From positions 1 to 62,234 of the forward strand of contig CALJWL010000033.1 in NCBI GenBank assembly GCA_937974565.1: a stretch of DNA of 62,234 nucleotides, written 5' to 3'. The stretch's first letter is position 1. Each line of letters starts with the position of its first letter. Source of the DNA: an uncultured Arenicella sp. (GTDB taxonomy: Bacteria > Pseudomonadota > Gammaproteobacteria > Arenicellales > Arenicellaceae). Under the pieces are notes generated by a model. That model worked only from the letters and a program-made list of their open reading frames with translations. It searched no databases and was not told the origin of the DNA. Of this stretch, positions 1 through 62,234 are shown piece by piece. The translations under genes and the position numbers were made by a program.

Positions 1-132
1 AGTCTAATCGAAACAGCTAAAGCCAACGGCATCGAGCCTTATGCCTACTTAAAGCGAGTATTCAGCGAAATACCAAACGCCAACAGCTTCGACGACATTG
101 ATGAATTGCTGCCATTGAACAAAGAAAATTAG
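1..132 (+). CDS. IS66 family transposase, C-terminal fragment
   Basis: Partial gene whose start lies upstream of the window. The 43 visible residues begin with SLIETAKANGIEPYAYLKRV and end at TAG 130-132. The pattern of an E-T-A-K-A-N-G-x-E-P-Y-A-Y-L helix followed by I-P-x-A and D-I-D-E-L-L-P is the C-terminal domain of IS66 transposases (DDE_Tnp_IS66_C type). The catalytic DDE residues would be upstream, so activity cannot be judged. An intact element would normally also carry the accessory genes tnpA and tnpB. Confidence 0.8.
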   Translation, partial: SLIETAKANGIEPYAYLKRVFSEIPNANSFDDIDELLPLNKEN

Positions 133-306
133 AACGCCGCCGACACCCGAAGGGCATAAAAAAGGCGGCGCTCTATAACAATACCGAGCTTCCTGCTCAA
201 GCCATCATCCTGATGTGTGTTGTTGAGAGAAGAATAGAAAAAATTTACTAAGTTTGCCTCACCCGCATGAGTGAATTGCATAGGATGTCGGTTACTTGGC
301 GCTTAC
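1..306 (+). mobile_element. Right end of an IS66-family insertion sequence (truncated by window edge)
   Basis: The window opens inside an IS66-type element. It holds the last 43 codons of the transposase, about 170 bases of non-coding DNA with a small cgccgcc/ggcggcg inverted repeat (135-141 and 164-170), and then the sequence ggttacttggcgcttac ending at 306. Reverse-complemented, this starts GTAAGCG, the start typical of IS66-family terminal repeats. The exact boundary is inferred because the left end is outside the window. Confidence 0.65.
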
Positions 307-502
307 GATGGTTTTGAGAATAACGTCTCTATCTCTGGGCCTAAAGTTTATTGGACATGTTGCATGCGATAAGCAGGTAGGCGTATGCTAATAGGATAAT
401 TAGATATTGGTGACAGTGTACTTTTTAATACCGAACACCAGATAAATAACCAACGGCTTTATTTTTTACAATAAGGCCACTTACGTTCAAAGGAGGCTTT
501 TG

Positions 503-1546
503 ATGAAAATCAAAGCGATGTTACTTATTGCTGTAATAGCCAGTGTTTTGGCTACTGACTCTTATGCTAAGTTTGCGGGAAAGAACTTAGTGCTTGTTCA
601 TGGTTTGAAGTTAAACGATTTTAAGGATCGCCCCAGTGACGCTGAATTACCGGGTCTCGCCAATTCTTATTGGGCTGAATATTGGGGTAGCCGCGCCGAA
701 GCCAAGCTTTATTGGCCGGCAACAGAGCGCATTACGGGTCGGGTCAAAGACTTGATTCGCAACCAAATTGAAGATTTAGAACGCCGAGGTGTTTGTGCCG
801 AAGGTTGTGTGTTTATCACGCACTCTGCGGGAGATCTGGTGACTCGTGACGCATTAACACGCCTTAGCCAATGGGGGATTGATCCTGCTAAATTCAGAGT
901 ATTAGTCACGTTGGACTTTGCCGGTGCTGGCGGCGGGTCTGAATTGGCTGACTTGGCCATTAATCTTTCTGATGGTGGTGGCATTTTTAACGTCCTTCAA
1001 CGAGAAGCCGTTAAATTATTTACAGGCATTGACCCGGCGCCCGGCACATTAGGCACGGTGTATGATTTACGCCCTGCCACAGCACGGAATATAGGCCGTA
1101 CTAAAGTGGGCGTTCCAAGGTTGCGTTTTGTCGGCACTGGGGCCGCTTATTTAGGTGTTACCAAGCCATTTGTAAAAGGTAATGATGACGGTGTGGTTGG
1201 TGTTCACAGTACTTGTGGGGCGCTTTCGGCGAACAGTTACGATTCCTGCAGTCGAGACGTTAGAGACAATGGCGTGCTGCGATCCACAAGCGGCCCAAGT
1301 CATTTTATGCACAATCATTATCCAGTACTAATGGGCAGCAAAGCCGATCACTTTGAAGTAATCACGAATAAAAAAACCGGTAACTACACCACCGTTGTAA
1401 ATGGTCGCAATATTGGTGGTATCAATCTGGATTTTGCCACACGAACCAAACGCAAATGGTGGGCCGGCTTTAAAAAAGTTCGACAGGTGAAAGACGGCGA
1501 CAGAAAAAGCATGTCTGCCAATGTGTATGACACATTAGGGCGTTAG
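503..1546 (+). CDS. Secreted alpha/beta-hydrolase (lipase/esterase-like)
   Basis: 347-aa protein. The start is ATG 503 because a perfect AGGAGG (491-496) lies six bases before it; the TTG one codon upstream is less likely. The N-terminus is a Sec signal peptide, hydrophobic from about residue 4 to 18 and probably cleaved after SYA. After it comes LVLVHG, the oxyanion-loop strand of alpha/beta hydrolases, and around residue 107 THSAGD, a nucleophile elbow of the G/T-x-S-x-G type with Ser as the presumed nucleophile. Acid and His partners probably lie in the C-terminal half (for example GNDDGVV and SHFMHNHYP). The substrate is unknown. The gene stands alone between IS DNA and a convergent channel gene and is followed by a hairpin. 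Family assignment is by motif only. Confidence 0.6.
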   Translation: MKIKAMLLIAVIASVLATDSYAKFAGKNLVLVHGLKLNDFKDRPSDAELPGLANSYWAEYWGSRAEAKLYWPATERITGRVKDLIRNQIEDLERRGVCAEGCVFITHSAGDLVTRDALTRLSQWGIDPAKFRVLVTLDFAGAGGGSELADLAINLSDGGGIFNVLQREAVKLFTGIDPAPGTLGTVYDLRPATARNIGRTKVGVPRLRFVGTGAAYLGVTKPFVKGNDDGVVGVHSTCGALSANSYDSCSRDVRDNGVLRSTSGPSHFMHNHYPVLMGSKADHFEVITNKKTGNYTTVVNGRNIGGINLDFATRTKRKWWAGFKKVRQVKDGDRKSMSANVYDTLGR

Positions 1547-1557
1547 TAAATAAGCCT

Positions 1558-1593
1558 AACCCTTTGCATCAATGGCCTTTAATGCAAAGGGTT
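1558..1593. terminator. Hairpin, probable terminator between convergent genes
   Basis: A 12-bp perfect stem (aaccctttgcat 1558-1569 with atgcaaagggtt 1582-1593) and a 12-base loop, starting 11 bases after the hydrolase stop codon. It lacks a strong U-run on either strand, so it may be a weak terminator or an mRNA 3'-end stabiliser. Confidence 0.5.
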
Positions 1594-1694
1594 TAACATG
1601 TCATGGATGGTTGTAGCTTACTTAATGAGGGCTTAATTTTTGACTATTCTGGGTTCAACTTCAGTACCTCCTTGATACATTCAAAGTTTGGCAC

Positions 1695-3281
1695 CTAGAA
1701 CTCAGTATGCCCTTCATTGTCTGTCACCGCTTCTTTCTCAGACTGGTCAGTGTTGAAGAAACGAGTAATGCGCTGCGTTAAACTCGATGTTTGCTTTTCT
1801 AGGATTAGTTTTTCCTGCTTTCGGCTCATTTGAATTGCATTCAATGCTTCGTCTTCTTCGACTTGCCATTTGCTTACTGCTTCTGCGATATTTTTCATCA
1901 CATCAGGTTTGCGCTCAAAGATAGCGTGCAGTGACTCGCTGCTGATTTCCCAAACGGCGGTCTCAGTTCGGGCTCGGACCGTGGTTCGTTGATAAGAACC
2001 CGTAAGCAATGACATGAGACCGATTGTTTCGCCTTCACCCACGCTGGCCATCCATGTTTCACGGCCTTTCTCGTCCACTTCAAAGACATCCGCCTCACCT
2101 GATGCGATTAAATACATGGAAGTGCGGTTTGAGCCTTCTTTGATGATGCGTTCAGGAGGGCCTACCACGTGCAGATCCGCATTACGAAAAAGTTCATTAC
2201 GATCTTCATCGTCCATGTCTTCAAACATCGGAGCTTGGCCGAAACGATCAATCAATGCTTTCCAATTTAGATCGTGGAACGCTGAACCTGAAGGACTGAG
2301 AGTGGCGCTCTGTGGGTCTTCAAAATTTAAATTACGCTGCTGTCCGAAGCGCACATCTGCGCGTTTAAAACGGTACCAAAGAGCGTTTGTAAATTGATTG
2401 GTCGCAGAAAACCAGTCCATGTGACTTTCAATGTGCATGGCTGCACGGTATTTGATGCCTTTTTCTTCTATCTTGTTTACGCTGACTTCATTCCACGGGT
2501 GGTTTGGAATAATGGCTGGGCATTCCAACATTGATTCTTCAGCCAAATTGATGACTTCACGTGGCGGCACGTTGTATTCAACGTAAAAATAAACCAGTCG
2601 GCGAGTTACGCCATCAGGCCTATCAAGGTTACGGATTTTGCTGGCGGCGACAACCGTGTTGGGCACCACAACGTAGTTATTATCCATGTCTAAATAAGTA
2701 ATACTGCGCCAGCCAATGTCCTTGATTGTCGCCCACTCACCGTTGAGATGTATTAGGTCATTTTTTTCAAACGGTGAGCTAAAGTTAAGTGCTATGCCTG
2801 CGAACACTTCTTCCAACACCGCTCGTGCCGAATAACCCAGTACTATCGCTAATGCCCCAGACGTGGCCGCAAGAGCAAAAATCTGTTGCCCGTAGATAAC
2901 CCTTACTACAAACATTAATACGACTAAATAAAGTAAAACAGTAACCACGTATTGAATAATAAGTGGAACCTGAGGGTCGCCGTCATCGGTTAGGCGCCGA
3001 CGGTACACAAAGCGTTTGATGAATACGTTGACCGTATAGGCGATAGCCACGCATATGAGGGTTGCGATGGCTTTTTGGGTGGATACTACTCCCTCTAACA
3101 GAGGCAGTTTGTCTGTAATTGATGATTGGTTGGTCGAAAGGTATAAAAAACTGAAAAAGCCAATGGCTGAAAAGCCAAGTGGAACCCGAATCCCTGGCCG
3201 ATGGCGGATACGCTGTATTACAAGAAACACAAATAACAGGCTCAAAACCGGCAGTGCGATTTTAATCAAAGTTGGCGACAT
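1695..3281 (-). CDS. MscS-family mechanosensitive channel with C-terminal cyclic-nucleotide-binding domain
   Basis: 528-aa inner-membrane protein. Roughly residues 5-155 contain about five hydrophobic helices. The last is the MscS pore helix region, with GYSARAVLEEVFAGIALNF followed by SSPFEKNDLI and the beta domain (VVVPNTVVAASKIRNLDRP). Residues about 350-460 form a CAP-like cNMP-binding fold (ADVFEVDEKGRE, GEGETIGLMSLLTGSYQRTTVRA), and the tail is a charged helix. The fusion resembles the bCNG class of MscS relatives, which often gate poorly on tension and may respond to ligand. The cNMP phosphate-binding cassette has E-x-I-G-L-M-S-L-L-T-G instead of the canonical F-G-E-x-A-L, so nucleotide binding is uncertain. 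The gene is monocistronic and convergent with the hydrolase. Confidence 0.85.
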   Translation of the reverse strand: MSPTLIKIALPVLSLLFVFLVIQRIRHRPGIRVPLGFSAIGFFSFLYLSTNQSSITDKLPLLEGVVSTQKAIATLICVAIAYTVNVFIKRFVYRRRLTDDGDPQVPLIIQYVVTVLLYLVVLMFVVRVIYGQQIFALAATSGALAIVLGYSARAVLEEVFAGIALNFSSPFEKNDLIHLNGEWATIKDIGWRSITYLDMDNNYVVVPNTVVAASKIRNLDRPDGVTRRLVYFYVEYNVPPREVINLAEESMLECPAIIPNHPWNEVSVNKIEEKGIKYRAAMHIESHMDWFSATNQFTNALWYRFKRADVRFGQQRNLNFEDPQSATLSPSGSAFHDLNWKALIDRFGQAPMFEDMDDEDRNELFRNADLHVVGPPERIIKEGSNRTSMYLIASGEADVFEVDEKGRETWMASVGEGETIGLMSLLTGSYQRTTVRARTETAVWEISSESLHAIFERKPDVMKNIAEAVSKWQVEEDEALNAIQMSRKQEKLILEKQTSSLTQRITRFFNTDQSEKEAVTDNEGHTEF

Positions 3282-3644
3282 ACCTAGCCTCTACGAAAAT
3301 TGAGTTTCTTATGTGTAAGAAGAAACGCTCATGCCTATAATTAACAGAATCAGTGTAACTCAAAAAAACAGATTTTCAGAGTGATAGTTAGTGTCTCAAC
3401 TTATAATTGATAGAAACTGATTCATGAGATCAAGCTTGAATGTATTTAACAGTGAAGCAGGTAACGAAAATTGAACTTTATTGACAGAATCAGGCCACTT
3501 CGGAGTTAACGTCTAAGATTACTCAGCATAATAAGAGCCAGTTACGCAATGTTATACGCGATGGGGCGTATTCAAGGTATTATCGATGATGTTTCTCTGT
3601 GATAAGACCTTTAAACTCTTGCTGCGATTTTATATAGTCTGCCA
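3282..3644. other. Intergenic region between divergent mscS-like gene and ubiK
   Basis: 363 bases that must hold the promoters of both divergent genes. I saw no coding potential, repeat or clear operator. A TATATAGT stretch just before ubiK is promoter-like but too close to the ATG to be assigned with confidence. Confidence 0.4.
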
Positions 3645-3929
3645 ATGAACGAAAAATCTACTGGCTTTAGCCCAATTGCCGCCGCCGATTTTGTGCAAAA
3701 AATAATGGAAAGCGCAAAGACCGTGGTTCCCGATTCCATTTCTCAGGATATGCGAAAAAATGTACGCGCAGCAATACAAGATATAATCAGTGAGTTAGAT
3801 GTGGTCTCACGTGAAGAACTAGACACTCAGAGAGCCGTGCTTGAAAAAACTCGCGCTAAAGTGGATGAAATGGAGAAGGTGATCAGTGACTTAGAAGAAA
3901 AGCTGAATGCCCGATCAGCGTCTTTTTAA
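3645..3929 (+). CDS. ubiK: Ubiquinone biosynthesis accessory factor UbiK (BMFP/YqiC family)
   Basis: 94-aa protein of the usual UbiK/YqiC length. The first half has FSPIAAADFVQKIMESAKTV and an amphipathic helix. The second half is a heptad-rich coiled coil (VVSREELDTQRAVLEKTRAKVDEMEKVISDLEEKL), the family hallmark, with the R-E-E-L/F-D-x-Q motif. In E. coli UbiK forms trimers with UbiJ and helps the Ubi complex make ubiquinone under aerobic conditions; older names call it a membrane fusogenic protein. The location beside a TorF-like porin, glnK-amtB and comM matches pseudomonad-like genomes. No convincing Shine-Dalgarno precedes ATG 3645. It ends at a shared bidirectional terminator. Confidence 0.88.
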   Translation: MNEKSTGFSPIAAADFVQKIMESAKTVVPDSISQDMRKNVRAAIQDIISELDVVSREELDTQRAVLEKTRAKVDEMEKVISDLEEKLNARSASF

Positions 3930-3976
3930 ATTGATTAGATAACCTCAAATTGAAGAGGGTTTAAAAAGAAGGCAAT

Positions 3977-4011
3977 AAAAAAGGCCGCTTTGATACTAAA
4001 GCGGCCTTTTT
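3977..4011. terminator. Bidirectional Rho-independent terminator
   Basis: Stem ggccgcttt (3983-3991) with aaagcggcc (3998-4006), loop gatact, flanked by A6 on the left and T5 on the right. It can therefore end both ubiK (+) and the convergent porin gene (-). Confidence 0.92.
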
Positions 4012-4037
4012 GTTCTGACTTTATGTCGTCAAATCGT

Positions 4038-4691
4038 TTAGAACTCTTTAGATAGAGTGAATACAATGCGACCTTCAGCTTCATCAACGTTGTTGATGTC
4101 AGTATCCCAGTAGGAAACGTCCCAGCCTAGGTCTGACTTACCACCAAAACTGCCTGAAACGCCAAGTGAATAGTAGTCGTAATCGTTGCCATCGTCGTTC
4201 ACATCGTAATTACCATAAGCTGCAGCCAAAGAGACGTTTTCAAAATCATAGCCATAGCTCAACTCGTACTGGTCGCCGAACTCGTCGCCAAAAGAATAGT
4301 TAAAACCGAAACCGGCGTAGCTTATGCCCGCATAGTACTCAGTGAAGTCATTGTCGCTGGCGATATCGCTACCAACGTATGCGTAACGAATAATGCCAAA
4401 ATCCAAGCCAACGCCATTCGAAAGCTCAGTGCCCCAGCCAGCGTATAAATCAAGTTCGGTGCTGGCGCCACCAAAATTCACGTTTGAACCCCAGATTCCT
4501 GCGTAGAACCCTGATTCGTGAGAGTAATCAAACCCACCTTGCAATGCAGGGTCTTCTTGGTTTTGAGAAATACCACGCCATACATAGTCGGTGGTCAGCG
4601 CTACATTGGCCGTGATCTCTGCGTGAGCAGCAGGAGCAACAATAGCGGCAGCGATAATTGTTGCAGATAAAGCTTTGATTGAGTTTTTCAT
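4038..4691 (-). CDS. TorF family putative outer-membrane porin
   Basis: 217-aa precursor. It has a signal peptide with a positive N-terminus, a hydrophobic core and an AHA-type cleavage site near residue 24. The mature part starts with ITANVALTTDYVWRGISQ, the signature of the TorF/Gcw_chp family. The rest alternates polar and aromatic residues as in a small beta-barrel and ends in KEF, with a terminal Phe as usual for outer-membrane proteins. It is rich in Asp, Tyr and Gly. RBS GAGAGGA precedes the ATG. It is divergent from glnK-amtB; family members often sit beside glnK-amtB, which suggests a role in nitrogen-source uptake across the outer membrane (inference). Confidence 0.82.
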   Translation of the reverse strand: MKNSIKALSATIIAAAIVAPAAHAEITANVALTTDYVWRGISQNQEDPALQGGFDYSHESGFYAGIWGSNVNFGGASTELDLYAGWGTELSNGVGLDFGIIRYAYVGSDIASDNDFTEYYAGISYAGFGFNYSFGDEFGDQYELSYGYDFENVSLAAAYGNYDVNDDGNDYDYYSLGVSGSFGGKSDLGWDVSYWDTDINNVDEAEGRIVFTLSKEF

Positions 4692-4917
4692 AAGTCCTCT
4701 CGTTTCTCTTCTTAGTATTTAATGGAGAAAGTTTTGTTAATCGTTAATGTTGTATTGACACTAAATTCGATAGATAAAGATAAGCAAAAAATGTGCCAAC
4801 TTTTAATCATGGAATAAATTAAGGTTTCTGTCTACGAGTTTGTTTGTTTGCCGCTAACAAAAATAAGCAGCGATCATCAATATTTTGGTGCATATAGTAT
4901 CCGTAAACCGCAATGCA

Positions 4918-4934
4918 TGCACAAAATCAGTGCA
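4918..4934. promoter_or_regulatory. NtrC-like binding site 1
   Basis: 17-bp TGCACAAAATCAGTGCA. It fits the NtrC dyad TGCAC-N7-GTGCA with both TGCAC/GTGCA halves perfect. It lies about 140 bases upstream of the sigma-54 promoter, the usual place for an enhancer-binding protein. Confidence 0.7.
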
Positions 4935-4948
4935 AACAAAGGTTAAAT

Positions 4949-4965
4949 TGCACTAAATTATTGCA
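4949..4965. promoter_or_regulatory. NtrC-like binding site 2
   Basis: 17-bp TGCACTAAATTATTGCA, a weaker NtrC-type dyad (the second half is TTGCA instead of GTGCA). Its centre is 31 bp from that of site 1, about three helical turns, so two NtrC dimers could sit on the same DNA face and oligomerise. Confidence 0.55.
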
Positions 4966-5062
4966 TTCATAAGGCTTTGAGGTCGAGTTTGAAAAATTAG
5001 CGGGGTGATTTCATATTGATTTAACTTAACTTAACGGAAGTGTCACAAAGAAAAAAGGAAGT

Positions 5063-5078
5063 TGGCACGCTGCTTGCT
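5063..5078 (+). promoter_or_regulatory. Sigma-54 (RpoN) promoter of glnK-amtB
   Basis: The sequence ttggcacgctgcttgct matches the -24/-12 consensus: GG at 5064-5065 and GC at 5076-5077 with exactly 10 bases between them. Together with upstream NtrC-like sites it indicates nitrogen-limitation control of the PII-ammonium transporter operon. Confidence 0.88.
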
Positions 5079-5153
5079 TTATTCGAGATGGCGAATACAT
5101 AAGCTGGCGAGCGGGGTGCGTCTGGGTCGCCTGCTTTTGCTAATAACAGCACC

Positions 5154-5199
5154 AAAAAATTCTAACTTCAAACTATAAAAAATTCTAACTTCAAACTAT
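5154..5199 (+). repeat. Perfect 23-bp tandem duplication in the glnK leader
   Basis: Two identical adjacent copies (5154-5176 and 5177-5199) of a unit that starts aaaaaattctaac and ends aaactat. The second copy abuts the glnK Shine-Dalgarno AGGTGA (5202-5207). It looks like a recent slippage duplication in the 5' untranslated leader. Confidence 0.9.
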
Positions 5200-5207
5200 A
5201 TAGGTGA

Positions 5208-5552
<345 letters not shown>

Positions 5553-5593
5553 GTTAACGAACTAAATATCGTATTAAAAAGAGAGACAACATC

Positions 5594-6832
5594 ATGGAAA
5601 ATCAAATTTTTCAATTATCTTACGCACTGGATACCTTCTACTTTTTGGTATGCGGCGCACTTGTAATGTGGATGGCCGCTGGCTTTGCAATGTTAGAGGC
5701 TGGATTGGTTCGATCAAAGAACACCACAGAAATTCTTACTAAAAACGTGGCTCTGTATGCCATCGCTTGCACCATGTATATGCTGGTTGGCTACAGCATC
5801 ATGTATCCAGAATTAGGTAACTCTTTGTTAAGCGGCATTACCGGTGATGGCGTTACAGGCGCAGATGAGCCGGCAACGTATGCGCCATCAGCGGACTTCT
5901 TTTTCCAAGTGGTTTTTGTTGCCACGGCCATGTCCATTGTCTCAGGTGCAGTTGCTGAGCGAATGAAGTTGTGGGCATTCCTTGCCTTTGCCGTTGTGAT
6001 GACTGGTTTTATCTACCCAATGCAAGGTAACTGGACTTGGGGTGGCGATGCTGTATTTGGTATGTACACCCTGGGCGACTTAGGTTTCTCTGATTTTGCC
6101 GGTTCGGGCATCGTTCACATGGCCGGTGCGGCGGCAGCCTTATCTGGCGTGCTGCTTTTAGGCCCTCGTGCTGGTAAATACGCGGCCGACGGCTCGCCGA
6201 GAGCGATTCCTGGCGCTAACCTTCCGTTGGCAACCTTAGGCACCTTCATTCTCTGGATGGGTTGGTTTGGCTTTAACGGTGGCTCTGTTCTTGCAACAGC
6301 CACTGTTGAAAATGCAAACGCCGTTGCGGTTGTTTTTATGAACACTAATGCCGCTGCCGCCGGCGGCCTGATTGCTGCGTTACTGGTAGCGCGCGTATTG
6401 TTCGGTAAGGCTGACCTAACCATGGCTTTAAATGGCGCTTTGGCGGGTTTAGTAGCAATTACCGCAGAGCCATCAACTCCAACTCCTCTTCTAGCGACGC
6501 TGTTCGGCGCGGCTGGTGGTACGCTGGTTGTCTTCTCAATTCTTACGTTAGACAAATTGAAAATTGATGATCCAGTGGGTGCCATATCGGTTCACGGTGT
6601 GGTCGGTTTGTTAGGCCTATTGTTGGTGCCTTTCACAAACGGCGAAAACTCATCTTTCTCAGGTCAGTTGATTGGTGCGTTAACCATCTTTGTGTGGGTG
6701 TTTGTAACCAGCGCTATTGTTTGGGTCGCTATCAAGGCAATCATTGGCTTACGTGTTAGCGATGACGAAGAGTTCGAAGGCGTTGATATGTCAGAGTGTG
6801 GTATGGAAGCTTACCCAGAATTTACTAAGTAA
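5594..6832 (+). CDS. amtB: Ammonium transporter AmtB
   Basis: 412-aa polytopic membrane protein of the Amt/Rh family, about 11 helices. Conserved features include the N-terminal LDTFYFLVCGALVMWMAAGF, AMLEAGLVRSKN, the twin pore histidines in SGIVHMAGA and ISVHGVVG, and NAAAAGG near the substrate gate. It has no cleaved signal peptide. The C-terminal tail ends GMEAYPEFTK, the conserved region needed for GlnK regulation. It conducts ammonium/ammonia into the cell under nitrogen limitation. It is second in the RpoN-controlled operon and is followed by a strong terminator. RBS AGAGAG lies before the ATG. Confidence 0.95.
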   Translation: MENQIFQLSYALDTFYFLVCGALVMWMAAGFAMLEAGLVRSKNTTEILTKNVALYAIACTMYMLVGYSIMYPELGNSLLSGITGDGVTGADEPATYAPSADFFFQVVFVATAMSIVSGAVAERMKLWAFLAFAVVMTGFIYPMQGNWTWGGDAVFGMYTLGDLGFSDFAGSGIVHMAGAAAALSGVLLLGPRAGKYAADGSPRAIPGANLPLATLGTFILWMGWFGFNGGSVLATATVENANAVAVVFMNTNAAAAGGLIAALLVARVLFGKADLTMALNGALAGLVAITAEPSTPTPLLATLFGAAGGTLVVFSILTLDKLKIDDPVGAISVHGVVGLLGLLLVPFTNGENSSFSGQLIGALTIFVWVFVTSAIVWVAIKAIIGLRVSDDEEFEGVDMSECGMEAYPEFTK

Positions 6833-6863
6833 ATTGGAAAGTCATATAATTCCATAGGTAAGA

Positions 6864-6891
6864 GGGCGGTCAGCAATGACCGCCCTTTTTT
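6864..6891 (+). terminator. Rho-independent terminator after amtB
   Basis: Stem gggcggtca (6864-6872) with tgaccgccc (6877-6885), tetraloop gcaa, then a run of six T. It ends the glnK-amtB operon. Confidence 0.95.
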
Positions 6892-7155
6892 ATGTTCAGG
6901 ATGAACGGTATAGCGCGAATGCATGGATGCGCACCTGATGTCGAGTGAACAAATAAATGCATTAGAAATAGCAAGAGAAACCAAAGCCGGGAAATAATGA
7001 ACATCGCGGTCGCTCTTTTTGAGCGTATGAGCAATTAAATGGTGGATCAGAAACTCAAGATAAATTGTTCTGAAGATGCCCCAAAATCAAAAGACTTGGT
7101 ACACCAATAAACTTAGGTTATGATTTAAAAAATCTCATTCATGGTATGAATAATT
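6892..7155. other. Intergenic region before the LysR gene, with a LysR-type dyad
   Basis: 264 non-coding bases. The only clear element is ATTCAT-GGT-ATGAAT (7137-7151), a dyad that contains a T-N11-A LysR box (TTCATGGTATGAA, 7138-7150). It lies directly before the GTG start of the LysR gene and is a possible autoregulatory operator. Confidence 0.4.
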
Positions 7156-8112
7156 GTGAGTCTTTCGAATATTGATTTAAATCTACTCGTCTATTTCAGT
7201 GTGTTGTTGCGTGAAGGTAATGTTACCAAAGCAGCCGAACACTTAGGGTTGAGCCAGCCCGCCATGAGTAATGGCTTGCGTCGTTTACGCAAAGTGTTCA
7301 ATGACCCGTTATTAGTCAGAACTTCAAATGGCATGATGCCCACCGACAAAGCTAAGGAATTGCAGCCGTTGGTACAAAATGTGTTGTCGCAAATTGAACT
7401 TTTTGTTCAGCCAACGATAGAGTTCGACCCCACCAGTTCACGGCGGTTATTCCGAGTTATGGCCAGTGATTACGCTGAAACCACCTTGCTTCCACGGGTT
7501 CGCTCTCGCATGGCGGTTGAAGCACCAGACACCGCTTTAGACATACTCACTCCCAGCGATGTTACATTTCAAGACATCGAATTGGGTAATGTTGATTTAG
7601 TGATTAACCGCTTTGACCAATTGCCTCAATCACTGCATCTTTCTGTGTTGTGGCAAGACAACTTTTCATGCGTAATGCGCCAAGACAACCCTTTTCGTAA
7701 AGACTTTAATTTCGATAAATACCTTAAAGCCAACCATGTGTGGGTAAATAAAACCGGCATGGGGGTGGCCACGGGCGTTAATCCTGACGACATACAAAAA
7801 CTTGGTTGGGTAGACATTGCTCTAGATGAGTTGGGCAAGAGGAGAAATATATCGGTTTATACTCGACACTACATTTCCGCGATACAGCTAACTCAGCAGC
7901 AGGACCTAGTTGCCACGGTAGCCACGCGATCCACGCATTTGGTTGACCACTTCGATAACTTAGCGATCATGCCCGCGCCATTCAATATCCCGAATATTGA
8001 ATTGCATATGGTTTGGAGCCCATTATTGCATCACAATATTGCCCATAAATGGTTTCGTAACGTGATTCGTGAAGTGGCACAAGAAATACAAGCAGAGGAA
8101 GCCGCGGCTTAA
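7156..8112 (+). CDS. LysR family transcriptional regulator
   Basis: 318-aa LysR-type regulator. Residues 1-60 form the winged helix-turn-helix (LNLLVYFSVLLREGNVTKAAEHLGLSQPAMSNGLRRLRKVF), starting from the N-I-D-L-N-L-L form typical of the NodD/LeuO/SyrM-like subgroup. Residues about 90-300 are a LysR substrate-binding domain (FRVMASDYAETTLLPRV). The start is GTG 7156 because translation upstream does not extend the domain; no strong RBS is visible. No metabolic gene is divergent from it, so its target cannot be inferred. A dyad overlaps the start region and could mediate autorepression. Confidence 0.85.
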   Translation: MSLSNIDLNLLVYFSVLLREGNVTKAAEHLGLSQPAMSNGLRRLRKVFNDPLLVRTSNGMMPTDKAKELQPLVQNVLSQIELFVQPTIEFDPTSSRRLFRVMASDYAETTLLPRVRSRMAVEAPDTALDILTPSDVTFQDIELGNVDLVINRFDQLPQSLHLSVLWQDNFSCVMRQDNPFRKDFNFDKYLKANHVWVNKTGMGVATGVNPDDIQKLGWVDIALDELGKRRNISVYTRHYISAIQLTQQQDLVATVATRSTHLVDHFDNLAIMPAPFNIPNIELHMVWSPLLHHNIAHKWFRNVIREVAQEIQAEEAAA

Positions 8113-8214
8113 AAAACTGAAATAATATAGCTCGCGATCGTATTGTATGCCGTGATATATTGTTGAAAACAGACGGTACTTGGATGTGCCAGGTGAATTT
8201 ACAAGGAGAGTACA

Positions 8215-9756
8215 ATGGAAGCGTTAGAGTTTGAACCTCAAAGAAACATTCGATCATTAGCGATGATTCGCACCCGAACTGTGGTGGGAGTTGATGCTTT
8301 ACCAGTGATTGTTGAAGTACACCTAGCGAATGGTTTGCCATCATTTTCAACGGTGGGTCTGCCTGAAGCCGCCGTTAAAGAGAGTAAGGACCGAGTTCGA
8401 GGTGCCATATTGAACTCTGGCTTTGAATTTCCAGCCAAACGCATTACCGTTAACCTTGCTCCGGCTGATTTACCCAAAGCGGGCGGTAGATTTGATTTAC
8501 CCATTGCCATCGGTATTTTACTGGCGTCAGGGCAATTACCAGCGGCTAAAATTGATGCTACTGAATTGGTGGGGGAACTGGCCTTAAATGGTCAACTCAG
8601 AAGAATCTCCGGGGTATTACCAACCGCTCTTGCTTGTGGCCGTTCGGGAGCCGATTTGATAGTGCCAAGTGCCAATGCAGCAGAGGCTAGTTTGGCCGAA
8701 GATACATCAATTCGCCATGCAGGCCATTTACTTCACGTGTGCAAACAATTAGTCGGGCAGGGAGAGCTTGAGTTTTGTTCAAATGAGCAAATCTCAGTGC
8801 CTGTTTCTAAAGCTGTCGCGAACATAGCCGATGTGAAAGGTCAGGCGCACGCAAAACGCGCATTGGAGATATCGGCGTCTGGTGGGCACAGCCTTATCTT
8901 CGTTGGGCCGCCAGGAACAGGTAAAAGTATGCTGGCATCAAGGCTGCCTGGTATTCTGCCTGAGTTAACTCAACAAGAAGCATTGGCGACCGCTGCTATA
9001 CAGTCCGTTGCATACGGTGAGTTTAACATTGCTAATTGGAAACAACGCCCAATGCGTTCTCCACACCATTCGTGTTCGTCTGCGGCCTTAGTCGGAGGAG
9101 GTTCGATACCAAAACCTGGTGAAATATCCAAGGCTCATAATGGCGTACTTTTTTTGGACGAACTCACTGAATTCTCTCGCGTGGCACTGGAGCAATTACG
9201 CGAACCCTTAGAAACAGGGGAAGTGAATATCGCCAGAGCCTCTCAATCGATAAACTACCCAGCTGACTTCTTACTAATAGCCGCATGCAACCCATGTAAG
9301 TGTGGCTTTTTAGGTGATGGCACAGATCGTTGTCAATGCAGTGCGTCAAGTATAGAAAAATACCGTGCCAAACTATCTGGCCCAATGCTAGATCGCATTG
9401 ATATGCATCTGCATCTAATGCGAGTAGACATGAGAACCCTACAGTCCAAAGAAGAAAATAACGAAACTTCAGGTCAAATAAAACAAAGAGTGATTCGCGC
9501 AAGAAAATTTCAAATACAACGACAAGACAAGCTAAATTCCCAACTTTCAAGTAAAGAGCTTGAAACCTACTGCGCCTTAACTGAAGACCATCTTAACTTT
9601 TTGGCATTGGTATGCGAAAAACTAAACATGTCCGCCAGAGCCTATCATCGAATCTTAAAACTAGCGCGTACAATTGCGGATATGTCCAATGAAGAGGTGG
9701 TTGATAAAAAGCACCTTATGGAAGCGATAGGGTTTCGAAGTTTAGATAGGAAATAA
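8215..9756 (+). CDS. comM: YifB/ComM family Mg-chelatase-like AAA+ ATPase
   Basis: 513 aa, typical for ComM. The N-terminal ChlI-like domain contains VEVHLANGLPSFSTVGLPEAAVKESKDRV. The AAA+ core has Walker A GPPGTGKS near residue 232, Walker B VLFLDELTEF and a four-Cys patch (CNPCKCGFLG...CQC). The C-terminal Mg-chelatase lid domain contains LNMSARAYHRILKLARTIAD. ComM is a hexameric helicase that promotes branch migration when divergent DNA is integrated during natural transformation. The ATG at 8215 follows AAGGAGAG at good spacing and adds about 15 residues to the usual N-terminus. The neighbourhood with ubiK and glnK-amtB is as in pseudomonads. Confidence 0.92.
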   Translation: MEALEFEPQRNIRSLAMIRTRTVVGVDALPVIVEVHLANGLPSFSTVGLPEAAVKESKDRVRGAILNSGFEFPAKRITVNLAPADLPKAGGRFDLPIAIGILLASGQLPAAKIDATELVGELALNGQLRRISGVLPTALACGRSGADLIVPSANAAEASLAEDTSIRHAGHLLHVCKQLVGQGELEFCSNEQISVPVSKAVANIADVKGQAHAKRALEISASGGHSLIFVGPPGTGKSMLASRLPGILPELTQQEALATAAIQSVAYGEFNIANWKQRPMRSPHHSCSSAALVGGGSIPKPGEISKAHNGVLFLDELTEFSRVALEQLREPLETGEVNIARASQSINYPADFLLIAACNPCKCGFLGDGTDRCQCSASSIEKYRAKLSGPMLDRIDMHLHLMRVDMRTLQSKEENNETSGQIKQRVIRARKFQIQRQDKLNSQLSSKELETYCALTEDHLNFLALVCEKLNMSARAYHRILKLARTIADMSNEEVVDKKHLMEAIGFRSLDRK

Positions 9757-10225
9757 TCAAACTATTCGCATAAAAATATTGCTGAATTAGTGTAATAAAA
9801 CGGAGAAGTTTAGATGGTTGTAGCGGTCAGTTCGCAGCAGTGAAGTTCGACCGCACAGGTAAGTGATGCTCGCCTTGATCGATAAACATCGCGTTATGGT
9901 GTCGAGCCAATCTGCGTAGTTTTGCCGATGTTCAGCGAGCGTGGGAGAGAACCGCTAAGTTTTCGCAAGGTTTGGCCGCAATTGAATCGAGGGTTGATTC
10001 CAGTCGGTCACTGGAGGGTTGAAAGGCTAATAAAACAGTTAAGTCTTGAAGGAATGCGTAATAGAGAGTGCGTAAAATGAATTACCTCATCCAAAACTTT
10101 TCATTAATCGGAGCAGAAGGCCAATCTTATTTATAGACAATTAAGTTTTCCCGTATATGATCGACCCGTCGATGAAAGTTCTTTCATCGTGAAATTAACA
10201 AAGACAACTTTTTGGGTTAAATAAC
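9757..10225. other. Long non-coding stretch with short hairpins, upstream of the roadblock/BLUF operon
   Basis: 469 bases without a supported gene. There are two obvious inverted repeats: gcggtc (9823-9828) with gaccgc (9849-9854), and ccagt (10000-10004) with actgg (10010-10014). Base composition is more GC-rich than the genes that follow. It may contain the operon promoter and perhaps a small RNA, but I cannot assign a family. Confidence 0.35.
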
Positions 10226-10585
10226 ATGGCAAATATAGATGCAAGTTTAAAGGAACTTTTGGCGATTGATGGAGCAGCAGGAGGTTGTATTGTTGATTAT
10301 GCTTCTGGCATGTCTCTGGGTTCGGCTGGTTCTGGGGTTGACTTAGAGTTGGCGGCAGCCGGAAACTCTCAAGTGGTAAAAGCAAAAATGGAAACAATGA
10401 AATCATTGGGTATTAAGGGTGAAATACACGATATTTTAATTACTCTTGATACACAGTTACACATTATTCGCCCAACATCTAAGCACACAGGTCTATTCAT
10501 ATACCTAGTGCTTGATAAAGCGAAAGCCAATCTGGCATTGGCTCGTCGCAAAGTACAGAGCGTGGAAAACAACCTAGAAGTTTAG
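10226..10585 (+). CDS. Roadblock/LC7-like protein (first of the photoreceptor operon)
   Basis: 119-aa cytosolic protein without signal peptide or membrane helix. The order helix (IDASLKELLAIDG), strand-turn-strand (GGCIVDYASGMSLGSAG), long helix (VVKAKMETMKSLG), two strands (DILITLDTQLHIIRPT, GLFIYLVLD) and C-terminal helix (ANLALARRKVQSVE) is the roadblock/LC7 topology. The V-D-Y-x-S-G-M-x-L-G phrase is familiar from roadblock proteins of actinobacteria and other phyla. Such proteins act as GTPase-activating or scaffold partners of small Ras-like GTPases (MglB with MglA, Cvn proteins). It is followed at a distance by BLUF, GTPase and a second roadblock gene on the same strand. A direct role is inferred from context. 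Confidence 0.7.
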   Translation: MANIDASLKELLAIDGAAGGCIVDYASGMSLGSAGSGVDLELAAAGNSQVVKAKMETMKSLGIKGEIHDILITLDTQLHIIRPTSKHTGLFIYLVLDKAKANLALARRKVQSVENNLEV

Positions 10586-10613
10586 GTATTATAGTTTCTG
10601 AGGAGAGTCAGGT

Positions 10614-10649
10614 ATGAGCAACCTTTCCTTACAAAAACCAGTTGTTTGA
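10614..10649 (+). CDS. Possible 11-codon leader peptide or decayed gene start
   Basis: ATG at 10614 has a strong Shine-Dalgarno (AGGAG 10601-10605, eight bases away) yet encodes only MSNLSLQKPVV before TGA 10647. It lies between the first roadblock gene and the long hairpin at 10663-10730. It may be an attenuator-type leader peptide that couples ribosome position to hairpin folding, or the remnant of a gene broken by a frameshift: the next frame continues CLIGKTSITALI, loosely P-loop-like. Both readings are speculative. Confidence 0.3.
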   Translation: MSNLSLQKPVV

Positions 10650-10662
10650 TTGGTAAAACAAG

Positions 10663-10730
10663 TATCACTGCTCTAATTATAAGTCCCCCCCCCCTAGCAT
10701 GAAAAAGGGACTCTAATTAGAGCAGTGGTA
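10663..10730 (+). repeat. Long imperfect inverted repeat with C10 tract in the BLUF gene leader
   Basis: The left arm 10663-10687 (tatcactgctctaatta..) pairs with the right arm 10707-10730 (..taattagagcagtggta) along about 24 positions. The main irregularities are one C/T change that still allows G-U pairing and a small bulge near the top. The loop region begins with a run of ten C (10685-10694). There is no U-run after the right arm, so it is not a classic terminator. It may be an RNA control element, or a tiny palindromic mobile element. Confidence 0.85.
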
Positions 10731-10823
10731 ACTGCAGTGGTGCTAGATAGGTTTTCCCTTAGCCATGAAATGAGTTCCTTCGATGTGGTTAGGGTAGATT
10801 CTTAGTAACCAAAGGGTTGGTCA

Positions 10824-11552
10824 ATGAAGTGTATTACTTATGTCAGTAAGGTGGTTGCTAGACAAAATGGAGCAACAATCCCGACTGGACTCTCGCAAAT
10901 TTTTAGGAGTGCTCGAAAGAACAATGTGTATTTCAATATTACAGGTGTTCTGTCTTATCGTAACGGGTACTACATACAGGTGCTTGAGGGAAACAACGAG
11001 GATCTTGATCGATTATTTTCCATGATCGCTTCAGACTCTAGACACGAACAAGTAGTAGTTTTACTGGATTTTCCTATTTCAGAACGCTCTTTTGCTGAGT
11101 GGGATATGAAGCTATTAGAATCAGTCCAAAAGGATTCCCGTTTCCTAAGTTTTGTTCAGAAGTATAATAAACAGATTTCGTCCCTCTCTAATGGGCAATT
11201 AGAAACCCTCGGGCACTTCTACAAACCTGGTAGTTTATCGAACGAAAAATTAGGCGGGTATAATGCCAAAGACCTAATGCTAAACGCTTGGCCAGATTTT
11301 AGGGTCGTAAAACAAACGCCTGTTATTATTGAGTTGTGTGCGAGATTAACAAAGCAACCATACCCTTATGCGAGCTTGCTGGACAGTGGGCACTTTGGCA
11401 CTCAGAAACAGCTGGACAAAATTTTGAACGGGTTTGAAACGTTAGGAATACTGAGAGTTACCCAAGCTGGGAATGATGGGAATAATGCTAATGGCAAGCA
11501 ACAACCCAATCGGTTCTATTTGAAAATGAAAGACTTTTTGAGACTGAGTTAG
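10824..11552 (+). CDS. BLUF-domain blue-light photoreceptor with C-terminal extension
   Basis: 242-aa cytosolic protein. Residues 1-98 are a BLUF flavin-binding domain. Tyr6 (ITYVSK), Asn34 (RKNN), Gln52 (YYIQVLEG) and the W93/M95 pair (EWDMK) occupy the positions that form the FAD photocycle hydrogen-bond network, together with the family phrase [18 protein letters not shown] and DSRH. Residues about 100-242 are not a known enzymatic output (no GGDEF, EAL or cyclase motif). The stretch at 180-215 ([21 protein letters not shown]) could be a small winged-helix-like element. It ends four bases before the GTPase gene, so light sensing is probably coupled to the GTPase and roadblock proteins. The start ATG has only a weak RBS and follows a large hairpin. 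Confidence 0.88.
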
Positions 11553-11556
11553 CGCG

Positions 11557-12090
11557 ATGGATTATCAAAAATTAGCAATTGTCGGAGAAGTTGGCGCGGG
11601 TAAGACGCAGATGATTGGAACCCTCAGCGAAATTAGCCCGTTCAAAACGGAAGCAGAGTCCAGTATTGACATAGGTAAAAAACACACGACTGTTGGTATT
11701 GATTATGGGCGAATCTCTTTGTCAGAGGACACATCACTAGGGCTTTATGGCGTACCTGGCCAAGAGCGGTATTCATTCTTGTGGGAATTTGTGAATAATT
11801 CGTTGTGGGGTCTTCTCATACTCATAAAATATGGGGATGCACCCGACTACGATAACCTTGATAAGCTTTTTACTTTTTTTGAGCCGAACACCAATCAAAC
11901 GACTTGTATCGTCGCGGTAACCCATTGTGATGATGCGAACGATCAGGGGTTAATAGCACTTGGTCAGGAAATACAAGCCATGCTTGAACACCATGAAATT
12001 GTCGCGCCAATTCTAAATATCGATCCTAGAAACAGAGAGTCAGCACTTTCTGTGCTGCACGTTTTTAATGCAATAAACAGTCAAATTTAG
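11557..12090 (+). CDS. Small Ras-like GTPase (prokaryotic MglA/CvnD-like group)
   Basis: 177-aa GTPase. G1/Walker A is GEVGAGKT (10-17), the switch I threonines are in TTVGIDYG (44-51), and switch II is GVPGQERY (65-72), with Gln69 at the place of Ras Gln61. The Asp of the Ras D-T-A-G-Q motif is replaced by Gly65, as in several bacterial Ras-like subfamilies (CvnD-like G-x-P-G-Q). The base-recognition motif is T-H-C-D (122-125) in place of N-K-x-D. It has no membrane anchor. It lies between the BLUF gene (4-base gap) and a roadblock gene (14-base gap), the usual partner of such GTPases as GAP or effector. It is likely a molecular switch whose state is set by the photoreceptor (inference). Confidence 0.85.
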
Positions 12091-12104
12091 TCTGAGACAC
12101 GACA

Positions 12105-12503
12105 ATGCCAAGTAAAAAAATTAACGTGAAAGCTGAACTGCTTGAGGGAATAAAAGAACTCTGTGCAACCAATAGAGAGGTCATTTTAGTAAGTCTCTCT
12201 ACCGCTGATGGGTTCTATATTAAATCATTTGGATCAAAGGTCTTAAATGGTGAAGCTGACAAATTAGCAGCAATGAGTAGCACAATCTCTTCACTTAGCG
12301 ATTCTTCTGCCAAGCAGATTCTGCAAAACCAATTTGATATGACAATTATAGAATCTGATGCAGGAAATATGCTTTTTGTTAGAACCAACTACCTTGGCCT
12401 GCCGTGCGTTTTGACTGTTGCGGCACAGAGCAAAATGGCGCTGGCAACAGATCGATATAAGACTAAGATCCTTGCTCAGAATATCTCCAATATTTTGATA
12501 TGA
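12105..12503 (+). CDS. Roadblock/LC7 domain protein (GTPase partner)
   Basis: 132-aa protein with a clear roadblock/LC7 fold. The helix ELLEGIKELC is followed by EVILVSLSTADGFYIKSFG, the helix LAAMSSTISSLSDSSAKQIL, the strand pair FDMTIIESDAGNMLFVRT and VLTVAAQS, and a C-terminal helix. The D-K-L-A-A-M-S-S-T motif is typical of MglB/Cvn-type proteins, which bind Ras-like GTPases and stimulate GTP hydrolysis. The gene directly follows the GTPase gene. It is much closer to canonical roadblock proteins than the 119-aa protein at 10226, so the operon has two different ones, possibly forming heterodimers or acting at different steps. Confidence 0.82.
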   Translation: MPSKKINVKAELLEGIKELCATNREVILVSLSTADGFYIKSFGSKVLNGEADKLAAMSSTISSLSDSSAKQILQNQFDMTIIESDAGNMLFVRTNYLGLPCVLTVAAQSKMALATDRYKTKILAQNISNILI

Positions 12504-12510
12504 CCAAAAA

Positions 12511-13254
12511 ATGAAAATAGAAATTCGACTTACGGAAATTCGAGACATTCTTGAAAAAGAAAAAATGAATACTATTTACCCTTTTTATATTAATTGGGTA
12601 AAGACTTTGCTTCCTTTTTGGAAAGAAGCGGTCATTAGAATTGGTAATTTAAAAGACTTTGACCAAAAAAAACTTGATAAGCATTTATCTGTAATTGAAA
12701 ATTCTTTCTCTCTAATGGAAGATTGGCGTTTTAAACGTATTAAATATATAAAAGTTAGAAGAAATGAAATTGATAGTGCAATTAGTTTTATTCGGAATCG
12801 GGCGTTAGATAAAGAAGTATCTAAATATTACTTTGCTCCTATTTGTAGAAATGTTGCAAGCCTTTTAAGAACTTCATTATATATTTCAACACACGGTTAT
12901 AGCGATGACCAAATGCCTACTTGTGTAGCTCAAACTATGTATGATTTATCTTCTTGTCATACATTATTACCGTTTGATACAAGTGACTTTATTTGGTTTT
13001 TACCAAAAGATAAATCCATTCACACTGACAATAAAAATGATTTAGATAATCATCATCTAATGTTTGAAAATGCAGGAAAGAAATTTGAAATAATGGATGC
13101 TATCCAAGAATATAATAACGTGGCTGCTAAACTATGGGAGACTTTTGAAAAGCCGATTCCTTGGAATTACCCAAAGGATATTTTCACTCTAGAATTTGAA
13201 AATGTCTCAAAAGAGTTACACCATGCTACTGTGAATGCTTTTCATAATAGATAA
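12511..13254 (+). CDS. Hypothetical AT-rich protein at the end of the BLUF operon
   Basis: 247-aa protein I do not recognise. It starts seven bases after the upstream roadblock gene, so it is probably co-transcribed. It is largely helical, Lys/Asn/Ile/Phe-rich, and has no signal peptide or membrane segment. Features include a repeated E-I-R near the start (IEIRLTEIRDIL), a basic stretch (RFKRIKYIKVRRNEID, residues 72-87) and a His/Asp patch (NDLDNHHLMFENAG). Base composition is clearly more AT-rich than neighbours, with AAA/AAT/TTT codons dominant, and no RBS precedes the ATG. This suggests recent acquisition. Its role could be effector or unrelated cargo. Confidence 0.55.
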   Translation: MKIEIRLTEIRDILEKEKMNTIYPFYINWVKTLLPFWKEAVIRIGNLKDFDQKKLDKHLSVIENSFSLMEDWRFKRIKYIKVRRNEIDSAISFIRNRALDKEVSKYYFAPICRNVASLLRTSLYISTHGYSDDQMPTCVAQTMYDLSSCHTLLPFDTSDFIWFLPKDKSIHTDNKNDLDNHHLMFENAGKKFEIMDAIQEYNNVAAKLWETFEKPIPWNYPKDIFTLEFENVSKELHHATVNAFHNR

Positions 13255-13489
13255 AAACGCTATAGAACCAAAATTTTAAGGAATATGAATATAGTGTTAA
13301 GTAAAACAGTGATACGTTCTAGATTTTTATAGCGCGTGCTTATTATCGTATTCTAAAACTGACTTGTCGGTAGCCGGTATGGTGAATGAAGAACGAATCA
13401 GTAAAGCGCATCTACCTTAAGCTGTTGCGTATCGGGCTGTGAGTACGTATTAATCGCTTTGTTAGCTTCTTCTCTAACTAAGCAAGCCA

Positions 13490-14311
13490 TCAAAATAAGT
13501 GATTTAACGGCCCATTACCTTTACCTAAGTTAAGGTTTTGAGTGAGCGCATTATTGAGGTATTCTTTTGCTTTTTCACAGGCGATCTTCAGTGGTTGCCC
13601 TAAGGCTAATTGCGCGCAGATTGCGGCTGCTAAGGTGCAACCAGTACCGTGTGAGTTCTGGGTGTTTATGCGCTTACTCTTAAGCCAGTTTTTTGAATGT
13701 TCAGTAATCAATAAATCATTGGCGTGTGCGGTGCTTAAGTGCCCACCTTTAGTAAGCAATGATACTTTGTCGCCATTGGTTTTATTAGGCAATGCTTCAA
13801 ATAACGCTAAGCTTAAAGACTCCATAGTGTTGCAGGTCATTGTTTGCTGGATACCTACATCGATACCTTGTGTGCGACACAATGCGATTAGTTCTGCGAT
13901 ATTCGGTGTGACGATATCGGCCTTTGGAATGAGGGTGTCAATAAACACATGTATGGCGTCTTGGTCTAGCAGTGAGGCGCCTGATGTGGCGATCATAACC
14001 GGGTCAAGCACAACGTTTTTTGCTTGATAAGTGGCTAATTGTTCTGCTACGGTCTTTACGATTTTGCTGTTAGCGAGCATGCCTATTTTAACGGCATGGG
14101 GCCTTATATCATCAAATACGGCTTGTATTTGTTGTGCTACAAAGTGAGGTTCAACCACAGAAACCCCATTGACGCCTAATGTATTTTGCGCCGTCAGTGC
14201 GGTTATGGCGGACATTCCATAAACTCCGTGTGCCGCAAATGTTTTTAGGTCTGCTTGAATACCTGCACCGCCAGAACTGTCTGACCCCGCAATGGTTAAA
14301 CAGGTTTTCAT
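13490..14311 (-). CDS. thiD: Hydroxymethylpyrimidine/phosphomethylpyrimidine kinase
   Basis: 273-aa ribokinase-fold enzyme that phosphorylates HMP and HMP-P to HMP-PP in thiamine synthesis. Seen: the N-terminal LTIAGSDSSGGAGIQADLKTF substrate loop, DPVMIATSG, TPNIAEL, and the C-terminal anion-hole motif NSHGTGCTLAAA with the catalytic Cys. It is the last gene of the minus-strand thi operon and overlaps the end of thiF by four bases, consistent with translational coupling. In some species ThiD is fused to ThiE; here they are separate. Confidence 0.93.
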   Translation of the reverse strand: MKTCLTIAGSDSSGGAGIQADLKTFAAHGVYGMSAITALTAQNTLGVNGVSVVEPHFVAQQIQAVFDDIRPHAVKIGMLANSKIVKTVAEQLATYQAKNVVLDPVMIATSGASLLDQDAIHVFIDTLIPKADIVTPNIAELIALCRTQGIDVGIQQTMTCNTMESLSLALFEALPNKTNGDKVSLLTKGGHLSTAHANDLLITEHSKNWLKSKRINTQNSHGTGCTLAAAICAQLALGQPLKIACEKAKEYLNNALTQNLNLGKGNGPLNHLF

Positions 14312-15297
14312 TGCGAAACGACCAACACATCATTAAAGCCATTATTCAATAAGACGGTTGCGGCGACTAATGCACGTTGGCCACTGTGACAAACACAATT
14401 AATTTGTTGAGTTTGGTCTAATTCATCTAAACGTTCGGTCAACTCGTGCAATGGAATATTGATGGCGGTCTGAGGTGGTGGCGTATCGCGATGTTCTTGC
14501 TCGGTGCGAACGTCCAACACCACGGCGTTTTTCTGTACATTACCCAAAGACACAAACTCGGCTTTGTGGGGCGGCTCTTTAGCTGCATTAAAATCGATGA
14601 TGTGTTGGCGGTAATCCCACAGGTCGAGAGTCATTAGTTTACCAAGCAGTTGTGAATCATCGCCGATGATGACTTTAATTACTTCTTGAGCTTGGTAGCT
14701 ACCAATAATACCCACACTTGGCCCGGTTACTCCGCTGGTGTTGCAATTATTAGTATCAGAAGAGGGAGATGGAAACACCGCGCGCAAACTCGGCGCTGGT
14801 GTTTCTTGAGTGCCACAAAAGACACCCAGATACCCGTGTGTGGTTAATACTGATGCACTGACGAAAGGAATGCGTTTCTCAAAACATAAATCATTTAGCA
14901 AGTAACTTACTAAAAAATTATCAGCGGCATCGACCACCACAGTGGCTTGGCTAATAAGACTTTCGGCATTGTCGATGCATAATTTTTGGTTAATTGCGGT
15001 GATGTGTATGTGACTGTTTAATTCGTTAAGTCGAGCTTTAGCGGTTTCTGCTTTAGAGTGATTGACGTCTGACTCTTGAAATAAAATTTGTCGGTGCAAA
15101 TTTGATAAGCTAACCAAATCTGGGTCTACTAAAGTGATGCTGCCCACTCCTGCGCCCGCTAAGAATAAACTCACGGGCGAGCCAAGGCCACCCACACCCA
15201 CAACCAAAACCTTGGCATTTTCTAATTTCTGCTGTGCATTGCCAGCCAGCTGAGGCACCAGTTGCTGACGAATATAGCGGCTACTTGAATCATTCAT
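14308..15297 (-). CDS. thiF: ThiF/MoeB-type adenylyltransferase fused to a rhodanese domain
   Basis: 329-aa protein. Residues 1-235 are the E1-like domain that adenylylates the C-terminal GG of ThiS: ATP loop VVGVGGLGSP, the DPD motif (TLVDPDLVSLSNLHRQ) and DAADNF. Residues about 240-329 are a rhodanese (VVLDVRTEQEH) with active-site loop CHSGQR, which can supply sulfur to ThiS-COSH. Oddly, the two zinc-binding C-x-x-C pairs of typical ThiF/MoeB are missing (APSLRAVFP and no C-terminal CxxC), leaving only NCNTSGVTGP around the usual catalytic region. A MoeB-like role is less likely because the gene sits between thiE and thiD. Confidence 0.85.
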   Translation of the reverse strand: MNDSSSRYIRQQLVPQLAGNAQQKLENAKVLVVGVGGLGSPVSLFLAGAGVGSITLVDPDLVSLSNLHRQILFQESDVNHSKAETAKARLNELNSHIHITAINQKLCIDNAESLISQATVVVDAADNFLVSYLLNDLCFEKRIPFVSASVLTTHGYLGVFCGTQETPAPSLRAVFPSPSSDTNNCNTSGVTGPSVGIIGSYQAQEVIKVIIGDDSQLLGKLMTLDLWDYRQHIIDFNAAKEPPHKAEFVSLGNVQKNAVVLDVRTEQEHRDTPPPQTAINIPLHELTERLDELDQTQQINCVCHSGQRALVAATVLLNNGFNDVLVVSQ

Positions 15298-15317
15298 GTG
15301 TGTTTAACCGTGTTGAC

Positions 15318-15941
15318 CTAGTCGTGCGGGTTTATAGCACGCTGGTCTTTGCTTATTGTTAACCACTGTTGGAGTCGCTTTTCGGGGGTTTTATTGAGTA
15401 ACACGTCGGTAACCACGCAAATAGAGTCCGCCCCTTGTTCGTATACGGCTGAGGCTCGTTCAACGTTTAAACCGCCAATTGCGACTAAAGGAATATGGCC
15501 TAAACGTTGTTTCCACCGCCCAACCTTGTCTACCCCTTGAGGCTTCCACTTCATGGCTTTTAATATGGTGTGGTAAACCGGCCCAAGCGCTATGTAATCA
15601 GGGTCCGTGTCGATGGCAATCTGAAGTTCGGCTTTATCGTGAGTGCTTAAGCCGAATTTAACTTTATGAGCTTTAATCGTTTTTAGATCAGCCTTCACCA
15701 AATCTTCTTGGCCAAGGTGAATGAAGTCACAACCTTGATCGATTGCTATTTGCCAATAGTCATTAATAATCAGTTGGCAGTTAGTCTCATCGCATAAACT
15801 CTTAGCTGCTTTAATTTGGTCACGTACAAATGGCGCGGGTTTATTTTTGATGCGCAATTGCACCAATTCCAAACCCAGGGGCAAGAACCGTTCCAGCCAG
15901 CTAACATCGTCAATAATTTGGTAAAAGCGTGGTAGTGCCAT
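15318..15941 (-). CDS. thiE: Thiamine phosphate synthase
   Basis: 207-aa TIM-barrel enzyme that joins HMP-PP and thiazole phosphate to thiamine phosphate. Motifs: QLRIKN early in the barrel, LIINDYWQIA, FIHLGQEDL, FGLSTHD, YIALGPVYHTILKAMKWKPQG and IPLVAIGGL. It is of the divergent ThiE form with LKAMKWKPQG instead of T-x-T-K. I chose ATG 15941, which has AGGA seven bases upstream; a TTG at 15971 would overlap thiG and add ten non-conserved residues. The spacing to thiF is 20 bases. Confidence 0.88.
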   Translation of the reverse strand: MALPRFYQIIDDVSWLERFLPLGLELVQLRIKNKPAPFVRDQIKAAKSLCDETNCQLIINDYWQIAIDQGCDFIHLGQEDLVKADLKTIKAHKVKFGLSTHDKAELQIAIDTDPDYIALGPVYHTILKAMKWKPQGVDKVGRWKQRLGHIPLVAIGGLNVERASAVYEQGADSICVVTDVLLNKTPEKRLQQWLTISKDQRAINPHD

Positions 15942-15958
15942 TCGCTGATCCTGCTTAA

Positions 15959-16738
15959 TTAGTCTAGCCAAAACGGTGTGCCAGCAACGGGTGTTGAGGG
16001 TTTGGCCATATCGCGCGCTTCGATTGGGTTTGATTGGTAAGCGATCCGACCAGCTTGCACCGCTTGAGAAAACGCAGTTGCCATTTCGATGGGTTTGCCC
16101 GATTTGGCCACGGCCGTATTTAACAGTACCGCATCGTAACCTAACTCCATGGCCTGCGCGGCATGCGATGGTAAGCCAAGGCCCGCATCAATAATTAACG
16201 GTGTATCGGGAAAATAAGCACGCATTGTTTCTAGCGCAAATGGGTTTTGTAGGCCGCGGCCACTACCAATAGGTGATCCCCATGGCATCAATACCTCGCA
16301 GCCTGCATTAAGCAATTGTTCAGCAACGATAATATCGTCGGTGGTATAGGGGAACACTTGGAAGCCTTGGCGGGATAATTCTCTGGCAGCGTCGACTAAC
16401 TCAAACACGTTGGGTTGCAGGTTGTCGTCATTGCCAATCACTTCTAATTTAATCCACGGTGTTGCAAACAATTCGCGAGTCATTTGCGCTGTGGTAATGG
16501 CTTCTTTGGCGCTACGACAACCGGCTGTATTCGGTAAAATATGCGTGTTTGTGTCTTTAAGCAGTGACCAAAAGTGTTGCCCGGCTTGGTCACTGCTTGA
16601 TTCACGGCGGACAGACACAGTGATAATGTCAGTTCCCGATTTGCTAATCGCGTCTTGCAAAACCTTAGGCGATGGGTATTGTGCGGTACCGAGCAATAAA
16701 CGTGAATTGACTTGAGTTTGGTAAAGGCTTAGTGACAT
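15959..16738 (-). CDS. thiG: Thiazole synthase
   Basis: 259-aa TIM-barrel enzyme that builds the thiazole phosphate from DXP, ThiS thiocarboxylate and dehydroglycine. Seen: [32 protein letters not shown], the Schiff-base Lys in [63 protein letters not shown]. These are all family blocks in order. The gene is five bases downstream of thiS in the operon and directly upstream of thiE. Confidence 0.95.
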
Positions 16739-16743
16739 AGAGA

Positions 16744-16941
16744 TTAACCGCCTTGCATGGGCGCAACAACTTCGACTACGCAGTATTCTTGCAATACGGT
16801 TTCTGCGCGTTCGGTTTGGGGTATGAAATTATCGTTCATGGCGGTGGCTATGTTCATGTCTGTATAACCTTGCTCAGTGAGCAAACCGTCAAGCGACGTT
16901 TGTTGTGTTTCTATGGTTTGTCCATTCAGGGTGATTTGCAT
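16744..16941 (-). CDS. thiS: Sulfur carrier protein ThiS
   Basis: 65-aa ubiquitin-like protein of normal size. It starts [11 protein letters not shown] and ends in APMQGG, the obligatory C-terminal Gly-Gly that is adenylylated by ThiF and converted to thiocarboxylate. Its first 53 bases overlap the 3' end of thiO in another frame, an unusually long overlap suggesting translational coupling. Confidence 0.93.
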
Positions 16942-17947
16942 CGACTATCTCAGTACAAGGGGTGTTATTGATTAATAAGTCCGCCACGCGACGCGCCAGC
17001 GCTGGCGCGCCCAAATATCCGTGGCGATATAAGCCATTAACGTAAACTCGGTTTCCGTAGCGGCGGATTCTAGGTAAATTATCGTTAAAGGCAGGGCGCA
17101 CATCGACGCCAATTTCAACAATTTCGGCCTCACCAAAAGCAGGGTGTACAGCGTAAGCCGCTGATAACAACTCCAAGATTGAACGTACGGTTGGCTTGCG
17201 TCCATGGTTGGCTTCAATCATGGTTGCGCCTACCATAAACTGATGGTCTGGGCGCGGCACAATATAAAGTGGGTAGCGCGGGTGAAGTAGGCGAATAGGG
17301 CGATTTAGCTCGACTTCGGTTGAATGGATATGAAGCATTTCGCCTTTTACTCCACGCAAATCGTCTAATGAATCGGACGCGGCTAAGCCGCGACAGTCGA
17401 TTTGCCAGTCATACTGGCCGGCCATTTCTTTGATCTCATCATTGGATAGACACTGCTGAGTGTTTAACGACACGCCAAGGTCCGCTAACAGTCGCCACAG
17501 TACTTTTACCGCCAGCCGTGGTTCGATGTGAGCTTCGTCTTTGTAAAATAAACCACTTGTAAAGTGATTTAGATCCGGCTCAAGTTCGATCAGCTGCGTA
17601 CGATCAATGCGTCGACTTTGCTTGGTGAGCCGTTCAAATGAACGCAGCATAACTTGGTCACGAGCCGGTGCAACAACAAGGGTGCCATTAGCGTGGTAAT
17701 GAAGCTCACTGATCGAACTCAATTGCTGCCAAAAGGCCATGCTCTCAAAGCCCAGTTTGCCAATCAAAGGCTCCGCTGTTTCTTGTTCACAAAATGGCGC
17801 TAACATGCCACCTGCCCACCATGAACAGCACTGTTCATCAGGGCCGTTGCTTGCGGTTGTTAAGGTTACGGCACAGCCTGCGGTTTGCAGCGCATGCGCG
17901 CAAGTCAAACCACTAATGCCGCTACCAATTACATGAACAGAGGTCAT
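16889..17947 (-). CDS. thiO: Glycine oxidase ThiO
   Basis: 352-aa FAD-dependent D-amino-acid-oxidase-type enzyme. It oxidises glycine to the imine used by ThiG, the aerobic alternative to ThiH. The dinucleotide-binding motif is VIGSGISGLTCAHALQ. Further blocks are CCSWWAGGMLAPFCE, VKGEMLHI, YIVPRPDHQFMVGATM and the C-terminal FAD loop VNGLYRHGYLGAPALARRVADLL. About 25 extra residues follow the usual end and overlap thiS. The use of ThiO points to an aerobic lifestyle. It starts 22 bases after the thiC stop. Confidence 0.93.
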   Translation of the reverse strand: MTSVHVIGSGISGLTCAHALQTAGCAVTLTTASNGPDEQCCSWWAGGMLAPFCEQETAEPLIGKLGFESMAFWQQLSSISELHYHANGTLVVAPARDQVMLRSFERLTKQSRRIDRTQLIELEPDLNHFTSGLFYKDEAHIEPRLAVKVLWRLLADLGVSLNTQQCLSNDEIKEMAGQYDWQIDCRGLAASDSLDDLRGVKGEMLHIHSTEVELNRPIRLLHPRYPLYIVPRPDHQFMVGATMIEANHGRKPTVRSILELLSAAYAVHPAFGEAEIVEIGVDVRPAFNDNLPRIRRYGNRVYVNGLYRHGYLGAPALARRVADLLINNTPCTEIVDANHPEWTNHRNTTNVA

Positions 17948-17969
17948 TGTTCTTAACTCAAATGACGAA

Positions 17970-20103
<2,134 letters not shown>

Positions 20104-20513
20104 ACTGATAACTATAACATGACATATTCACGAATATAAGAAATTCCCGTATTCTTAGTGATGGAAGTGATAAGGTCTGAGTGTCTTAGGTGCGTTCTGT
20201 TTTTAAATGCCATGAAGACCGATCCGCGGTTCGATGCTGAAAAAGGAGCTGGCCTGGGCTGTGGTGTGTTGGTGATTCTGGGGAGCATGAAAGCGGCGTT
20301 ATTTACAAAGACAATCGCTCAGAGTCGAACAGGGCCAAGAACACCCAAACGCAATGGCTTTAAATAACCACAGAACTCGCAAGCAACCGAGGATATTTCA
20401 CCCGCAGAGTTTGAACAAATGTATTACCATAACCTTGAGTCAGGCAAAGCGGCATGATTCAGGTAAAAATGTGTTCGAACCCTCATTTACACTCTTTAAA
20501 TCAGGATAATCAA
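20104..20513. other. Intergenic region with a possible transposase relic
   Basis: 410 bases between the riboswitch and the lipoprotein gene. Near 20370-20456 one frame, read up to TGA 20454-20456, gives QATEDISPAEFEQMYYHN. This resembles the last residues of IS3-type transposases (S-P-A-x-F-E). It is preceded by an in-frame stop and nothing complete surrounds it. A short open frame at 20158-20367 has no recognisable similarity. A short dyad ATATTC-ac-GAATAT is near 20125-20138. Confidence 0.3.
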
Positions 20514-21206
20514 GTGAAAAATCATACAAAAATTTTAATCGTTCTATTAATAGCTGTTTTTTCTTCGGCTTGCACAACGGCCCCTAAATTGAATCGTACT
20601 TTAGTGCATCAAGAAAAAATTAGAACGGTCAACTTACAAAAATTAGATCAAAACATTAACATTCAATTGTCTGATAACACGACAACGGCTGCGGTTGCTG
20701 GTGGGTTAGTTGGGATATTGGTAGGGGGTGCAATTGACGCAAATATAAACTCTAAACGAAATAAGGCGTTGGAGCCTCTTAGAGAAAAAATTACTGATAT
20801 CGATGTGAATAAGGTTTTGATAAACGCATTGACTCACTACCTATCAGAAGGCAAAGCGTTTAGTAACGATGTTGTTATTGATAGCGAGTATGATAAAGAT
20901 ATCAAAAAGCCATTTCTAGTCCCGATATTAACCCCCAATGTGGTGATTTTAGCGAATTACAGTGGTGTGCGTGTTTCGTTAGCGGTTTCAACTTCACAAA
21001 AGTCGGCGAATAAAAAACAAAACCGCTACAACAGCGTGTACGTCTCGCAACAAGATTTAGATGCCGGTTTGGCTTCTGATAAAGAAACGAGCAAACAGTT
21101 TTGGATGGATAACCCGATTTTGCTAAAGGAAAAAATCGTTGACGGTTTGTATGACGTTTCAAAGCAGTTTGCAGACGATTATAACGCCGAGCAAGATACG
21201 GAATAA
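20514..21206 (+). CDS. Putative lipoprotein
   Basis: 230-aa protein of unknown function. The start is GTG 20514, supported by AGGA eight bases upstream; a start at 20454 would add a non-signal leader. The signal peptide ILIVLLIAVFSSAC gives a type II cleavage site with Cys about residue 20. A glycine-rich segment follows (AAVAGGLVGILVGGAIDANIN, about 70-90), like the glycine-zipper stretches of outer-membrane lipoproteins. The rest is soluble alpha/beta with a C-terminal helix. It is followed by a terminator. I know no close family. Confidence 0.6.
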   Translation: MKNHTKILIVLLIAVFSSACTTAPKLNRTLVHQEKIRTVNLQKLDQNINIQLSDNTTTAAVAGGLVGILVGGAIDANINSKRNKALEPLREKITDIDVNKVLINALTHYLSEGKAFSNDVVIDSEYDKDIKKPFLVPILTPNVVILANYSGVRVSLAVSTSQKSANKKQNRYNSVYVSQQDLDAGLASDKETSKQFWMDNPILLKEKIVDGLYDVSKQFADDYNAEQDTE

Positions 21207-21309
21207 GGCCTTTGATACTAAAAAACGATGGCTTTGCTGCAGCTTTAATTTGAGTTACTTTTTAATGGCCAACTGATTTTTTACGAGCGTAAAAAGGACC
21301 CATCAATGA

Positions 21310-21349
21310 AAAAAGCCCCGTCAATCACTTTCAGAGTGCGGGGCTTTTT
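21310..21349. terminator. Bidirectional Rho-independent terminator
   Basis: The stem aaaaagccccg (21310-21320) pairs with cggggcttttt (21339-21349). A-rich and T-rich flanks let it serve both the lipoprotein gene (+) and the convergent cellulase gene (-). Confidence 0.93.
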
Positions 21350-21405
21350 AGTATTACGTGACTCAGGCGGTGTGAATCAATCGCTCGAGTCGCGCGTTTG
21401 TGGTG

Positions 21406-24400
21406 CTAGTTACATATATCTCCTGTTACGGTAGCCACTTCAGCGGCACTGCCACTAGCTTTGGTCCCTTGGACCCCAAAGCTACGTGTTTGCCCTGGTT
21501 GAATGATGGTGTTCCAACCTAAGGGTGTGGCGGTATATGGGTTGCTGCCAGTCACGTTGGCGTTCCAGCCATCGGTACGAGCATTGCCTGCACTATATTG
21601 CCAACTTACTTCCCAACCATTAACCGGTTCTGTGCTGGTGTTGGTCAAGTGAATCTCAGCCACAAAGCCGGTATCCCATTGGTTTTGCAGTATGTATTCA
21701 CACTCTACACCGCCGCCGCCAACGACCTCTTGCTCAACGGTAACGGTTTTTGTGATTGACGCGGAGTCTTGTCCATCATTCACAGTTAAGACAACCGAGT
21801 AAGTGCCGTCGGTTGCATACGTATGATTGACTGTACTCCCAGTGTCCGAGGTACCGTCACCAAAATCCCAGTTGTAACTTAAGGCTTGTGGACCATTGTC
21901 TGGATCGTTTGATGCTCCGCCATTAAAACTGGCACTGAGATCATTCGTATTAACACTGAAATCCGCTGTCGGCGGAACGTTAACCGTGCCTGTAACAGAA
22001 TTGAGAGTGATGGAGTCACTTACGCCTAAGTTGTTGCCATTGGCATCTAACGCTTCAATATTTACCGTGAAGTTACCCGTTGAATTTGGGGCACTGAGTT
22101 CGATGGTATTGGTGGTGATGTTACTGGCAACAATCGTTCCGGCTACTCGCACATTCACAGCAGCAACGTTGGACTTAGTAAAGTTTAACGTAAAGCCTGC
22201 CCCTGCACTGACTGAACTCTCGTTCGATGGTGAGGTAATGTTAACGGTTGGAATAATCTCAGCTTCAACGGAAATGCTGACCGTTGCTGGGTCGGATTCG
22301 CCGCCTTGGTTATCGGTAACCGTAAACTCGAAACTGTCTGACCCTGAAAAGCCGGTATTGGGTGTATAGGTGCGTGTTTCCCCAGACGAGGTTAGCGTAC
22401 CGCTGGTCGGTTCCCTGGTAATGTCACGGCTGGCAATAGTGCCATCGCTGTCGGTACCAGCTAAGGTAACCGTTACAGGAGTTTGAAATGCCGTGCTTAC
22501 ATTTGAAGCAAGCGCATTTGGTAGGCAGTTAATACCCGATGCAGCACCACAGCTTGGTCCAGGCTCATTCCCAGATAATAAACCTTCAGGTCCATAAACG
22601 GGTATGTTATCGGCATTTACACCGAACTCTTCGGATGTGGTTGCGTAAGCTGGGTCCCAAGAAGGGTCGTTAGAACTGTCCCACTGCAAGGGGCTTGAGT
22701 TGGGTAAACTTAGACGAAATTGCACTTCTTTACGAAATTCCGATTGACCGCCCGGGTAGATCACCACGTTGTCAAATCGAACTTCAAGATAATAAATATT
22801 ATCGTTAGGGTTACCCCAAGGTTGCAGGTTTGAAATACCAGAGCCTTGATTGAATCCCGAGGTTATCAGGATGTCAGACGCTGTCAGGCCGGTGCCTTGC
22901 AGTTCGCTTAAGTCGATAAAATAGCGGAAAAATAAGTCATCACGAGCTTGTGCAGGCGCCGTACTCTTGTTTTGAATAACGGCTTTGATTTCCACAAAAA
23001 GGTCATCGGCGCGATTTAATTGAGCGCCAACAATATACTCTTCGAACGGACCTTCGGCTGGTGGAAACTGCGAATCAGCAAGAGGTTCTCCACCGTATGT
23101 GCCGTACAGTGCGGCTACCGCACCGTTAAAACCAGCGTTATAGTCGGTGGCAACTTCGTTTCTTCTAAAGTCACTTCGATCATCCTCATAGTCAAAGTCA
23201 TCCGCTGTTTCTGGGCCGCCAACAACCGCGCCAAAAAGAATATGGCGTTGTTGCTCAGGTATCTCTTCACTGCGTAACCAAGAGCCATGAGCGGTACGAT
23301 GATGTACGTTGAGCGGAGGGTTGTTACCAAAACCAACCACGTAGCTGCTGTTGCGCGGATTATTGCCTAAAATATAGTCGATTTGAAATTTGCCAAAGTC
23401 GTGATATTTAGTGTGGTTAGTACTTCCTTGAGGGAAGTCATCGGCGTAGAAAAGTGATAAAAACGCCATGTTTGCTGCGTATCGCGCTGTGCCCCAGCCA
23501 TTAAATCGGTCAACCACGACTAATCCTGCGGGTGTTTTTAATCCTCCAGTGGGGCTAATCCAGTGATCTAACCAGCGTTGAGCGTCTTGATGGTATTGAT
23601 TGTCTCCCAGTAAACGCGCTGCCAATACGTAAACGCCATAGGCTTTGTCATTCCAACCTTGCCCCCATGTGAAAACGGGCTCTTCAGAATTTTCTTCTGT
23701 GCCCATTAATGGGTAAAATTCATTGAATCGAGTTAAATACTGGTTGTCGCCGGTGGCACGATACAACCACAATGCCCCCCAGGCCATTTCGTCCCAATAT
23801 AAACCGAAATTGGAGTTGTAAAAATCCTTCGCATCGGTGATGCAGTTTGCGTAGCCGTTTTCCTTTCCATCGGTGCCAACAGTTGCCAATGCTAGGTCAT
23901 AAAGTTCTCTTGCGTGGCGAATGAGTTCATTGGCGTAACTCGAATCGTCTGGTTGAAACACCAGTGCGGATGCGGCCATCGCTGCTGCGGTTTCTGAGGC
24001 CAGATCTGGGCCTTTGCAATTAAGATCAATTTTGGCAGAGACACGATCATCACGGGTATGTTGGTCGATTACCTCGGCCGGCACCCAAAAAGCGTGGTCT
24101 CGACCGCCTAGGCCAACTTGGCCGTAGAACTCGTTTGGCGTGGGGTGTGCGGCAATAAAGTAATCGTTTACATAACGAAGGTTATTTTTAAATTCATCGA
24201 ACTGACCAGCGTCTATCATGGCTTGTCGATAGTCCACACCGCCCCAGGCCAGCATGGTGGCTGAAGACGACATTGCAAAACCAAATTTTACGTGATCGCC
24301 AGCATCGAACCAACCGCCGGACAAGTCCAAACCGACGTCTTCACCGTCGTTTAAGACCGAGTCTCCGCGCCATGGTACTCGGTTCCAGCTGGGTAGCTGG

Positions 24401-24531
24401 CCGGCCTGTTGGGCTTCGTAAAAGTAGAGGGATTTCTGCAACGCTTCGCCATAAGAAAAACTCTGAGCAGAGGCGTTAGGTAGAGTGAATAGGGCAGCCA
24501 AAAAGGCAAAGGCCCGAAGTAGGGGTTTCAT
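21406..24531 (-). CDS. Modular GH9 endoglucanase (GH9-CBM3c-Ig-like-PKD-CBM2)
   Basis: 1041-aa secreted cellulase. ATG 24531 is chosen because GGAGACC precedes it and a signal peptide follows (cleavage after NASA, residue 22). Residues 25-485 are a GH9 domain: catalytic base pair Asp76/Asp79 in WFDAGDH, HHRTAHGS (His410/411) and general acid Glu459 in RRNEVATDYNAGFNGA. About 495-650 is a CBM3c-like module, which in family 9 makes the enzyme processive. Then come a cadherin/Ig-like repeat (about 680-770), another Ig-like domain, a PKD domain with YNWDFGDGTSD (about 860-945) and a C-terminal CBM2 (about 950-1041, LQNQWDTGFVAEI and W-rich). It is monocistronic; a symporter and a dehydrogenase operon follow divergently. 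Confidence 0.93.
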   Translation of the reverse strand: MKPLLRAFAFLAALFTLPNASAQSFSYGEALQKSLYFYEAQQAGQLPSWNRVPWRGDSVLNDGEDVGLDLSGGWFDAGDHVKFGFAMSSSATMLAWGGVDYRQAMIDAGQFDEFKNNLRYVNDYFIAAHPTPNEFYGQVGLGGRDHAFWVPAEVIDQHTRDDRVSAKIDLNCKGPDLASETAAAMAASALVFQPDDSSYANELIRHARELYDLALATVGTDGKENGYANCITDAKDFYNSNFGLYWDEMAWGALWLYRATGDNQYLTRFNEFYPLMGTEENSEEPVFTWGQGWNDKAYGVYVLAARLLGDNQYHQDAQRWLDHWISPTGGLKTPAGLVVVDRFNGWGTARYAANMAFLSLFYADDFPQGSTNHTKYHDFGKFQIDYILGNNPRNSSYVVGFGNNPPLNVHHRTAHGSWLRSEEIPEQQRHILFGAVVGGPETADDFDYEDDRSDFRRNEVATDYNAGFNGAVAALYGTYGGEPLADSQFPPAEGPFEEYIVGAQLNRADDLFVEIKAVIQNKSTAPAQARDDLFFRYFIDLSELQGTGLTASDILITSGFNQGSGISNLQPWGNPNDNIYYLEVRFDNVVIYPGGQSEFRKEVQFRLSLPNSSPLQWDSSNDPSWDPAYATTSEEFGVNADNIPVYGPEGLLSGNEPGPSCGAASGINCLPNALASNVSTAFQTPVTVTLAGTDSDGTIASRDITREPTSGTLTSSGETRTYTPNTGFSGSDSFEFTVTDNQGGESDPATVSISVEAEIIPTVNITSPSNESSVSAGAGFTLNFTKSNVAAVNVRVAGTIVASNITTNTIELSAPNSTGNFTVNIEALDANGNNLGVSDSITLNSVTGTVNVPPTADFSVNTNDLSASFNGGASNDPDNGPQALSYNWDFGDGTSDTGSTVNHTYATDGTYSVVLTVNDGQDSASITKTVTVEQEVVGGGGVECEYILQNQWDTGFVAEIHLTNTSTEPVNGWEVSWQYSAGNARTDGWNANVTGSNPYTATPLGWNTIIQPGQTRSFGVQGTKASGSAAEVATVTGDICN

Positions 24532-25376
24532 GATATTAGGTCTCCTGCATCGCGTTTTGTACACGGTTTATTTCTTGTAGACCGCTTTTCTAGCGCGTAT
24601 GCGCGTCTAACGGTCGCGGTAATGGTTTGCTCGAACCGATGTTTCTGTGCGTCTGAATCTGCGTTCAGTGATGGCACATTTTGCCGCGGCGCTAATGCAC
24701 TACAACAAAGCAACATTGGGTGGCAAACTCGGCCCCAAAAGTTTCGTGTTTTGGCCAGTTACGCCCTAAACATAACCTTACCATTTCCTTCAGCGAACTG
24801 CGGTACTACACCATATTGTCCAAACTAGGTGCGTGACGGGTGAGCGCTGCTCGTGCTGTTTCTCAGCCGTTGATAACACTGAAACTGACATTCATGCTAA
24901 CCTCATTAATGATTGACTTCAACTTAATTGTGGACACTCATCCAGCATCTTTATTGATCAATGGTGTTTTTAATCGGCAGGGTGACGCGAAAATGGCGTG
25001 AAGAGGAGCGTGAAAAAAAATTGACTTCAGAACAACAAAATGAACAAAAGCGTCATTCTTAAATTTGTCGTCTTAAAGCCGTTTGTTTTGTGAGGCTGAG
25101 TCGACGATGAGTTTTATTCACAAAATCAATGTAAATTTATATTACGTTCACTGTGAAGCTTACAGTGCCTATAAGGCGTTGGTGCTTATAACGCCGAAAC
25201 TGATGCTCCAATTGTGCCTTCAGTCGTTGTCCAAACAGACCAAAGCTTCTATTTTTTATTACATGATGGTGAGTACCGTGGCATCCGACTCTTTTTGGCC
25301 GAGTTATCGGCAACACGACTGCACATTTGAGTGATGTGATTAATCACGCCTGTATTAACGTACTAAAATAGAAATA
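24532..25376. other. Long intergenic region between divergent cellulase and symporter genes
   Basis: 845 bases with no supported gene. There is one highly charged 33-codon frame (24961-25062, RKWREEEREKK) without an RBS, and an unremarkable open frame at 25083-25334. It must carry both promoters. I found no clear catabolite-repressor or CelR-like dyad. Confidence 0.4.
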
Positions 25377-26789
25377 ATGGAAAAAGCACAAATAGTATTA
25401 ATCACGTTAGTGATCTATAAATTATTACTGATCAGTATTGGGTTTTGGGCGTCAAAAAGCACCCAAAGTGGTGATGACTTTTTTCTCGGTGGGCGAGGGC
25501 TGGGGCCGGTGGTCGCAGCGCTTAGCTATTCCTCCAGTGCGGCCTCGGCGTGGGTGCTTTTAGGTTTAACGGGCATTGCCTATGCTTATGGTTTGTCCAC
25601 CATCTGGGTGGCCTTTGGCTCTATAAGTTCAATGTTGGTTACTTGGTTTTGGGTTGCCCCCAGATTAATGCGTTTCAGTCGTGAACATAACCATATTACA
25701 TTGACTGAGGTGATTGCTCATAAAGAAGAGGGGCGATTGAGAGTGTGCATTGTTGGGCTTTGTTCCTTCATCATTGTTGCGTCTTTTACGCTTTATGTGG
25801 CGGCGCAATTTCAGGGCGCTGGCCGCACTTTCGCCAGTAGTTTCGGGATGTCGATTGAAAGTAGTATTGTTTTAGGTGCCTTGGTTATTATGTTTTACAC
25901 GTTGCTTGGAGGGTTCTGGGCGGTGAGCATGACCGATGCTTTACAAGGGTTGTTGATGGCGTTGGCGGCCATTGCAATGCCAATAGCCGCGTATATTCAG
26001 GTAGGTGGTATTGACGAGTTGCTGACTGGTTTAGCGTTGATTGGCGATCAGAGTCAACTCAGTTTCACAGCGGCTAATGTTGGTTTATTCGCTATTGGTG
26101 TGGTTGTTGGCGGATTAGCGATTGGTTTTGGTACTTATGGGCAACCGCATTTAATGGCTCGCATTATGGCTTTACGTGATGAGAAAGCCATGCGTCAAGC
26201 CAGATTAATTACGGTTGTTTGGTATCTTGTGGTGTTCCTGGGTATGTGGTTTGTTGGATTGTCTGGCCACGTCTTACATACCGGCTTAGAAAACCCTGAG
26301 CAAATCTTTTTTACCATGTTGGACGGTTTATTTCCAACCGTGGTCAGTGCCGTATTTCTTGCGGCGGTATTGTCGGCGATTATGTCCACTGCGGACAGCC
26401 AATTGTTATCGGCGGCGGCCTCAATGGTTAATGATTTAGGTTGGGGTGGTTCTGATTCAAAGCGCATGTTACTCGTGTCACGATTGACTATTGTTGGTTT
26501 GGTGGCGGCGTCTGTCGTGGTTGCTGTATTTTTACCCGATAAAATATTCAACCGAGTGTTGTTTGCATGGATGGCATTAGGCGCGGCCTTTGGCCCAGTT
26601 CTATTTTTTCGTTTAGCGGGGGTAGCGCTAAGGCCCGTTGGCGTTATTTTGTCTATTTTATTGGGCTTTTTTGGCACGGTCGCTTTATCTTTTCAGCCCA
26701 ATGCACCAGGCGATATTATTGAACGGTTGTTACCATTCGTTGTTGCTAGCCTCTGTTTGTTTTTCTTCAAACGGCCTGCACGCTGGTAG
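25377..26789 (+). CDS. Sodium:solute symporter (SSS family, PutP-like)
   Basis: 470-aa inner-membrane protein with about 13 hydrophobic helices. N-terminal FFLGGRGLGPVVAALSYSSSAASAWVLLGLTG holds the SSS signature and unwound helix 1 region. The segment FGTYGQPHLMARIMAL and the helix-8 region VFLAAVLSAIMSTADSQLLSAAASMVND, with the Ser/Thr sodium-ligand positions (S-T-A-D-S-Q-L), are as in PutP/PanF. The substrate is undetermined; sequence phrasing is nearest proline/pantothenate-type transporters. Its position between a cellulase and a sugar-type dehydrogenase could mean uptake of a hydrolysis product, but this is only context. Confidence 0.85.
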   Translation: MEKAQIVLITLVIYKLLLISIGFWASKSTQSGDDFFLGGRGLGPVVAALSYSSSAASAWVLLGLTGIAYAYGLSTIWVAFGSISSMLVTWFWVAPRLMRFSREHNHITLTEVIAHKEEGRLRVCIVGLCSFIIVASFTLYVAAQFQGAGRTFASSFGMSIESSIVLGALVIMFYTLLGGFWAVSMTDALQGLLMALAAIAMPIAAYIQVGGIDELLTGLALIGDQSQLSFTAANVGLFAIGVVVGGLAIGFGTYGQPHLMARIMALRDEKAMRQARLITVVWYLVVFLGMWFVGLSGHVLHTGLENPEQIFFTMLDGLFPTVVSAVFLAAVLSAIMSTADSQLLSAAASMVNDLGWGGSDSKRMLLVSRLTIVGLVAASVVVAVFLPDKIFNRVLFAWMALGAAFGPVLFFRLAGVALRPVGVILSILLGFFGTVALSFQPNAPGDIIERLLPFVVASLCLFFFKRPARW

Positions 26790-27047
26790 TTTTAATGTCT
26801 TGGTTTTGGCAATTTACGTTGCATCAAATTTGCTAAAGTTTGTTTGACTAGCTCGAATTGAACGACAGCAAATAATGCCGTTTATTAACACGAAGGAATG
26901 TGCCTCTGACAAAGTTGTCTGCCTGTCTTAACGACTAATTGATGCTGACTCACGAGCAGTGTAAGGACATGTAATATTTTTGATCCTTACTCTGTAGGAA
27001 CATGGTACGCATCAACGATTTTATAAACATTGAAACGGAGTAATTTT

Positions 27048-28493
27048 ATGTTTGAATATTTTTCTCTTGAACGCCGATTGCGGATCGCTGTTGGCATGCT
27101 GATGTTGCCTTTTATGCTCAGCGCGTGCAGCAATTCTGAAACGGTGACCAACGCTAAAAGCAACGATACTTCAGCGTCACACATAGAGATATCAAGTGCG
27201 ATTAATCAACCGACTGAATTGAATGCCAACAAGGCCGGTGAACATATTCCAGAGGGGCGTGACATTGCTCTCAGCCCAGACCTACCGATTGCCGAAACGG
27301 TAACACCGCCAATCACAATTAAGTCAATACAACATGCTTTTGATGTGTTTTCATGGGAATCGTTTATTGCGCTCAATTGGCCTGCCGGAGCCAATGGTGA
27401 AGCCGATACCTCGGTCACTATTGGCGATAAACCTAGAGCAATGACGGTATGGCAAAACTACAAGGAAAGCCGAGATATTTTTATGCCAAATGGCGCTACC
27501 CCGCCGGGTTGGGATGAGCCTGTGTTACCGCCGAATGAGTGTGACGCTAAAGGCGATAAACCGGTATTGATGCAAGCCGGTAAAACACCCAATGTGCTGG
27601 ATGAAAGCGGCGAGCCATTTAAGACGGGCCCGTTGATTGACCAGCATGGGCAATACACCCGTTATGAAATTCTAACCAATGAAATCATGTTCGACTATAT
27701 CCTCGACAATGCATTGTATAGCAAAGCGGGGCAGGCGGCGTTTGGCAAAGAGGCTGATTTCCCGATCAGCCAGAAGGCGAGTACAGATTCCAGTGGTAAT
27801 AGCACCGAAGCCAAGTGGGGGTCTATTATGGTAAAAGCCGCATGGATGGTGATGAACGAAGAGCATGATCAATCCAAGTTTCACGTCAGCGATGCGTATG
27901 TTTACAACAACCCAAGTGAGAATGCCGGTGTGCAACCGGCCTGTGAATTAGAAAAAGTGGGGTTGGTTGGTTTGCATATTGCGACCAAGGTGGATGGCAG
28001 TCCGCAATGGGCATGGTCGACTTTTGAACACGTAGATAATGCGCCTACTCAAGGGGAGAAACCAAGCAAAGAAAACTACAACTACTACCAGGTTGATTGC
28101 GATGACTGTACCGCAATTAACACCCCACCGGATCGACCTTGGGACCCGGCCATACCGTATACCAAACCGAGCCAAATTGAACGTGTCATTCCTATTGATA
28201 GTGCCACAAAAGCGCTTAACAAGCGGTACCACGATGCGTTAGCTCAAGCTGTGCCCGACTCAGTGTGGGTTAATTACGAATTGGTGAGTACACAATGGCC
28301 GACCGACGCCAACAGCATCACGGACCCAACAGGAGCGCCGGCACCGGCATTTTTGGCTAACACCACACTTGAAACTTACATTCAGGGAAACGTACGCCAA
28401 ACGTCGTCAAGCTGCATTCAGTGTCATAACAACGCGACTGAAACTAACGGTTTGTTTTCTGATTTTACTTATCTATTGCAACGAGCAGAATAG
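27048..28493 (+). CDS. Haem-binding lipoprotein, cytochrome c subunit of a GMC dehydrogenase
   Basis: 481-aa precursor. ATG 27048 follows CGGAG; the TTG six codons earlier is unlikely. The signal peptide VGMLMLPFMLSAC is lipoprotein type (Cys about residue 28). A long extracytoplasmic domain follows, with FDVFSWESFIALNWPA and VMNEEHDQSKFHV. A single C-x-x-C-H haem motif lies near the C-terminus (SSSCIQCHNNATETNG). The next two genes encode a small subunit and a GMC flavoprotein, so it probably passes electrons from the FAD subunit to the respiratory chain in the periplasm. The overall fold outside the haem site is not one I can name. Confidence 0.65.
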   Translation: MFEYFSLERRLRIAVGMLMLPFMLSACSNSETVTNAKSNDTSASHIEISSAINQPTELNANKAGEHIPEGRDIALSPDLPIAETVTPPITIKSIQHAFDVFSWESFIALNWPAGANGEADTSVTIGDKPRAMTVWQNYKESRDIFMPNGATPPGWDEPVLPPNECDAKGDKPVLMQAGKTPNVLDESGEPFKTGPLIDQHGQYTRYEILTNEIMFDYILDNALYSKAGQAAFGKEADFPISQKASTDSSGNSTEAKWGSIMVKAAWMVMNEEHDQSKFHVSDAYVYNNPSENAGVQPACELEKVGLVGLHIATKVDGSPQWAWSTFEHVDNAPTQGEKPSKENYNYYQVDCDDCTAINTPPDRPWDPAIPYTKPSQIERVIPIDSATKALNKRYHDALAQAVPDSVWVNYELVSTQWPTDANSITDPTGAPAPAFLANTTLETYIQGNVRQTSSSCIQCHNNATETNGLFSDFTYLLQRAE

Positions 28494-28503
28494 GAGAGAC
28501 CAT

Positions 28504-29043
28504 ATGGATACCAAAAAGGATACTCAAAATCAATTTAATGGTTTGAGTGCGCTACTCACGGGGTTTTCAATAGACAAAATTGCGCCGCAAATAAACGTCA
28601 ATGAAAACACCATTAACAAGCCATATCTCAATGAGTGGCAAACCAAGGTTGCCAGTGAAACAGGTGACGCTGATCTTACGAATAACATTCTTGCTATGTA
28701 TGCGGAGTTGGTGGGCGATTCAGATGTCTTGTCTCCACAACAGAAACAGAGTATTGGCGAACAAATGTTAGCGGTGTCAGAATTTGAAATGCCTTGCCGT
28801 CAGCTCATTTTTCTGTGGTACATGGGGGCATGGCCAAAAGTCATGTCAGGCGAGCCGCCAACTAATGGCAGTACTTCGTTCGAAATTTTATCCACTGATT
28901 CTTATTCGGCAGGTCTGGTGTGGCAAGTTATGCAAGCGCACCCGATGGGGGATTCGAACTTACGCTATGGCTATTGGGGTACTGAGCCCGTTAGCCTAGA
29001 TCAGTACACAGGTAACGTTGTACAAAATCCACGGAACAGCTAA
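28504..29043 (+). CDS. Small subunit of a membrane-bound FAD (sorbitol/gluconate-type) dehydrogenase
   Basis: 179-aa protein starting at ATG 28504 with TAGGAGA upstream. It contains EFEMPCRQLIFLWYMGAWP and a C-terminal YSAGLVWQVMQAHPMGDSNLRYGYW block, the pattern of the short accessory subunit of membrane-bound sorbitol/sugar dehydrogenases, which helps maturation and export of the FAD subunit. No clear twin-arginine signal is visible, which is odd for a subunit usually exported by Tat. The gene lies ten bases after the haem lipoprotein and nine before the GMC gene. Confidence 0.7.
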   Translation: MDTKKDTQNQFNGLSALLTGFSIDKIAPQINVNENTINKPYLNEWQTKVASETGDADLTNNILAMYAELVGDSDVLSPQQKQSIGEQMLAVSEFEMPCRQLIFLWYMGAWPKVMSGEPPTNGSTSFEILSTDSYSAGLVWQVMQAHPMGDSNLRYGYWGTEPVSLDQYTGNVVQNPRNS

Positions 29044-29052
29044 GGAGTAAAC

Positions 29053-31047
29053 ATGTCAGATTCCAAACAATATGATGTTGTCATCGTTGGTGCAGGCATA
29101 GCCGGCGCTATTGTCGCTTATCAGTTAGGTAAAGCAGGGAAGAAAGTGCTTATCCTAGAGGCTGGCCAAGCCATTCCCGTTGATCGATCGGGTTACATGA
29201 AAACATTTTTCATGGCCAGTGCAAAGACCCCTGAGTCACCTTACCCTCCAACCACGCAAGGCGCTGTGCCTTCAACTTCCAGCAACCCTTTAGGTCTGCC
29301 GGACCCAGCGAACGAAAACACCCCCAGATACACCGTATTGCAGATTGCCTCGTGGCGCAAAAGCGATCAGTGCTACTTTGATTACACGCCTCAAGACCCG
29401 GGCGTTACCGGCACCAGTTTAAATGCTAAATTTGCGTTTGGAAGCTCTTATGAGCGCATTGGTGGCGGCACAACTTGGCATTGGTTGGGCACGTCGTTGC
29501 GCCTCTTTCCTGAAGATTTCAAGCTGAAAACACTTTACAATCAGGGCGTGGACTGGCCAAACATTGACACGTTTTACGATGAGTTAGTGCCTTACTATGA
29601 GCAGGCCACCGCAGAAATAAACGTGTCCGGCGATGAAGATAAATTGCAACGGGTGTATCGACAATACAATGTTGACCCCAGCGGCGATTACGGTGAGAAC
29701 TACACTTACCCTATGCCGGGTATCACGCAAAGCTTGCAAGATGACCTTTACAACAGCTTAAATAATTTAGACTACGAAGGTAATCCAGTCTATGTTACGC
29801 CAACTCCGCAAGCACGAAACTCATTACCGGGTGAACGCCGCCAGTGTGCGGGTAATACTAATTGCATCCCGATTTGCCCAATTCAAGCTAAATACGACGC
29901 CACCGTCACCATCGGGCGTGCTTTGCAAACCGGCAATGTGGACATTTTGTATCAACACGTGGCCAGCAATATTGTACTTGACCCTCAAACCAAACAAGTT
30001 TCAAGCATTGAATATATTAAATACGATGTAGCCAACGGTCCGGCATCGGGAACTGGTTCGGTATCTGCATCACACTTTGTGTTAGCCGCGCACGCCATTG
30101 AAACGCCTAAATTGTTGTTGATGTCGAACAAAAACCCAGGTTTTGAAAACGGCGTTGCCAATAGCAGTGATCAGGTTGGCCGTAACTTAATGGATCACAT
30201 TATGTATTTGGGCTGGGGGTTATCCAGCGACCCGATTTACCCGTATCGTGGCCCGCTCTCTACTTCAGGTATTGAGTCGCTAAGAGACGGAGATTTGCGC
30301 AACGAACATTCAACCTATCGAGTTGAAATCGGTAACGAAGGTTGGCAATGGGCGGCAAACGACCCGGGCACAACATTGGCCGATTTTGTTTTTGGGCAAA
30401 ATAATTCGCAAACCAATGGGGACTCCATGAACGAGCAAGGCCTGCCTTTGCGCTTCAATTCAGAATTGCCGGCGTTCAGCAAACTGTTTGGTGAGGAGTT
30501 GGTGAATACGTTGAATGGTATTTATACCCGCCAGACTAGGTTAGGCTATTTAATCGAGCAATTACCCGACCCTGATAACCGAGTTCAAATATCGCCCACA
30601 CTGACAGATAATTTAGGTTTACCGCGCCCAATGGTGACGTATAGGCTGGCATCAGACTACGAACGTAAAGCGTTTGTTTCAGCCAAGAAACTGACCACTG
30701 AGTTGTTTGATAAGTTAGGCGTGACTGAATACACACAAAAACCATCGGCACCGATCTTTGACGGTGACCCTGACGAGGTAACCTCAAGCCAGTTTCAATA
30801 CACTGATGAGCAAGGTGAAACGCATAACTTTACGTTCTACGGAGCAGGGCACATCGTTGGCACTTACCGGATGGGCGATGATCGATCCACCTCGGTGCTA
30901 AATCCACGGCAACAATCATGGGACCACGATAATCTGTTTATGGTAGGAAGCGGCGTATTTCCGACCATCGCCACAGGCAACCCAACACTAACGATTGCCG
31001 CGCTAGCGTTTCAGGCTGCGGATAATCTGTTGAGTGATTTAAGTTGA
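29053..31047 (+). CDS. GMC family oxidoreductase, FAD catalytic subunit
   Basis: 664-aa flavoprotein. The N-terminal Rossmann fold is YDVVIVGAGIAGAIVAYQLGKAGKKVLILEAG. The GMC signature block is RIGGGTTWHWLGTSLRL, a Cys-rich insertion is RQCAGNTNCIPICPIQAKYD, and the C-terminal catalytic region is GAGHIVGTYRMGDD with GNPTLTIAALAFQAADNLL (His and Asn positions of the active site). It resembles the large subunit of membrane-bound sugar/polyol dehydrogenases. Together with the haem lipoprotein and small subunit it forms a probable three-component periplasmic enzyme. The substrate is unknown; sugar or polyol oxidation is the leading guess given the nearby cellulase. Confidence 0.85.
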   Translation: MSDSKQYDVVIVGAGIAGAIVAYQLGKAGKKVLILEAGQAIPVDRSGYMKTFFMASAKTPESPYPPTTQGAVPSTSSNPLGLPDPANENTPRYTVLQIASWRKSDQCYFDYTPQDPGVTGTSLNAKFAFGSSYERIGGGTTWHWLGTSLRLFPEDFKLKTLYNQGVDWPNIDTFYDELVPYYEQATAEINVSGDEDKLQRVYRQYNVDPSGDYGENYTYPMPGITQSLQDDLYNSLNNLDYEGNPVYVTPTPQARNSLPGERRQCAGNTNCIPICPIQAKYDATVTIGRALQTGNVDILYQHVASNIVLDPQTKQVSSIEYIKYDVANGPASGTGSVSASHFVLAAHAIETPKLLLMSNKNPGFENGVANSSDQVGRNLMDHIMYLGWGLSSDPIYPYRGPLSTSGIESLRDGDLRNEHSTYRVEIGNEGWQWAANDPGTTLADFVFGQNNSQTNGDSMNEQGLPLRFNSELPAFSKLFGEELVNTLNGIYTRQTRLGYLIEQLPDPDNRVQISPTLTDNLGLPRPMVTYRLASDYERKAFVSAKKLTTELFDKLGVTEYTQKPSAPIFDGDPDEVTSSQFQYTDEQGETHNFTFYGAGHIVGTYRMGDDRSTSVLNPRQQSWDHDNLFMVGSGVFPTIATGNPTLTIAALAFQAADNLLSDLS

Positions 31048-31174
31048 AAAGCATTCAACCTGTGTTGAGTTAATGCAGTGCGCTCTGTTGTCTGAAGAGG
31101 CTGGTCAATTGGTGTTGCTGGTTTTAGCGCTGTTTTTCTAGATTAACCGCTGATTGCCGAGGTTGTTATAAACT

Positions 31175-32269
31175 ATGAGTGCGCTATCAAACGAGGTGGG
31201 TTTAATGTGTGATGCTGTTGGCTTTTGTGCTGGTGGCCATGTGACACACGAAACCCACTCTCTCCCCAAGGGCATGGTTACTCAGCGCTTAGGGCGCCTT
31301 GCTAATTGGCATGGCGTCTTAGGGTGCGTGGCGCACTATTTAAATGAATCATGCGGTCCAAAAAGTAAACTGGCCATTGGTGTAAAACCAATACTTTATC
31401 GCAAAGCCATCGAGCGAGCGTTGTATTTGAAACAGCTTGATAGTGTGACAGAGTCGTTTAACGCAATGCAAATCGACTACGTTATTTTCAAAGGAGCCGC
31501 TGCCACCGCCCAGTTTTATGGGCATTCTTTCGACTGTTTGCGTTCCAGTGCTGATATTGATTTTTTAGTAAAACCCTCGCATTTTTTGCGAGCCGTGCAA
31601 ACTCTGTGTCAATTAGGTTACCGCTCAATTGACTGCGATAATGCTGAAAAAGTCGCACACTTTGTCACGCACTCAGCAGATAAGCTGTGCAAACGAGGGC
31701 TGGTGTTTCGTCATAAGGACGATCAACTAGCCAATGTCGATATACATTGGAGAGTCGCTAATACATTCTCGTTACCTCTGGATGCGGACGCTATTTTGGA
31801 GAGTAGACAAGCCAAAAAAATTGGGCAAAATGACTGTTATGTACCTAGCTTTAGCCACCATTTCATTGCTTCAGCGATTCATGGTTACTTAGATTACTTT
31901 TTTCAGCTAAAGCATTTGGCTGATTTGTATTTCGCCATGCATTGCACTGACTACAATCAACAATCTATACTGGCGATAGCCGAGGATTTGGGAGTTCGCA
32001 ACCAAGTCTTTGAAAGTATGAGCTTCGCGCATGTTATGTTTTCAACGTCATCAGCAAACCGAAATGCGGTATCCGCATTTGAAAAGAAGGCGATGAATCG
32101 TTATGTCTCATTCAATGGGTGGGTTCCCAGGTATCACAACGTAGATGGAGAATGGAGTCTAATGAATAAATTGAGTTATATATTTAAACAAATTAACACT
32201 CGCAGTAAAAAAGCGTCTTGGTCTGACCCTATAAGGAATCGCTTTTTGGTAAAATTCGAACAACTGTGA
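31175..32269 (+). CDS. Nucleotidyltransferase family protein of a lasso-like RiPP locus
   Basis: 364-aa protein of the NTP_transf_5 type. The conserved core is FKGAAATAQFYG followed by SSADIDFLVKPSHF (residues about 103-135), giving the Asp pair for metal binding, and later DIHWRV. The family is recurrent beside lasso-peptide-type genes with HPr-kinase-like and sulfotransferase genes; its reaction is not firmly established and modification of the peptide or a phosphorylated peptide is inferred. It is the first gene of the block, 43 bases before the B2 gene. It has no membrane segment and is Cys-rich at the N-terminus (MCDAVGFCAGG). Confidence 0.75.
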   Translation: MSALSNEVGLMCDAVGFCAGGHVTHETHSLPKGMVTQRLGRLANWHGVLGCVAHYLNESCGPKSKLAIGVKPILYRKAIERALYLKQLDSVTESFNAMQIDYVIFKGAAATAQFYGHSFDCLRSSADIDFLVKPSHFLRAVQTLCQLGYRSIDCDNAEKVAHFVTHSADKLCKRGLVFRHKDDQLANVDIHWRVANTFSLPLDADAILESRQAKKIGQNDCYVPSFSHHFIASAIHGYLDYFFQLKHLADLYFAMHCTDYNQQSILAIAEDLGVRNQVFESMSFAHVMFSTSSANRNAVSAFEKKAMNRYVSFNGWVPRYHNVDGEWSLMNKLSYIFKQINTRSKKASWSDPIRNRFLVKFEQL

Positions 32270-32312
32270 AGATTAAGTACCTAATCAAATTTTATTAAGA
32301 CTCGATACGCCA

Positions 32313-32777
32313 GTGACATTAAAAGAAAAGATAGCCTTTGTATGGGGTCTGCCTAGAAAACGTAAAATTTGGCTTATTGGGTGCTTTTTAGGGTCTGTTT
32401 TAACCTTGCCGATTATCTACGTTCTGCCAAGTAAATGGCTTAAATATTTCCTTGGGTATAATCTTAAAAATCGTCAGTTGTGCGTATTGGTAACCGCGCA
32501 GCAACTTGTCTATTCAAGGCAAATTGCATCACTGATGAGAACGGTAGCCAGCAATACTCCATGGCCTTGCAGATGCTTAGCTCAGGCGTTGTGTATTAAG
32601 TGGATACTTACCTTAGAAAAGATACCCTCAGTGACCTATCTGGGAACAGCCCGAGAGTTAGGCCAATTTAAAGCCCACGCCTGGGTCACTGTTGGGGCGT
32701 TAACGGTCATTGGTGGCCATAACAATCAATATTCAATTGTAGGGACGTTCACTTCGATTGACTTGTTAAGCAATTAG
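32313..32777 (+). CDS. Lasso peptide biosynthesis B2-type leader peptidase (transglutaminase-like)
   Basis: 154-aa protein starting with GTG 32313. After a hydrophobic N-terminal region (GCFLGSVLTLPIIYVLP) comes the B2 papain/transglutaminase-like fold: WPCRCLAQALCIKWIL with the catalytic Cys, then FKAHAWVTVGALTV with the catalytic His. B2 proteins cleave the leader from the precursor, guided by B1. The usual B2 Asp following the His strand is not obvious. Its last 12 bases overlap the end of the convergent gene at 32766, an unusual arrangement that would couple their expression negatively. Confidence 0.8.
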   Translation: MTLKEKIAFVWGLPRKRKIWLIGCFLGSVLTLPIIYVLPSKWLKYFLGYNLKNRQLCVLVTAQQLVYSRQIASLMRTVASNTPWPCRCLAQALCIKWILTLEKIPSVTYLGTARELGQFKAHAWVTVGALTVIGGHNNQYSIVGTFTSIDLLSN

Positions 32778-33899
32778 GTAAGGGTTGACCCAACCTTGTT
32801 TTTGAGTGTTTTTTTGAGCAAGCTGGTATTGCTCATGGCACAGTTGAGGCACCTCTAGTGTGTCAATGGTTTTATTGAACAGTTCGCCTGATTCGGTTCG
32901 TGATACGGCCCTGATATACGCGGTGGAAAGAGACTCGTTAAAGTCAGGGTTCAAACAGACGTTCCCTCTAGGGCCTTCAATGCTTATTTTCTTTAGTGTT
33001 TTCAGAACAGTGGAATACGCACTGTTTTCTGCCGCTTCTAGTCCCAAGGCCAATAAGCTTACTGATTCGTATGCCATTATGATATGAGGGTGAACAACAC
33101 TTTGTGACTTAGCATTAAACTCAGAAACAAAACGCAAGTATTGATCGGCGTCTCTTTGATAGGTGCTAACGGTATTAATCCCCTCTATTTTCGAACAGAA
33201 TTGATCTAAGTCGACCGTCTCTACAAACGGTGACAGTGTGATAAGTGGGGTGGTTAATTTAGCGGTGCTGGCATCGGATAAAAAATTAACCGCTTGCTTG
33301 CCTGAGTGATGTGCAAGAATTGCGTCGGGTTCCATTCTTTCGACTTCCTTGAGTAGGTCTACGCAAGCATCGTTTTCATTTTCCATATGAGTAATTTTGG
33401 TTACCTTGATGTTGGCGCCACCCGCTTCGGCGCCGACAGCTAAAGCGAGAGGAATACCGTACCCACCATCGTGACGGCCGTATATTGCGACTGAATTTTT
33501 GAAACCTAAATTAGCCGTATAAAGCCCTGTTAGCCAAGCTGTTTGCCAAAGCTGATAAGAATTCACTAATAAAGAATCGTTCAACTGTGATTCGAAAAAA
33601 ACGTCTTCGCCCATTGTGTTGGCGATCAAAATGATTTCCTCTGCTGCACAGAGTTCACTTAATGGGCCGATTAAACTTGGGTTCAGTGGGCATATTAGAC
33701 CATGCAAATTTTCTCTCATAATCATGCCTTGAACTTTCTGCCTAAGCACGTCAATGTCTTCGTTATAGTTTCCAGGCTCGAGAATTAAATTTATATGCTG
33801 GCTTGCGTTTTCTATTCCCATTTTGCAAGCAATGGGCAAATCTCGACTTAGCCGTGGTAAAAAATAAGATTGCGGGACGATGACACCTAAATTGAACAT
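32766..33899 (-). CDS. Periplasmic-binding-protein-like protein without signal peptide
   Basis: 377-aa protein of the branched-chain amino acid/urea-amide binding fold (Peripla_BP_6-type): two lobes, VIVPQSYFLPRLSRDLPIACKMGIENA at the start, NLILEPGNYNEDID, VAIYGRHDGGYGIPLALAVG, AILAHHSGKQAVNFL and VVHPHIIMAYESVSLLALGLEAA. There is no signal peptide, so it should be cytosolic, like AmiC-type sensors. No ABC permease is next to it. It is on the minus strand inside the RiPP block and overlaps the B2 gene at the 3' end. It may sense a small molecule for regulation, or be a RiPP accessory (inference). Confidence 0.65.
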   Translation of the reverse strand: MFNLGVIVPQSYFLPRLSRDLPIACKMGIENASQHINLILEPGNYNEDIDVLRQKVQGMIMRENLHGLICPLNPSLIGPLSELCAAEEIILIANTMGEDVFFESQLNDSLLVNSYQLWQTAWLTGLYTANLGFKNSVAIYGRHDGGYGIPLALAVGAEAGGANIKVTKITHMENENDACVDLLKEVERMEPDAILAHHSGKQAVNFLSDASTAKLTTPLITLSPFVETVDLDQFCSKIEGINTVSTYQRDADQYLRFVSEFNAKSQSVVHPHIIMAYESVSLLALGLEAAENSAYSTVLKTLKKISIEGPRGNVCLNPDFNESLSTAYIRAVSRTESGELFNKTIDTLEVPQLCHEQYQLAQKNTQKQGWVNPYLIA

Positions 33900-33963
33900 A
33901 TACGTTATTATTGATAAGTCGTGTTTGTGTTAGTGCATTAAAACCAGAAAATAGAAGTTGCGC

Positions 33964-33999
33964 AAATAAAAGAGGAAGTCTTGACTCCCTCTTTTATTT
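33964..33999. terminator. Terminator hairpin downstream of the collar-protein gene
   Basis: The stem aaataaaagagg (33964-33975) pairs with cctcttttattt (33988-33999), with a further agtc/gact pairing inside. It lies 25 bases after the stop of the minus-strand gene at 34025. A/T-rich arms provide U-rich ends in both directions. Confidence 0.75.
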
Positions 34000-34024
34000 T
34001 ACAGCAGATGAAACTAAACCTTAT

Positions 34025-34555
34025 TTAGCTTCTAGATGGGTAAACCCCGAATAGCGCGATGCACATATACAAGCCCAAGTATGGATTCTTAAGACTCATT
34101 TGTTGGCCGCCGCCCGTGTTTCCACATGTTATTGAGTCACTAGCCATCGCCTTATTTTCAGCAGCCACAGGTGGGGCATAAGCAAGGTGAGAAGCCAGCA
34201 TATTGCCTTGAGGGTTTCCGACTGAGGCAGCAGCCGTTTCACCATGCAACGTTACAGTATGATTATGCGATGGCAATTCGTTGACAGTGATAGTATGGTT
34301 CTCGGCTCCTCCTTTTTGCCCCCATTGCACTGAACTTAAACCTGGGCCGTTGCCGACCCCTTTCATCATGCGACCTCGTAAATCGGGTAGGCCAAAGGTA
34401 CTTCTGCCATCGCCACCAAACGTGGTGCCAACAAGTGAAAAAAGCGCTGTGTTGCTGGAAATAGCCATTAGTTGGCCATCGCAAAGAGCCCAGCCACGAG
34501 GCGCAAAGTTAAAGGCAATGGGCATTATTTCTGCAATAAAGGGGTTGGTACTCAT
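34025..34555 (-). CDS. Phage tail-collar domain protein (Mdp/microcystin-dependent family)
   Basis: 176-aa protein with the tail-collar fold. It opens NPFIAEIMPIAFNFAPRGWALCDGQLMAISSNTALFSLVGTTFGGDG and continues with TFGLPDLRGR and the histidine pair of the ELPSHNH motif, and ends PYLGLYMCIALFGVYPSRS. Such short collar proteins occur on phage tails and on bacterial chromosomes as MdpB-like proteins of unclear function. No other phage tail gene is nearby, so it is not a prophage remnant. It is downstream of the 105-aa repeat protein gene in a two-gene unit within the RiPP locus. Confidence 0.85.
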   Translation of the reverse strand: MSTNPFIAEIMPIAFNFAPRGWALCDGQLMAISSNTALFSLVGTTFGGDGRSTFGLPDLRGRMMKGVGNGPGLSSVQWGQKGGAENHTITVNELPSHNHTVTLHGETAAASVGNPQGNMLASHLAYAPPVAAENKAMASDSITCGNTGGGQQMSLKNPYLGLYMCIALFGVYPSRS

Positions 34556-34613
34556 GATAATTTCTCCGTTTTTAACGTTATTAAATTGGTGGTTGTTGAG
34601 TTATGTCTGCCGT

Positions 34614-34931
34614 CTACTCGGAAGCTAATAGAGCTTCTGCGCTTTTCTCAAAATCAGCATGGAATTCACTCGGCAATGCGGCGAGAACCATGGCTTTTTG
34701 TTCATCCAGAGTGGGCGTCGCTTCTTGAGCAGGAAGCACTGAGTCGATATCAACTTCGCTTTTAAGAGCGTCTGGCAGACTGTGTATAATTTGTTGCTTG
34801 GTTATCTCAATATCGTCTTGATTTACTTCGCAGTTTTCTATACAAGTGTCTGCGTGTTCCTTTAAGTCATCTGGAAGCTGTGAACGGATAAAATCCATAT
34901 TAGCTTCCAGGCTCTCTTTAACTTTGCTCAT
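34614..34931 (-). CDS. Small acidic protein with three internal repeats
   Basis: 105-aa cytosolic-type protein, strongly acidic. It has three copies of a helix motif with a Leu-Pro turn: IRSQLPDDLKEHADTC, IIHSLPDALKSEVDID and VLAALPSEFHADFEKS (about residues 14, 48 and 81). I do not recognise the family. It starts MSKVKESLEANMDF and ends LLASE. It is followed 58 bases later by the collar protein gene. It is too long and repetitive to be an obvious RiPP precursor, but a role as binding partner or substrate cannot be excluded. Confidence 0.55.
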   Translation of the reverse strand: MSKVKESLEANMDFIRSQLPDDLKEHADTCIENCEVNQDDIEITKQQIIHSLPDALKSEVDIDSVLPAQEATPTLDEQKAMVLAALPSEFHADFEKSAEALLASE

Positions 34932-35331
34932 AGTACGAATTCCTGAATTTAATGTTATAAAATTAGCGGGCTAGAACGTTAGTGTCACCCTTACTGTTAT
35001 TAAGTAAGACCCCTTAACTAATTAGAATCCCTTTATCTGGACGAATCCATTACGCTCCATTACACTCTTGCGCATGGAAGCCTTTATTTCTAATCCTTCA
35101 ATTCCAATGAATCCATTTAGATACACTTAGGATGAATAAAGGCCAATTACCCTACAATACAGTTGGACTTCCTTGGGGCTCTTTATATTGTGGGGGTCGA
35201 GACAGGCGAAAGCCAAGTTTTGTTTTCACTCAGACGTCTACCCACAACAATATTATTACCACCTGGTTTGTGGGATTACTCTCAGTTGCGTTGGATCAAA
35301 GGCGTTTAACGTTGTTGTTGAATCGTGCCAA
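34932..35331. other. Divergent control region before the asparagine-synthetase-like gene, with a coupled 67-codon frame
   Basis: 400 bases between the 105-aa gene (-) and the next plus gene. It includes an open frame of 67 codons (35132-35335) whose TGA overlaps the ATG at 35332 (ATGA), starting MNKGQLPYNTVGLPWGS; its RBS is poor. There are repeated gaatccattt/gaatccatta words around 35043-35120. Promoters are probably here, but no consensus is clear. Confidence 0.35.
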
Positions 35332-37188
35332 ATGATTGCCGGTGGTTTTGCATATTGGCATGAAGAAGAAATGGATTGCTCTGAACGGGCAAACGTGTGT
35401 CGAATATTTGATCAACTTCGCTCGAAGGATTTTGAACCGTTGGCGTTGATCCCGCACGATGTTCGGCAAGAATATGTCGGAAATGGGGTGCAGTTAATAC
35501 AACAGTCTTTGCCTTACTCAGAAGTTGTGGATTTCGCACGATGCAACGAAACTCAGCAAGTTTGCGTGAGTTGGTCGAGATTGGAGAATCACCGTGAACT
35601 TGATTTAAATTCGCCAATAGCACCAAAATCTAAACATAACAACGCCGCGTGGATTTTGTCTAACTATCAACAATGGTCTACTGAGTGCCCTAATTTTATT
35701 GAAGGGGATTTTGTTTTTGCGATACACGACCCCGTTTCTGATCACTTATTTTTGGCAAGAGACCGAATGGGGGTTAAGCCGCTTTACTACAGTGAAGATC
35801 CTTCGTGCTTTTTATTTGCTTCTAATTTGGCGGCAATCGCTAGATTGGATGACGTTGATAATAGCCCCTCGGTAAGTTGGATAGCTCAATATCTGTACAG
35901 ACACTTTATTGGTAACACCTCAACAGCGTTTGAGAATATTAAGAAACTGCCAGCGGGTCATGCATTAATCCTTAAAAAAGATAAGAGGGGCAGACCACAT
36001 GAGCCAAAGATTTGGGCGTACTGGACATTGGCGGACATCGCGAGTAAGCCTAATGAAAAACGAAGTTCAGAGGAGCATGTCAGGAGATATAAAGAGTGTT
36101 TTGATGCGGCGGTATTAAAGCGAGTTTCAGATAAACACTTGACGGGTGTAGAGTTATCGGGTGGTTTAGACTCATCGTCAATCATGTCATCTTTAATGAA
36201 ACAAATTCCGTCTTCAGATGCACATTGCTTTAGCCGCGAATTTTTTACATTAGAGAAAAAGCCTTTAGAAGCGTTACGTGAACTTTACCCTAAATCGTAT
36301 CACCATATCTGGAGAACCCCTGAAGAAAGTAATATCAACTATCATCAAAATTTAGAGCGCTATATCAAATTGTTTGGTTTGCCTGATGAGCATTCTTTAG
36401 CCATTGGTTGTTCTGATTTTCTTGTCACGGCGAATGAGTGTAATGTCAAAACCATGTTAAGCGGCTACGGTGGAGATGAGTTCTCAAGCGCGTTTGGGCA
36501 TGATGTGCTTGTCGAGCTTGCTGATCAACGTCGGTTTTTATCATTATTTTCCCGATTAAATGGCCCCCCAACAAAGCGCCTTAAAGATGCGTATAGAATG
36601 TTTTTCCGTAGGCATTCAAAAAGCATGATTCGCCCCAAAATGTTACGACTCGAACATGCTGAGTTGCAGTATATAGATCAGCATCGCAGACTCTTTTATG
36701 AAAATTTAGCGAACGAGAAATCTCATAACCGGCGTATGGTTAAACGTTGGCAGCAAAGCGGAGTACAACGGTTGGAGTCTCATACGCTTGCTGGCTCTGG
36801 GTACGGTGTTTCATTTAATTGGCCTTTTCTTGATGAGACGCTGTTGAGTTGTTTTTTTTGCACACCAATTGAAGAAAGGCTGGGGCGAGGCTCTAACACA
36901 CGATGGTTGCACCGGCGCGCGTTTAGAAATAGCTTGCCAGATGTTATCGTAAATAAAAATGATAAGGATGTTGGCCATTTAGTCGGCGACAGTGATTCTT
37001 ACGATGCTTTTATGCAGCGGTTTTCTAATGAAATGAATTTGCACCCCCTTTTGAAATCATTGGTTGATGAGACGGTGTTAAGTCAGTTTTTTTCCAACCC
37101 CAATCAAGAACAAAGAGAGGTATTCATGTATCGTTACACGTACAAATCTATTTATAGTATTAACCTTTGGCTGAAAGAATACTTCTAG
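35332..37188 (+). CDS. Asparagine-synthetase-like protein (lasso cyclase C homologue)
   Basis: 618-aa protein. ATG 35332 was chosen because it yields the family-like start IAGGFAYW; reading upstream in frame adds foreign residues. The N-terminal half is a degenerate glutamine amidotransferase domain (no catalytic Cys2; GDFVFAIHDPVSDHLFLARDRMGVKPLYY). The C-terminal half is an ATP-pyrophosphatase domain with the loop SGGLDSSS (276-283) and GYGGDEFSSAF. In lasso-type systems C activates the Asp/Glu side chain and joins it to the N-terminal amine of the core. It is followed by the kinase gene 19 bases later. A true asparagine synthetase would keep Cys2. Confidence 0.8.
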   Translation: MIAGGFAYWHEEEMDCSERANVCRIFDQLRSKDFEPLALIPHDVRQEYVGNGVQLIQQSLPYSEVVDFARCNETQQVCVSWSRLENHRELDLNSPIAPKSKHNNAAWILSNYQQWSTECPNFIEGDFVFAIHDPVSDHLFLARDRMGVKPLYYSEDPSCFLFASNLAAIARLDDVDNSPSVSWIAQYLYRHFIGNTSTAFENIKKLPAGHALILKKDKRGRPHEPKIWAYWTLADIASKPNEKRSSEEHVRRYKECFDAAVLKRVSDKHLTGVELSGGLDSSSIMSSLMKQIPSSDAHCFSREFFTLEKKPLEALRELYPKSYHHIWRTPEESNINYHQNLERYIKLFGLPDEHSLAIGCSDFLVTANECNVKTMLSGYGGDEFSSAFGHDVLVELADQRRFLSLFSRLNGPPTKRLKDAYRMFFRRHSKSMIRPKMLRLEHAELQYIDQHRRLFYENLANEKSHNRRMVKRWQQSGVQRLESHTLAGSGYGVSFNWPFLDETLLSCFFCTPIEERLGRGSNTRWLHRRAFRNSLPDVIVNKNDKDVGHLVGDSDSYDAFMQRFSNEMNLHPLLKSLVDETVLSQFFSNPNQEQREVFMYRYTYKSIYSINLWLKEYF

Positions 37189-37207
37189 CGCTTTTAACTT
37201 AAATTTC

Positions 37208-38119
37208 ATGTACTTTTATACGGTTTATAATCTTCATGTTTGTTCTGACTTTGAAATACCAGAGTTGTTTTCTTGGCCAAATGGTTGCCAAGAAAAAGCG
37301 GATCTGTGCATTTCTGAAGGACGTATTTCTGAGAGTCAAAAAAGTGGTTTATCTCAGGTAGGCCCATTTTTGTTTGGTGATGAGCAGACTGTTTTCTTAA
37401 CAGTGCCGGACATCGCGCGTTTTTTAGTGCAGTCGGGTAAGAACATTGTGTATCAAAAGTTGGGGAACAGTCGTGACGACGATGTTCGTGTGTTTTTATT
37501 GGGCTCGTGTTTGGGCGCGATATTAATACAGCGTGGCTTTTTGGTACTGCATGGTTGCACTGTTAAAATAGGGCAGGGCTGTGTTGTTTGCGTTGGGCAT
37601 TCAACCGTAGGCAAGTCAACGTTGGCCGCTGCATTTATGCGCAAGGGTTATTCCTTAATGTCAGACGACGTGTGTGCCATTAATGAAAACGGTGAGGCCA
37701 TCCCCAGTATTCCGAGAATAAAGCTCAATAAGAATATGGCCGATTTGCTTGAAATTAATACGGGCGGCCTGAAAACCATCAGGGCTGCCTGTGACTCTAA
37801 GTTCTCATTGCCTTTGGGCAACAAATTCAATGACACCAATCTGCCGGTATACGCCGTGTATGAGCTGAGTGTGTGGTCGTCAGCAACCACCATAGAGAGT
37901 GACTTGAATAAGGTTGAACATTTTTCGCTGTTGAATAGAAACTTATATCGTCCGCGTTACCTAATGGCAATGAATAAAAAAGCAGACGGTTTTCGGCAAT
38001 GCACTGAACTGGTTGGCAATGTTCATATGGCTCAGTTGAAACGGCCAATGCATCATGTCAGTGTTCACGACCTGTTGGAACTCATCATCAATGACCTAAA
38101 AGCCCAAGGTTTAGTTTAA
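37208..38119 (+). CDS. HPr-kinase-like protein, probable peptide-tailoring kinase
   Basis: 303-aa protein resembling the C-terminal catalytic half of HPr kinase/phosphatase. LVLHGCTVKIGQGCVVCVGHSTVGKSTLAAAF holds the P-loop GHSTVGKS; then comes SLMSDDVCAINENG with the Asp pair after the P-loop. The N-terminal part is a small domain typical of RiPP kinases rather than the HPr-K regulatory domain. In paeninodin-type clusters such kinases phosphorylate the side chain of the C-terminal Ser of the precursor. The precursor here ends in Thr-Ser. It lies between the C protein and sulfotransferase genes, in the same direction. Confidence 0.78.
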   Translation: MYFYTVYNLHVCSDFEIPELFSWPNGCQEKADLCISEGRISESQKSGLSQVGPFLFGDEQTVFLTVPDIARFLVQSGKNIVYQKLGNSRDDDVRVFLLGSCLGAILIQRGFLVLHGCTVKIGQGCVVCVGHSTVGKSTLAAAFMRKGYSLMSDDVCAINENGEAIPSIPRIKLNKNMADLLEINTGGLKTIRAACDSKFSLPLGNKFNDTNLPVYAVYELSVWSSATTIESDLNKVEHFSLLNRNLYRPRYLMAMNKKADGFRQCTELVGNVHMAQLKRPMHHVSVHDLLELIINDLKAQGLV

Positions 38120-38147
38120 GCAACGGACTTTTGTGAGGATTGATCGT

Positions 38148-39035
38148 ATGACCAGCGATAAAATACTGGGTTCTAGCAATAAATTATTTTGGTTGGCTTC
38201 TTACCCTAAATCTGGCAATACCTGGTTTCGTATATTTTTGAGTAATCTCGTGAATTCAAGTGACGCTGTGGATATCAATAATTTGAGTTTTGGGCAGTAC
38301 CCTGTTCTAAGGTCGATGTTTGATGAGCTTAATGGTTTCTGTTCAACGGACCTGTCTGTGGGTGAAATAGAGCGCATTCGACCAACAGGGCTCTCTTGGT
38401 TAAACCTAAACAGTGATAGTGAGCAATATTTCAAAACCCACGCAGCATTTAGTTATAACGACCGTGATATGCCAGTGTTAGGGTCAAACGCCAGCGGAAT
38501 TGCGGGTGCGTTATACTTTGTGCGCAACCCCTTAGATGTTTGTATCTCTTATGCTCATCACGGCGGGGTCTCGATTGATACATCGATCGAAATTTTGGCG
38601 AACCCAGATCTCAAGAGTCACTCTCTTAATAGCGTTCACTTTTTACCAGAGTTCGTTGGCAGTTGGTCTCAACACGTTGAGAGTTGGGTTAATGCTGACG
38701 ATCTAAACGTTCACGTAATTCGTTACGAAGATATGTTGAATGCTTCAATACAGACGTTTACCGGCGCGTGTGAGTTTTTGCGAGTAACGACAGACTCTCA
38801 CCTGATTCAAGAGTCCTTAGGTCGCTGCAATTTTAATTCATTGCAAAAAATAGAAGAAGAAATAGACTTCGTCGAAAAGCCGATCAGTGCAGAACGATTT
38901 TTCCGTAAAGGCATTGCGGGTGATTGGCAAAATACATTGAGCGACAAGCAGGTTGAAAAAATAGTTCAATTGCACGCTGAAACCATGAGAAAATTTGGTT
39001 ATCTTGATGAAAGAAACAACCCTAAAGTGTATTAG
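38148..39035 (+). CDS. Sulfotransferase
   Basis: 295-aa PAPS-dependent sulfotransferase. The 5'-phosphosulfate loop YPKSGNTWFRIFLSNL is near residue 19, the 3'-phosphate motif RNPLDVCISYAHH about residue 125, and the C-terminal FRKGIAGDWQNTLS region holds the PAPS-binding R-K-G. I preferred ATG 38148 (GAGG nine bases upstream) over a GTG five codons earlier. It is in the RiPP operon between the kinase and PqqD-like genes, so peptide O-sulfation is a natural hypothesis; Ser, Thr and Tyr are present in the proposed core. Confidence 0.85.
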   Translation: MTSDKILGSSNKLFWLASYPKSGNTWFRIFLSNLVNSSDAVDINNLSFGQYPVLRSMFDELNGFCSTDLSVGEIERIRPTGLSWLNLNSDSEQYFKTHAAFSYNDRDMPVLGSNASGIAGALYFVRNPLDVCISYAHHGGVSIDTSIEILANPDLKSHSLNSVHFLPEFVGSWSQHVESWVNADDLNVHVIRYEDMLNASIQTFTGACEFLRVTTDSHLIQESLGRCNFNSLQKIEEEIDFVEKPISAERFFRKGIAGDWQNTLSDKQVEKIVQLHAETMRKFGYLDERNNPKVY

Positions 39036-39097
39036 TATTACGGCATCGGCTTTATGTGTTCAGCAAATAGATTAAAAACGAACATTAGGAATGATAA

Positions 39098-39373
39098 ATG
39101 TTGAAACTTGATCAAACCCTCCAACGGAATCCCGATTTAATTCACGCAAATATGGGGGACGAAACCGTGTTAATGAGCTTAACTAACGGAGAATATTATG
39201 GAATGAATGAGGTTGGGTCAAAAATTTGGGCGCTGCTCGAAGAGCCTCACACCGTTATACAACTTGCTGAAAAGTTAGCTACAATTTATGATATTGACAA
39301 AGATCACTGCTTTCAGGACATCCAGCTTTTTCTTGGTGAGCTAGAAAAGCAAGGAATAGTATACCTAAGCTAA
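39098..39373 (+). CDS. PqqD-like RiPP recognition protein (lasso B1)
   Basis: 91-aa protein of the PqqD/RRE fold: ETVLMSLTNGEYYGMNEVGSKIWALLEEPHTVIQLAEKLATIYDID, then a C-terminal helix FLGELEKQGIVYLS. B1 proteins bind the leader of the precursor and bring it to the B2 protease and the C cyclase. It follows the sulfotransferase gene by 62 bases and precedes the convergent precursor gene. Length and order are typical. Confidence 0.88.
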   Translation: MLKLDQTLQRNPDLIHANMGDETVLMSLTNGEYYGMNEVGSKIWALLEEPHTVIQLAEKLATIYDIDKDHCFQDIQLFLGELEKQGIVYLS

Positions 39374-39538
39374 CTTTGTTGCGCTTTAAATGCTCGTTGC
39401 GTTAGGTTGTGTATTGGTATGATAAAACTGCGAATTTCAATAGCAGCAAGGTAGGCAAAAAAACGATTGTTTGGCTATTTTGCCGCTATATCTACTAACT
39501 ATATTTACTATCTACTAGTATGTGTTAGGTATGTCTAT

Positions 39539-39572
39539 TAATAGGTGACATTTTTTAATAGGTAGTATTTTT
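39539..39572. repeat. 17-bp direct repeat pair after the precursor gene
   Basis: TAATAGGT-x-x-x-ATTTTT occurs twice in tandem at 17-bp spacing (from 39539 and from 39556), just beyond the precursor stop codon. The upstream sequence (39491-39520) has TCTACTA-type repeats. The role is unknown; it may be the precursor mRNA 3' end. Confidence 0.6.
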
Positions 39573-39759
39573 ATGATGTTCCAGGGTTATAGAACACCCC
39601 TTCAAGGCTAGGGACGACAAAGTTGGTGCCACTGTGAGTTTGATCCATTGAAATAACAAATAATTCAGGCGTTTGCCATTTAGCCTTACCCTTATTAGCC
39701 ATGTTCTCGGTTTCCAGTGCCGTACTTTCTAGCTTTTCGTTGTAATCTTTATTCTTCAT
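39571..39759 (-). CDS. Lasso-like RiPP precursor peptide (62 aa)
   Basis: 62-aa peptide with RBS AAGGTGA seven bases before ATG. Leader: Lys/Glu-rich start, then W28-x-x-P31-x-L33, the form of the B1/RRE-binding Y-x-x-P-x-L motif, and T41 at the usual penultimate leader place (DQTHSG). Predicted core S43 to S62 starts SGTNFVVPSL, followed by EGVFYNPGTS. The layout matches paeninodin-type precursors, including a C-terminal Ser for the HPr-kinase-like enzyme. No Asp or Glu falls at core positions 7-9; the only acidic residue is E53 (position 11, or 10 if the core starts at Gly44), so a classic lasso ring is doubtful. It is transcribed opposite to its enzymes. Confidence 0.72.
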   Translation of the reverse strand: MKNKDYNEKLESTALETENMANKGKAKWQTPELFVISMDQTHSGTNFVVPSLEGVFYNPGTS

Positions 39760-39858
39760 TTAAATCACCTTTTACATGAACTGATCTTACTCATCAACCC
39801 CAAACTCAGCCAACCCAAAGTCAGTGCTTCAGCCAAGTTACATTCATTCTTTGATGAG

Positions 39859-39890
39859 ACGGTGCTGTAAATCATTTATTGCAGCACCGT
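39859..39890. promoter_or_regulatory. Inverted repeat in the divergent precursor/hydroxylase promoter region
   Basis: The perfect 9-bp arms acggtgctg (39859-39867) and cagcaccgt (39882-39890) are separated by 14 bases, between the minus-strand precursor gene and the plus-strand hydroxylase-sulfotransferase gene. No U-run follows, so a regulator-binding dyad is more likely than a terminator. Confidence 0.55.
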
Positions 39891-39951
39891 GCTATTCTAT
39901 TCCGATAAAATAACTAAAACAATGTTTTGATCAGTGATAACGGGATTTCTG

Positions 39952-41862
39952 ATGCATTTAAGTCATAAATTTTATCGTCTGCCTATCTTCGTTGATTATA
40001 AGCAACTTGCTGAAGAAATTAGCTCCGTTGATTGTGCGCAATGGATTAATCACCCCAACCGCTTTAGCGGAAACAGCGCACTGCCGCTTGTCTCTGTTAA
40101 CGGCCAAGATAATCACGATGTGGAAGGGGCAATGATGTTGTGCGCTCGCACGCATACAATGCCGTATTTAAAAGCGGTATTAGCCAATTTGAATACGAGT
40201 ATCGGTCGTTGTCGGCTAATGCGTTTGGCGGCGGGTGCATCGGTACCAAGGCACTGTGACACCAATTTGTATTGGCGAAAGCGTGTCAGGATACACATCC
40301 CAATTGTCACCAATGAAACGGTTTTGTTTGAGTCTGGCGGCCAGATTCAGCACTTAGCGTGTGGTGAAGCGTGGGTTGTGGATACGTGGCACAACCATTC
40401 AGTCATCAATCGTGGCGGAGAGCGAATACATTTGGTGGTCGATACGCTTGGCAGTGAAGAGTTCTGGCGTGAGCTAAGAACTCGAGCTTGGAGGCCGTCA
40501 GTTCATGACGTTGCCCCCCCAAAGTCGTTTTTAGACAGTGTGGTGCAAGTCGAGGCATTGCAATCGCACAGTGAACTTGACTTTGTATTTGAAGAATCAA
40601 AAACAGCCGCAGTTTTAGACCCTGTTGACGTGGAAGAAATTATTGTTGGCTATGTCGCTGATATAGATCACAGAGCTGATGTTGATGATCGAATTAAAAT
40701 AGAAGCCGTGTTAAGAGGGTTAATAAAAAATTGGTTTACCGTTTGGCAAAGCCATGGCGTTGCTGCCGAGCATCACCCGCGTTTTCGGCTCGTTGTATTA
40801 CACGCAATTCAACAACTCGACTCTTGCAAGACAACAGCTCGTCTCGGGGTAAACGGGCAGCCTATCAATACACTTTTAGAGCAACTTATTGTTAATCTCA
40901 AGCTGCCGAACGTGGTTAAGAAAGCCACTGGTTCCTCTTTGCGTGAGATTCGTTCATCGGGGGAAAACACAGAGCTTCACCCAACGCGCATGCTTCGATC
41001 GTTTGCGCCGGTGTTTATCGTGGCTGCCCCAAGATCGGGAAGTACCTTATTGTATGAAACCTTAGGCTTGCACGAGAAGCTGATTCACTATAACTCAGAG
41101 AGCCATGCGTTGTTTGAAACCATCCCCTCTTTAACCGTTGATGCTAATGGGTCAAATGCGCTCCGTGAAGAGCATGCTACGGAGCCCGTTGTCAGAAAAT
41201 TAAAGCAGCTCTTTTTAAAACGACTGACGGATCATACGCAGGCCAATGATTTTGAAAATCAGAATGAATTTTTATTCTTAGAGAAAACACCTAAAAATGC
41301 ACTGAGAGTTGATTTCTTGAAAGTGGCTTTTCCTAACGCACGTTTTATCTACTTATTCAGAAAACCAGAGCATAATATCAGCAGCATTATTGATGGTTGG
41401 AAGTCTAGGCGTTTCATTACATATCGCCAGTTGTCTGGCTGGGATTCCGTCTACGATTGGTCTTTTTTATTACCTGAAGGCTGGCAGGGCTTACCCAGAG
41501 ACGATTTAGGCCGAATTGCGACATATCAATACCACGCTGCAAATCAGTCTATTATTGATTCGTTAGGCGATTTACAGGGAACGTCATCAATGGCTTTAAG
41601 CTACGATGAGTTCGTTTTAAACACGCAAGGTGCTTTGGAGCAAATTTGCCGTTTTTTGACGTTATCTTGGTCACCTCAGTTTGATAAAGAACTGAATAAG
41701 AGCGGTGGGTTAGCGTTATCTAAGTACACGCTTGACCCACCAAGTCAAACAAAATGGTTGCGTAACAAAGAGTTGTTGAAAGACCTACTCCCAGAAATGC
41801 GGCGCTACTACAATGAAGAAATATTAGTAGCGGCGAACGCGATTAATTTGGCGGTTACATGA
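39952..41862 (+). CDS. Fused Asp/Asn beta-hydroxylase and sulfotransferase
   Basis: 636-aa two-domain protein. ATG 39952 (GGGA upstream) is preferred over a GTG six codons earlier. Residues about 30-165 are an aspartyl/asparaginyl beta-hydroxylase domain: H101-x-D103 (VPRHCDTNLYWRKRVRIHIP), the distal His in WHNHSVINRGGERIHLVVD and an Arg for 2-oxoglutarate. A linker of about 190 residues follows, then a sulfotransferase with P-loop APRSGST (about 359-365) and the 3'-phosphate region IYLFRKPEHNISS. It is likely to hydroxylate a peptide residue with Fe(II)/2-oxoglutarate and possibly sulfate the new hydroxyl (inference). It is divergent from the precursor and upstream of the exporter. Confidence 0.82.
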   Translation: MHLSHKFYRLPIFVDYKQLAEEISSVDCAQWINHPNRFSGNSALPLVSVNGQDNHDVEGAMMLCARTHTMPYLKAVLANLNTSIGRCRLMRLAAGASVPRHCDTNLYWRKRVRIHIPIVTNETVLFESGGQIQHLACGEAWVVDTWHNHSVINRGGERIHLVVDTLGSEEFWRELRTRAWRPSVHDVAPPKSFLDSVVQVEALQSHSELDFVFEESKTAAVLDPVDVEEIIVGYVADIDHRADVDDRIKIEAVLRGLIKNWFTVWQSHGVAAEHHPRFRLVVLHAIQQLDSCKTTARLGVNGQPINTLLEQLIVNLKLPNVVKKATGSSLREIRSSGENTELHPTRMLRSFAPVFIVAAPRSGSTLLYETLGLHEKLIHYNSESHALFETIPSLTVDANGSNALREEHATEPVVRKLKQLFLKRLTDHTQANDFENQNEFLFLEKTPKNALRVDFLKVAFPNARFIYLFRKPEHNISSIIDGWKSRRFITYRQLSGWDSVYDWSFLLPEGWQGLPRDDLGRIATYQYHAANQSIIDSLGDLQGTSSMALSYDEFVLNTQGALEQICRFLTLSWSPQFDKELNKSGGLALSKYTLDPPSQTKWLRNKELLKDLLPEMRRYYNEEILVAANAINLAVT

Positions 41863-41948
41863 GAAGCTCAATCGGTGATTGGGCTTTATGTTGAAAATTT
41901 AAAAACCGCATTAGATAAGTTTTGGCTTTAACAAAAGACAATAAAAAC

Positions 41949-43673
41949 ATGCTACAAAGTATCGTTTCAGCCAAAATGCTGATATCTGAATTTTTTCGAT
42001 TTTCCCCGATAAAGATTATTTTTTGCCTTATCTTAATGGTGATTAGTAGTTTTTCTTCTGGCGTGGGGATTGCGTTAATTATCCCTTTGCTCGTAAGTGT
42101 GGGGATTGAAATAGACGCCAACGATTCTTCGGTCTCGTATTGGTTAATCAGTGCCTTTGATTTTATTGGTGTTGAAGTAAACTTGATTTCGGTTTTGGTT
42201 TTTTACCTGCTGGTGGTCTCGTTGGTTGCTGTTCTTTTATTCTGTAACTCGGTGATAGTTTCCTCGTTACAACAAGCATTTGCCGTTCACCTGAGAGGGC
42301 GTATGGCAGCCCAGCTTTTTAACGCTAATTGGCGGTTTTTGAGCCAGACGAATATGGCGGATTTTTCTCGCCTAATCACCGTGCAAGTTCAAGGAGTGGC
42401 ATCGTGTTTGAATTTGTTGATGCAGTTATGTAACAGTTCTATTTTAATCGTCATTTACGTACTCTTTTCTTTCTTCATCTCGTTTAAATTGAGTTTCTTG
42501 GCTCTGTTTTTAGGCGTGATATTGGTATTAATCACCTTGCCTATCCATCGCCGTGTTCAACGCTCTGGGGAGAAAAGCCTTTTTGGTAACAAAAACCTAT
42601 TCAGATCAGTTTTTGAAGACCTTGACAGCTTGAAAGTCATCAAGAGTTATTCTGCCGAAGACATTTATCTGAAAAAGTTGGACAAAGCCTCAAAAGTGAT
42701 GGAGTTACAACGAGTTAAATTGACCCAGTTTAATGCACTTACCAGATTGTTAAACACGATTGGTGCGGCCGCTATCTTTAGTATTTTGTTTTTTGGGGCA
42801 ATTAACTGGTTGGAAATTCCAGTGGCGAACTTATTGATTGTTTTATTGATATTTACACGTTTAATGCCTCACGTTTCCTCGGCACAAAACACAGTGCAAA
42901 GCTTTCAGCACCTTTCTCCTTTGTATCAAGAATTCTCATCAAATATCTTCGAATTGAAGCAGTGGTCAGAGGAGAGTGACAGTGAGGAAACAGTCGATTT
43001 TAGAAGTTCCATTGTTTTGAATAACGTAGCTTATAGGCATTTACAAAGAAATGAGCAGGCATTGGCCTGTGTGTCGGCTGAGATTAAACACAAAGAAACG
43101 GTTGCCATCGTGGGTGAATCCGGCGCTGGTAAATCGACACTGGCGGACTTGTTGGCTGGTTTGATAACACCAAGTTCAGGTGACATTACAATTGATGGCG
43201 TTCCTTTGAATGCCGATAACCTTAAAGGTTGGCGACAGAAGGTGGCTTATGTAACTCAAGATGCTCATTTTTTTGACGGTACGCTACGAGACAACCTGAC
43301 CTGGGTTTGTCGTGCTGATTCGCTTGATCATCGCATAGAGTTAGATCAGCGCGTATGGCAAGTGTTAGAGGCCGCATCGGCCGCTGACTTTGTTAGGAAG
43401 CTTCCCTTGGGCTTAGATTCTGTGATTGGAGACAATGGCACTAAGCTGTCCGGCGGTGAACGTCAACGTTTGGCTCTGGCAAGAGCTTTGTTGTCAGACC
43501 CTCAGGTTTTGATTTTGGATGAAGCAACCAGTGCCCTAGACAGTCAGAACGAAGAGAAGATAAAATCGGTACTGTTAGATCTGCAAGGAAAGATGACGAT
43601 TATTATTATTGCCCATAATGAATCAACCATTGAAAGTGTTAATCATCGTATAAATTTAAATAAACCGAATTAA
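41949..43673 (+). CDS. ABC exporter (lasso D-like), fused TMD-NBD
   Basis: About 574-aa half transporter starting at ATG 41949; a TTG 27 bases earlier is in frame but has no better RBS. Residues about 15-305 contain six hydrophobic helices. The NBD starts at about 345 with Walker A GESGAGKSTLADLL, Q-loop AYVTQD, signature LSGGERQRLALARALL and Walker B VLILDEATSALDSQ. It ends without an obvious N-terminal C39 peptidase, as in lasso D exporters that leave leader removal to B2. It would function as homodimer in the inner membrane to export the matured peptide; a lipid or saccharide flippase role cannot be excluded since an exopolysaccharide locus follows. Confidence 0.85.
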   Translation: MLQSIVSAKMLISEFFRFSPIKIIFCLILMVISSFSSGVGIALIIPLLVSVGIEIDANDSSVSYWLISAFDFIGVEVNLISVLVFYLLVVSLVAVLLFCNSVIVSSLQQAFAVHLRGRMAAQLFNANWRFLSQTNMADFSRLITVQVQGVASCLNLLMQLCNSSILIVIYVLFSFFISFKLSFLALFLGVILVLITLPIHRRVQRSGEKSLFGNKNLFRSVFEDLDSLKVIKSYSAEDIYLKKLDKASKVMELQRVKLTQFNALTRLLNTIGAAAIFSILFFGAINWLEIPVANLLIVLLIFTRLMPHVSSAQNTVQSFQHLSPLYQEFSSNIFELKQWSEESDSEETVDFRSSIVLNNVAYRHLQRNEQALACVSAEIKHKETVAIVGESGAGKSTLADLLAGLITPSSGDITIDGVPLNADNLKGWRQKVAYVTQDAHFFDGTLRDNLTWVCRADSLDHRIELDQRVWQVLEAASAADFVRKLPLGLDSVIGDNGTKLSGGERQRLALARALLSDPQVLILDEATSALDSQNEEKIKSVLLDLQGKMTIIIIAHNESTIESVNHRINLNKPN

Positions 43674-43764
43674 TAACAAGTTGAGTAGGGCGCGGCGGCT
43701 AGCGTAGCGAGAGCTTAACGTTTCGCAAACAGCGTATTTGATTCCAGGTCTAAGGCAGCAAGGA

Positions 43765-45168
43765 TTAATAAGCGTTTTTATCGAAAAGGACCGTGGATAA
43801 CGTTTTTAGCAAGATTCTGATATCCAAGGCCACTGACCAATTTCGAATGTATTCTAAATCGTATCTTAACCGGCGCTGCATTTTTTCAATCACTTCGGTT
43901 TCGCCACGGCAGCCGTTAACTTGGGCCCACCCTGTAATGCCTGGCTTAATCTTATGACGGGCCATATAACCGTGTACCCGATCTCTGTAGTACTCGTTAT
44001 GGGCGACCGCGTGAGGTCTTGGGCCAACCAATGACATAGTGCCGTTCAAAACGTTCATTAACTGCGGTAGCTCATCCATTGAGTATTTACGGATGAACGC
44101 GCCCACTCGCGTCACCCTTGAATCTTGTTGTGTTACTTGTGGCACGTCGCTGCCATCTTCAAGTACCGTCATGGAGCGAAACTTCCAAACTAAGAACTCT
44201 TTACCATCAATACCGTAACGTCGTTGTTTGAAAATGATTGGGCCTTGAGACTCCAGTTTGATCGCCAATGCCGTTAATAACAGCAAAGGGCTCAAGACTA
44301 AGCCCATTAATAATGAGATTAACACGTCTTCGGCTCGTTTAACTCTGGCCGAGCTGCCTATAACGGGTGTCGCCGACAAATTAATGATGCTCATCCCTGC
44401 TGATTCAGTGACCGAATATTTTGAAAAATCCGCACCAAACAAATCCGGAACCAGAAAAATGTTGGTTGCGGTATTTTGTAATTCATTTTGTAACCGTTCA
44501 ATTTTTTCTGATGCACTTAAAGGTAATGCAATCCAAACCTCTTTCACCGCGTCTTCGTTTGCCTTTCTTCGAGCTTCAATGTACGCGATGGCGTCTTTTA
44601 TCTTGCCTGTGATTGGTATTCCTCTGTACTGCTGTTCTGCATCACCAGCGTCGTCAAAAAGCGCCACCACTTTTAAACCTGACCAGCGCTCTTCGATAAT
44701 CGCATCGCAAGCACGTTTGCCTAGCTCACCGGCGCCTATAACCACTACCGAGCGCTGGTTTTCAGGGTTTCTGGCTTTACCTTGACCATAACTCCATAAA
44801 GCCACACGCGACAGCATCATGACGCCATAAGCACTGGTGAAAGTCCATAAGACCCAGAGTCGTGAAAAGCTCTCGCCTGATTTTGTGAAAAAAGTAATCG
44901 CACTCAGACACAGTGCAACGATAAGCCATGCAATTGTTAGATTACTAAGCACTTTATATAACCAGCGTCCACGTTGAATACGATAGACGTCCCACCAAGA
45001 AAAGATGTTGAAGGTTAGAAAAAGAATCATCAGCAGTAACAGTTGGTAATTACTCGACAAGACCCAAAATGCATTTCGAAGCCGATACATAATGACCGCA
45101 CAGCAAACAATTGCGATTATGTCAAAAAGCTGTAGTAACCGGTTTGATTCGTTTTGATTGGGTATCAT
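43765..45168 (-). CDS. Polyprenyl glycosylphosphotransferase (WcaJ/VpsL-like)
   Basis: 467-aa membrane enzyme that starts the repeat unit by transferring a hexose-1-phosphate to undecaprenyl phosphate. There are four or five N-terminal helices, a Rossmann-like middle ([17 protein letters not shown]), and the conserved catalytic C-terminal domain: [71 protein letters not shown]. The order of neighbouring genes resembles Vibrio vps-II, where VpsL has this function. It is at the downstream end of the minus-strand glycan cluster, 127 bases after the Alg14-like gene. Confidence 0.93.
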
Positions 45169-45295
45169 GTGGTGACGAAATGCGTGTGTTATCGAATTCC
45201 TTACTTGTTCTATATTGAAAACCTAAAAATCTATTTTGTTTAATTTAGTGGTGCAACGCAATCACACAATAGTATTAGGTGGAGTTTTCAATACC

Positions 45296-45751
45296 TCAGA
45301 GTAAGCTGCCAAAGTATTCTACTTTTTTATCGTCGGCCAAATTTGGCCATTGCGTTAAGCACAGGTCACAAAATTTGCTAGCGTACTGGCCGGAAACAGA
45401 AAGCGTTGAATAGTTCGCTAAACTGTCTACCCAAATGGTTTTTGCGCCAATTAATTTGCCAGCTAAGACAGCGAAAAATCCGGGTGCCGCACCGGTAGAG
45501 ATGACTATATTGGGTTGACTCTTGAAAACAATTAAAAACATTTGCAGCGCCAGTGGCAGCAGTTTGAACTTTTTACTAAGATCCGCATCGGGTACCGAGC
45601 TTATCTTAGGGTCGAGTTCTAAAGCGCTTTTATTAATATCCGTCGTGGCATAATGCACGTCAAAATTGGTAAAGGCGTTACTAATCAACATGAGTTGAGT
45701 CCAGTGTCCGCCAGCGGACGCCACGGCTAGTATTTTTTTACTGTCTTGCAT
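45296..45751 (-). CDS. Alg14/PssD-like glycosyltransferase subunit
   Basis: 151-aa protein homologous to the N-terminal half of GT28 enzymes: KKILAVASAGGHWTQLMLI at the start, ISTGAAPGFFAVLAGKLIGAKTIWVDSLA, and LTQWPNLADDKKVEYFG at the end. In eukaryotes and in rhizobial PssD/PssE the acceptor-binding half (Alg14/PssD) and donor-binding half (Alg13/PssE) are separate chains that act together. The matching donor half is at 48570, unusually three genes away. The protein is predicted to be membrane-associated. Start and the stop of the previous gene share a base. Confidence 0.8.
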   Translation of the reverse strand: MQDSKKILAVASAGGHWTQLMLISNAFTNFDVHYATTDINKSALELDPKISSVPDADLSKKFKLLPLALQMFLIVFKSQPNIVISTGAAPGFFAVLAGKLIGAKTIWVDSLANYSTLSVSGQYASKFCDLCLTQWPNLADDKKVEYFGSLL

Positions 45752-46713
45752 TACTTATGGCGTTTCCGGTTTTCTGGGTGAATGTGGGTGAGTACGGCTT
45801 TATGGTCACTTTTGTCAGAAGCATCAAGAGTTTGAGTGTTGCTGGCCCTCAAGCCTTTAGTGAAGATGTAATCAATTCTAATGAATGGCCCAACTATCGC
45901 CAGTCTGCGCTCTGAACTTGGAAATGTAAAACCATAACCAGATGAAAGTGCATCGTTGAGTTTGTATCGTTGCTGTAGTAGGTCATAGAGCGTATTGTTG
46001 GGGGTGATATTAAGGTCACCGCATAGCACTGTTTTAGTTTGCTTATCCAACAGTGCCAACAGAGAGACCCACGCTTTATCTAGGTGCTTATGCTGATAAG
46101 GGCGAGACATATGGGCATTAATAACGACTAGCTCTCCCCATTTAGGGTGAGTCAAAACACTGGCCTGTATATGGCCATCTTCGTCTGTCAAGGTGAGTGG
46201 GTAGGTGCTGAGAGTAAGTTGATTGTTTTGAGTTTCTAACTGATAAGGATATTGCTGCTTGAGCTTTTCGATTATCAGTTTTCTATGAGCTTGGGATACC
46301 TCTTGCAGACAAAGCAGGTTGGCCTGGCTTGATTTAGCAAAGGCGACGATGTCATCGATATTTTTTGTTCGGGTTAGGGTGCTGAACGTGCCTGTGATGA
46401 GAGCCGTTCCACTGGTTTTTGAGTTGGGGTTATTGCTTTTATTGATGATCTCGCTTCCCGTTTTTGGAAGTAAAAACGGTACGATAATGAGCGTTGAAAA
46501 AAGCGTAGCTGCAAGCACTAAGTGGGAACGTGTGAGTGCGTAAATAATCAGGTTACCCACCAAAATCATCATCGATATTGGTTGGATTAAAGCTTTAAAC
46601 AGAAATAAAACCGGCGAATTCAGGTCTGAACTCATCTGCATCGCCAGCACAACAAAAGAGCAACCGATGACCAGTAGGCATGACTTTATCGGTTGCTTTC
46701 GTCTCTTTGCCAT
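45751..46713 (-). CDS. Membrane-anchored endonuclease/exonuclease/phosphatase (EEP) family protein
   Basis: 320-aa protein. Three hydrophobic helices lie in the first 90 residues. The EEP fold (DNase I/sphingomyelinase-type) follows: NLLCLQEVSQ with the metal-binding Glu, VVINAHMSRPY, VLCGDLNITPNN and DYIFTKGL..SDHKAVL with the catalytic His. EEP proteins hydrolyse phosphodiesters; inside a polysaccharide locus a role on lipid- or glycan-phosphodiester linkages is possible but not established. It overlaps its upstream GT2 neighbour by 28 bases. Confidence 0.75.
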   Translation of the reverse strand: MAKRRKQPIKSCLLVIGCSFVVLAMQMSSDLNSPVLFLFKALIQPISMMILVGNLIIYALTRSHLVLAATLFSTLIIVPFLLPKTGSEIINKSNNPNSKTSGTALITGTFSTLTRTKNIDDIVAFAKSSQANLLCLQEVSQAHRKLIIEKLKQQYPYQLETQNNQLTLSTYPLTLTDEDGHIQASVLTHPKWGELVVINAHMSRPYQHKHLDKAWVSLLALLDKQTKTVLCGDLNITPNNTLYDLLQQRYKLNDALSSGYGFTFPSSERRLAIVGPFIRIDYIFTKGLRASNTQTLDASDKSDHKAVLTHIHPENRKRHK

Positions 46714-47585
46714 GTTCTATAACCCGTTAAAAATTGCCATTTAGCCATCATTAGAGCAACTAAATTGATCGTCAAATAGACGCCTTTGTCATACCACTTA
46801 TAGCTTATGCTTGTGACACTTTGTTCGCTAACGCCTGAGTTGGCAATGCGTTGAGGTGGTTTGTTTACTGAGTTTGATTCAAGTTGCTGGCTTGAATTTT
46901 GGCTCATGTAAGCATTGAGTTCCAGATTGCCTAGCTTGGAGCGCGATTTCACCTTAATAAGAGACCACAACGTTTTTGGCGCTTTAACCGCGACCTTGGC
47001 TTTTTGTGTTACGTTAACGTGGTCGCTTGCAAACTGAAGCCGTACAAACGCATCGTCGGCGATTAGTTCTGGCCATTCACCAAACCCATCTCTGCCAATT
47101 TTATTGATAACATAAGTACCCGCACCGAAGCCTGATTGTTGCACATGAGGTGTTTTGTACCATGTTCGGTAATAGCTTTTCACTAACGCTGTACTGTGGG
47201 TTGATATCAAGTCAGAACTAGGGATGAGTAAGCAAGGTTGCTTTTGTGATTTAGCCAATTCGATGAGTGTGTGTGCATTGAGCGCGGTTAATGTAATGTC
47301 GGCATCAAGGTAAATTCTGGGAAAGCCCGGGTTGAGTGACTCAGCGTAGCGAATGGCTAAGGCCTTTGAGGGGTGTGTTAAATTGAAACGAAGCACATGA
47401 GGAAAGTGAGTGCGGATCACTGAATCGGTTTCGTCCGTACAACCGTTGCATACCACCAGCAATTGATAATGATTTATCGCGCCGTTTGTGTGCAACGAAG
47501 CCAACGTGTCTTTGATCACGCTGGCTTCGTTGTAAGCCGCGATAATAATGCAAGGTTTGCTGCTGTCGACAGAGTTGCTGCTCAT
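46686..47585 (-). CDS. GT2 family glycosyltransferase
   Basis: 299-aa glycosyltransferase of GT-A fold: CIIIAAYNEASVIKDTLASL, LLVVCNGCTDETDSVI, RIYLDADITL with the D-x-D metal site. The tail has a hydrophobic segment (ALMMAKWQFLTGY). It likely adds one sugar to the lipid-linked repeat unit on the cytosolic side. It overlaps the next GT2 gene by four bases. The donor and linkage are unknown. Confidence 0.85.
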   Translation of the reverse strand: MSSNSVDSSKPCIIIAAYNEASVIKDTLASLHTNGAINHYQLLVVCNGCTDETDSVIRTHFPHVLRFNLTHPSKALAIRYAESLNPGFPRIYLDADITLTALNAHTLIELAKSQKQPCLLIPSSDLISTHSTALVKSYYRTWYKTPHVQQSGFGAGTYVINKIGRDGFGEWPELIADDAFVRLQFASDHVNVTQKAKVAVKAPKTLWSLIKVKSRSKLGNLELNAYMSQNSSQQLESNSVNKPPQRIANSGVSEQSVTSISYKWYDKGVYLTINLVALMMAKWQFLTGYRTWQRDESNR

Positions 47586-48583
47586 TGTGCAGCGCCTTTA
47601 TTAGAGTTGATTGTCGAGCGGTAAAAAAGAGATGTTATCGCCAGCTTGGCCCACGCACCAGCAATGCCCAAACGAGCTTGCATAAGTGTGATGATGGCTC
47701 GAATTATTGACCCTAGAAAAAGCGTTGACCTATACACAACATTATAGAATAAACCGTGATGTTTGTGAGCATAGAGCAGCTTGGAAGCATACAGTAAACT
47801 TAAGCGCTGCGTTGACACCTCTTGAGAGTGTGGAGAATGGTGCAATTTGGATGAAGGGACTACGGTTGGTTGGAAACCCAGGTCCTTTGCACGTTTGCAC
47901 AAATCAATTTCTTCAGAATACAGAAAAAAATCGGCATCAAACCCATTGGTCGATTCCCATGCATTAGCGGAAATTAGCATAAAGCAGCCTGACACATTAT
48001 CGACCGGGTAGGGGTGTGTTTCCTTGGCCAAATGCTTGTAATTGTCGTGCAGAGACGGATGATTGGACAATCGTTTTAATCCCGTTGCCCAAGAAAACGT
48101 ATTGAGCAGTGTGGGTTGTTGCCATGCGTGCCGAAAATCAGGGTTTAGTTGTTGATCAACGGTGAGACCACCCCAAATACCTTGGATTGGGTTCTTGATT
48201 GCATGTGAAATCAGTTCGTTGAGTGCGTGTTCTTGTAACATCACATCAGGGTTGATGCAGCAAATGTAATCGAAATACTGGTTTTTAACGCTTTTATTAA
48301 TCGCGCAGCCATAGCCTAAATTAGTTGGGTTTAAAAGGAGTTGTATATTCAGTTGACGGTTGGCATGCTCCTTTGCGCCGAGTCTGCTTTTTATTTTTCG
48401 TAGCGCCTTATGTTGTTCTGATGATTGACTGTTATCCGCACAAATGATTGTTACTTTAGTGCTAATCGGCAGTGTTTGCTGGATTAAATGAGCTAACAAA
48501 TTTTCCACTAACTCTGCTGAAAAGTAATTCACCATTACTATTAGCAGGTTCAAATTTGATGAGTCAAATTTAGGCATCGACAA
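47582..48583 (-). CDS. GT2 glycosyltransferase (rhamnosyltransferase WbbL-like)
   Basis: 333-aa glycosyltransferase: NLLIVMVNYFSAELVENLL, LLNPTNLGYGCAINKSV, CCINPDVMLQEHALNEL (the D-x-D equivalent is PDV), VDNVSGCFMLISANAWESTNGFDADFFLYSEEIDLCKRAKDLG, and a C-terminal amphipathic region. The motif set is that of WbbL-type dTDP-rhamnosyltransferases, but the donor is not proven. It overlaps the Alg13-like gene by 14 bases. Confidence 0.85.
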   Translation of the reverse strand: MSMPKFDSSNLNLLIVMVNYFSAELVENLLAHLIQQTLPISTKVTIICADNSQSSEQHKALRKIKSRLGAKEHANRQLNIQLLLNPTNLGYGCAINKSVKNQYFDYICCINPDVMLQEHALNELISHAIKNPIQGIWGGLTVDQQLNPDFRHAWQQPTLLNTFSWATGLKRLSNHPSLHDNYKHLAKETHPYPVDNVSGCFMLISANAWESTNGFDADFFLYSEEIDLCKRAKDLGFQPTVVPSSKLHHSPHSQEVSTQRLSLLYASKLLYAHKHHGLFYNVVYRSTLFLGSIIRAIITLMQARLGIAGAWAKLAITSLFYRSTINSNKGAAQ

Positions 48584-49073
48584 TAAAATTTCTTAGCTTT
48601 TCTATGAATTTTTCTCGATTTCTCAGGTCGATGCTTTCGAGAGTAATAGGCCTGTCTTTTAATGTTGAAAGCATGGCTTGTTCTAACTCGCTTTCGGTAT
48701 TGGCAATACGTATGAATGGCTTTGTAAGCATTGCTTTTACCGTTCCCAATTGATGATCGTTAATGTGTTCATTCAGCTCGGGAAGTCTTGGCATAATAAC
48801 GATGGGTTTTGCAAGTTTTGCCGCTAGCAAAATATTGCCCATGCCAGCATGACTAACAAACACATCGCACGTTTTAGCATGATATTCAAATTCCGTGGCC
48901 GTCATTTGAGATTGCGTTTTGATGCGTGTGCAAGAATACGAACTGGGGCCTATTTGAGCTTGCACGATCCAGTGATCGTGTTTGGACGCTATATTTTCAA
49001 GCGCTCTTAAAAGTCGATCCATTGGGAAACGAGTGCCAACAGATGCAAAGACTTGCTTGTTATTCATTGGCAT
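48570..49073 (-). CDS. Alg13/PssE-like glycosyltransferase subunit
   Basis: 167-aa protein, the C-terminal-half type of GT28: KQVFASVGTRFPMDRLLRALE at the start, CDVFVSHAGMGNILLAAKLAKPIVIMPRLPELNEHINDHQLG, which binds the UDP-sugar. It needs the membrane-bound partner found at 45296. The start could be Met1 or Met3. It lies in the operon between the ligase-like gene and the GT2 genes, and its distance from its partner is unusual. Confidence 0.83.
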   Translation of the reverse strand: MPMNNKQVFASVGTRFPMDRLLRALENIASKHDHWIVQAQIGPSSYSCTRIKTQSQMTATEFEYHAKTCDVFVSHAGMGNILLAAKLAKPIVIMPRLPELNEHINDHQLGTVKAMLTKPFIRIANTESELEQAMLSTLKDRPITLESIDLRNREKFIEKLRNFIVDA

Positions 49074-50403
49074 AAAGATTCAAACTTTTATTATGCAAGT
49101 GCAGGCTGTTTATTGATATTAACACCAGATAGAAAACGCTGAAACCTGGGATGTGTAATGGAAAATCGACTAATGAATGCACGGCAACCGCTAGCGTGCC
49201 GTAAAGGCTGGCATAAGCAAAAGTGGCCTCAATTCCTTGTTTAGAGTGACCCAATACGCGAAGGTTGTTATAAAGGGCGGCGCCAATAAACGACAACAAT
49301 AAACAGACTCCAATAATGCCATATTCGACCCAAAATTGAATAAAGTCGTTATGAGCGTAGTTATAATAAGTGTTCCCGATTGACAGTGTTCTGAACTCAG
49401 AAAATTGCGAATAAAATGCGCCACCACCAATGCCAGTAAGCCAATGGTGCTGCAACATCGAGAACGACGCCTTGCTGAGTTCCAGTCTCCGGTTAAAAGT
49501 ATGAGAAAGCCCTGTTATTTCTGTTTCGATCACAGAGTAATCCAAACTTAGGGTAATGCCGAACACAATGATAAGCACCATGCCAGCCATTGCGATTAGG
49601 TTTAACGCTTTTTTTGATATTAAGATTGCTCGTAATAAGGCTATGCATAAAACAACTACGGCCGAAACCAACGCTCCTATAGATTTAGTCATGATCAGGG
49701 TGGTTAATAAGAAAATCAGCACGATCATTTTGAAGCTATAGATACGTTCGAAGGCACGAACCATTGAATGGCTTTTATGTGAAGGTGTTAAGTGAGTGCC
49801 GATTTTTGAAACGAACACAATGATGGCTAACAACAAGTACGTTGCTAAGTGATTTGCGTTAACAAAGGTTCCGGTTGGGCGATCTAAATAGTAAATCTTT
49901 GGCATCCATAGTAATTTATCGGCGTCACTCAAATAAGACCACTGGCCGTAAGCTGATTGAAATAAGGCGGTTGCAATGACAGCAAAAAACAGCATGCGCA
50001 TGGCATCAGTGTGTCTGATGGCGATACTCCATAATGCCAATAATAACATCATGCCCAAACTGATTAATAATTGCTCGAAGCTTGCGGGTTTATCTTTCGT
50101 CAGTAGGGCAAGCTGAAGTAGAGTCCAACCATTGAAACCCACAAGTAAATAGATCGGCAATAAATTTTTTGTTAGCCGTATTCTGGAAATATACGATAAG
50201 GCCGATTCTGATCGAACTTTATCTTCAACGTGAGTACTACTGAATAAGTGCGGAATTAGAAAAGCCATCAAAGATAAGGCACATAAACTCACCCATACCA
50301 TCGCAGCCCATTGCGGTGCACCGCCTTTTATCAGGCTAATACTAACAGTTAAAAACAGGGCTAATGACAGGGCCAACGTAATACCCCTAGATTTGTCAGG
50401 CAT
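49060..50403 (-). CDS. O-antigen ligase/polymerase (Wzy-like) membrane protein
   Basis: 447-aa polytopic protein with about 12 hydrophobic helices. The signature region is a large periplasmic loop, LSKASFSMLQHHWLTGIGGGAFYSQFSEFR, and YNYAHNDFIQFWVEYGIIG, a Wzy_C (O-antigen ligase) pattern with conserved H-N-D. It would polymerise or ligate undecaprenyl-linked repeats in the periplasm. A second polymerase-like protein is at 58042, so the locus has two. It is first in the minus-strand operon. Confidence 0.85.
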   Translation of the reverse strand: MPDKSRGITLALSLALFLTVSISLIKGGAPQWAAMVWVSLCALSLMAFLIPHLFSSTHVEDKVRSESALSYISRIRLTKNLLPIYLLVGFNGWTLLQLALLTKDKPASFEQLLISLGMMLLLALWSIAIRHTDAMRMLFFAVIATALFQSAYGQWSYLSDADKLLWMPKIYYLDRPTGTFVNANHLATYLLLAIIVFVSKIGTHLTPSHKSHSMVRAFERIYSFKMIVLIFLLTTLIMTKSIGALVSAVVVLCIALLRAILISKKALNLIAMAGMVLIIVFGITLSLDYSVIETEITGLSHTFNRRLELSKASFSMLQHHWLTGIGGGAFYSQFSEFRTLSIGNTYYNYAHNDFIQFWVEYGIIGVCLLLSFIGAALYNNLRVLGHSKQGIEATFAYASLYGTLAVAVHSLVDFPLHIPGFSVFYLVLISINSLHLHNKSLNLYANE

Positions 50404-50515
50404 GCAAATTTTCTGGGGTTAGCTAATCATTTTGTGTGCGTGCAAGGCGGTAAGGTCTGATGGTAAAAATACGTTACCAAAATAAGTTATTAACAATAAC
50501 GTCAGCTTAAAATAA

Positions 50516-50542
50516 AAAGAACCTCAACAATAGAGGTTCTTT
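50516..50542 (-). terminator. Rho-independent terminator after the FecR-like gene
   Basis: The stem aaagaacctc (50516-50525) pairs with gaggttcttt (50533-50542), loop aacaata. On the minus strand it is followed by a T-rich run (ttttattttaag). It separates the FecR-like gene from the glycan operon. Confidence 0.85.
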
Positions 50543-50636
50543 GATAACAGGGGCTTCACTAAAATTAACCAAGCTGATGTTTGCTTTGCTCTTATATAAA
50601 CAGCAACCTTTAGTTGAAAATCGGCTTGTTTTTCGG

Positions 50637-51080
50637 TTAATTTGTTGGTGAGCCACCGTCACCAGGGTTGGTAGGAGCCTCTTCACCAATGCTGTTAATG
50701 GCTCCACCGGCTGTTATCGATGTGGATAATGTCGGAGAGTTACCGCTAAGAGGACGTTGTGCTAGCCCCCCGCCGTAACTGTCACTGTCGCCAATGGTGT
50801 AGTTGGACTGTGGGCCTAAAGTAACTGTGCTGCCATCAGCCAGTAAGATAGCGACGCCTGAGTCATTGCCGGTGTTGATAACATCACCATCTTCAAGCTT
50901 GTCGCCTGTTTGCACACGCTTTACTTGACCGTTTTTATCCGTGACCGTGACATAGCCCGACACATCACTCGCAGACGCGCTGTCTCCTTCTGCGAAAGAC
51001 GTACCTGAGATTATCAGAATCAGCACCGCAATTAAGACGTGGCTGATATGCTTGAAGGTGTTTTTGTGGTTTATATACAT
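50637..51080 (-). CDS. Secreted FecR-domain-like protein
   Basis: 147-aa protein with signal peptide (HVLIAVLILIISGTSFAEG). It has one FecR-type beta-rich domain: GYVTVTDKNGQVKRVQTGDKLEDGDVINTGNDSGVAILLADGSTVTLGPQSNYTIG, then a Gly/Ser/Pro-rich tail. It lacks an N-terminal anti-sigma part, so it is not a classical FecR regulator; such stand-alone domains occur in surface or adhesin-export systems. It is divergent from the exopolysaccharide export operon, so shared regulation is possible. Confidence 0.7.
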   Translation of the reverse strand: MYINHKNTFKHISHVLIAVLILIISGTSFAEGDSASASDVSGYVTVTDKNGQVKRVQTGDKLEDGDVINTGNDSGVAILLADGSTVTLGPQSNYTIGDSDSYGGGLAQRPLSGNSPTLSTSITAGGAINSIGEEAPTNPGDGGSPTN

Positions 51081-51676
51081 AATGAAACTCCGATTTTAAA
51101 TGTTTAGCACAGAGACAACCATCGAGCGGCGAACGCCAATGACTTAATACGCTAATTTATCGTCAATAGTACGTCGATACAACGTTTTAATATTGCAAAC
51201 ACTATATCACTACATTAGAGTACTAAAAAGACGTAAGGTCAATATTTAGGGTTTGTTGATAATGAGACTTGATCAAGGTTGTACTCTGATTTAGGCTCAC
51301 GCGAGGTGGGTATAGTGGGGCTTAGGCATTTTCAAGGAAGCCACATTTGTCAAAGCATGAGTTACCTTGGTTTCAATCTAAAGTTTGTCAATAAGTCATG
51401 AATATCTCAATTTATGAGTAGTCTCAATGTCGTATGTTTATTAGCAAGCTAAGTGAGATAGAATTTTTTGTGGCGTAAGGGTATGCGTTATGTTGTTGGA
51501 TACGAAGGCTCATAATGCCTTCATATATGATGTTAAAAATAACGGATGAGTGTGTGCTAGGGTAATAATTAAGCAACTTGCTAATTGGGTTATTGGCGAT
51601 GAGTTTATTAACCTATTGGCTTAACCGAACAGAAATTTTACTTACATGATTAGCCCAAGTTTTAGGATTAAACCAA
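51081..51676. other. Intergenic control region of the exopolysaccharide export operon
   Basis: 596 bases between divergent genes, AT-rich, without a supported gene. One hairpin, gaaggc (51504-51509) with gccttc (51517-51522), is visible. Promoters of both genes should lie here; no known operator was recognised. Confidence 0.4.
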
Positions 51677-52918
51677 ATGGCTTTTTACAACTTAAAAATG
51701 ATGAAAAATAAGAGAGTTTTAAATGATTTCGTGCGAACGCATTGTTTCGTACCGTTAATTGGGGTGGCCGTGTTAGCATCGGCTAATATTGGGGCGGTGG
51801 AGCGTAAACCACATAAAGTGGGAAGCACCGATGTAACCTCTTTAGTTACCACGTCTTTTGGCTACGGTGATAATGTGTTCAGAGGGGTGAGCAATGAAAT
51901 CGGCTCTGCTTTTCTTTCGGTCAAACCTGTTGTCCAAGCTATTCGTGAAACGTCTCAGCAGCAGTTAAGCTTTGCCTATGAAGGCGATGGCGTGGCATTT
52001 TTTGATAGCAGTGATGATAATTATTTATCTAACCGGGTATCGGCCGATTATGTTCGTAAGCTGACTTCAAATAGCGAGTTTAATCTGGGCGCCGCGTTTC
52101 ATGATGGAAGTATCATTCGTGGCGTGGATATTACCGAAGGCACCAATGGTGATGTAGAGGGTGCAACTGATTTCACCCGGTCTGACTTTTCTGTAGGCTA
52201 CGCCATTGGCAGCCCAAAAGTGGGGCCAAGTTTAGAGCTAAATTATAACTATACTGATCTTGAGTTTGATAATTTCGAAATAATTAATGCTGGGCGTGAT
52301 TACAACTTAAACGAACTCACGGCGCGATTTGGCTATCAGTATTCGGTGGCCACTCATTTTTTCTTAGATTTGGCCGACAGAGACTTTGAGTATGATGCGC
52401 CTGTTCCTTTTTTAGGGCAACGACTGGATAACAGCGAGCAGTCAATTCATGTTGGTGTTAAATGGAAGCTGAGCCGTTTAACCGCTGGTGAAATCAGTGT
52501 TGGTACTACCGATAAAGAATTCGATAATTTCTCAGACCCCAGATCTTTTACAACGTGGAATGCAAAAATAGAATGGACTCCTACCGCTAGAGACACCGTT
52601 TATTTTGAAAGTTTCTCAAAACCTTTCGAACAAGCTGGCACGGGCATTTTTCAAGATGTGGATCAAGCCTCTCTAAGTTGGAAACATGATGTTTCGCGAA
52701 GGTTTAGTTTCTCCGGTGGCATAACCATGGGGTCGGTGGACTTTGGTAGTGCGGGGCGCGATGACGATATTGACTCGTTCAATATTGGCTTGTTTTATAC
52801 GCCCTCTAAGTATGCTGAATGGTCTTTGAACTATGAATACGAAGACAAAGAGTCAAACATACCTCAGTTTGATTTTGAGACGAATAAGGTTTTTCTCTCA
52901 TACGCAGTCAGTTTATAA
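51677..52918 (+). CDS. Outer-membrane beta-barrel protein of an exopolysaccharide locus (VpsM/EpsL-like)
   Basis: 413-aa precursor with a long N-region and hydrophobic signal segment (FVPLIGVAVLASANIGAVE). The mature part is a run of amphipathic strands rich in Tyr, Asp and Ser, such as SVGYAIGSPKVGPSLELNYNYT, and ends in FLSYAVSL, a weak outer-membrane C-terminus. Proteins of this class (EpsL, VpsM) sit immediately before the Wza-like exporter. ATG 51677 is preceded by AGGA at nine bases. A contribution to polysaccharide secretion across the outer membrane is inferred from context. Confidence 0.75.
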   Translation: MAFYNLKMMKNKRVLNDFVRTHCFVPLIGVAVLASANIGAVERKPHKVGSTDVTSLVTTSFGYGDNVFRGVSNEIGSAFLSVKPVVQAIRETSQQQLSFAYEGDGVAFFDSSDDNYLSNRVSADYVRKLTSNSEFNLGAAFHDGSIIRGVDITEGTNGDVEGATDFTRSDFSVGYAIGSPKVGPSLELNYNYTDLEFDNFEIINAGRDYNLNELTARFGYQYSVATHFFLDLADRDFEYDAPVPFLGQRLDNSEQSIHVGVKWKLSRLTAGEISVGTTDKEFDNFSDPRSFTTWNAKIEWTPTARDTVYFESFSKPFEQAGTGIFQDVDQASLSWKHDVSRRFSFSGGITMGSVDFGSAGRDDDIDSFNIGLFYTPSKYAEWSLNYEYEDKESNIPQFDFETNKVFLSYAVSL

Positions 52919-52954
52919 GCGGTCTTTTATCTAACTTGAAGCATTGGGTTTACT

Positions 52955-53527
52955 ATGTGGTGTTTAATTAGAAACGGGGTCATTAGGGCTGCACTGTCTC
53001 TTGGTTCTTTGAGGGTGTGCCTGATGTTTATTTTTACGGCACTGATTCCACTAGCGGCCTTCGCGCAAATTGACTCAAGTTATAAACTTGGGGCAGGGGA
53101 TAAGATAAAGATTGTTGTTTTTGAGGAGCCCGATATGTCATTTGAGGTGACGGTGGATAATACGGGCATATTTACATACCCTTACCTTGATGAAATACGG
53201 CTTAAAGGGAAAACCACCTCAGAGCTGGAAAATGAATTAGTGATGGGCTTGAAAGGGCGAGTGTTGATAAACCCTAATATTGCTGTTTCGGTTATTGAGT
53301 ATCGACCATTCTCAATTGGAGGCGAAGTAAAAAATCCAGGAAACTACTCTTTTGAACCAAATTTAACCATTCAAAAAGCCATCAATTTAGCAGGCGGCGT
53401 CACCGAGTGGAGCAATGGTCGACGGTTTAATATTGAGCGTGAACAGCCAATCGAAAACGAACGCTATAGTTTAGACACCCCTGTATACCCTGGTGATGTT
53501 GTGACGATACTCCCTCGTCGTTTTTGA
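52955..53527 (+). CDS. Polysaccharide export protein (short Wza-like, VpsN-like)
   Basis: 190-aa protein with a signal peptide (FTALIPLAAFAQ) but no lipobox Cys. It has one Poly_export domain (YKLGAGDKIKIVVFEEPDMSFEVTVDNTGIFTYPYL) and one SLBB domain (FSIGGEVKNPGNYSFEPNLTIQKAINLAGGVT). Compared with E. coli Wza (about 380 aa) it lacks the second SLBB and the C-terminal amphipathic helix, so it cannot form a whole outer-membrane channel alone; the beta-barrel at 51677 may supply it. An alternative start is ATG 53024 with GAGG upstream. Confidence 0.85.
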   Translation: MWCLIRNGVIRAALSLGSLRVCLMFIFTALIPLAAFAQIDSSYKLGAGDKIKIVVFEEPDMSFEVTVDNTGIFTYPYLDEIRLKGKTTSELENELVMGLKGRVLINPNIAVSVIEYRPFSIGGEVKNPGNYSFEPNLTIQKAINLAGGVTEWSNGRRFNIEREQPIENERYSLDTPVYPGDVVTILPRRF

Positions 53528-53642
53528 TTTACTGTTTCCTTATCTAACCTTTCTTTGTGTTTCCAGTGCAATGCTTGATACGGTAGTATCGCTATTGCGC
53601 GTGGAGAACTTTTACTTTCTCAAGCGAGCCGCGAATTAAATA

Positions 53643-55832
53643 ATGAATGACTATTACGGCAATAATGCGATTGATTTCGCTTACTACTGGCAAGTTCTAA
53701 AAACGGTCTTCAGAAAAAACATTAAGCAGGCTGTGCTAATGGCATTGCTGGTTGGTGGACTTACTTTTTTATACACGCTCACATTGGAGCCTCAGTATCG
53801 TGCTATTACAGTCATGCATGTCGCTCCAAAATCTAAGTCGGTATTTAACTTAAGAGAGTTATTAATAAATCGACGAGACCCAGCATTTCGACAAACTCAG
53901 GTGGGTATTATTCGCTCTCGAGCGTTGATAAAAGAAGTAGTTAGGAGCCTTGAATTAGATAAGCATCCGCAGTTTTCAGTGCCCCAAGCTTCGGTCTATA
54001 CCAAGGTAAAACAAAAACTTGGTCTGGGTGAGAATCGTAAACAGCCGAACATTACACGAACAGTTACAGACTTATTAATCGAGAATATTGGCATCAGTTC
54101 TCAGCGAGATTCGTATTTAATGAATTTATCCTTGGATCTCCCCGATCCAGAATTGGCAGCCAGGATCACCAATGCCTTGGCTGAGGAGTATATTAAGTCG
54201 GTAGAAAGGGAGCAAAAAACTTCATCCGAATCTTCTGAAAAGTGGCTGCTTGATCGGCTTGAGGTCGTCAACAAAGATTTGCGTGCTGCCGAGGTTGCGT
54301 TACAAGAGTTTAAAGAGCAAGAAAACATCATTGGAAGCAGCACTCAAAATGACGGTATCGTGTCTCAAGAGGTGGACATGATATCCAGTCGTTTGCTTGA
54401 GGCGAGACAAAAAAGGTTGGGCTCTGAAGCGCTTTATCAGCAAATTATAGCCACTGAGCGAGGTAAAGGCGATGTGCAAGGAATAACCGCCATTCAGAGT
54501 GATGCCATTGTGCAAAATATTCGCAGAGAATTGGTTGAGCTTGAAAGCCGACAAAGCGAACTCTCGCAACGCTATGGCCCTGAACATAGACGAATGGTCG
54601 AATTGGCTTCGCAAATGAAGGCCACAGAAGAGAACCTTACTCGACAAATTCAACGTGTTGTTTCAGCGATTAAATCCGAATATGAATTGGCAAAAGAAAG
54701 TGAATCGTTCTTAAAAAATTCTCTAGGGCAATCAACCAACAAGGTTCAATCACTGGGCCGGAAACAGTTCGAGCTATTAGGTTTAGAGCAGAATGTGAGA
54801 ACACAAAGAGACGTTTATCAAGCGTTTCTAAAGCGCCTAAATGAAAACCGAGCAACGGGCGTAAGTGTTAATGAAAACGTCCGTATAACCGACCCGGCTA
54901 TTGCGTCGTTACGACCATTGCCAAGCAAAGGCCCCATTCTGGTTATTGTCTTCTCATTGCTTAGCGGCCTGTTGGCCATGGGCATTGGCCTGTTACGAGA
55001 GCTATTCGACAACACTATTGGTAATGATCAAGATGTTGATAGGGCGTTGGAAACAACCAGTTTAGGTTCGGTACCCATGATTGAGGGCGATTCGAGTGCC
55101 GTAACTGGCAACGTTGCGTATCGATATTTTGACAATAATAAATTTTCTCAGTTTTCCGAATCGGTGCGAACCGTTCGTTCGAGTTTAATGTTGTCTTCGA
55201 TTGATGAAAAAAAGCGTCGTATTTTGGTCACCTCAACGGTGCCTGGTGAAGGCAAAACTTCCATGGCCATCAGTCTGGCCATGGCCTTTGGGCAGGTGCA
55301 AAAGACATTGTTAATTGATTGTGACCTGCGCAGGCCTTCATTGGATGAGCTTCTTGATACCCACTCTTTTGGCCGACGAAAATTGGGCTTGAACGACTTG
55401 TGTTTAGGTGCTGCTCCTCCTTCGGAGTGCATCCAGTCTTTGCCGGTCAGTGGTGTCGACTTAATTACCGCTGGAACCATTAACCCAAACCCTCAAGAAC
55501 TTTTTTGTTCCACCAAGTTCACTGATGTACTCAATAGATTGAGTGAAGCTTATGATGTCATCGTGATTGACTCTCCTCCGAGTGGCGGTTTGAGCGATGC
55601 AGTTTTATTGTCAACGCAAGTGGATCAAGTCGCTTATGTGGTTAAGGCGAACGCAACTCCCGTTGCTAAAATCAGGGCAACGCTCAAAGCAATAATAAAA
55701 TCTGGCGCTAATCTGTGCGGTGTGGTGGTGAACCAGGTGCCTGCTTCAGACTCTTCGTTTTCATATTACTATGGTCGTGGCTATTATGATGATTCATTGC
55801 AAAATGAATCTTCCGATGACAATACTAATTAA
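53643..55832 (+). CDS. Wzc-like chain-length determinant and tyrosine autokinase (VpsO-like)
   Basis: 729-aa inner-membrane protein. The N-terminal Wzz part has TM helices near residues 30-50 and 420-445 flanking a long coiled-coil periplasmic region. The C-terminal BY-kinase has Walker A STVPGEGKTS, Walker A' LLIDCDLRRPS and Walker B VIVIDSPPSG, and ends in a Tyr-rich cluster (SYYYGRGYY) for autophosphorylation. It controls polymerisation and export with the Wza-like protein. The order beta-barrel, Wza, Wzc, VpsP-like copies Vibrio vps-II. Confidence 0.93.
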   Translation: MNDYYGNNAIDFAYYWQVLKTVFRKNIKQAVLMALLVGGLTFLYTLTLEPQYRAITVMHVAPKSKSVFNLRELLINRRDPAFRQTQVGIIRSRALIKEVVRSLELDKHPQFSVPQASVYTKVKQKLGLGENRKQPNITRTVTDLLIENIGISSQRDSYLMNLSLDLPDPELAARITNALAEEYIKSVEREQKTSSESSEKWLLDRLEVVNKDLRAAEVALQEFKEQENIIGSSTQNDGIVSQEVDMISSRLLEARQKRLGSEALYQQIIATERGKGDVQGITAIQSDAIVQNIRRELVELESRQSELSQRYGPEHRRMVELASQMKATEENLTRQIQRVVSAIKSEYELAKESESFLKNSLGQSTNKVQSLGRKQFELLGLEQNVRTQRDVYQAFLKRLNENRATGVSVNENVRITDPAIASLRPLPSKGPILVIVFSLLSGLLAMGIGLLRELFDNTIGNDQDVDRALETTSLGSVPMIEGDSSAVTGNVAYRYFDNNKFSQFSESVRTVRSSLMLSSIDEKKRRILVTSTVPGEGKTSMAISLAMAFGQVQKTLLIDCDLRRPSLDELLDTHSFGRRKLGLNDLCLGAAPPSECIQSLPVSGVDLITAGTINPNPQELFCSTKFTDVLNRLSEAYDVIVIDSPPSGGLSDAVLLSTQVDQVAYVVKANATPVAKIRATLKAIIKSGANLCGVVVNQVPASDSSFSYYYGRGYYDDSLQNESSDDNTN

Positions 55833-55879
55833 CAACAATCAGCGTGTTTTTTAGTGATGCGTTTGTATAGGTTAAGATA

Positions 55880-56572
55880 GTGGCAACTCTGTGGCGACGT
55901 GCATTGGTATTTATAGTGCTTTGCAGTTTGCTGTTTGTGGTAGTTATTTCGTTGAGAGTTGCCATTGCCGATTACTATTATGAGCGTTCTAGGCGTGCAT
56001 TTGAGTCCATTGATTTTAGTAATTTTGATTATGCGCGCGAACTCGAATCTTATTTTTCAGATATTAATCGGTCATTAAGTTGGCGTGCTAAGAATGCGGA
56101 CGCACTGGATTTTAAGGCCAATCTTCTTTATCAGTCTTGGGTGTTGTCTCCAGATGGTCAATATTTACAAGAGTCCGACCTGTTACAAGAAGCGGTTCAA
56201 TTGCATAATGAAGCGTTGAAATATCGAAGTGGGTGGGCGTTTTCGGCTGCCCGATTAGCATTAATTTACTCACACCAAGCTCAATTGGACACACATTTTA
56301 ATGCGTGGTTTACAGAGGCTCACCGTTTAGGCTTATATGAGACGTCAATTGCAAAATCTTTAATGTTAATGGGGCTAGAGAACTGGCAAAAATTGACGCA
56401 ATTGCAAAGGCAGCGAGTATTGGAATTTGTGCAAGTTTCAATTGAGCAAAAATCAAACAGTGCTGATAAGATTAAATTGATTTTAAAGCATTACAACAAG
56501 TGGCAGAAAGTATGCCGGTCCTTGCATGTTTCTCAAAGAATGATGAACGTTTGTGAGGATGCTATTCAGTAG
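55880..56572 (+). CDS. VpsP-like polysaccharide biosynthesis protein
   Basis: 230-aa protein with one N-terminal membrane helix (LVFIVLCSLLFVVVISLRVAIA) and an outside helical region resembling degenerate TPR repeats (DALDFKANLLYQSWV, FSAARLALIYSH). It ends in a Cys-containing tail. GTG 55880 is the most likely start; an RBS is weak. Location directly after the Wzc-like gene matches vpsP; the function is unknown even in Vibrio. Confidence 0.65.
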   Translation: MATLWRRALVFIVLCSLLFVVVISLRVAIADYYYERSRRAFESIDFSNFDYARELESYFSDINRSLSWRAKNADALDFKANLLYQSWVLSPDGQYLQESDLLQEAVQLHNEALKYRSGWAFSAARLALIYSHQAQLDTHFNAWFTEAHRLGLYETSIAKSLMLMGLENWQKLTQLQRQRVLEFVQVSIEQKSNSADKIKLILKHYNKWQKVCRSLHVSQRMMNVCEDAIQ

Positions 56573-56614
56573 TTTGGGTTTAGTAACGTGATGTCAAAGC
56601 TCACCAGTTTAATG

Positions 56615-58045
56615 TTAGGGCACGGAGCCAATAGGCTTTGTTAAATATTTTATTAATAGCAACGTTTGATTTCTACAAGTATTGGATAATGTAAGAAATA
56701 CGGCTAAGAATAAAATGAGAGAGCTAACAACAAAGCAACACTTAATGACCAACGTTGTTTCTTGACTGAACAAGTACATGACGCTAAGTGCGATCATGCA
56801 CACGGAGTACATTATAAAAATCAGGCAACTCGTGATAAACACAGGGAAACGCTTATTGAGAAAATAGGTTAAACAAACGTAATACGCGATTTCGGCAACC
56901 CACAGCACTAACAACACTTTGATGAGGTTTGCGTCTGCGTAAATTGCGTAAAAGCCGGCTAATATAATAAAAACTTTTACAGTATCCGTGATTAAAATCA
57001 GTTTGGTTGATGCTTTTGCAATTATGCTTTGATTTAGCCATTGATTGAGAGAGCGAATGCCTACGGTTGCACAGACGGCTAACGTCAAAAAGGGAATGCC
57101 GACGTATTGCTTCCCAAAGATAAGGTGAACCAATTCTTGGCCCAAAATTCCAAATACTATTAATAATGGGAACATTAAATAGCAATATATAATCCCATTT
57201 GCTCTGATTGCGGGGGCGATATTATTGTTTATTGTGCTGAGTCTGCGAATAAAAATTTTTGATAAGGCCACATTAATAAAATTTGTTCCATTTACAACTA
57301 ACATAAGCGTCAGCATGTAGGTTGTAAAAGTTTCGAGCCCGAGCGTATTTGCAATTAGGGCTTTATCCATTTCAGTACCCAAATACTTTAATACACCCAC
57401 CCCAAGAAGTGGGATGCCGAAGCTAACCATACCAAGAGCGTATGTTTTGTTGACTTTGATTTCGTATGCGCGTTTTGAAAAAACATGTGACAACGCCGTC
57501 GCCGCGCAATGCCTGTATATGAACGAGATGTAAAATGCCCAATAGCCATCTAAGGTGTAAATGCAAATTAGCGCCACTAAAATCGATGATATGTCCGCAC
57601 AAAGGCTAATCTTGGTTGTCACCGTGTAAATTTGTTTGCGGTGCAAACGAACGTGATCTAAATGCATAAAGCCGTTGAGTAAAGGAACTAACGCGAGTAA
57701 TGCATAGTTAAATGGTAAATCATTAAGATCGAACAATTGGGGTACGTAAGGAGAGATAATGACTATGAAGACAGCGATCAGTAACCCTCTTAAAATGATC
57801 ATCGATTGCATTGTTGCTTGGAAGTCACGATAGCCTCCATATTTGTCGCGCTGCATGTAATTTTCATGCCCAAAATTACTGATGTATTCAAACAACGTAA
57901 GGACCACTCCGAAAGTTAGGGCTACTGCGTAGTCGGCGGGGCTTAAAAAACGCGCAAATAGAATGTTGCGCACCAGCATCGAAACGATAACTCCCAGATG
58001 AGTTACTGATGTGCAGAGTGCGGCGGCCGAATAACTTCTCATCAA
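56615..58045 (-). CDS. Oligosaccharide flippase (Wzx-like)
   Basis: 476-aa polytopic protein with about 12-14 helices, MATE/MOP superfamily. It starts SAAALCTSVTHLGVIVSMLVRNILFARFLSPADYAVALTFGV, the usual Wzx N-terminal layout. It moves undecaprenyl-linked repeat units to the periplasm. It overlaps the polymerase gene by ATGA, so translational coupling is likely. It is convergent with the VpsP-like gene. Confidence 0.87.
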   Translation of the reverse strand: MMRSYSAAALCTSVTHLGVIVSMLVRNILFARFLSPADYAVALTFGVVLTLFEYISNFGHENYMQRDKYGGYRDFQATMQSMIILRGLLIAVFIVIISPYVPQLFDLNDLPFNYALLALVPLLNGFMHLDHVRLHRKQIYTVTTKISLCADISSILVALICIYTLDGYWAFYISFIYRHCAATALSHVFSKRAYEIKVNKTYALGMVSFGIPLLGVGVLKYLGTEMDKALIANTLGLETFTTYMLTLMLVVNGTNFINVALSKIFIRRLSTINNNIAPAIRANGIIYCYLMFPLLIVFGILGQELVHLIFGKQYVGIPFLTLAVCATVGIRSLNQWLNQSIIAKASTKLILITDTVKVFIILAGFYAIYADANLIKVLLVLWVAEIAYYVCLTYFLNKRFPVFITSCLIFIMYSVCMIALSVMYLFSQETTLVIKCCFVVSSLILFLAVFLTLSNTCRNQTLLLIKYLTKPIGSVP

Positions 58046-59337
58046 TCGATTTCAGTGATAAACGTTTTAGGGAGAGCTTTATTGGGTTGATGTGGCTGTG
58101 CCGTGTGTTTGTTCGTGTGTCTTTTTTGTTGCATACCAGTGCAGGCAAGAACAATGAAGAACAGGCTGGCGGTTGCACCCCAAAAATGAACCGTACAAGC
58201 AACAAGGCTCATACTGACCGTTGTTATTAGCCAAGCCTGAACAAGCCTCCTTTCTTTTCTAAGTTTTGAACTTTGGTAATTTCGGACATTTGCCCTTAAA
58301 ACCAAGGCGACCAAAAATACGTTGAGCATTAACATTGGAGCGCCATACCTAAGTAAAATGACCACCCAATAGCTGTCTATTGAACTTGACATAAGTTTGG
58401 CCCAAAACGGGTTTTCGATTAGGGCCATCATGTCGGTCGAGAAACCATAACCCACAATGAATGATTGCATGGATTGGCCAGCCAGAAAAAAGCTGTTCTG
58501 CCACATATTATATCGAACGTAGCCATTATGCTCATTAAAGAGTAAGTAACTGAACATGACGCGGAAAGGGTCACGGTCGGATAGAATATCGACCGTTAAA
58601 TAAATAAAGAAGAGGCCTAGAATCAACAGCCACCATTTGCGGCGGCGACCTCTTAAAAGTGCTGACCAAAAATACAGGCCAAATTGAGCAATAATAGACA
58701 GCAGAGGCCCCGACGATGCGGATGCTACTACGCCAAGAATGGAAAAAGCGGTTGTGGCTGCGTGTAGCAATCGCCGCCTAAGTAATGCAAAACCCAAAGG
58801 AATAGCGACTGCGCAGAAGGTCCCCAGTATGATGGGGTGATCCGTAGGGCCGTAGGATCTCCACACACCGAGCCTACGTTCGTGTGTGTATGTGTAATTA
58901 TTATCGGTAAGTTGTGATGCTAACTCATGTACTATCGAGCGGCCCGTTAAGGCTTCTGGTATGGCTGTGATTGCCATCACTGATGAAACAATCAGAAGCG
59001 TTTTAGCAATTTGTACCAAATGTTGGTATTTGTGGATTAATAGCCGGGCGGTAAAGAATGGGACGAAGGTTTCCAGAAAAAGAACCCCGCCGCTTTCGAT
59101 ACCAAATAGCATGCCTGAGTTAAAAGTAAGGGCTATAAATGGCCAAATACAAACCGTGATTGCCAACGTATCCAGCGTTTGCCAGCGAAATGTGCGCCGT
59201 GTAAACAAGCGCCATAATATCCAAGGAGTTATTACAATTAAAAAAACTCGATAGGCTGATAGGTTGAACGAGCCAACCACAATAGTAAACTCTCTAGGTA
59301 ATAAAAAACTGTATAATAAAACCTGTAATTTCCACAT
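58042..59337 (-). CDS. O-antigen polymerase-like membrane protein (Wzy, VpsQ-like)
   Basis: 431-aa protein with about 10-11 hydrophobic helices and a cytosolic basic tail (MQQKRHTNKHTAQPHQP). A periplasmic loop has WRSYGPTDHPIILGTFCAVAIPLG and a later region has SSIDSYWVVILLRYGAPML, as in Wzy_C-type polymerases. It probably joins repeat units handled by the adjacent Wzx. It differs in sequence from the polymerase-like protein at 49060, so the two may have different substrates or functions (polymerase versus ligase). Confidence 0.75.
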   Translation of the reverse strand: MWKLQVLLYSFLLPREFTIVVGSFNLSAYRVFLIVITPWILWRLFTRRTFRWQTLDTLAITVCIWPFIALTFNSGMLFGIESGGVLFLETFVPFFTARLLIHKYQHLVQIAKTLLIVSSVMAITAIPEALTGRSIVHELASQLTDNNYTYTHERRLGVWRSYGPTDHPIILGTFCAVAIPLGFALLRRRLLHAATTAFSILGVVASASSGPLLSIIAQFGLYFWSALLRGRRRKWWLLILGLFFIYLTVDILSDRDPFRVMFSYLLFNEHNGYVRYNMWQNSFFLAGQSMQSFIVGYGFSTDMMALIENPFWAKLMSSSIDSYWVVILLRYGAPMLMLNVFLVALVLRANVRNYQSSKLRKERRLVQAWLITTVSMSLVACTVHFWGATASLFFIVLACTGMQQKRHTNKHTAQPHQPNKALPKTFITEID

Positions 59338-59488
59338 CGATAACGTTGGTTTGTTTTTTCCGATTAACCCAATCGGCTAGTATACCTGAGTAGAGGTTTG
59401 AGATTTGCTCTCTCACAACTTAATCTGGTTTAGAATATAGAGTGTGGCAACCAGCTAAAACAATAATGTCTTTGAGAGTGGCAATGCC

Positions 59489-60439
59489 ATGTTGTTAATT
59501 AAAGCGAAAGGCGGGCTGGGAAATCGTATGCTGTCAGCAGCATCAGCGATAGCTTATGCTGAATCAACCAACCGTGAGTGGTGTCTTGATTGGCGCGATG
59601 GCGTTTATGCTGAATATCAACAAAATGCAGCGCCTTTTTTGTTTCCTACGCTGGGTGATCAATGGGTTTGCCAGGGTGCGCTAAGCAATATTTCGGCTAT
59701 TCCTGATTTCTGGCGTGGGCGATTGAGTAAATCGATCAGCGATGTGATTTCACAAGACCACCCTGGTGCGCATTCTAACCCTCTAATATACAGAAAGTTA
59801 TCTGCCCCGTTTTGCGTGGCTAACATTGAGGTAAATAATAGAGTCGAAGTGTTTTGGTCATATACGTCTAAATACGGACGTATCCAACGTTTTCTCTCCA
59901 AAGAACAACGCAGAGCTGGGAGAGATCATGTGCTGGGCCATGTTTTAAGGTCTTACTTTAAACCGTCTGACGATGTGTCAAAAGCCGTCGATGAAATGAG
60001 TTTGGGTGAGATAAAAGCTTTAGGCGTTCATATTAGATATACAGATTTAAAGATCCCGATAGAGAAATTAATTGAAGACGTTAAACGTCACATGCGTAAA
60101 TTTTCTTACGGGGCTATATTTCTTGCGTCAGACAGTCAAGAGGCTGAGAATCGGTTTAAAAAGGAGTTCAAAAAAGTCGTTACTTACCCCAAACGATACG
60201 CGCAAAATAATACCCAATTACATGCAAGTTACGGTGATAATTGCAAAACAGAAGGCGCGAAGTCTGCTTTGATTGACATGTTCGCACTCTCAAAATGCGC
60301 GGGGTTAGTCTATTGTTCGCGTTCCACTTTCGCAGAAACAAGTCGTTTGATAGGGGAGTTTGAATCAAGCCGAGTGGTTGATGTGGATCGATTTAATTTA
60401 CTGGTTAGGCTTAAAAGGCACGCACAGGAATATTTATAA
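59489..60439 (+). CDS. Fucosyltransferase-like protein (NodZ/O-FucT superfamily)
   Basis: 316-aa protein starting LLIKAKGGLGNRMLSAASAIAYAE (G-G-L-G-N-R/Q-M motif), with VHIRYTDLK and IFLASDSQEAENRF in the middle and YCSRSTFAETSRL near the end. These three peptides match the motif order of GDP-fucose-dependent transferases of the NodZ/O-FucT/alpha-1,2-fucosyltransferase superfamily. If right, the exopolysaccharide would contain fucose. It is the only plus-strand gene of this stretch and convergent with a methyltransferase gene. Confidence 0.7.
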   Translation: MLLIKAKGGLGNRMLSAASAIAYAESTNREWCLDWRDGVYAEYQQNAAPFLFPTLGDQWVCQGALSNISAIPDFWRGRLSKSISDVISQDHPGAHSNPLIYRKLSAPFCVANIEVNNRVEVFWSYTSKYGRIQRFLSKEQRRAGRDHVLGHVLRSYFKPSDDVSKAVDEMSLGEIKALGVHIRYTDLKIPIEKLIEDVKRHMRKFSYGAIFLASDSQEAENRFKKEFKKVVTYPKRYAQNNTQLHASYGDNCKTEGAKSALIDMFALSKCAGLVYCSRSTFAETSRLIGEFESSRVVDVDRFNLLVRLKRHAQEYL

Positions 60440-60442
60440 AAC

Positions 60443-61084
60443 TCAGCGTTTTTTATGCGCGACTACAGCAAACTGCATAAAAGCCGTGTCATTTCCCATC
60501 AACGCCTGAGCTATATACGAAGCCAAGCGTTTAGGCCCTAGCGCTTTTTTTCCGTATCGATTGATGCCTTGTATGTTAGTGATGGACCAACCGTTATGGT
60601 GCAACGTTCGAGTAAGGCTTTTTCGAGTAAAAAAGCGAAGGTGTGTTTTATCCAGTATTCCTGCTTCGCGGTATCGCCAATCTTTTAGAAATATAAGCTC
60701 ACAAAGGTTGGGAAGATACCTGACATTAGGGATGGATAAAACCAGTGAGCCAGAAGCAATGAGTTTTGTTTGTATATTCGATAAAAACCATTCGTGAGAT
60801 TCAATGTGTTCCAAGACATCATTGCAGACAATTAAGTCAAAGTAGTCGTTAGGCAAACGGGTGTGAATGTCTTGATATTCACCTATAACCACCGTGTCGA
60901 GATGCGTCTGAGCCACTTTAGCCGACGTTTCATTTTGTTCTACTCCCCAATACTCTGTTTGTTTGTGGGTATGATTTTTGAAATGACCCTCACCGCAGCC
61001 TATTTCTAATACCCTTGTGTAGGTCGTGGGTAAAAATACGGCCATTTCGCTGCGGCTAAATTTGTAATATTGGTCTGTATTCAT
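60443..61084 (-). CDS. SAM-dependent class I methyltransferase
   Basis: 213-aa enzyme: VLEIGCGEGHFKNH (SAM-binding motif I), YFDLIVCNDVLEHIESHEWFLSN (motif with N-D-V-L-E-H) and LSIPNVRYLPNLCELIFLKDWRY. This is the Methyltransf_23/UbiG-like pattern common in polysaccharide loci, where it methylates sugars. The substrate is unknown. It ends four bases from the convergent fucosyltransferase-like gene. Confidence 0.87.
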   Translation of the reverse strand: MNTDQYYKFSRSEMAVFLPTTYTRVLEIGCGEGHFKNHTHKQTEYWGVEQNETSAKVAQTHLDTVVIGEYQDIHTRLPNDYFDLIVCNDVLEHIESHEWFLSNIQTKLIASGSLVLSIPNVRYLPNLCELIFLKDWRYREAGILDKTHLRFFTRKSLTRTLHHNGWSITNIQGINRYGKKALGPKRLASYIAQALMGNDTAFMQFAVVAHKKR

Positions 61085-61260
61085 TCTGTAAATACTGCTT
61101 GGGAAACGGCTGCCGTGATTGTATTGTTTATGTGGGTATGTTCACTGTAACGTAATAGCCACAAAATGCCTATATGGTTAAGAAACACTTATGATAGTTA
61201 CAAAATACCTATACCTACACCCTAAAACGATTGTCATGAAAGCACGTTGCTGAACATCAA

Positions 61261-62061
61261 CTAAAGTCGAGCTTTTATGAATAAATCATCCGTTGCGGCA
61301 AATCGGGCCACACATGCATAATTATTGGATAGTAAGTATTGTCGAATCAAAGGGCTGCCTCCTATGATGTCATCGTTTTCAATCAAAATAAATCTGGGTG
61401 ATAATAGGTCAAGATCAATTCCCTTTAAAACCGACATTTCGGCTCCTTCGACATCAATTAATAAAACATCCGCGGTCTTATCGTCTGCCAAGTAATGGTG
61501 AAGCGGCTGAGCGTTGATCGTATATTCAGTATGATCGAAAATCGTTAAGTCTTCTTCTCTCAAGTGTTGTTTAAAACCAGAGAGAGCATGCTCCCAGCCT
61601 TGCTTGTCGAATATCTCAACAAAGACTTCTTTTTGTTCATTTGAGGACACGGCCCCTAATATGAGTTTTGTGTCTCGTAAGTCTTTCCACTGTTTTATGA
61701 AACGTTTTAAAGGGTCAATGGCTATTCCTTTCCACCCTTGCTTTTCCAGAAAAAAACTATTGTTATTGATGTCTGGTTTGTTAGCACCGATGTCGATAAA
61801 CCTTCCTTTAGGTTGATTCTTTAAATAGTGTGTCCAGATAAAAAAGTCTTGACCATATTGTGAGCAATAACCTTGTTTGCGTTGTTGTGCTAATTCATTT
61901 TTGGAGTAATTGACGTACTGAGCGGATGGAAATGAAGCCATGAATATACGTTTATCACGCTTAAGTTTGATGCTGATGTAGATCGATTTCGCATGGTCAT
62001 AAAGGAACGTATTTGCCAGCGTCAATTTAAAGAAGGTCCTGATTCTTTCCATTATGTTCAT
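61261..62061 (-). CDS. FkbM family methyltransferase
   Basis: 266-aa enzyme with the FkbM domain: SQYGQDFFIWTHYL, GRFIDIGANKPDINNNSFFLEKQGWKGIAIDP (SAM-binding), and the terminal DVLLIDVEGAEMSVLKGIDLDLLSPRFILIE block. FkbM-type proteins O-methylate sugars and polyketides. It may decorate the polysaccharide together with the preceding methyltransferase. An alternative start is Met4 (nine bases downstream). Confidence 0.9.
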   Translation of the reverse strand: MNIMERIRTFFKLTLANTFLYDHAKSIYISIKLKRDKRIFMASFPSAQYVNYSKNELAQQRKQGYCSQYGQDFFIWTHYLKNQPKGRFIDIGANKPDINNNSFFLEKQGWKGIAIDPLKRFIKQWKDLRDTKLILGAVSSNEQKEVFVEIFDKQGWEHALSGFKQHLREEDLTIFDHTEYTINAQPLHHYLADDKTADVLLIDVEGAEMSVLKGIDLDLLSPRFILIENDDIIGGSPLIRQYLLSNNYACVARFAATDDLFIKARL

Positions 62062-62177
62062 GAGCGTCTGAGCAATTGTTTGGTATTAAGGAAACTCTGA
62101 ATTAATCGGTTTTTTAAAAGCGTTTTAGCTTTGTTTAGCTTTTTCAGGCAATTTCGCCCCATTACTTGTTGATTTGT

Positions 62178-62209
62178 CCTGCAATCTGGCTGTTTTGCCA
62201 AATTGCAGG
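62178..62209. repeat. Hairpin in the right-edge non-coding region
   Basis: The arms cctgcaat (62178-62185) and attgcagg (62202-62209) are extended inside by tggc/gcca, with a six-base loop. It lies in a gene-free stretch (62062-62234) that looks like the end of an insertion sequence, but no transposase is visible inside the window. Confidence 0.5.
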
Positions 62210-62234
62210 CGCACTGAGGCCTAGGCCATTAGTT

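Follow-up and report, generated by a model that had tools for sequence, protein, structure and literature searches.

Results

The window, the whole stretch of 62,234 nucleotides that was analysed, comes from an uncultured Arenicella sp. and carries a gene cluster of the lasso peptide type. On the plus strand, a gene for a nucleotidyltransferase (NTP_transf_5, PsmN/LppN type; 31175..32269; PF14907, 112.7 bits) is followed by B2, the leader peptidase (Transglut_core3; 32313..32777), which is over the cut-off of PF13471 (E 6e-15) and in which the CxCL and AHAW motifs align, so that the Cys and His motifs of the catalytic peptidase of lasso clusters are kept. Its AlphaFold2 model, built from the single sequence, has a mean pLDDT of 40.7 and supports no structural claim. 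Then come three genes on the minus strand, encoding a periplasmic-binding-protein-like protein (32766..33899; PF13458, 58.5 bits; 55% identity to its syntenic counterpart in G004, a genome of the same genus), a tail-collar-domain protein (34025..34555; PF07484, 96 bits; 75% identity to G004, and also found in the clusters of G961 and of G006, a further genome of the genus) and a 105-aa protein (34614..34931; 67% identity to G004, syntenic).

Tail-collar-domain genes lie in or adjoin lasso clusters at 5 of the 34 loci with C and B1/B2 versus none of the 78 other fetched loci, a count in which the genes of the window and G004 are orthologous; G006 is a further case. Apart from the window they are located at 5872-6402 of L022, 36892-37407 of contig C27 of G006, 12822-13346 of L240, 13814-15495 of L201 and 13621-15295 of L205, and two Azospirillum plasmids have three copies each.

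The plus strand continues with C, a lasso-type cyclase of the asparagine synthetase family (35332..37188), whose start was set at MIAGGF after the MIAGAF of G004. PF00733 (86.1 bits) and PF13537 are over their cut-offs and SGGLDSS and GYGGDE are kept, as in lasso cyclases, although the score against NF033535 is 189.3 bits with a cut-off of 525. C has no Cys at position 2 and is therefore not expected to draw ammonia from glutamine, which would fit an amine-using cyclase. The next genes encode an HPr-kinase-like protein of the PadeK type (37208..38119), just over the cut-off of PF07475 (33.4 versus 33.3 bits) with its P-loop and DD motif aligned with those of lasso kinases, a sulfotransferase (38133..39035; PF00685, 93.2 bits) and B1, a PqqD-type leader-binding protein (39098..39373; PF05402, 66.4 bits; NF033536, 78.3 bits with a cut-off of 80). 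The best solved relative of B1 is PbaB1 (9x90_B, E 2.1e-13). Where PbaB1 has Gly, at the position of LppB-N33, B1 of the window has Asn; a conserved Gly at this position is the rule for paeninodin-type B1 proteins in the accessible text of PMC13381572. Further along are an aspartyl/asparaginyl beta-hydroxylase (AspH) fused to a sulfotransferase (39934..41862; PF05118, 49.3 bits; PF13469, 79.4 bits) and D, an ABC exporter (41922..43673; PF00005, PF00664), with a peptidase domain not among its Pfam matches. Judged by their domains, B1, B2, C and the transporter are a complete lasso gene set. Clusters for linear polyphosphorylated peptides have a core without C and B2; the window has both.

The precursor peptide A (62 aa, MKNKDYNEKLESTALETENMANKGKAKWQTPELFVISMDQTHSGTNFVVPSLEGVFYNPGTS) is encoded on the minus strand at 39571..39759, antisense to the surrounding operon, with AAGGTGA, a plausible ribosome-binding site, directly upstream of its ATG. 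A reading of the sequence alone had described a W-x-x-P-x-L leader with a penultimate Thr and a core of S43-S62, and the translation agrees: W28, P31 and L33 are followed by M38-D-Q-T41-H42. The accessible part of PMC13381572 counts W-15, P-12 and L-10 in the leader of PbaA, from a paeninodin-like system, and on this numbering S43 is at +1. With the related precursors it gives a predicted leader of residues 1-42 (39634..39759, minus strand) and a predicted core, SGTNFVVPSLEGVFYNPGTS, at 39574..39633 of the same strand. A [Y/W]xxPx[L] leader with Thr at -2, as here, is typical of lasso precursors, and an HPr-type kinase in the cluster together with a C-terminal Ser in the core, also present, is typical of the paeninodin family. 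As that reading had noted, core positions 7-9 are V, P and S. E53 (codon 39601..39603, minus strand), the proposed ring-closing residue, is indeed the sole acidic residue of the predicted core; its position, given earlier as 10 or 11, is 11.

The open reading frame is a real gene. The motif W..P.[LIVM].{7}T with a tail of 12-40 aa occurred 0.15 times per 62-kb random sequence (60 first-order Markov sequences) and is expected about 0.02 times in the 8.7 kb of the cluster; in the window, 2 of the 335 ORFs of 35-100 aa match it, the precursor and another ORF starting near 15975. G004 has a precursor at the same place and on the same strand (E 1.6e-6; MQDDERKEVTTSTQEDKPVWRVPELTVISMDQTKTGTFSIANFEGAFYQTS). 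The two share 26 identical residues, 15 of which have a different codon, and this argues for selection on the precursor protein. A pseudogene or a chance ORF was thus rejected, on the synonymous codon changes and the rarity of the motif.

The precursor reaches 12.7 bits against the PadeA profile (NF033524), whose curated cut-off is 27. In the window's genome the single match at E up to 10 is the precursor itself, and the plasmids searched gave no match at E up to 1. The PadeA profile matched weakly in 29 of 369 genomes of the class, none over the cut-off; these matches are taken as chance because 4 of 14 control genomes matched too. An alignment of two precursors, run against 398 genomes of the phylum, matched in 45 at E up to 0.1 and beyond the window led to one useful place, G702. 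Many of its matches, at residues 26-62, lie inside long ORFs, mostly of one genome family, and were set aside; the short-ORF matches examined were the best of G702, G725 and G576, with stretches also of G766 and G679. A search of genome contigs with C gave one distant match.

In the window's genome, contig C53 has a second, different lasso locus (L141, 9936-10109) with an ordinary precursor whose acid is at 9. Contig C58 (L023, 7831-13811) carries a paralogous AspH, an AspH-sulfotransferase fusion and a TPR-sulfotransferase-like gene beside a TonB-receptor-like gene; the AspH fusion is the only gene of the window's cluster with a match there.

G004 repeats the gene order of the window: B2 comes before the three minus-strand genes that separate it from C, and kinase, sulfotransferase, B1, the minus-strand precursor and the AspH fusion follow. 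The G004 stretch gave no match to the exporter of the window. In G006 the cluster, on contig C27, has diverged: B2 and a precursor are followed, at some distance, by the genes for kinase, sulfotransferase, C, collar protein, exporter and B1. Its precursor ends in D/ASKPNNAAFESSPGWGIS (the slash marks the predicted cleavage site); Thr is found only at P+11 among P+10 to P+12, where P+n is the residue n positions after the leader Pro of the motif, and this puts its Glu at position 10. Precursor and cyclase are about 24 kb apart on the same contig, which makes their pairing less sure.

At the canonical register the cores of the window, G004 and G006 have no Asp or Glu at 7-9, where lasso precursors carry the acceptor; only later cleavage would bring one there. 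Each has a single acid, a Glu at 11, 10 and 10, and these residues align. The Glu is preceded by a hydrophobic residue (SLE, NFE and AFE, respectively), and the cores end in Ser, as does that of G961. The sequence-only reading had proposed comparing homologous precursors for conservation of E53 or Asn46: the Glu is conserved across G004 and G006, Asn46 is not. In the alignment with G004 a gap stands opposite N46, which was rejected as the acceptor.

In a tree of 37 cyclases the proteins of the window, G004, G006, G961, G018 and G432 fall into a single clade (support 100/99). The tree is a single search, and 12 of its rows are flagged for unusual make-up, those of the window and G006 among them. 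In the clade's four complete precursors Glu is the only core acid, at 11, 10, 10 and, in G961 (DVEETA/TG...E9, Thr at P+10), at 9. The precursor of G018 (L139, 10321-10421) runs into the contig end; what remains, VWSIPKCFVLDVGLTA/G, reads DVGLTA/G, so that P+10 is Thr and the core starts with Gly. The Thr at P+10 of G961 and G018 supports the register used for the window. On the short contig of G432 no precursor was recognised.

A second, unannotated precursor with Asp or Glu at 7-9, which would have explained the locus otherwise, was sought by motif scans and small-frame comparison in the window's cluster, G004 and the fetched parts of the G006 contig, and none was found. Comparison of small frames in 30901-44000 of the window with G004, which is blind to precursors not common to G004, gave only matches opposite known genes or weak ones; the motif scans cover such precursors. 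In G006 a relaxed motif scan of the 58 kb fetched of the 65-kb contig returned, besides the known precursor, a single ORF, which lies within a larger gene.

To read all cores alike, Thr, else Val, Ile or Ser, at P+10 to P+12 was taken as position -2. Under this rule Asp or Glu falls at 7-9 in 30 of the 36 tabulated precursors, and on this ground we consider the rule sound. The 36 were picked by motif and by eye, so that the census is hand-gathered and not a random sample. Its B2 searches matched in 38 of 109 genomes of the order and 16 of 369 of the class, two overlapping sets; further sources were plasmids, searched with kinase, B1 and sulfotransferase, the family and class of G702, searched with the sulfotransferase (one of these searches matched in 66 of 275 genomes, and stretches were fetched from 40 of the 66, G702 included), and flanking stretches. 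Seventeen rows, the window included, come from 16 of 52 B2-search stretches, a minority; 13 come from 11 of 13 plasmid stretches, two from one of five stretches of the G702 round, three from 3 of 40 sulfotransferase-search stretches and one from G004. In the other census stretches, for example L107, L116, L144, L154 and L239, no precursor was recognised. The incomplete precursor of G018 was left out of the 36, and the two of L203, a stretch with kinase and sulfotransferases and without B1, B2 and C, were nevertheless counted.

By the rule, Asn is at position 1 in both precursors of G356, in that of G1050 and in two from Tistrella (L200a, L203a); a 2025 report of Asn at this position is PMC12670498, in its accessible part. 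Two tandem precursors of G702, with a motif nearly identical to that of the window (KMDQTL, RMDETL), read S1/A1...D8 at the P+10 register and so lend it support. Six rows have no acid at 7-9: the window (E11), G004 (E10), G006 (E10), a Thalassobaculum plasmid, a Halopiger plasmid and G196. The plasmid of Thalassobaculum sp. OXR-137 (L194, 9980-10207) has a lasso cluster with kinase and sulfotransferase, and the core of its only recognised precursor, GPSTFSSGQAAHVS, has Gln at 9 and is free of acidic residues. G196 (L147, 11670-11843 and 12644-13747) has a lasso-type cluster with a gene resembling a radical SAM enzyme and a precursor with no acid within the first 14 core residues. The archaeal lasso-type cluster of the Halopiger xanaduensis plasmid (L206, 9920-10081) has a candidate precursor with acids at 5, 10 and 14.

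Discussion

From the genes, their conservation and the sole core Glu of three precursors we infer the cleavage site, the cyclisation, the threading and every modification of the following scheme. B1 would bind the WxxPxL leader, and a Ser of the core would be phosphorylated by the kinase, the C-terminal Ser62 being its likeliest target. B2 would cut after H42, with T41 at -2, and C would link the E53 side chain to the S43 amino group. The product would then be an 11-residue macrolactam whose 9-residue tail carries the bulky F56-Y57 as plug; for G004 and G006 the scheme predicts rings of 10 residues. Any macrolactam that C closes at the canonical register has to be of 10 or 11 residues, because Glu10/11 is the only acid of the core. 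The tails after the Glu, GVFYNPGTS, GAFYQTS and SSPGWGIS in the window, G004 and G006, contain aromatic residues in each case, which could serve as ring plugs. Kinase phosphorylation of the C-terminal Ser is established for paeninodin (accessible text of PMC9266682 and PMC8498205), whereas a related kinase modifies Ser3 and not the last Ser (excerpted text of PMC10368454). Sulfation and hydroxylation are predicted from the two sulfotransferase domains and the hydroxylase. On balance we favour a phosphorylated and probably sulfated lasso peptide as the product of the locus, its unusually large ring closed on Glu10/11. It is tempting, though tentative, to extend this to the whole cyclase clade, which may naturally make threaded 10-/11-residue rings on Glu, held by aromatic plugs and tail phosphate or sulfate. 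Such peptides would make up a natural class with rings above 9 residues and with tailoring by the hydroxylase-sulfotransferase fusion, a possibility that we put somewhat short of probable.

For the missing acid at 7-9 the sequence-only reading had offered three options. The first, a larger ring, is now the best supported, with the Glu conserved in three precursors. Linkage other than via Asp/Glu is not needed, since the Glu and not Asn46 is conserved, and a different RiPP class finds little support in a cluster that has B1, B2 and C, each with its key motifs. A fourth possibility, absent from that list, is later cleavage with an ordinary ring.

In that case B2 would cut after G44 and the core T45-S62 would close a 9-residue ring on E53 (T1...E8 in G004). 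P+12, then at -2, is Ser in the window and Thr in G004, with rings of 9 and 8, and is the commonest place of the -2 residue among the tabulated YxxP precursors. In G865, too, the register rule places Ser at -2. From Pro to Glu the distance is +22 in the window and +21 in G004, within the +20 to +22 of ordinary YxxP precursors whose Thr is at P+12, and a -2 residue other than Thr, Ile, is known (available text of PMC10368454). However, such a shift ignores the Thr at P+10 that is common to the window, G004, G961 and G018, where P+12 is Ser, Thr, Thr and Gly. The tabulated WxxP precursors have Thr at P+10 or P+11, with the exception of L205 from Azospirillum oryzae, where it is only at P+12. In G006, Ala would occupy -2 after a shift of two residues (E8) and Asp after a shift of one (E9). 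Because the Thr at P+10 is shared while P+12 varies, and because of the Ala at -2 in G006, we rank shifted cleavage below the large ring and consider it rather unlikely. Still further along, P+14 is Thr in the window and G004, which as -2 would give E7 and E6; in G006 it is Ser, giving E7 with Pro as residue 1. As background, engineered lasso precursors tolerate Ser at -2; the ranking above does not draw on this.

A ring of 10 or 11 residues might also be formed without threading, as a branched-cyclic peptide, or be threaded loosely, with phosphate or sulfate groups of the tail keeping it in place. According to reviews, natural lasso rings have 7-9 residues (accessible text of PMC9266682), and rings over 9 are called too flexible to hold the tail, 9 being the largest known stable ring (accessible text of PMC12427821). 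Kinase, two sulfotransferase domains and nucleotidyltransferase could bulk up the tail. Lasso cyclases are known for threading, however, and F-Y or W in the tails is plug-like, which makes an unthreaded or loose ring improbable. Least probable is that no macrolactam is made and that the product is a linear, multiply modified peptide or has another linkage, set by a C protein turned to a new use. The linear polyphosphorylated peptide family also has kinase, transporter, nucleotidyltransferase and RRE, and C proteins may do other things, as the Thalassobaculum candidate is without any core acid and G196 without one at 7-9, but in the accessible text of PMC13381572 the core genes of that family are without C or B2 and include a signal-peptidase-like protease, whereas B2 and C of the window are present and intact, and three precursors have retained the Glu despite their divergence.

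Asp or Glu at 7-9 is treated as a fixed rule of ring size in describing lasso peptides and in explaining the stability of the knot. If the large ring is true, natural rings of 10 or 11 residues would mean that the rule is not a physical limit; they would also account for the below-cut-off family scores of such precursors, and a cyclase for larger rings would be available to engineers. If cleavage has moved instead, the locus shows the evolution of the cleavage register. The literature searched, with subscription papers mostly outside it and thus no proof of absence, contained no example of a natural 10- or 11-residue ring and no natural sulfated lasso peptide.

Among known systems the locus is most readily compared with paeninodin-type lasso peptides, with which it has in common the WxxPxL leader, Thr at -2, the C-terminal Ser, a PadeK-like kinase, nucleotidyltransferase, sulfotransferase, discrete B1, B2 and C and an ABC exporter. 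It differs from them in that its precursor and B1 are below the curated cut-offs for PadeA and Bacillus-type B1, B1 has Asn for the conserved Gly, the core is without an acid at 7-9 and an AspH-sulfotransferase fusion is added. The linear polyphosphorylated peptides likewise have RRE, kinase, nucleotidyltransferase and exporter, but their core clusters are without C and B2 and their leaders are of the YxxP type, whereas the window has C, B2 and a WxxP leader. Hydroxylation of a lasso precursor by a 2-oxoglutarate enzyme is known from canucin A (CanE), as far as the accessible sources go; in contrast, the AspH-type domain of the window is fused to a sulfotransferase, and the cores are without Asp. 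The closest parallel for ring size is fusilassin, whose lasso cyclase tolerates rings of 7-10 residues in the accessible text of PMC13352647. Those rings were engineered, whereas the group around the window is natural and one of its members predicts a ring of 11.
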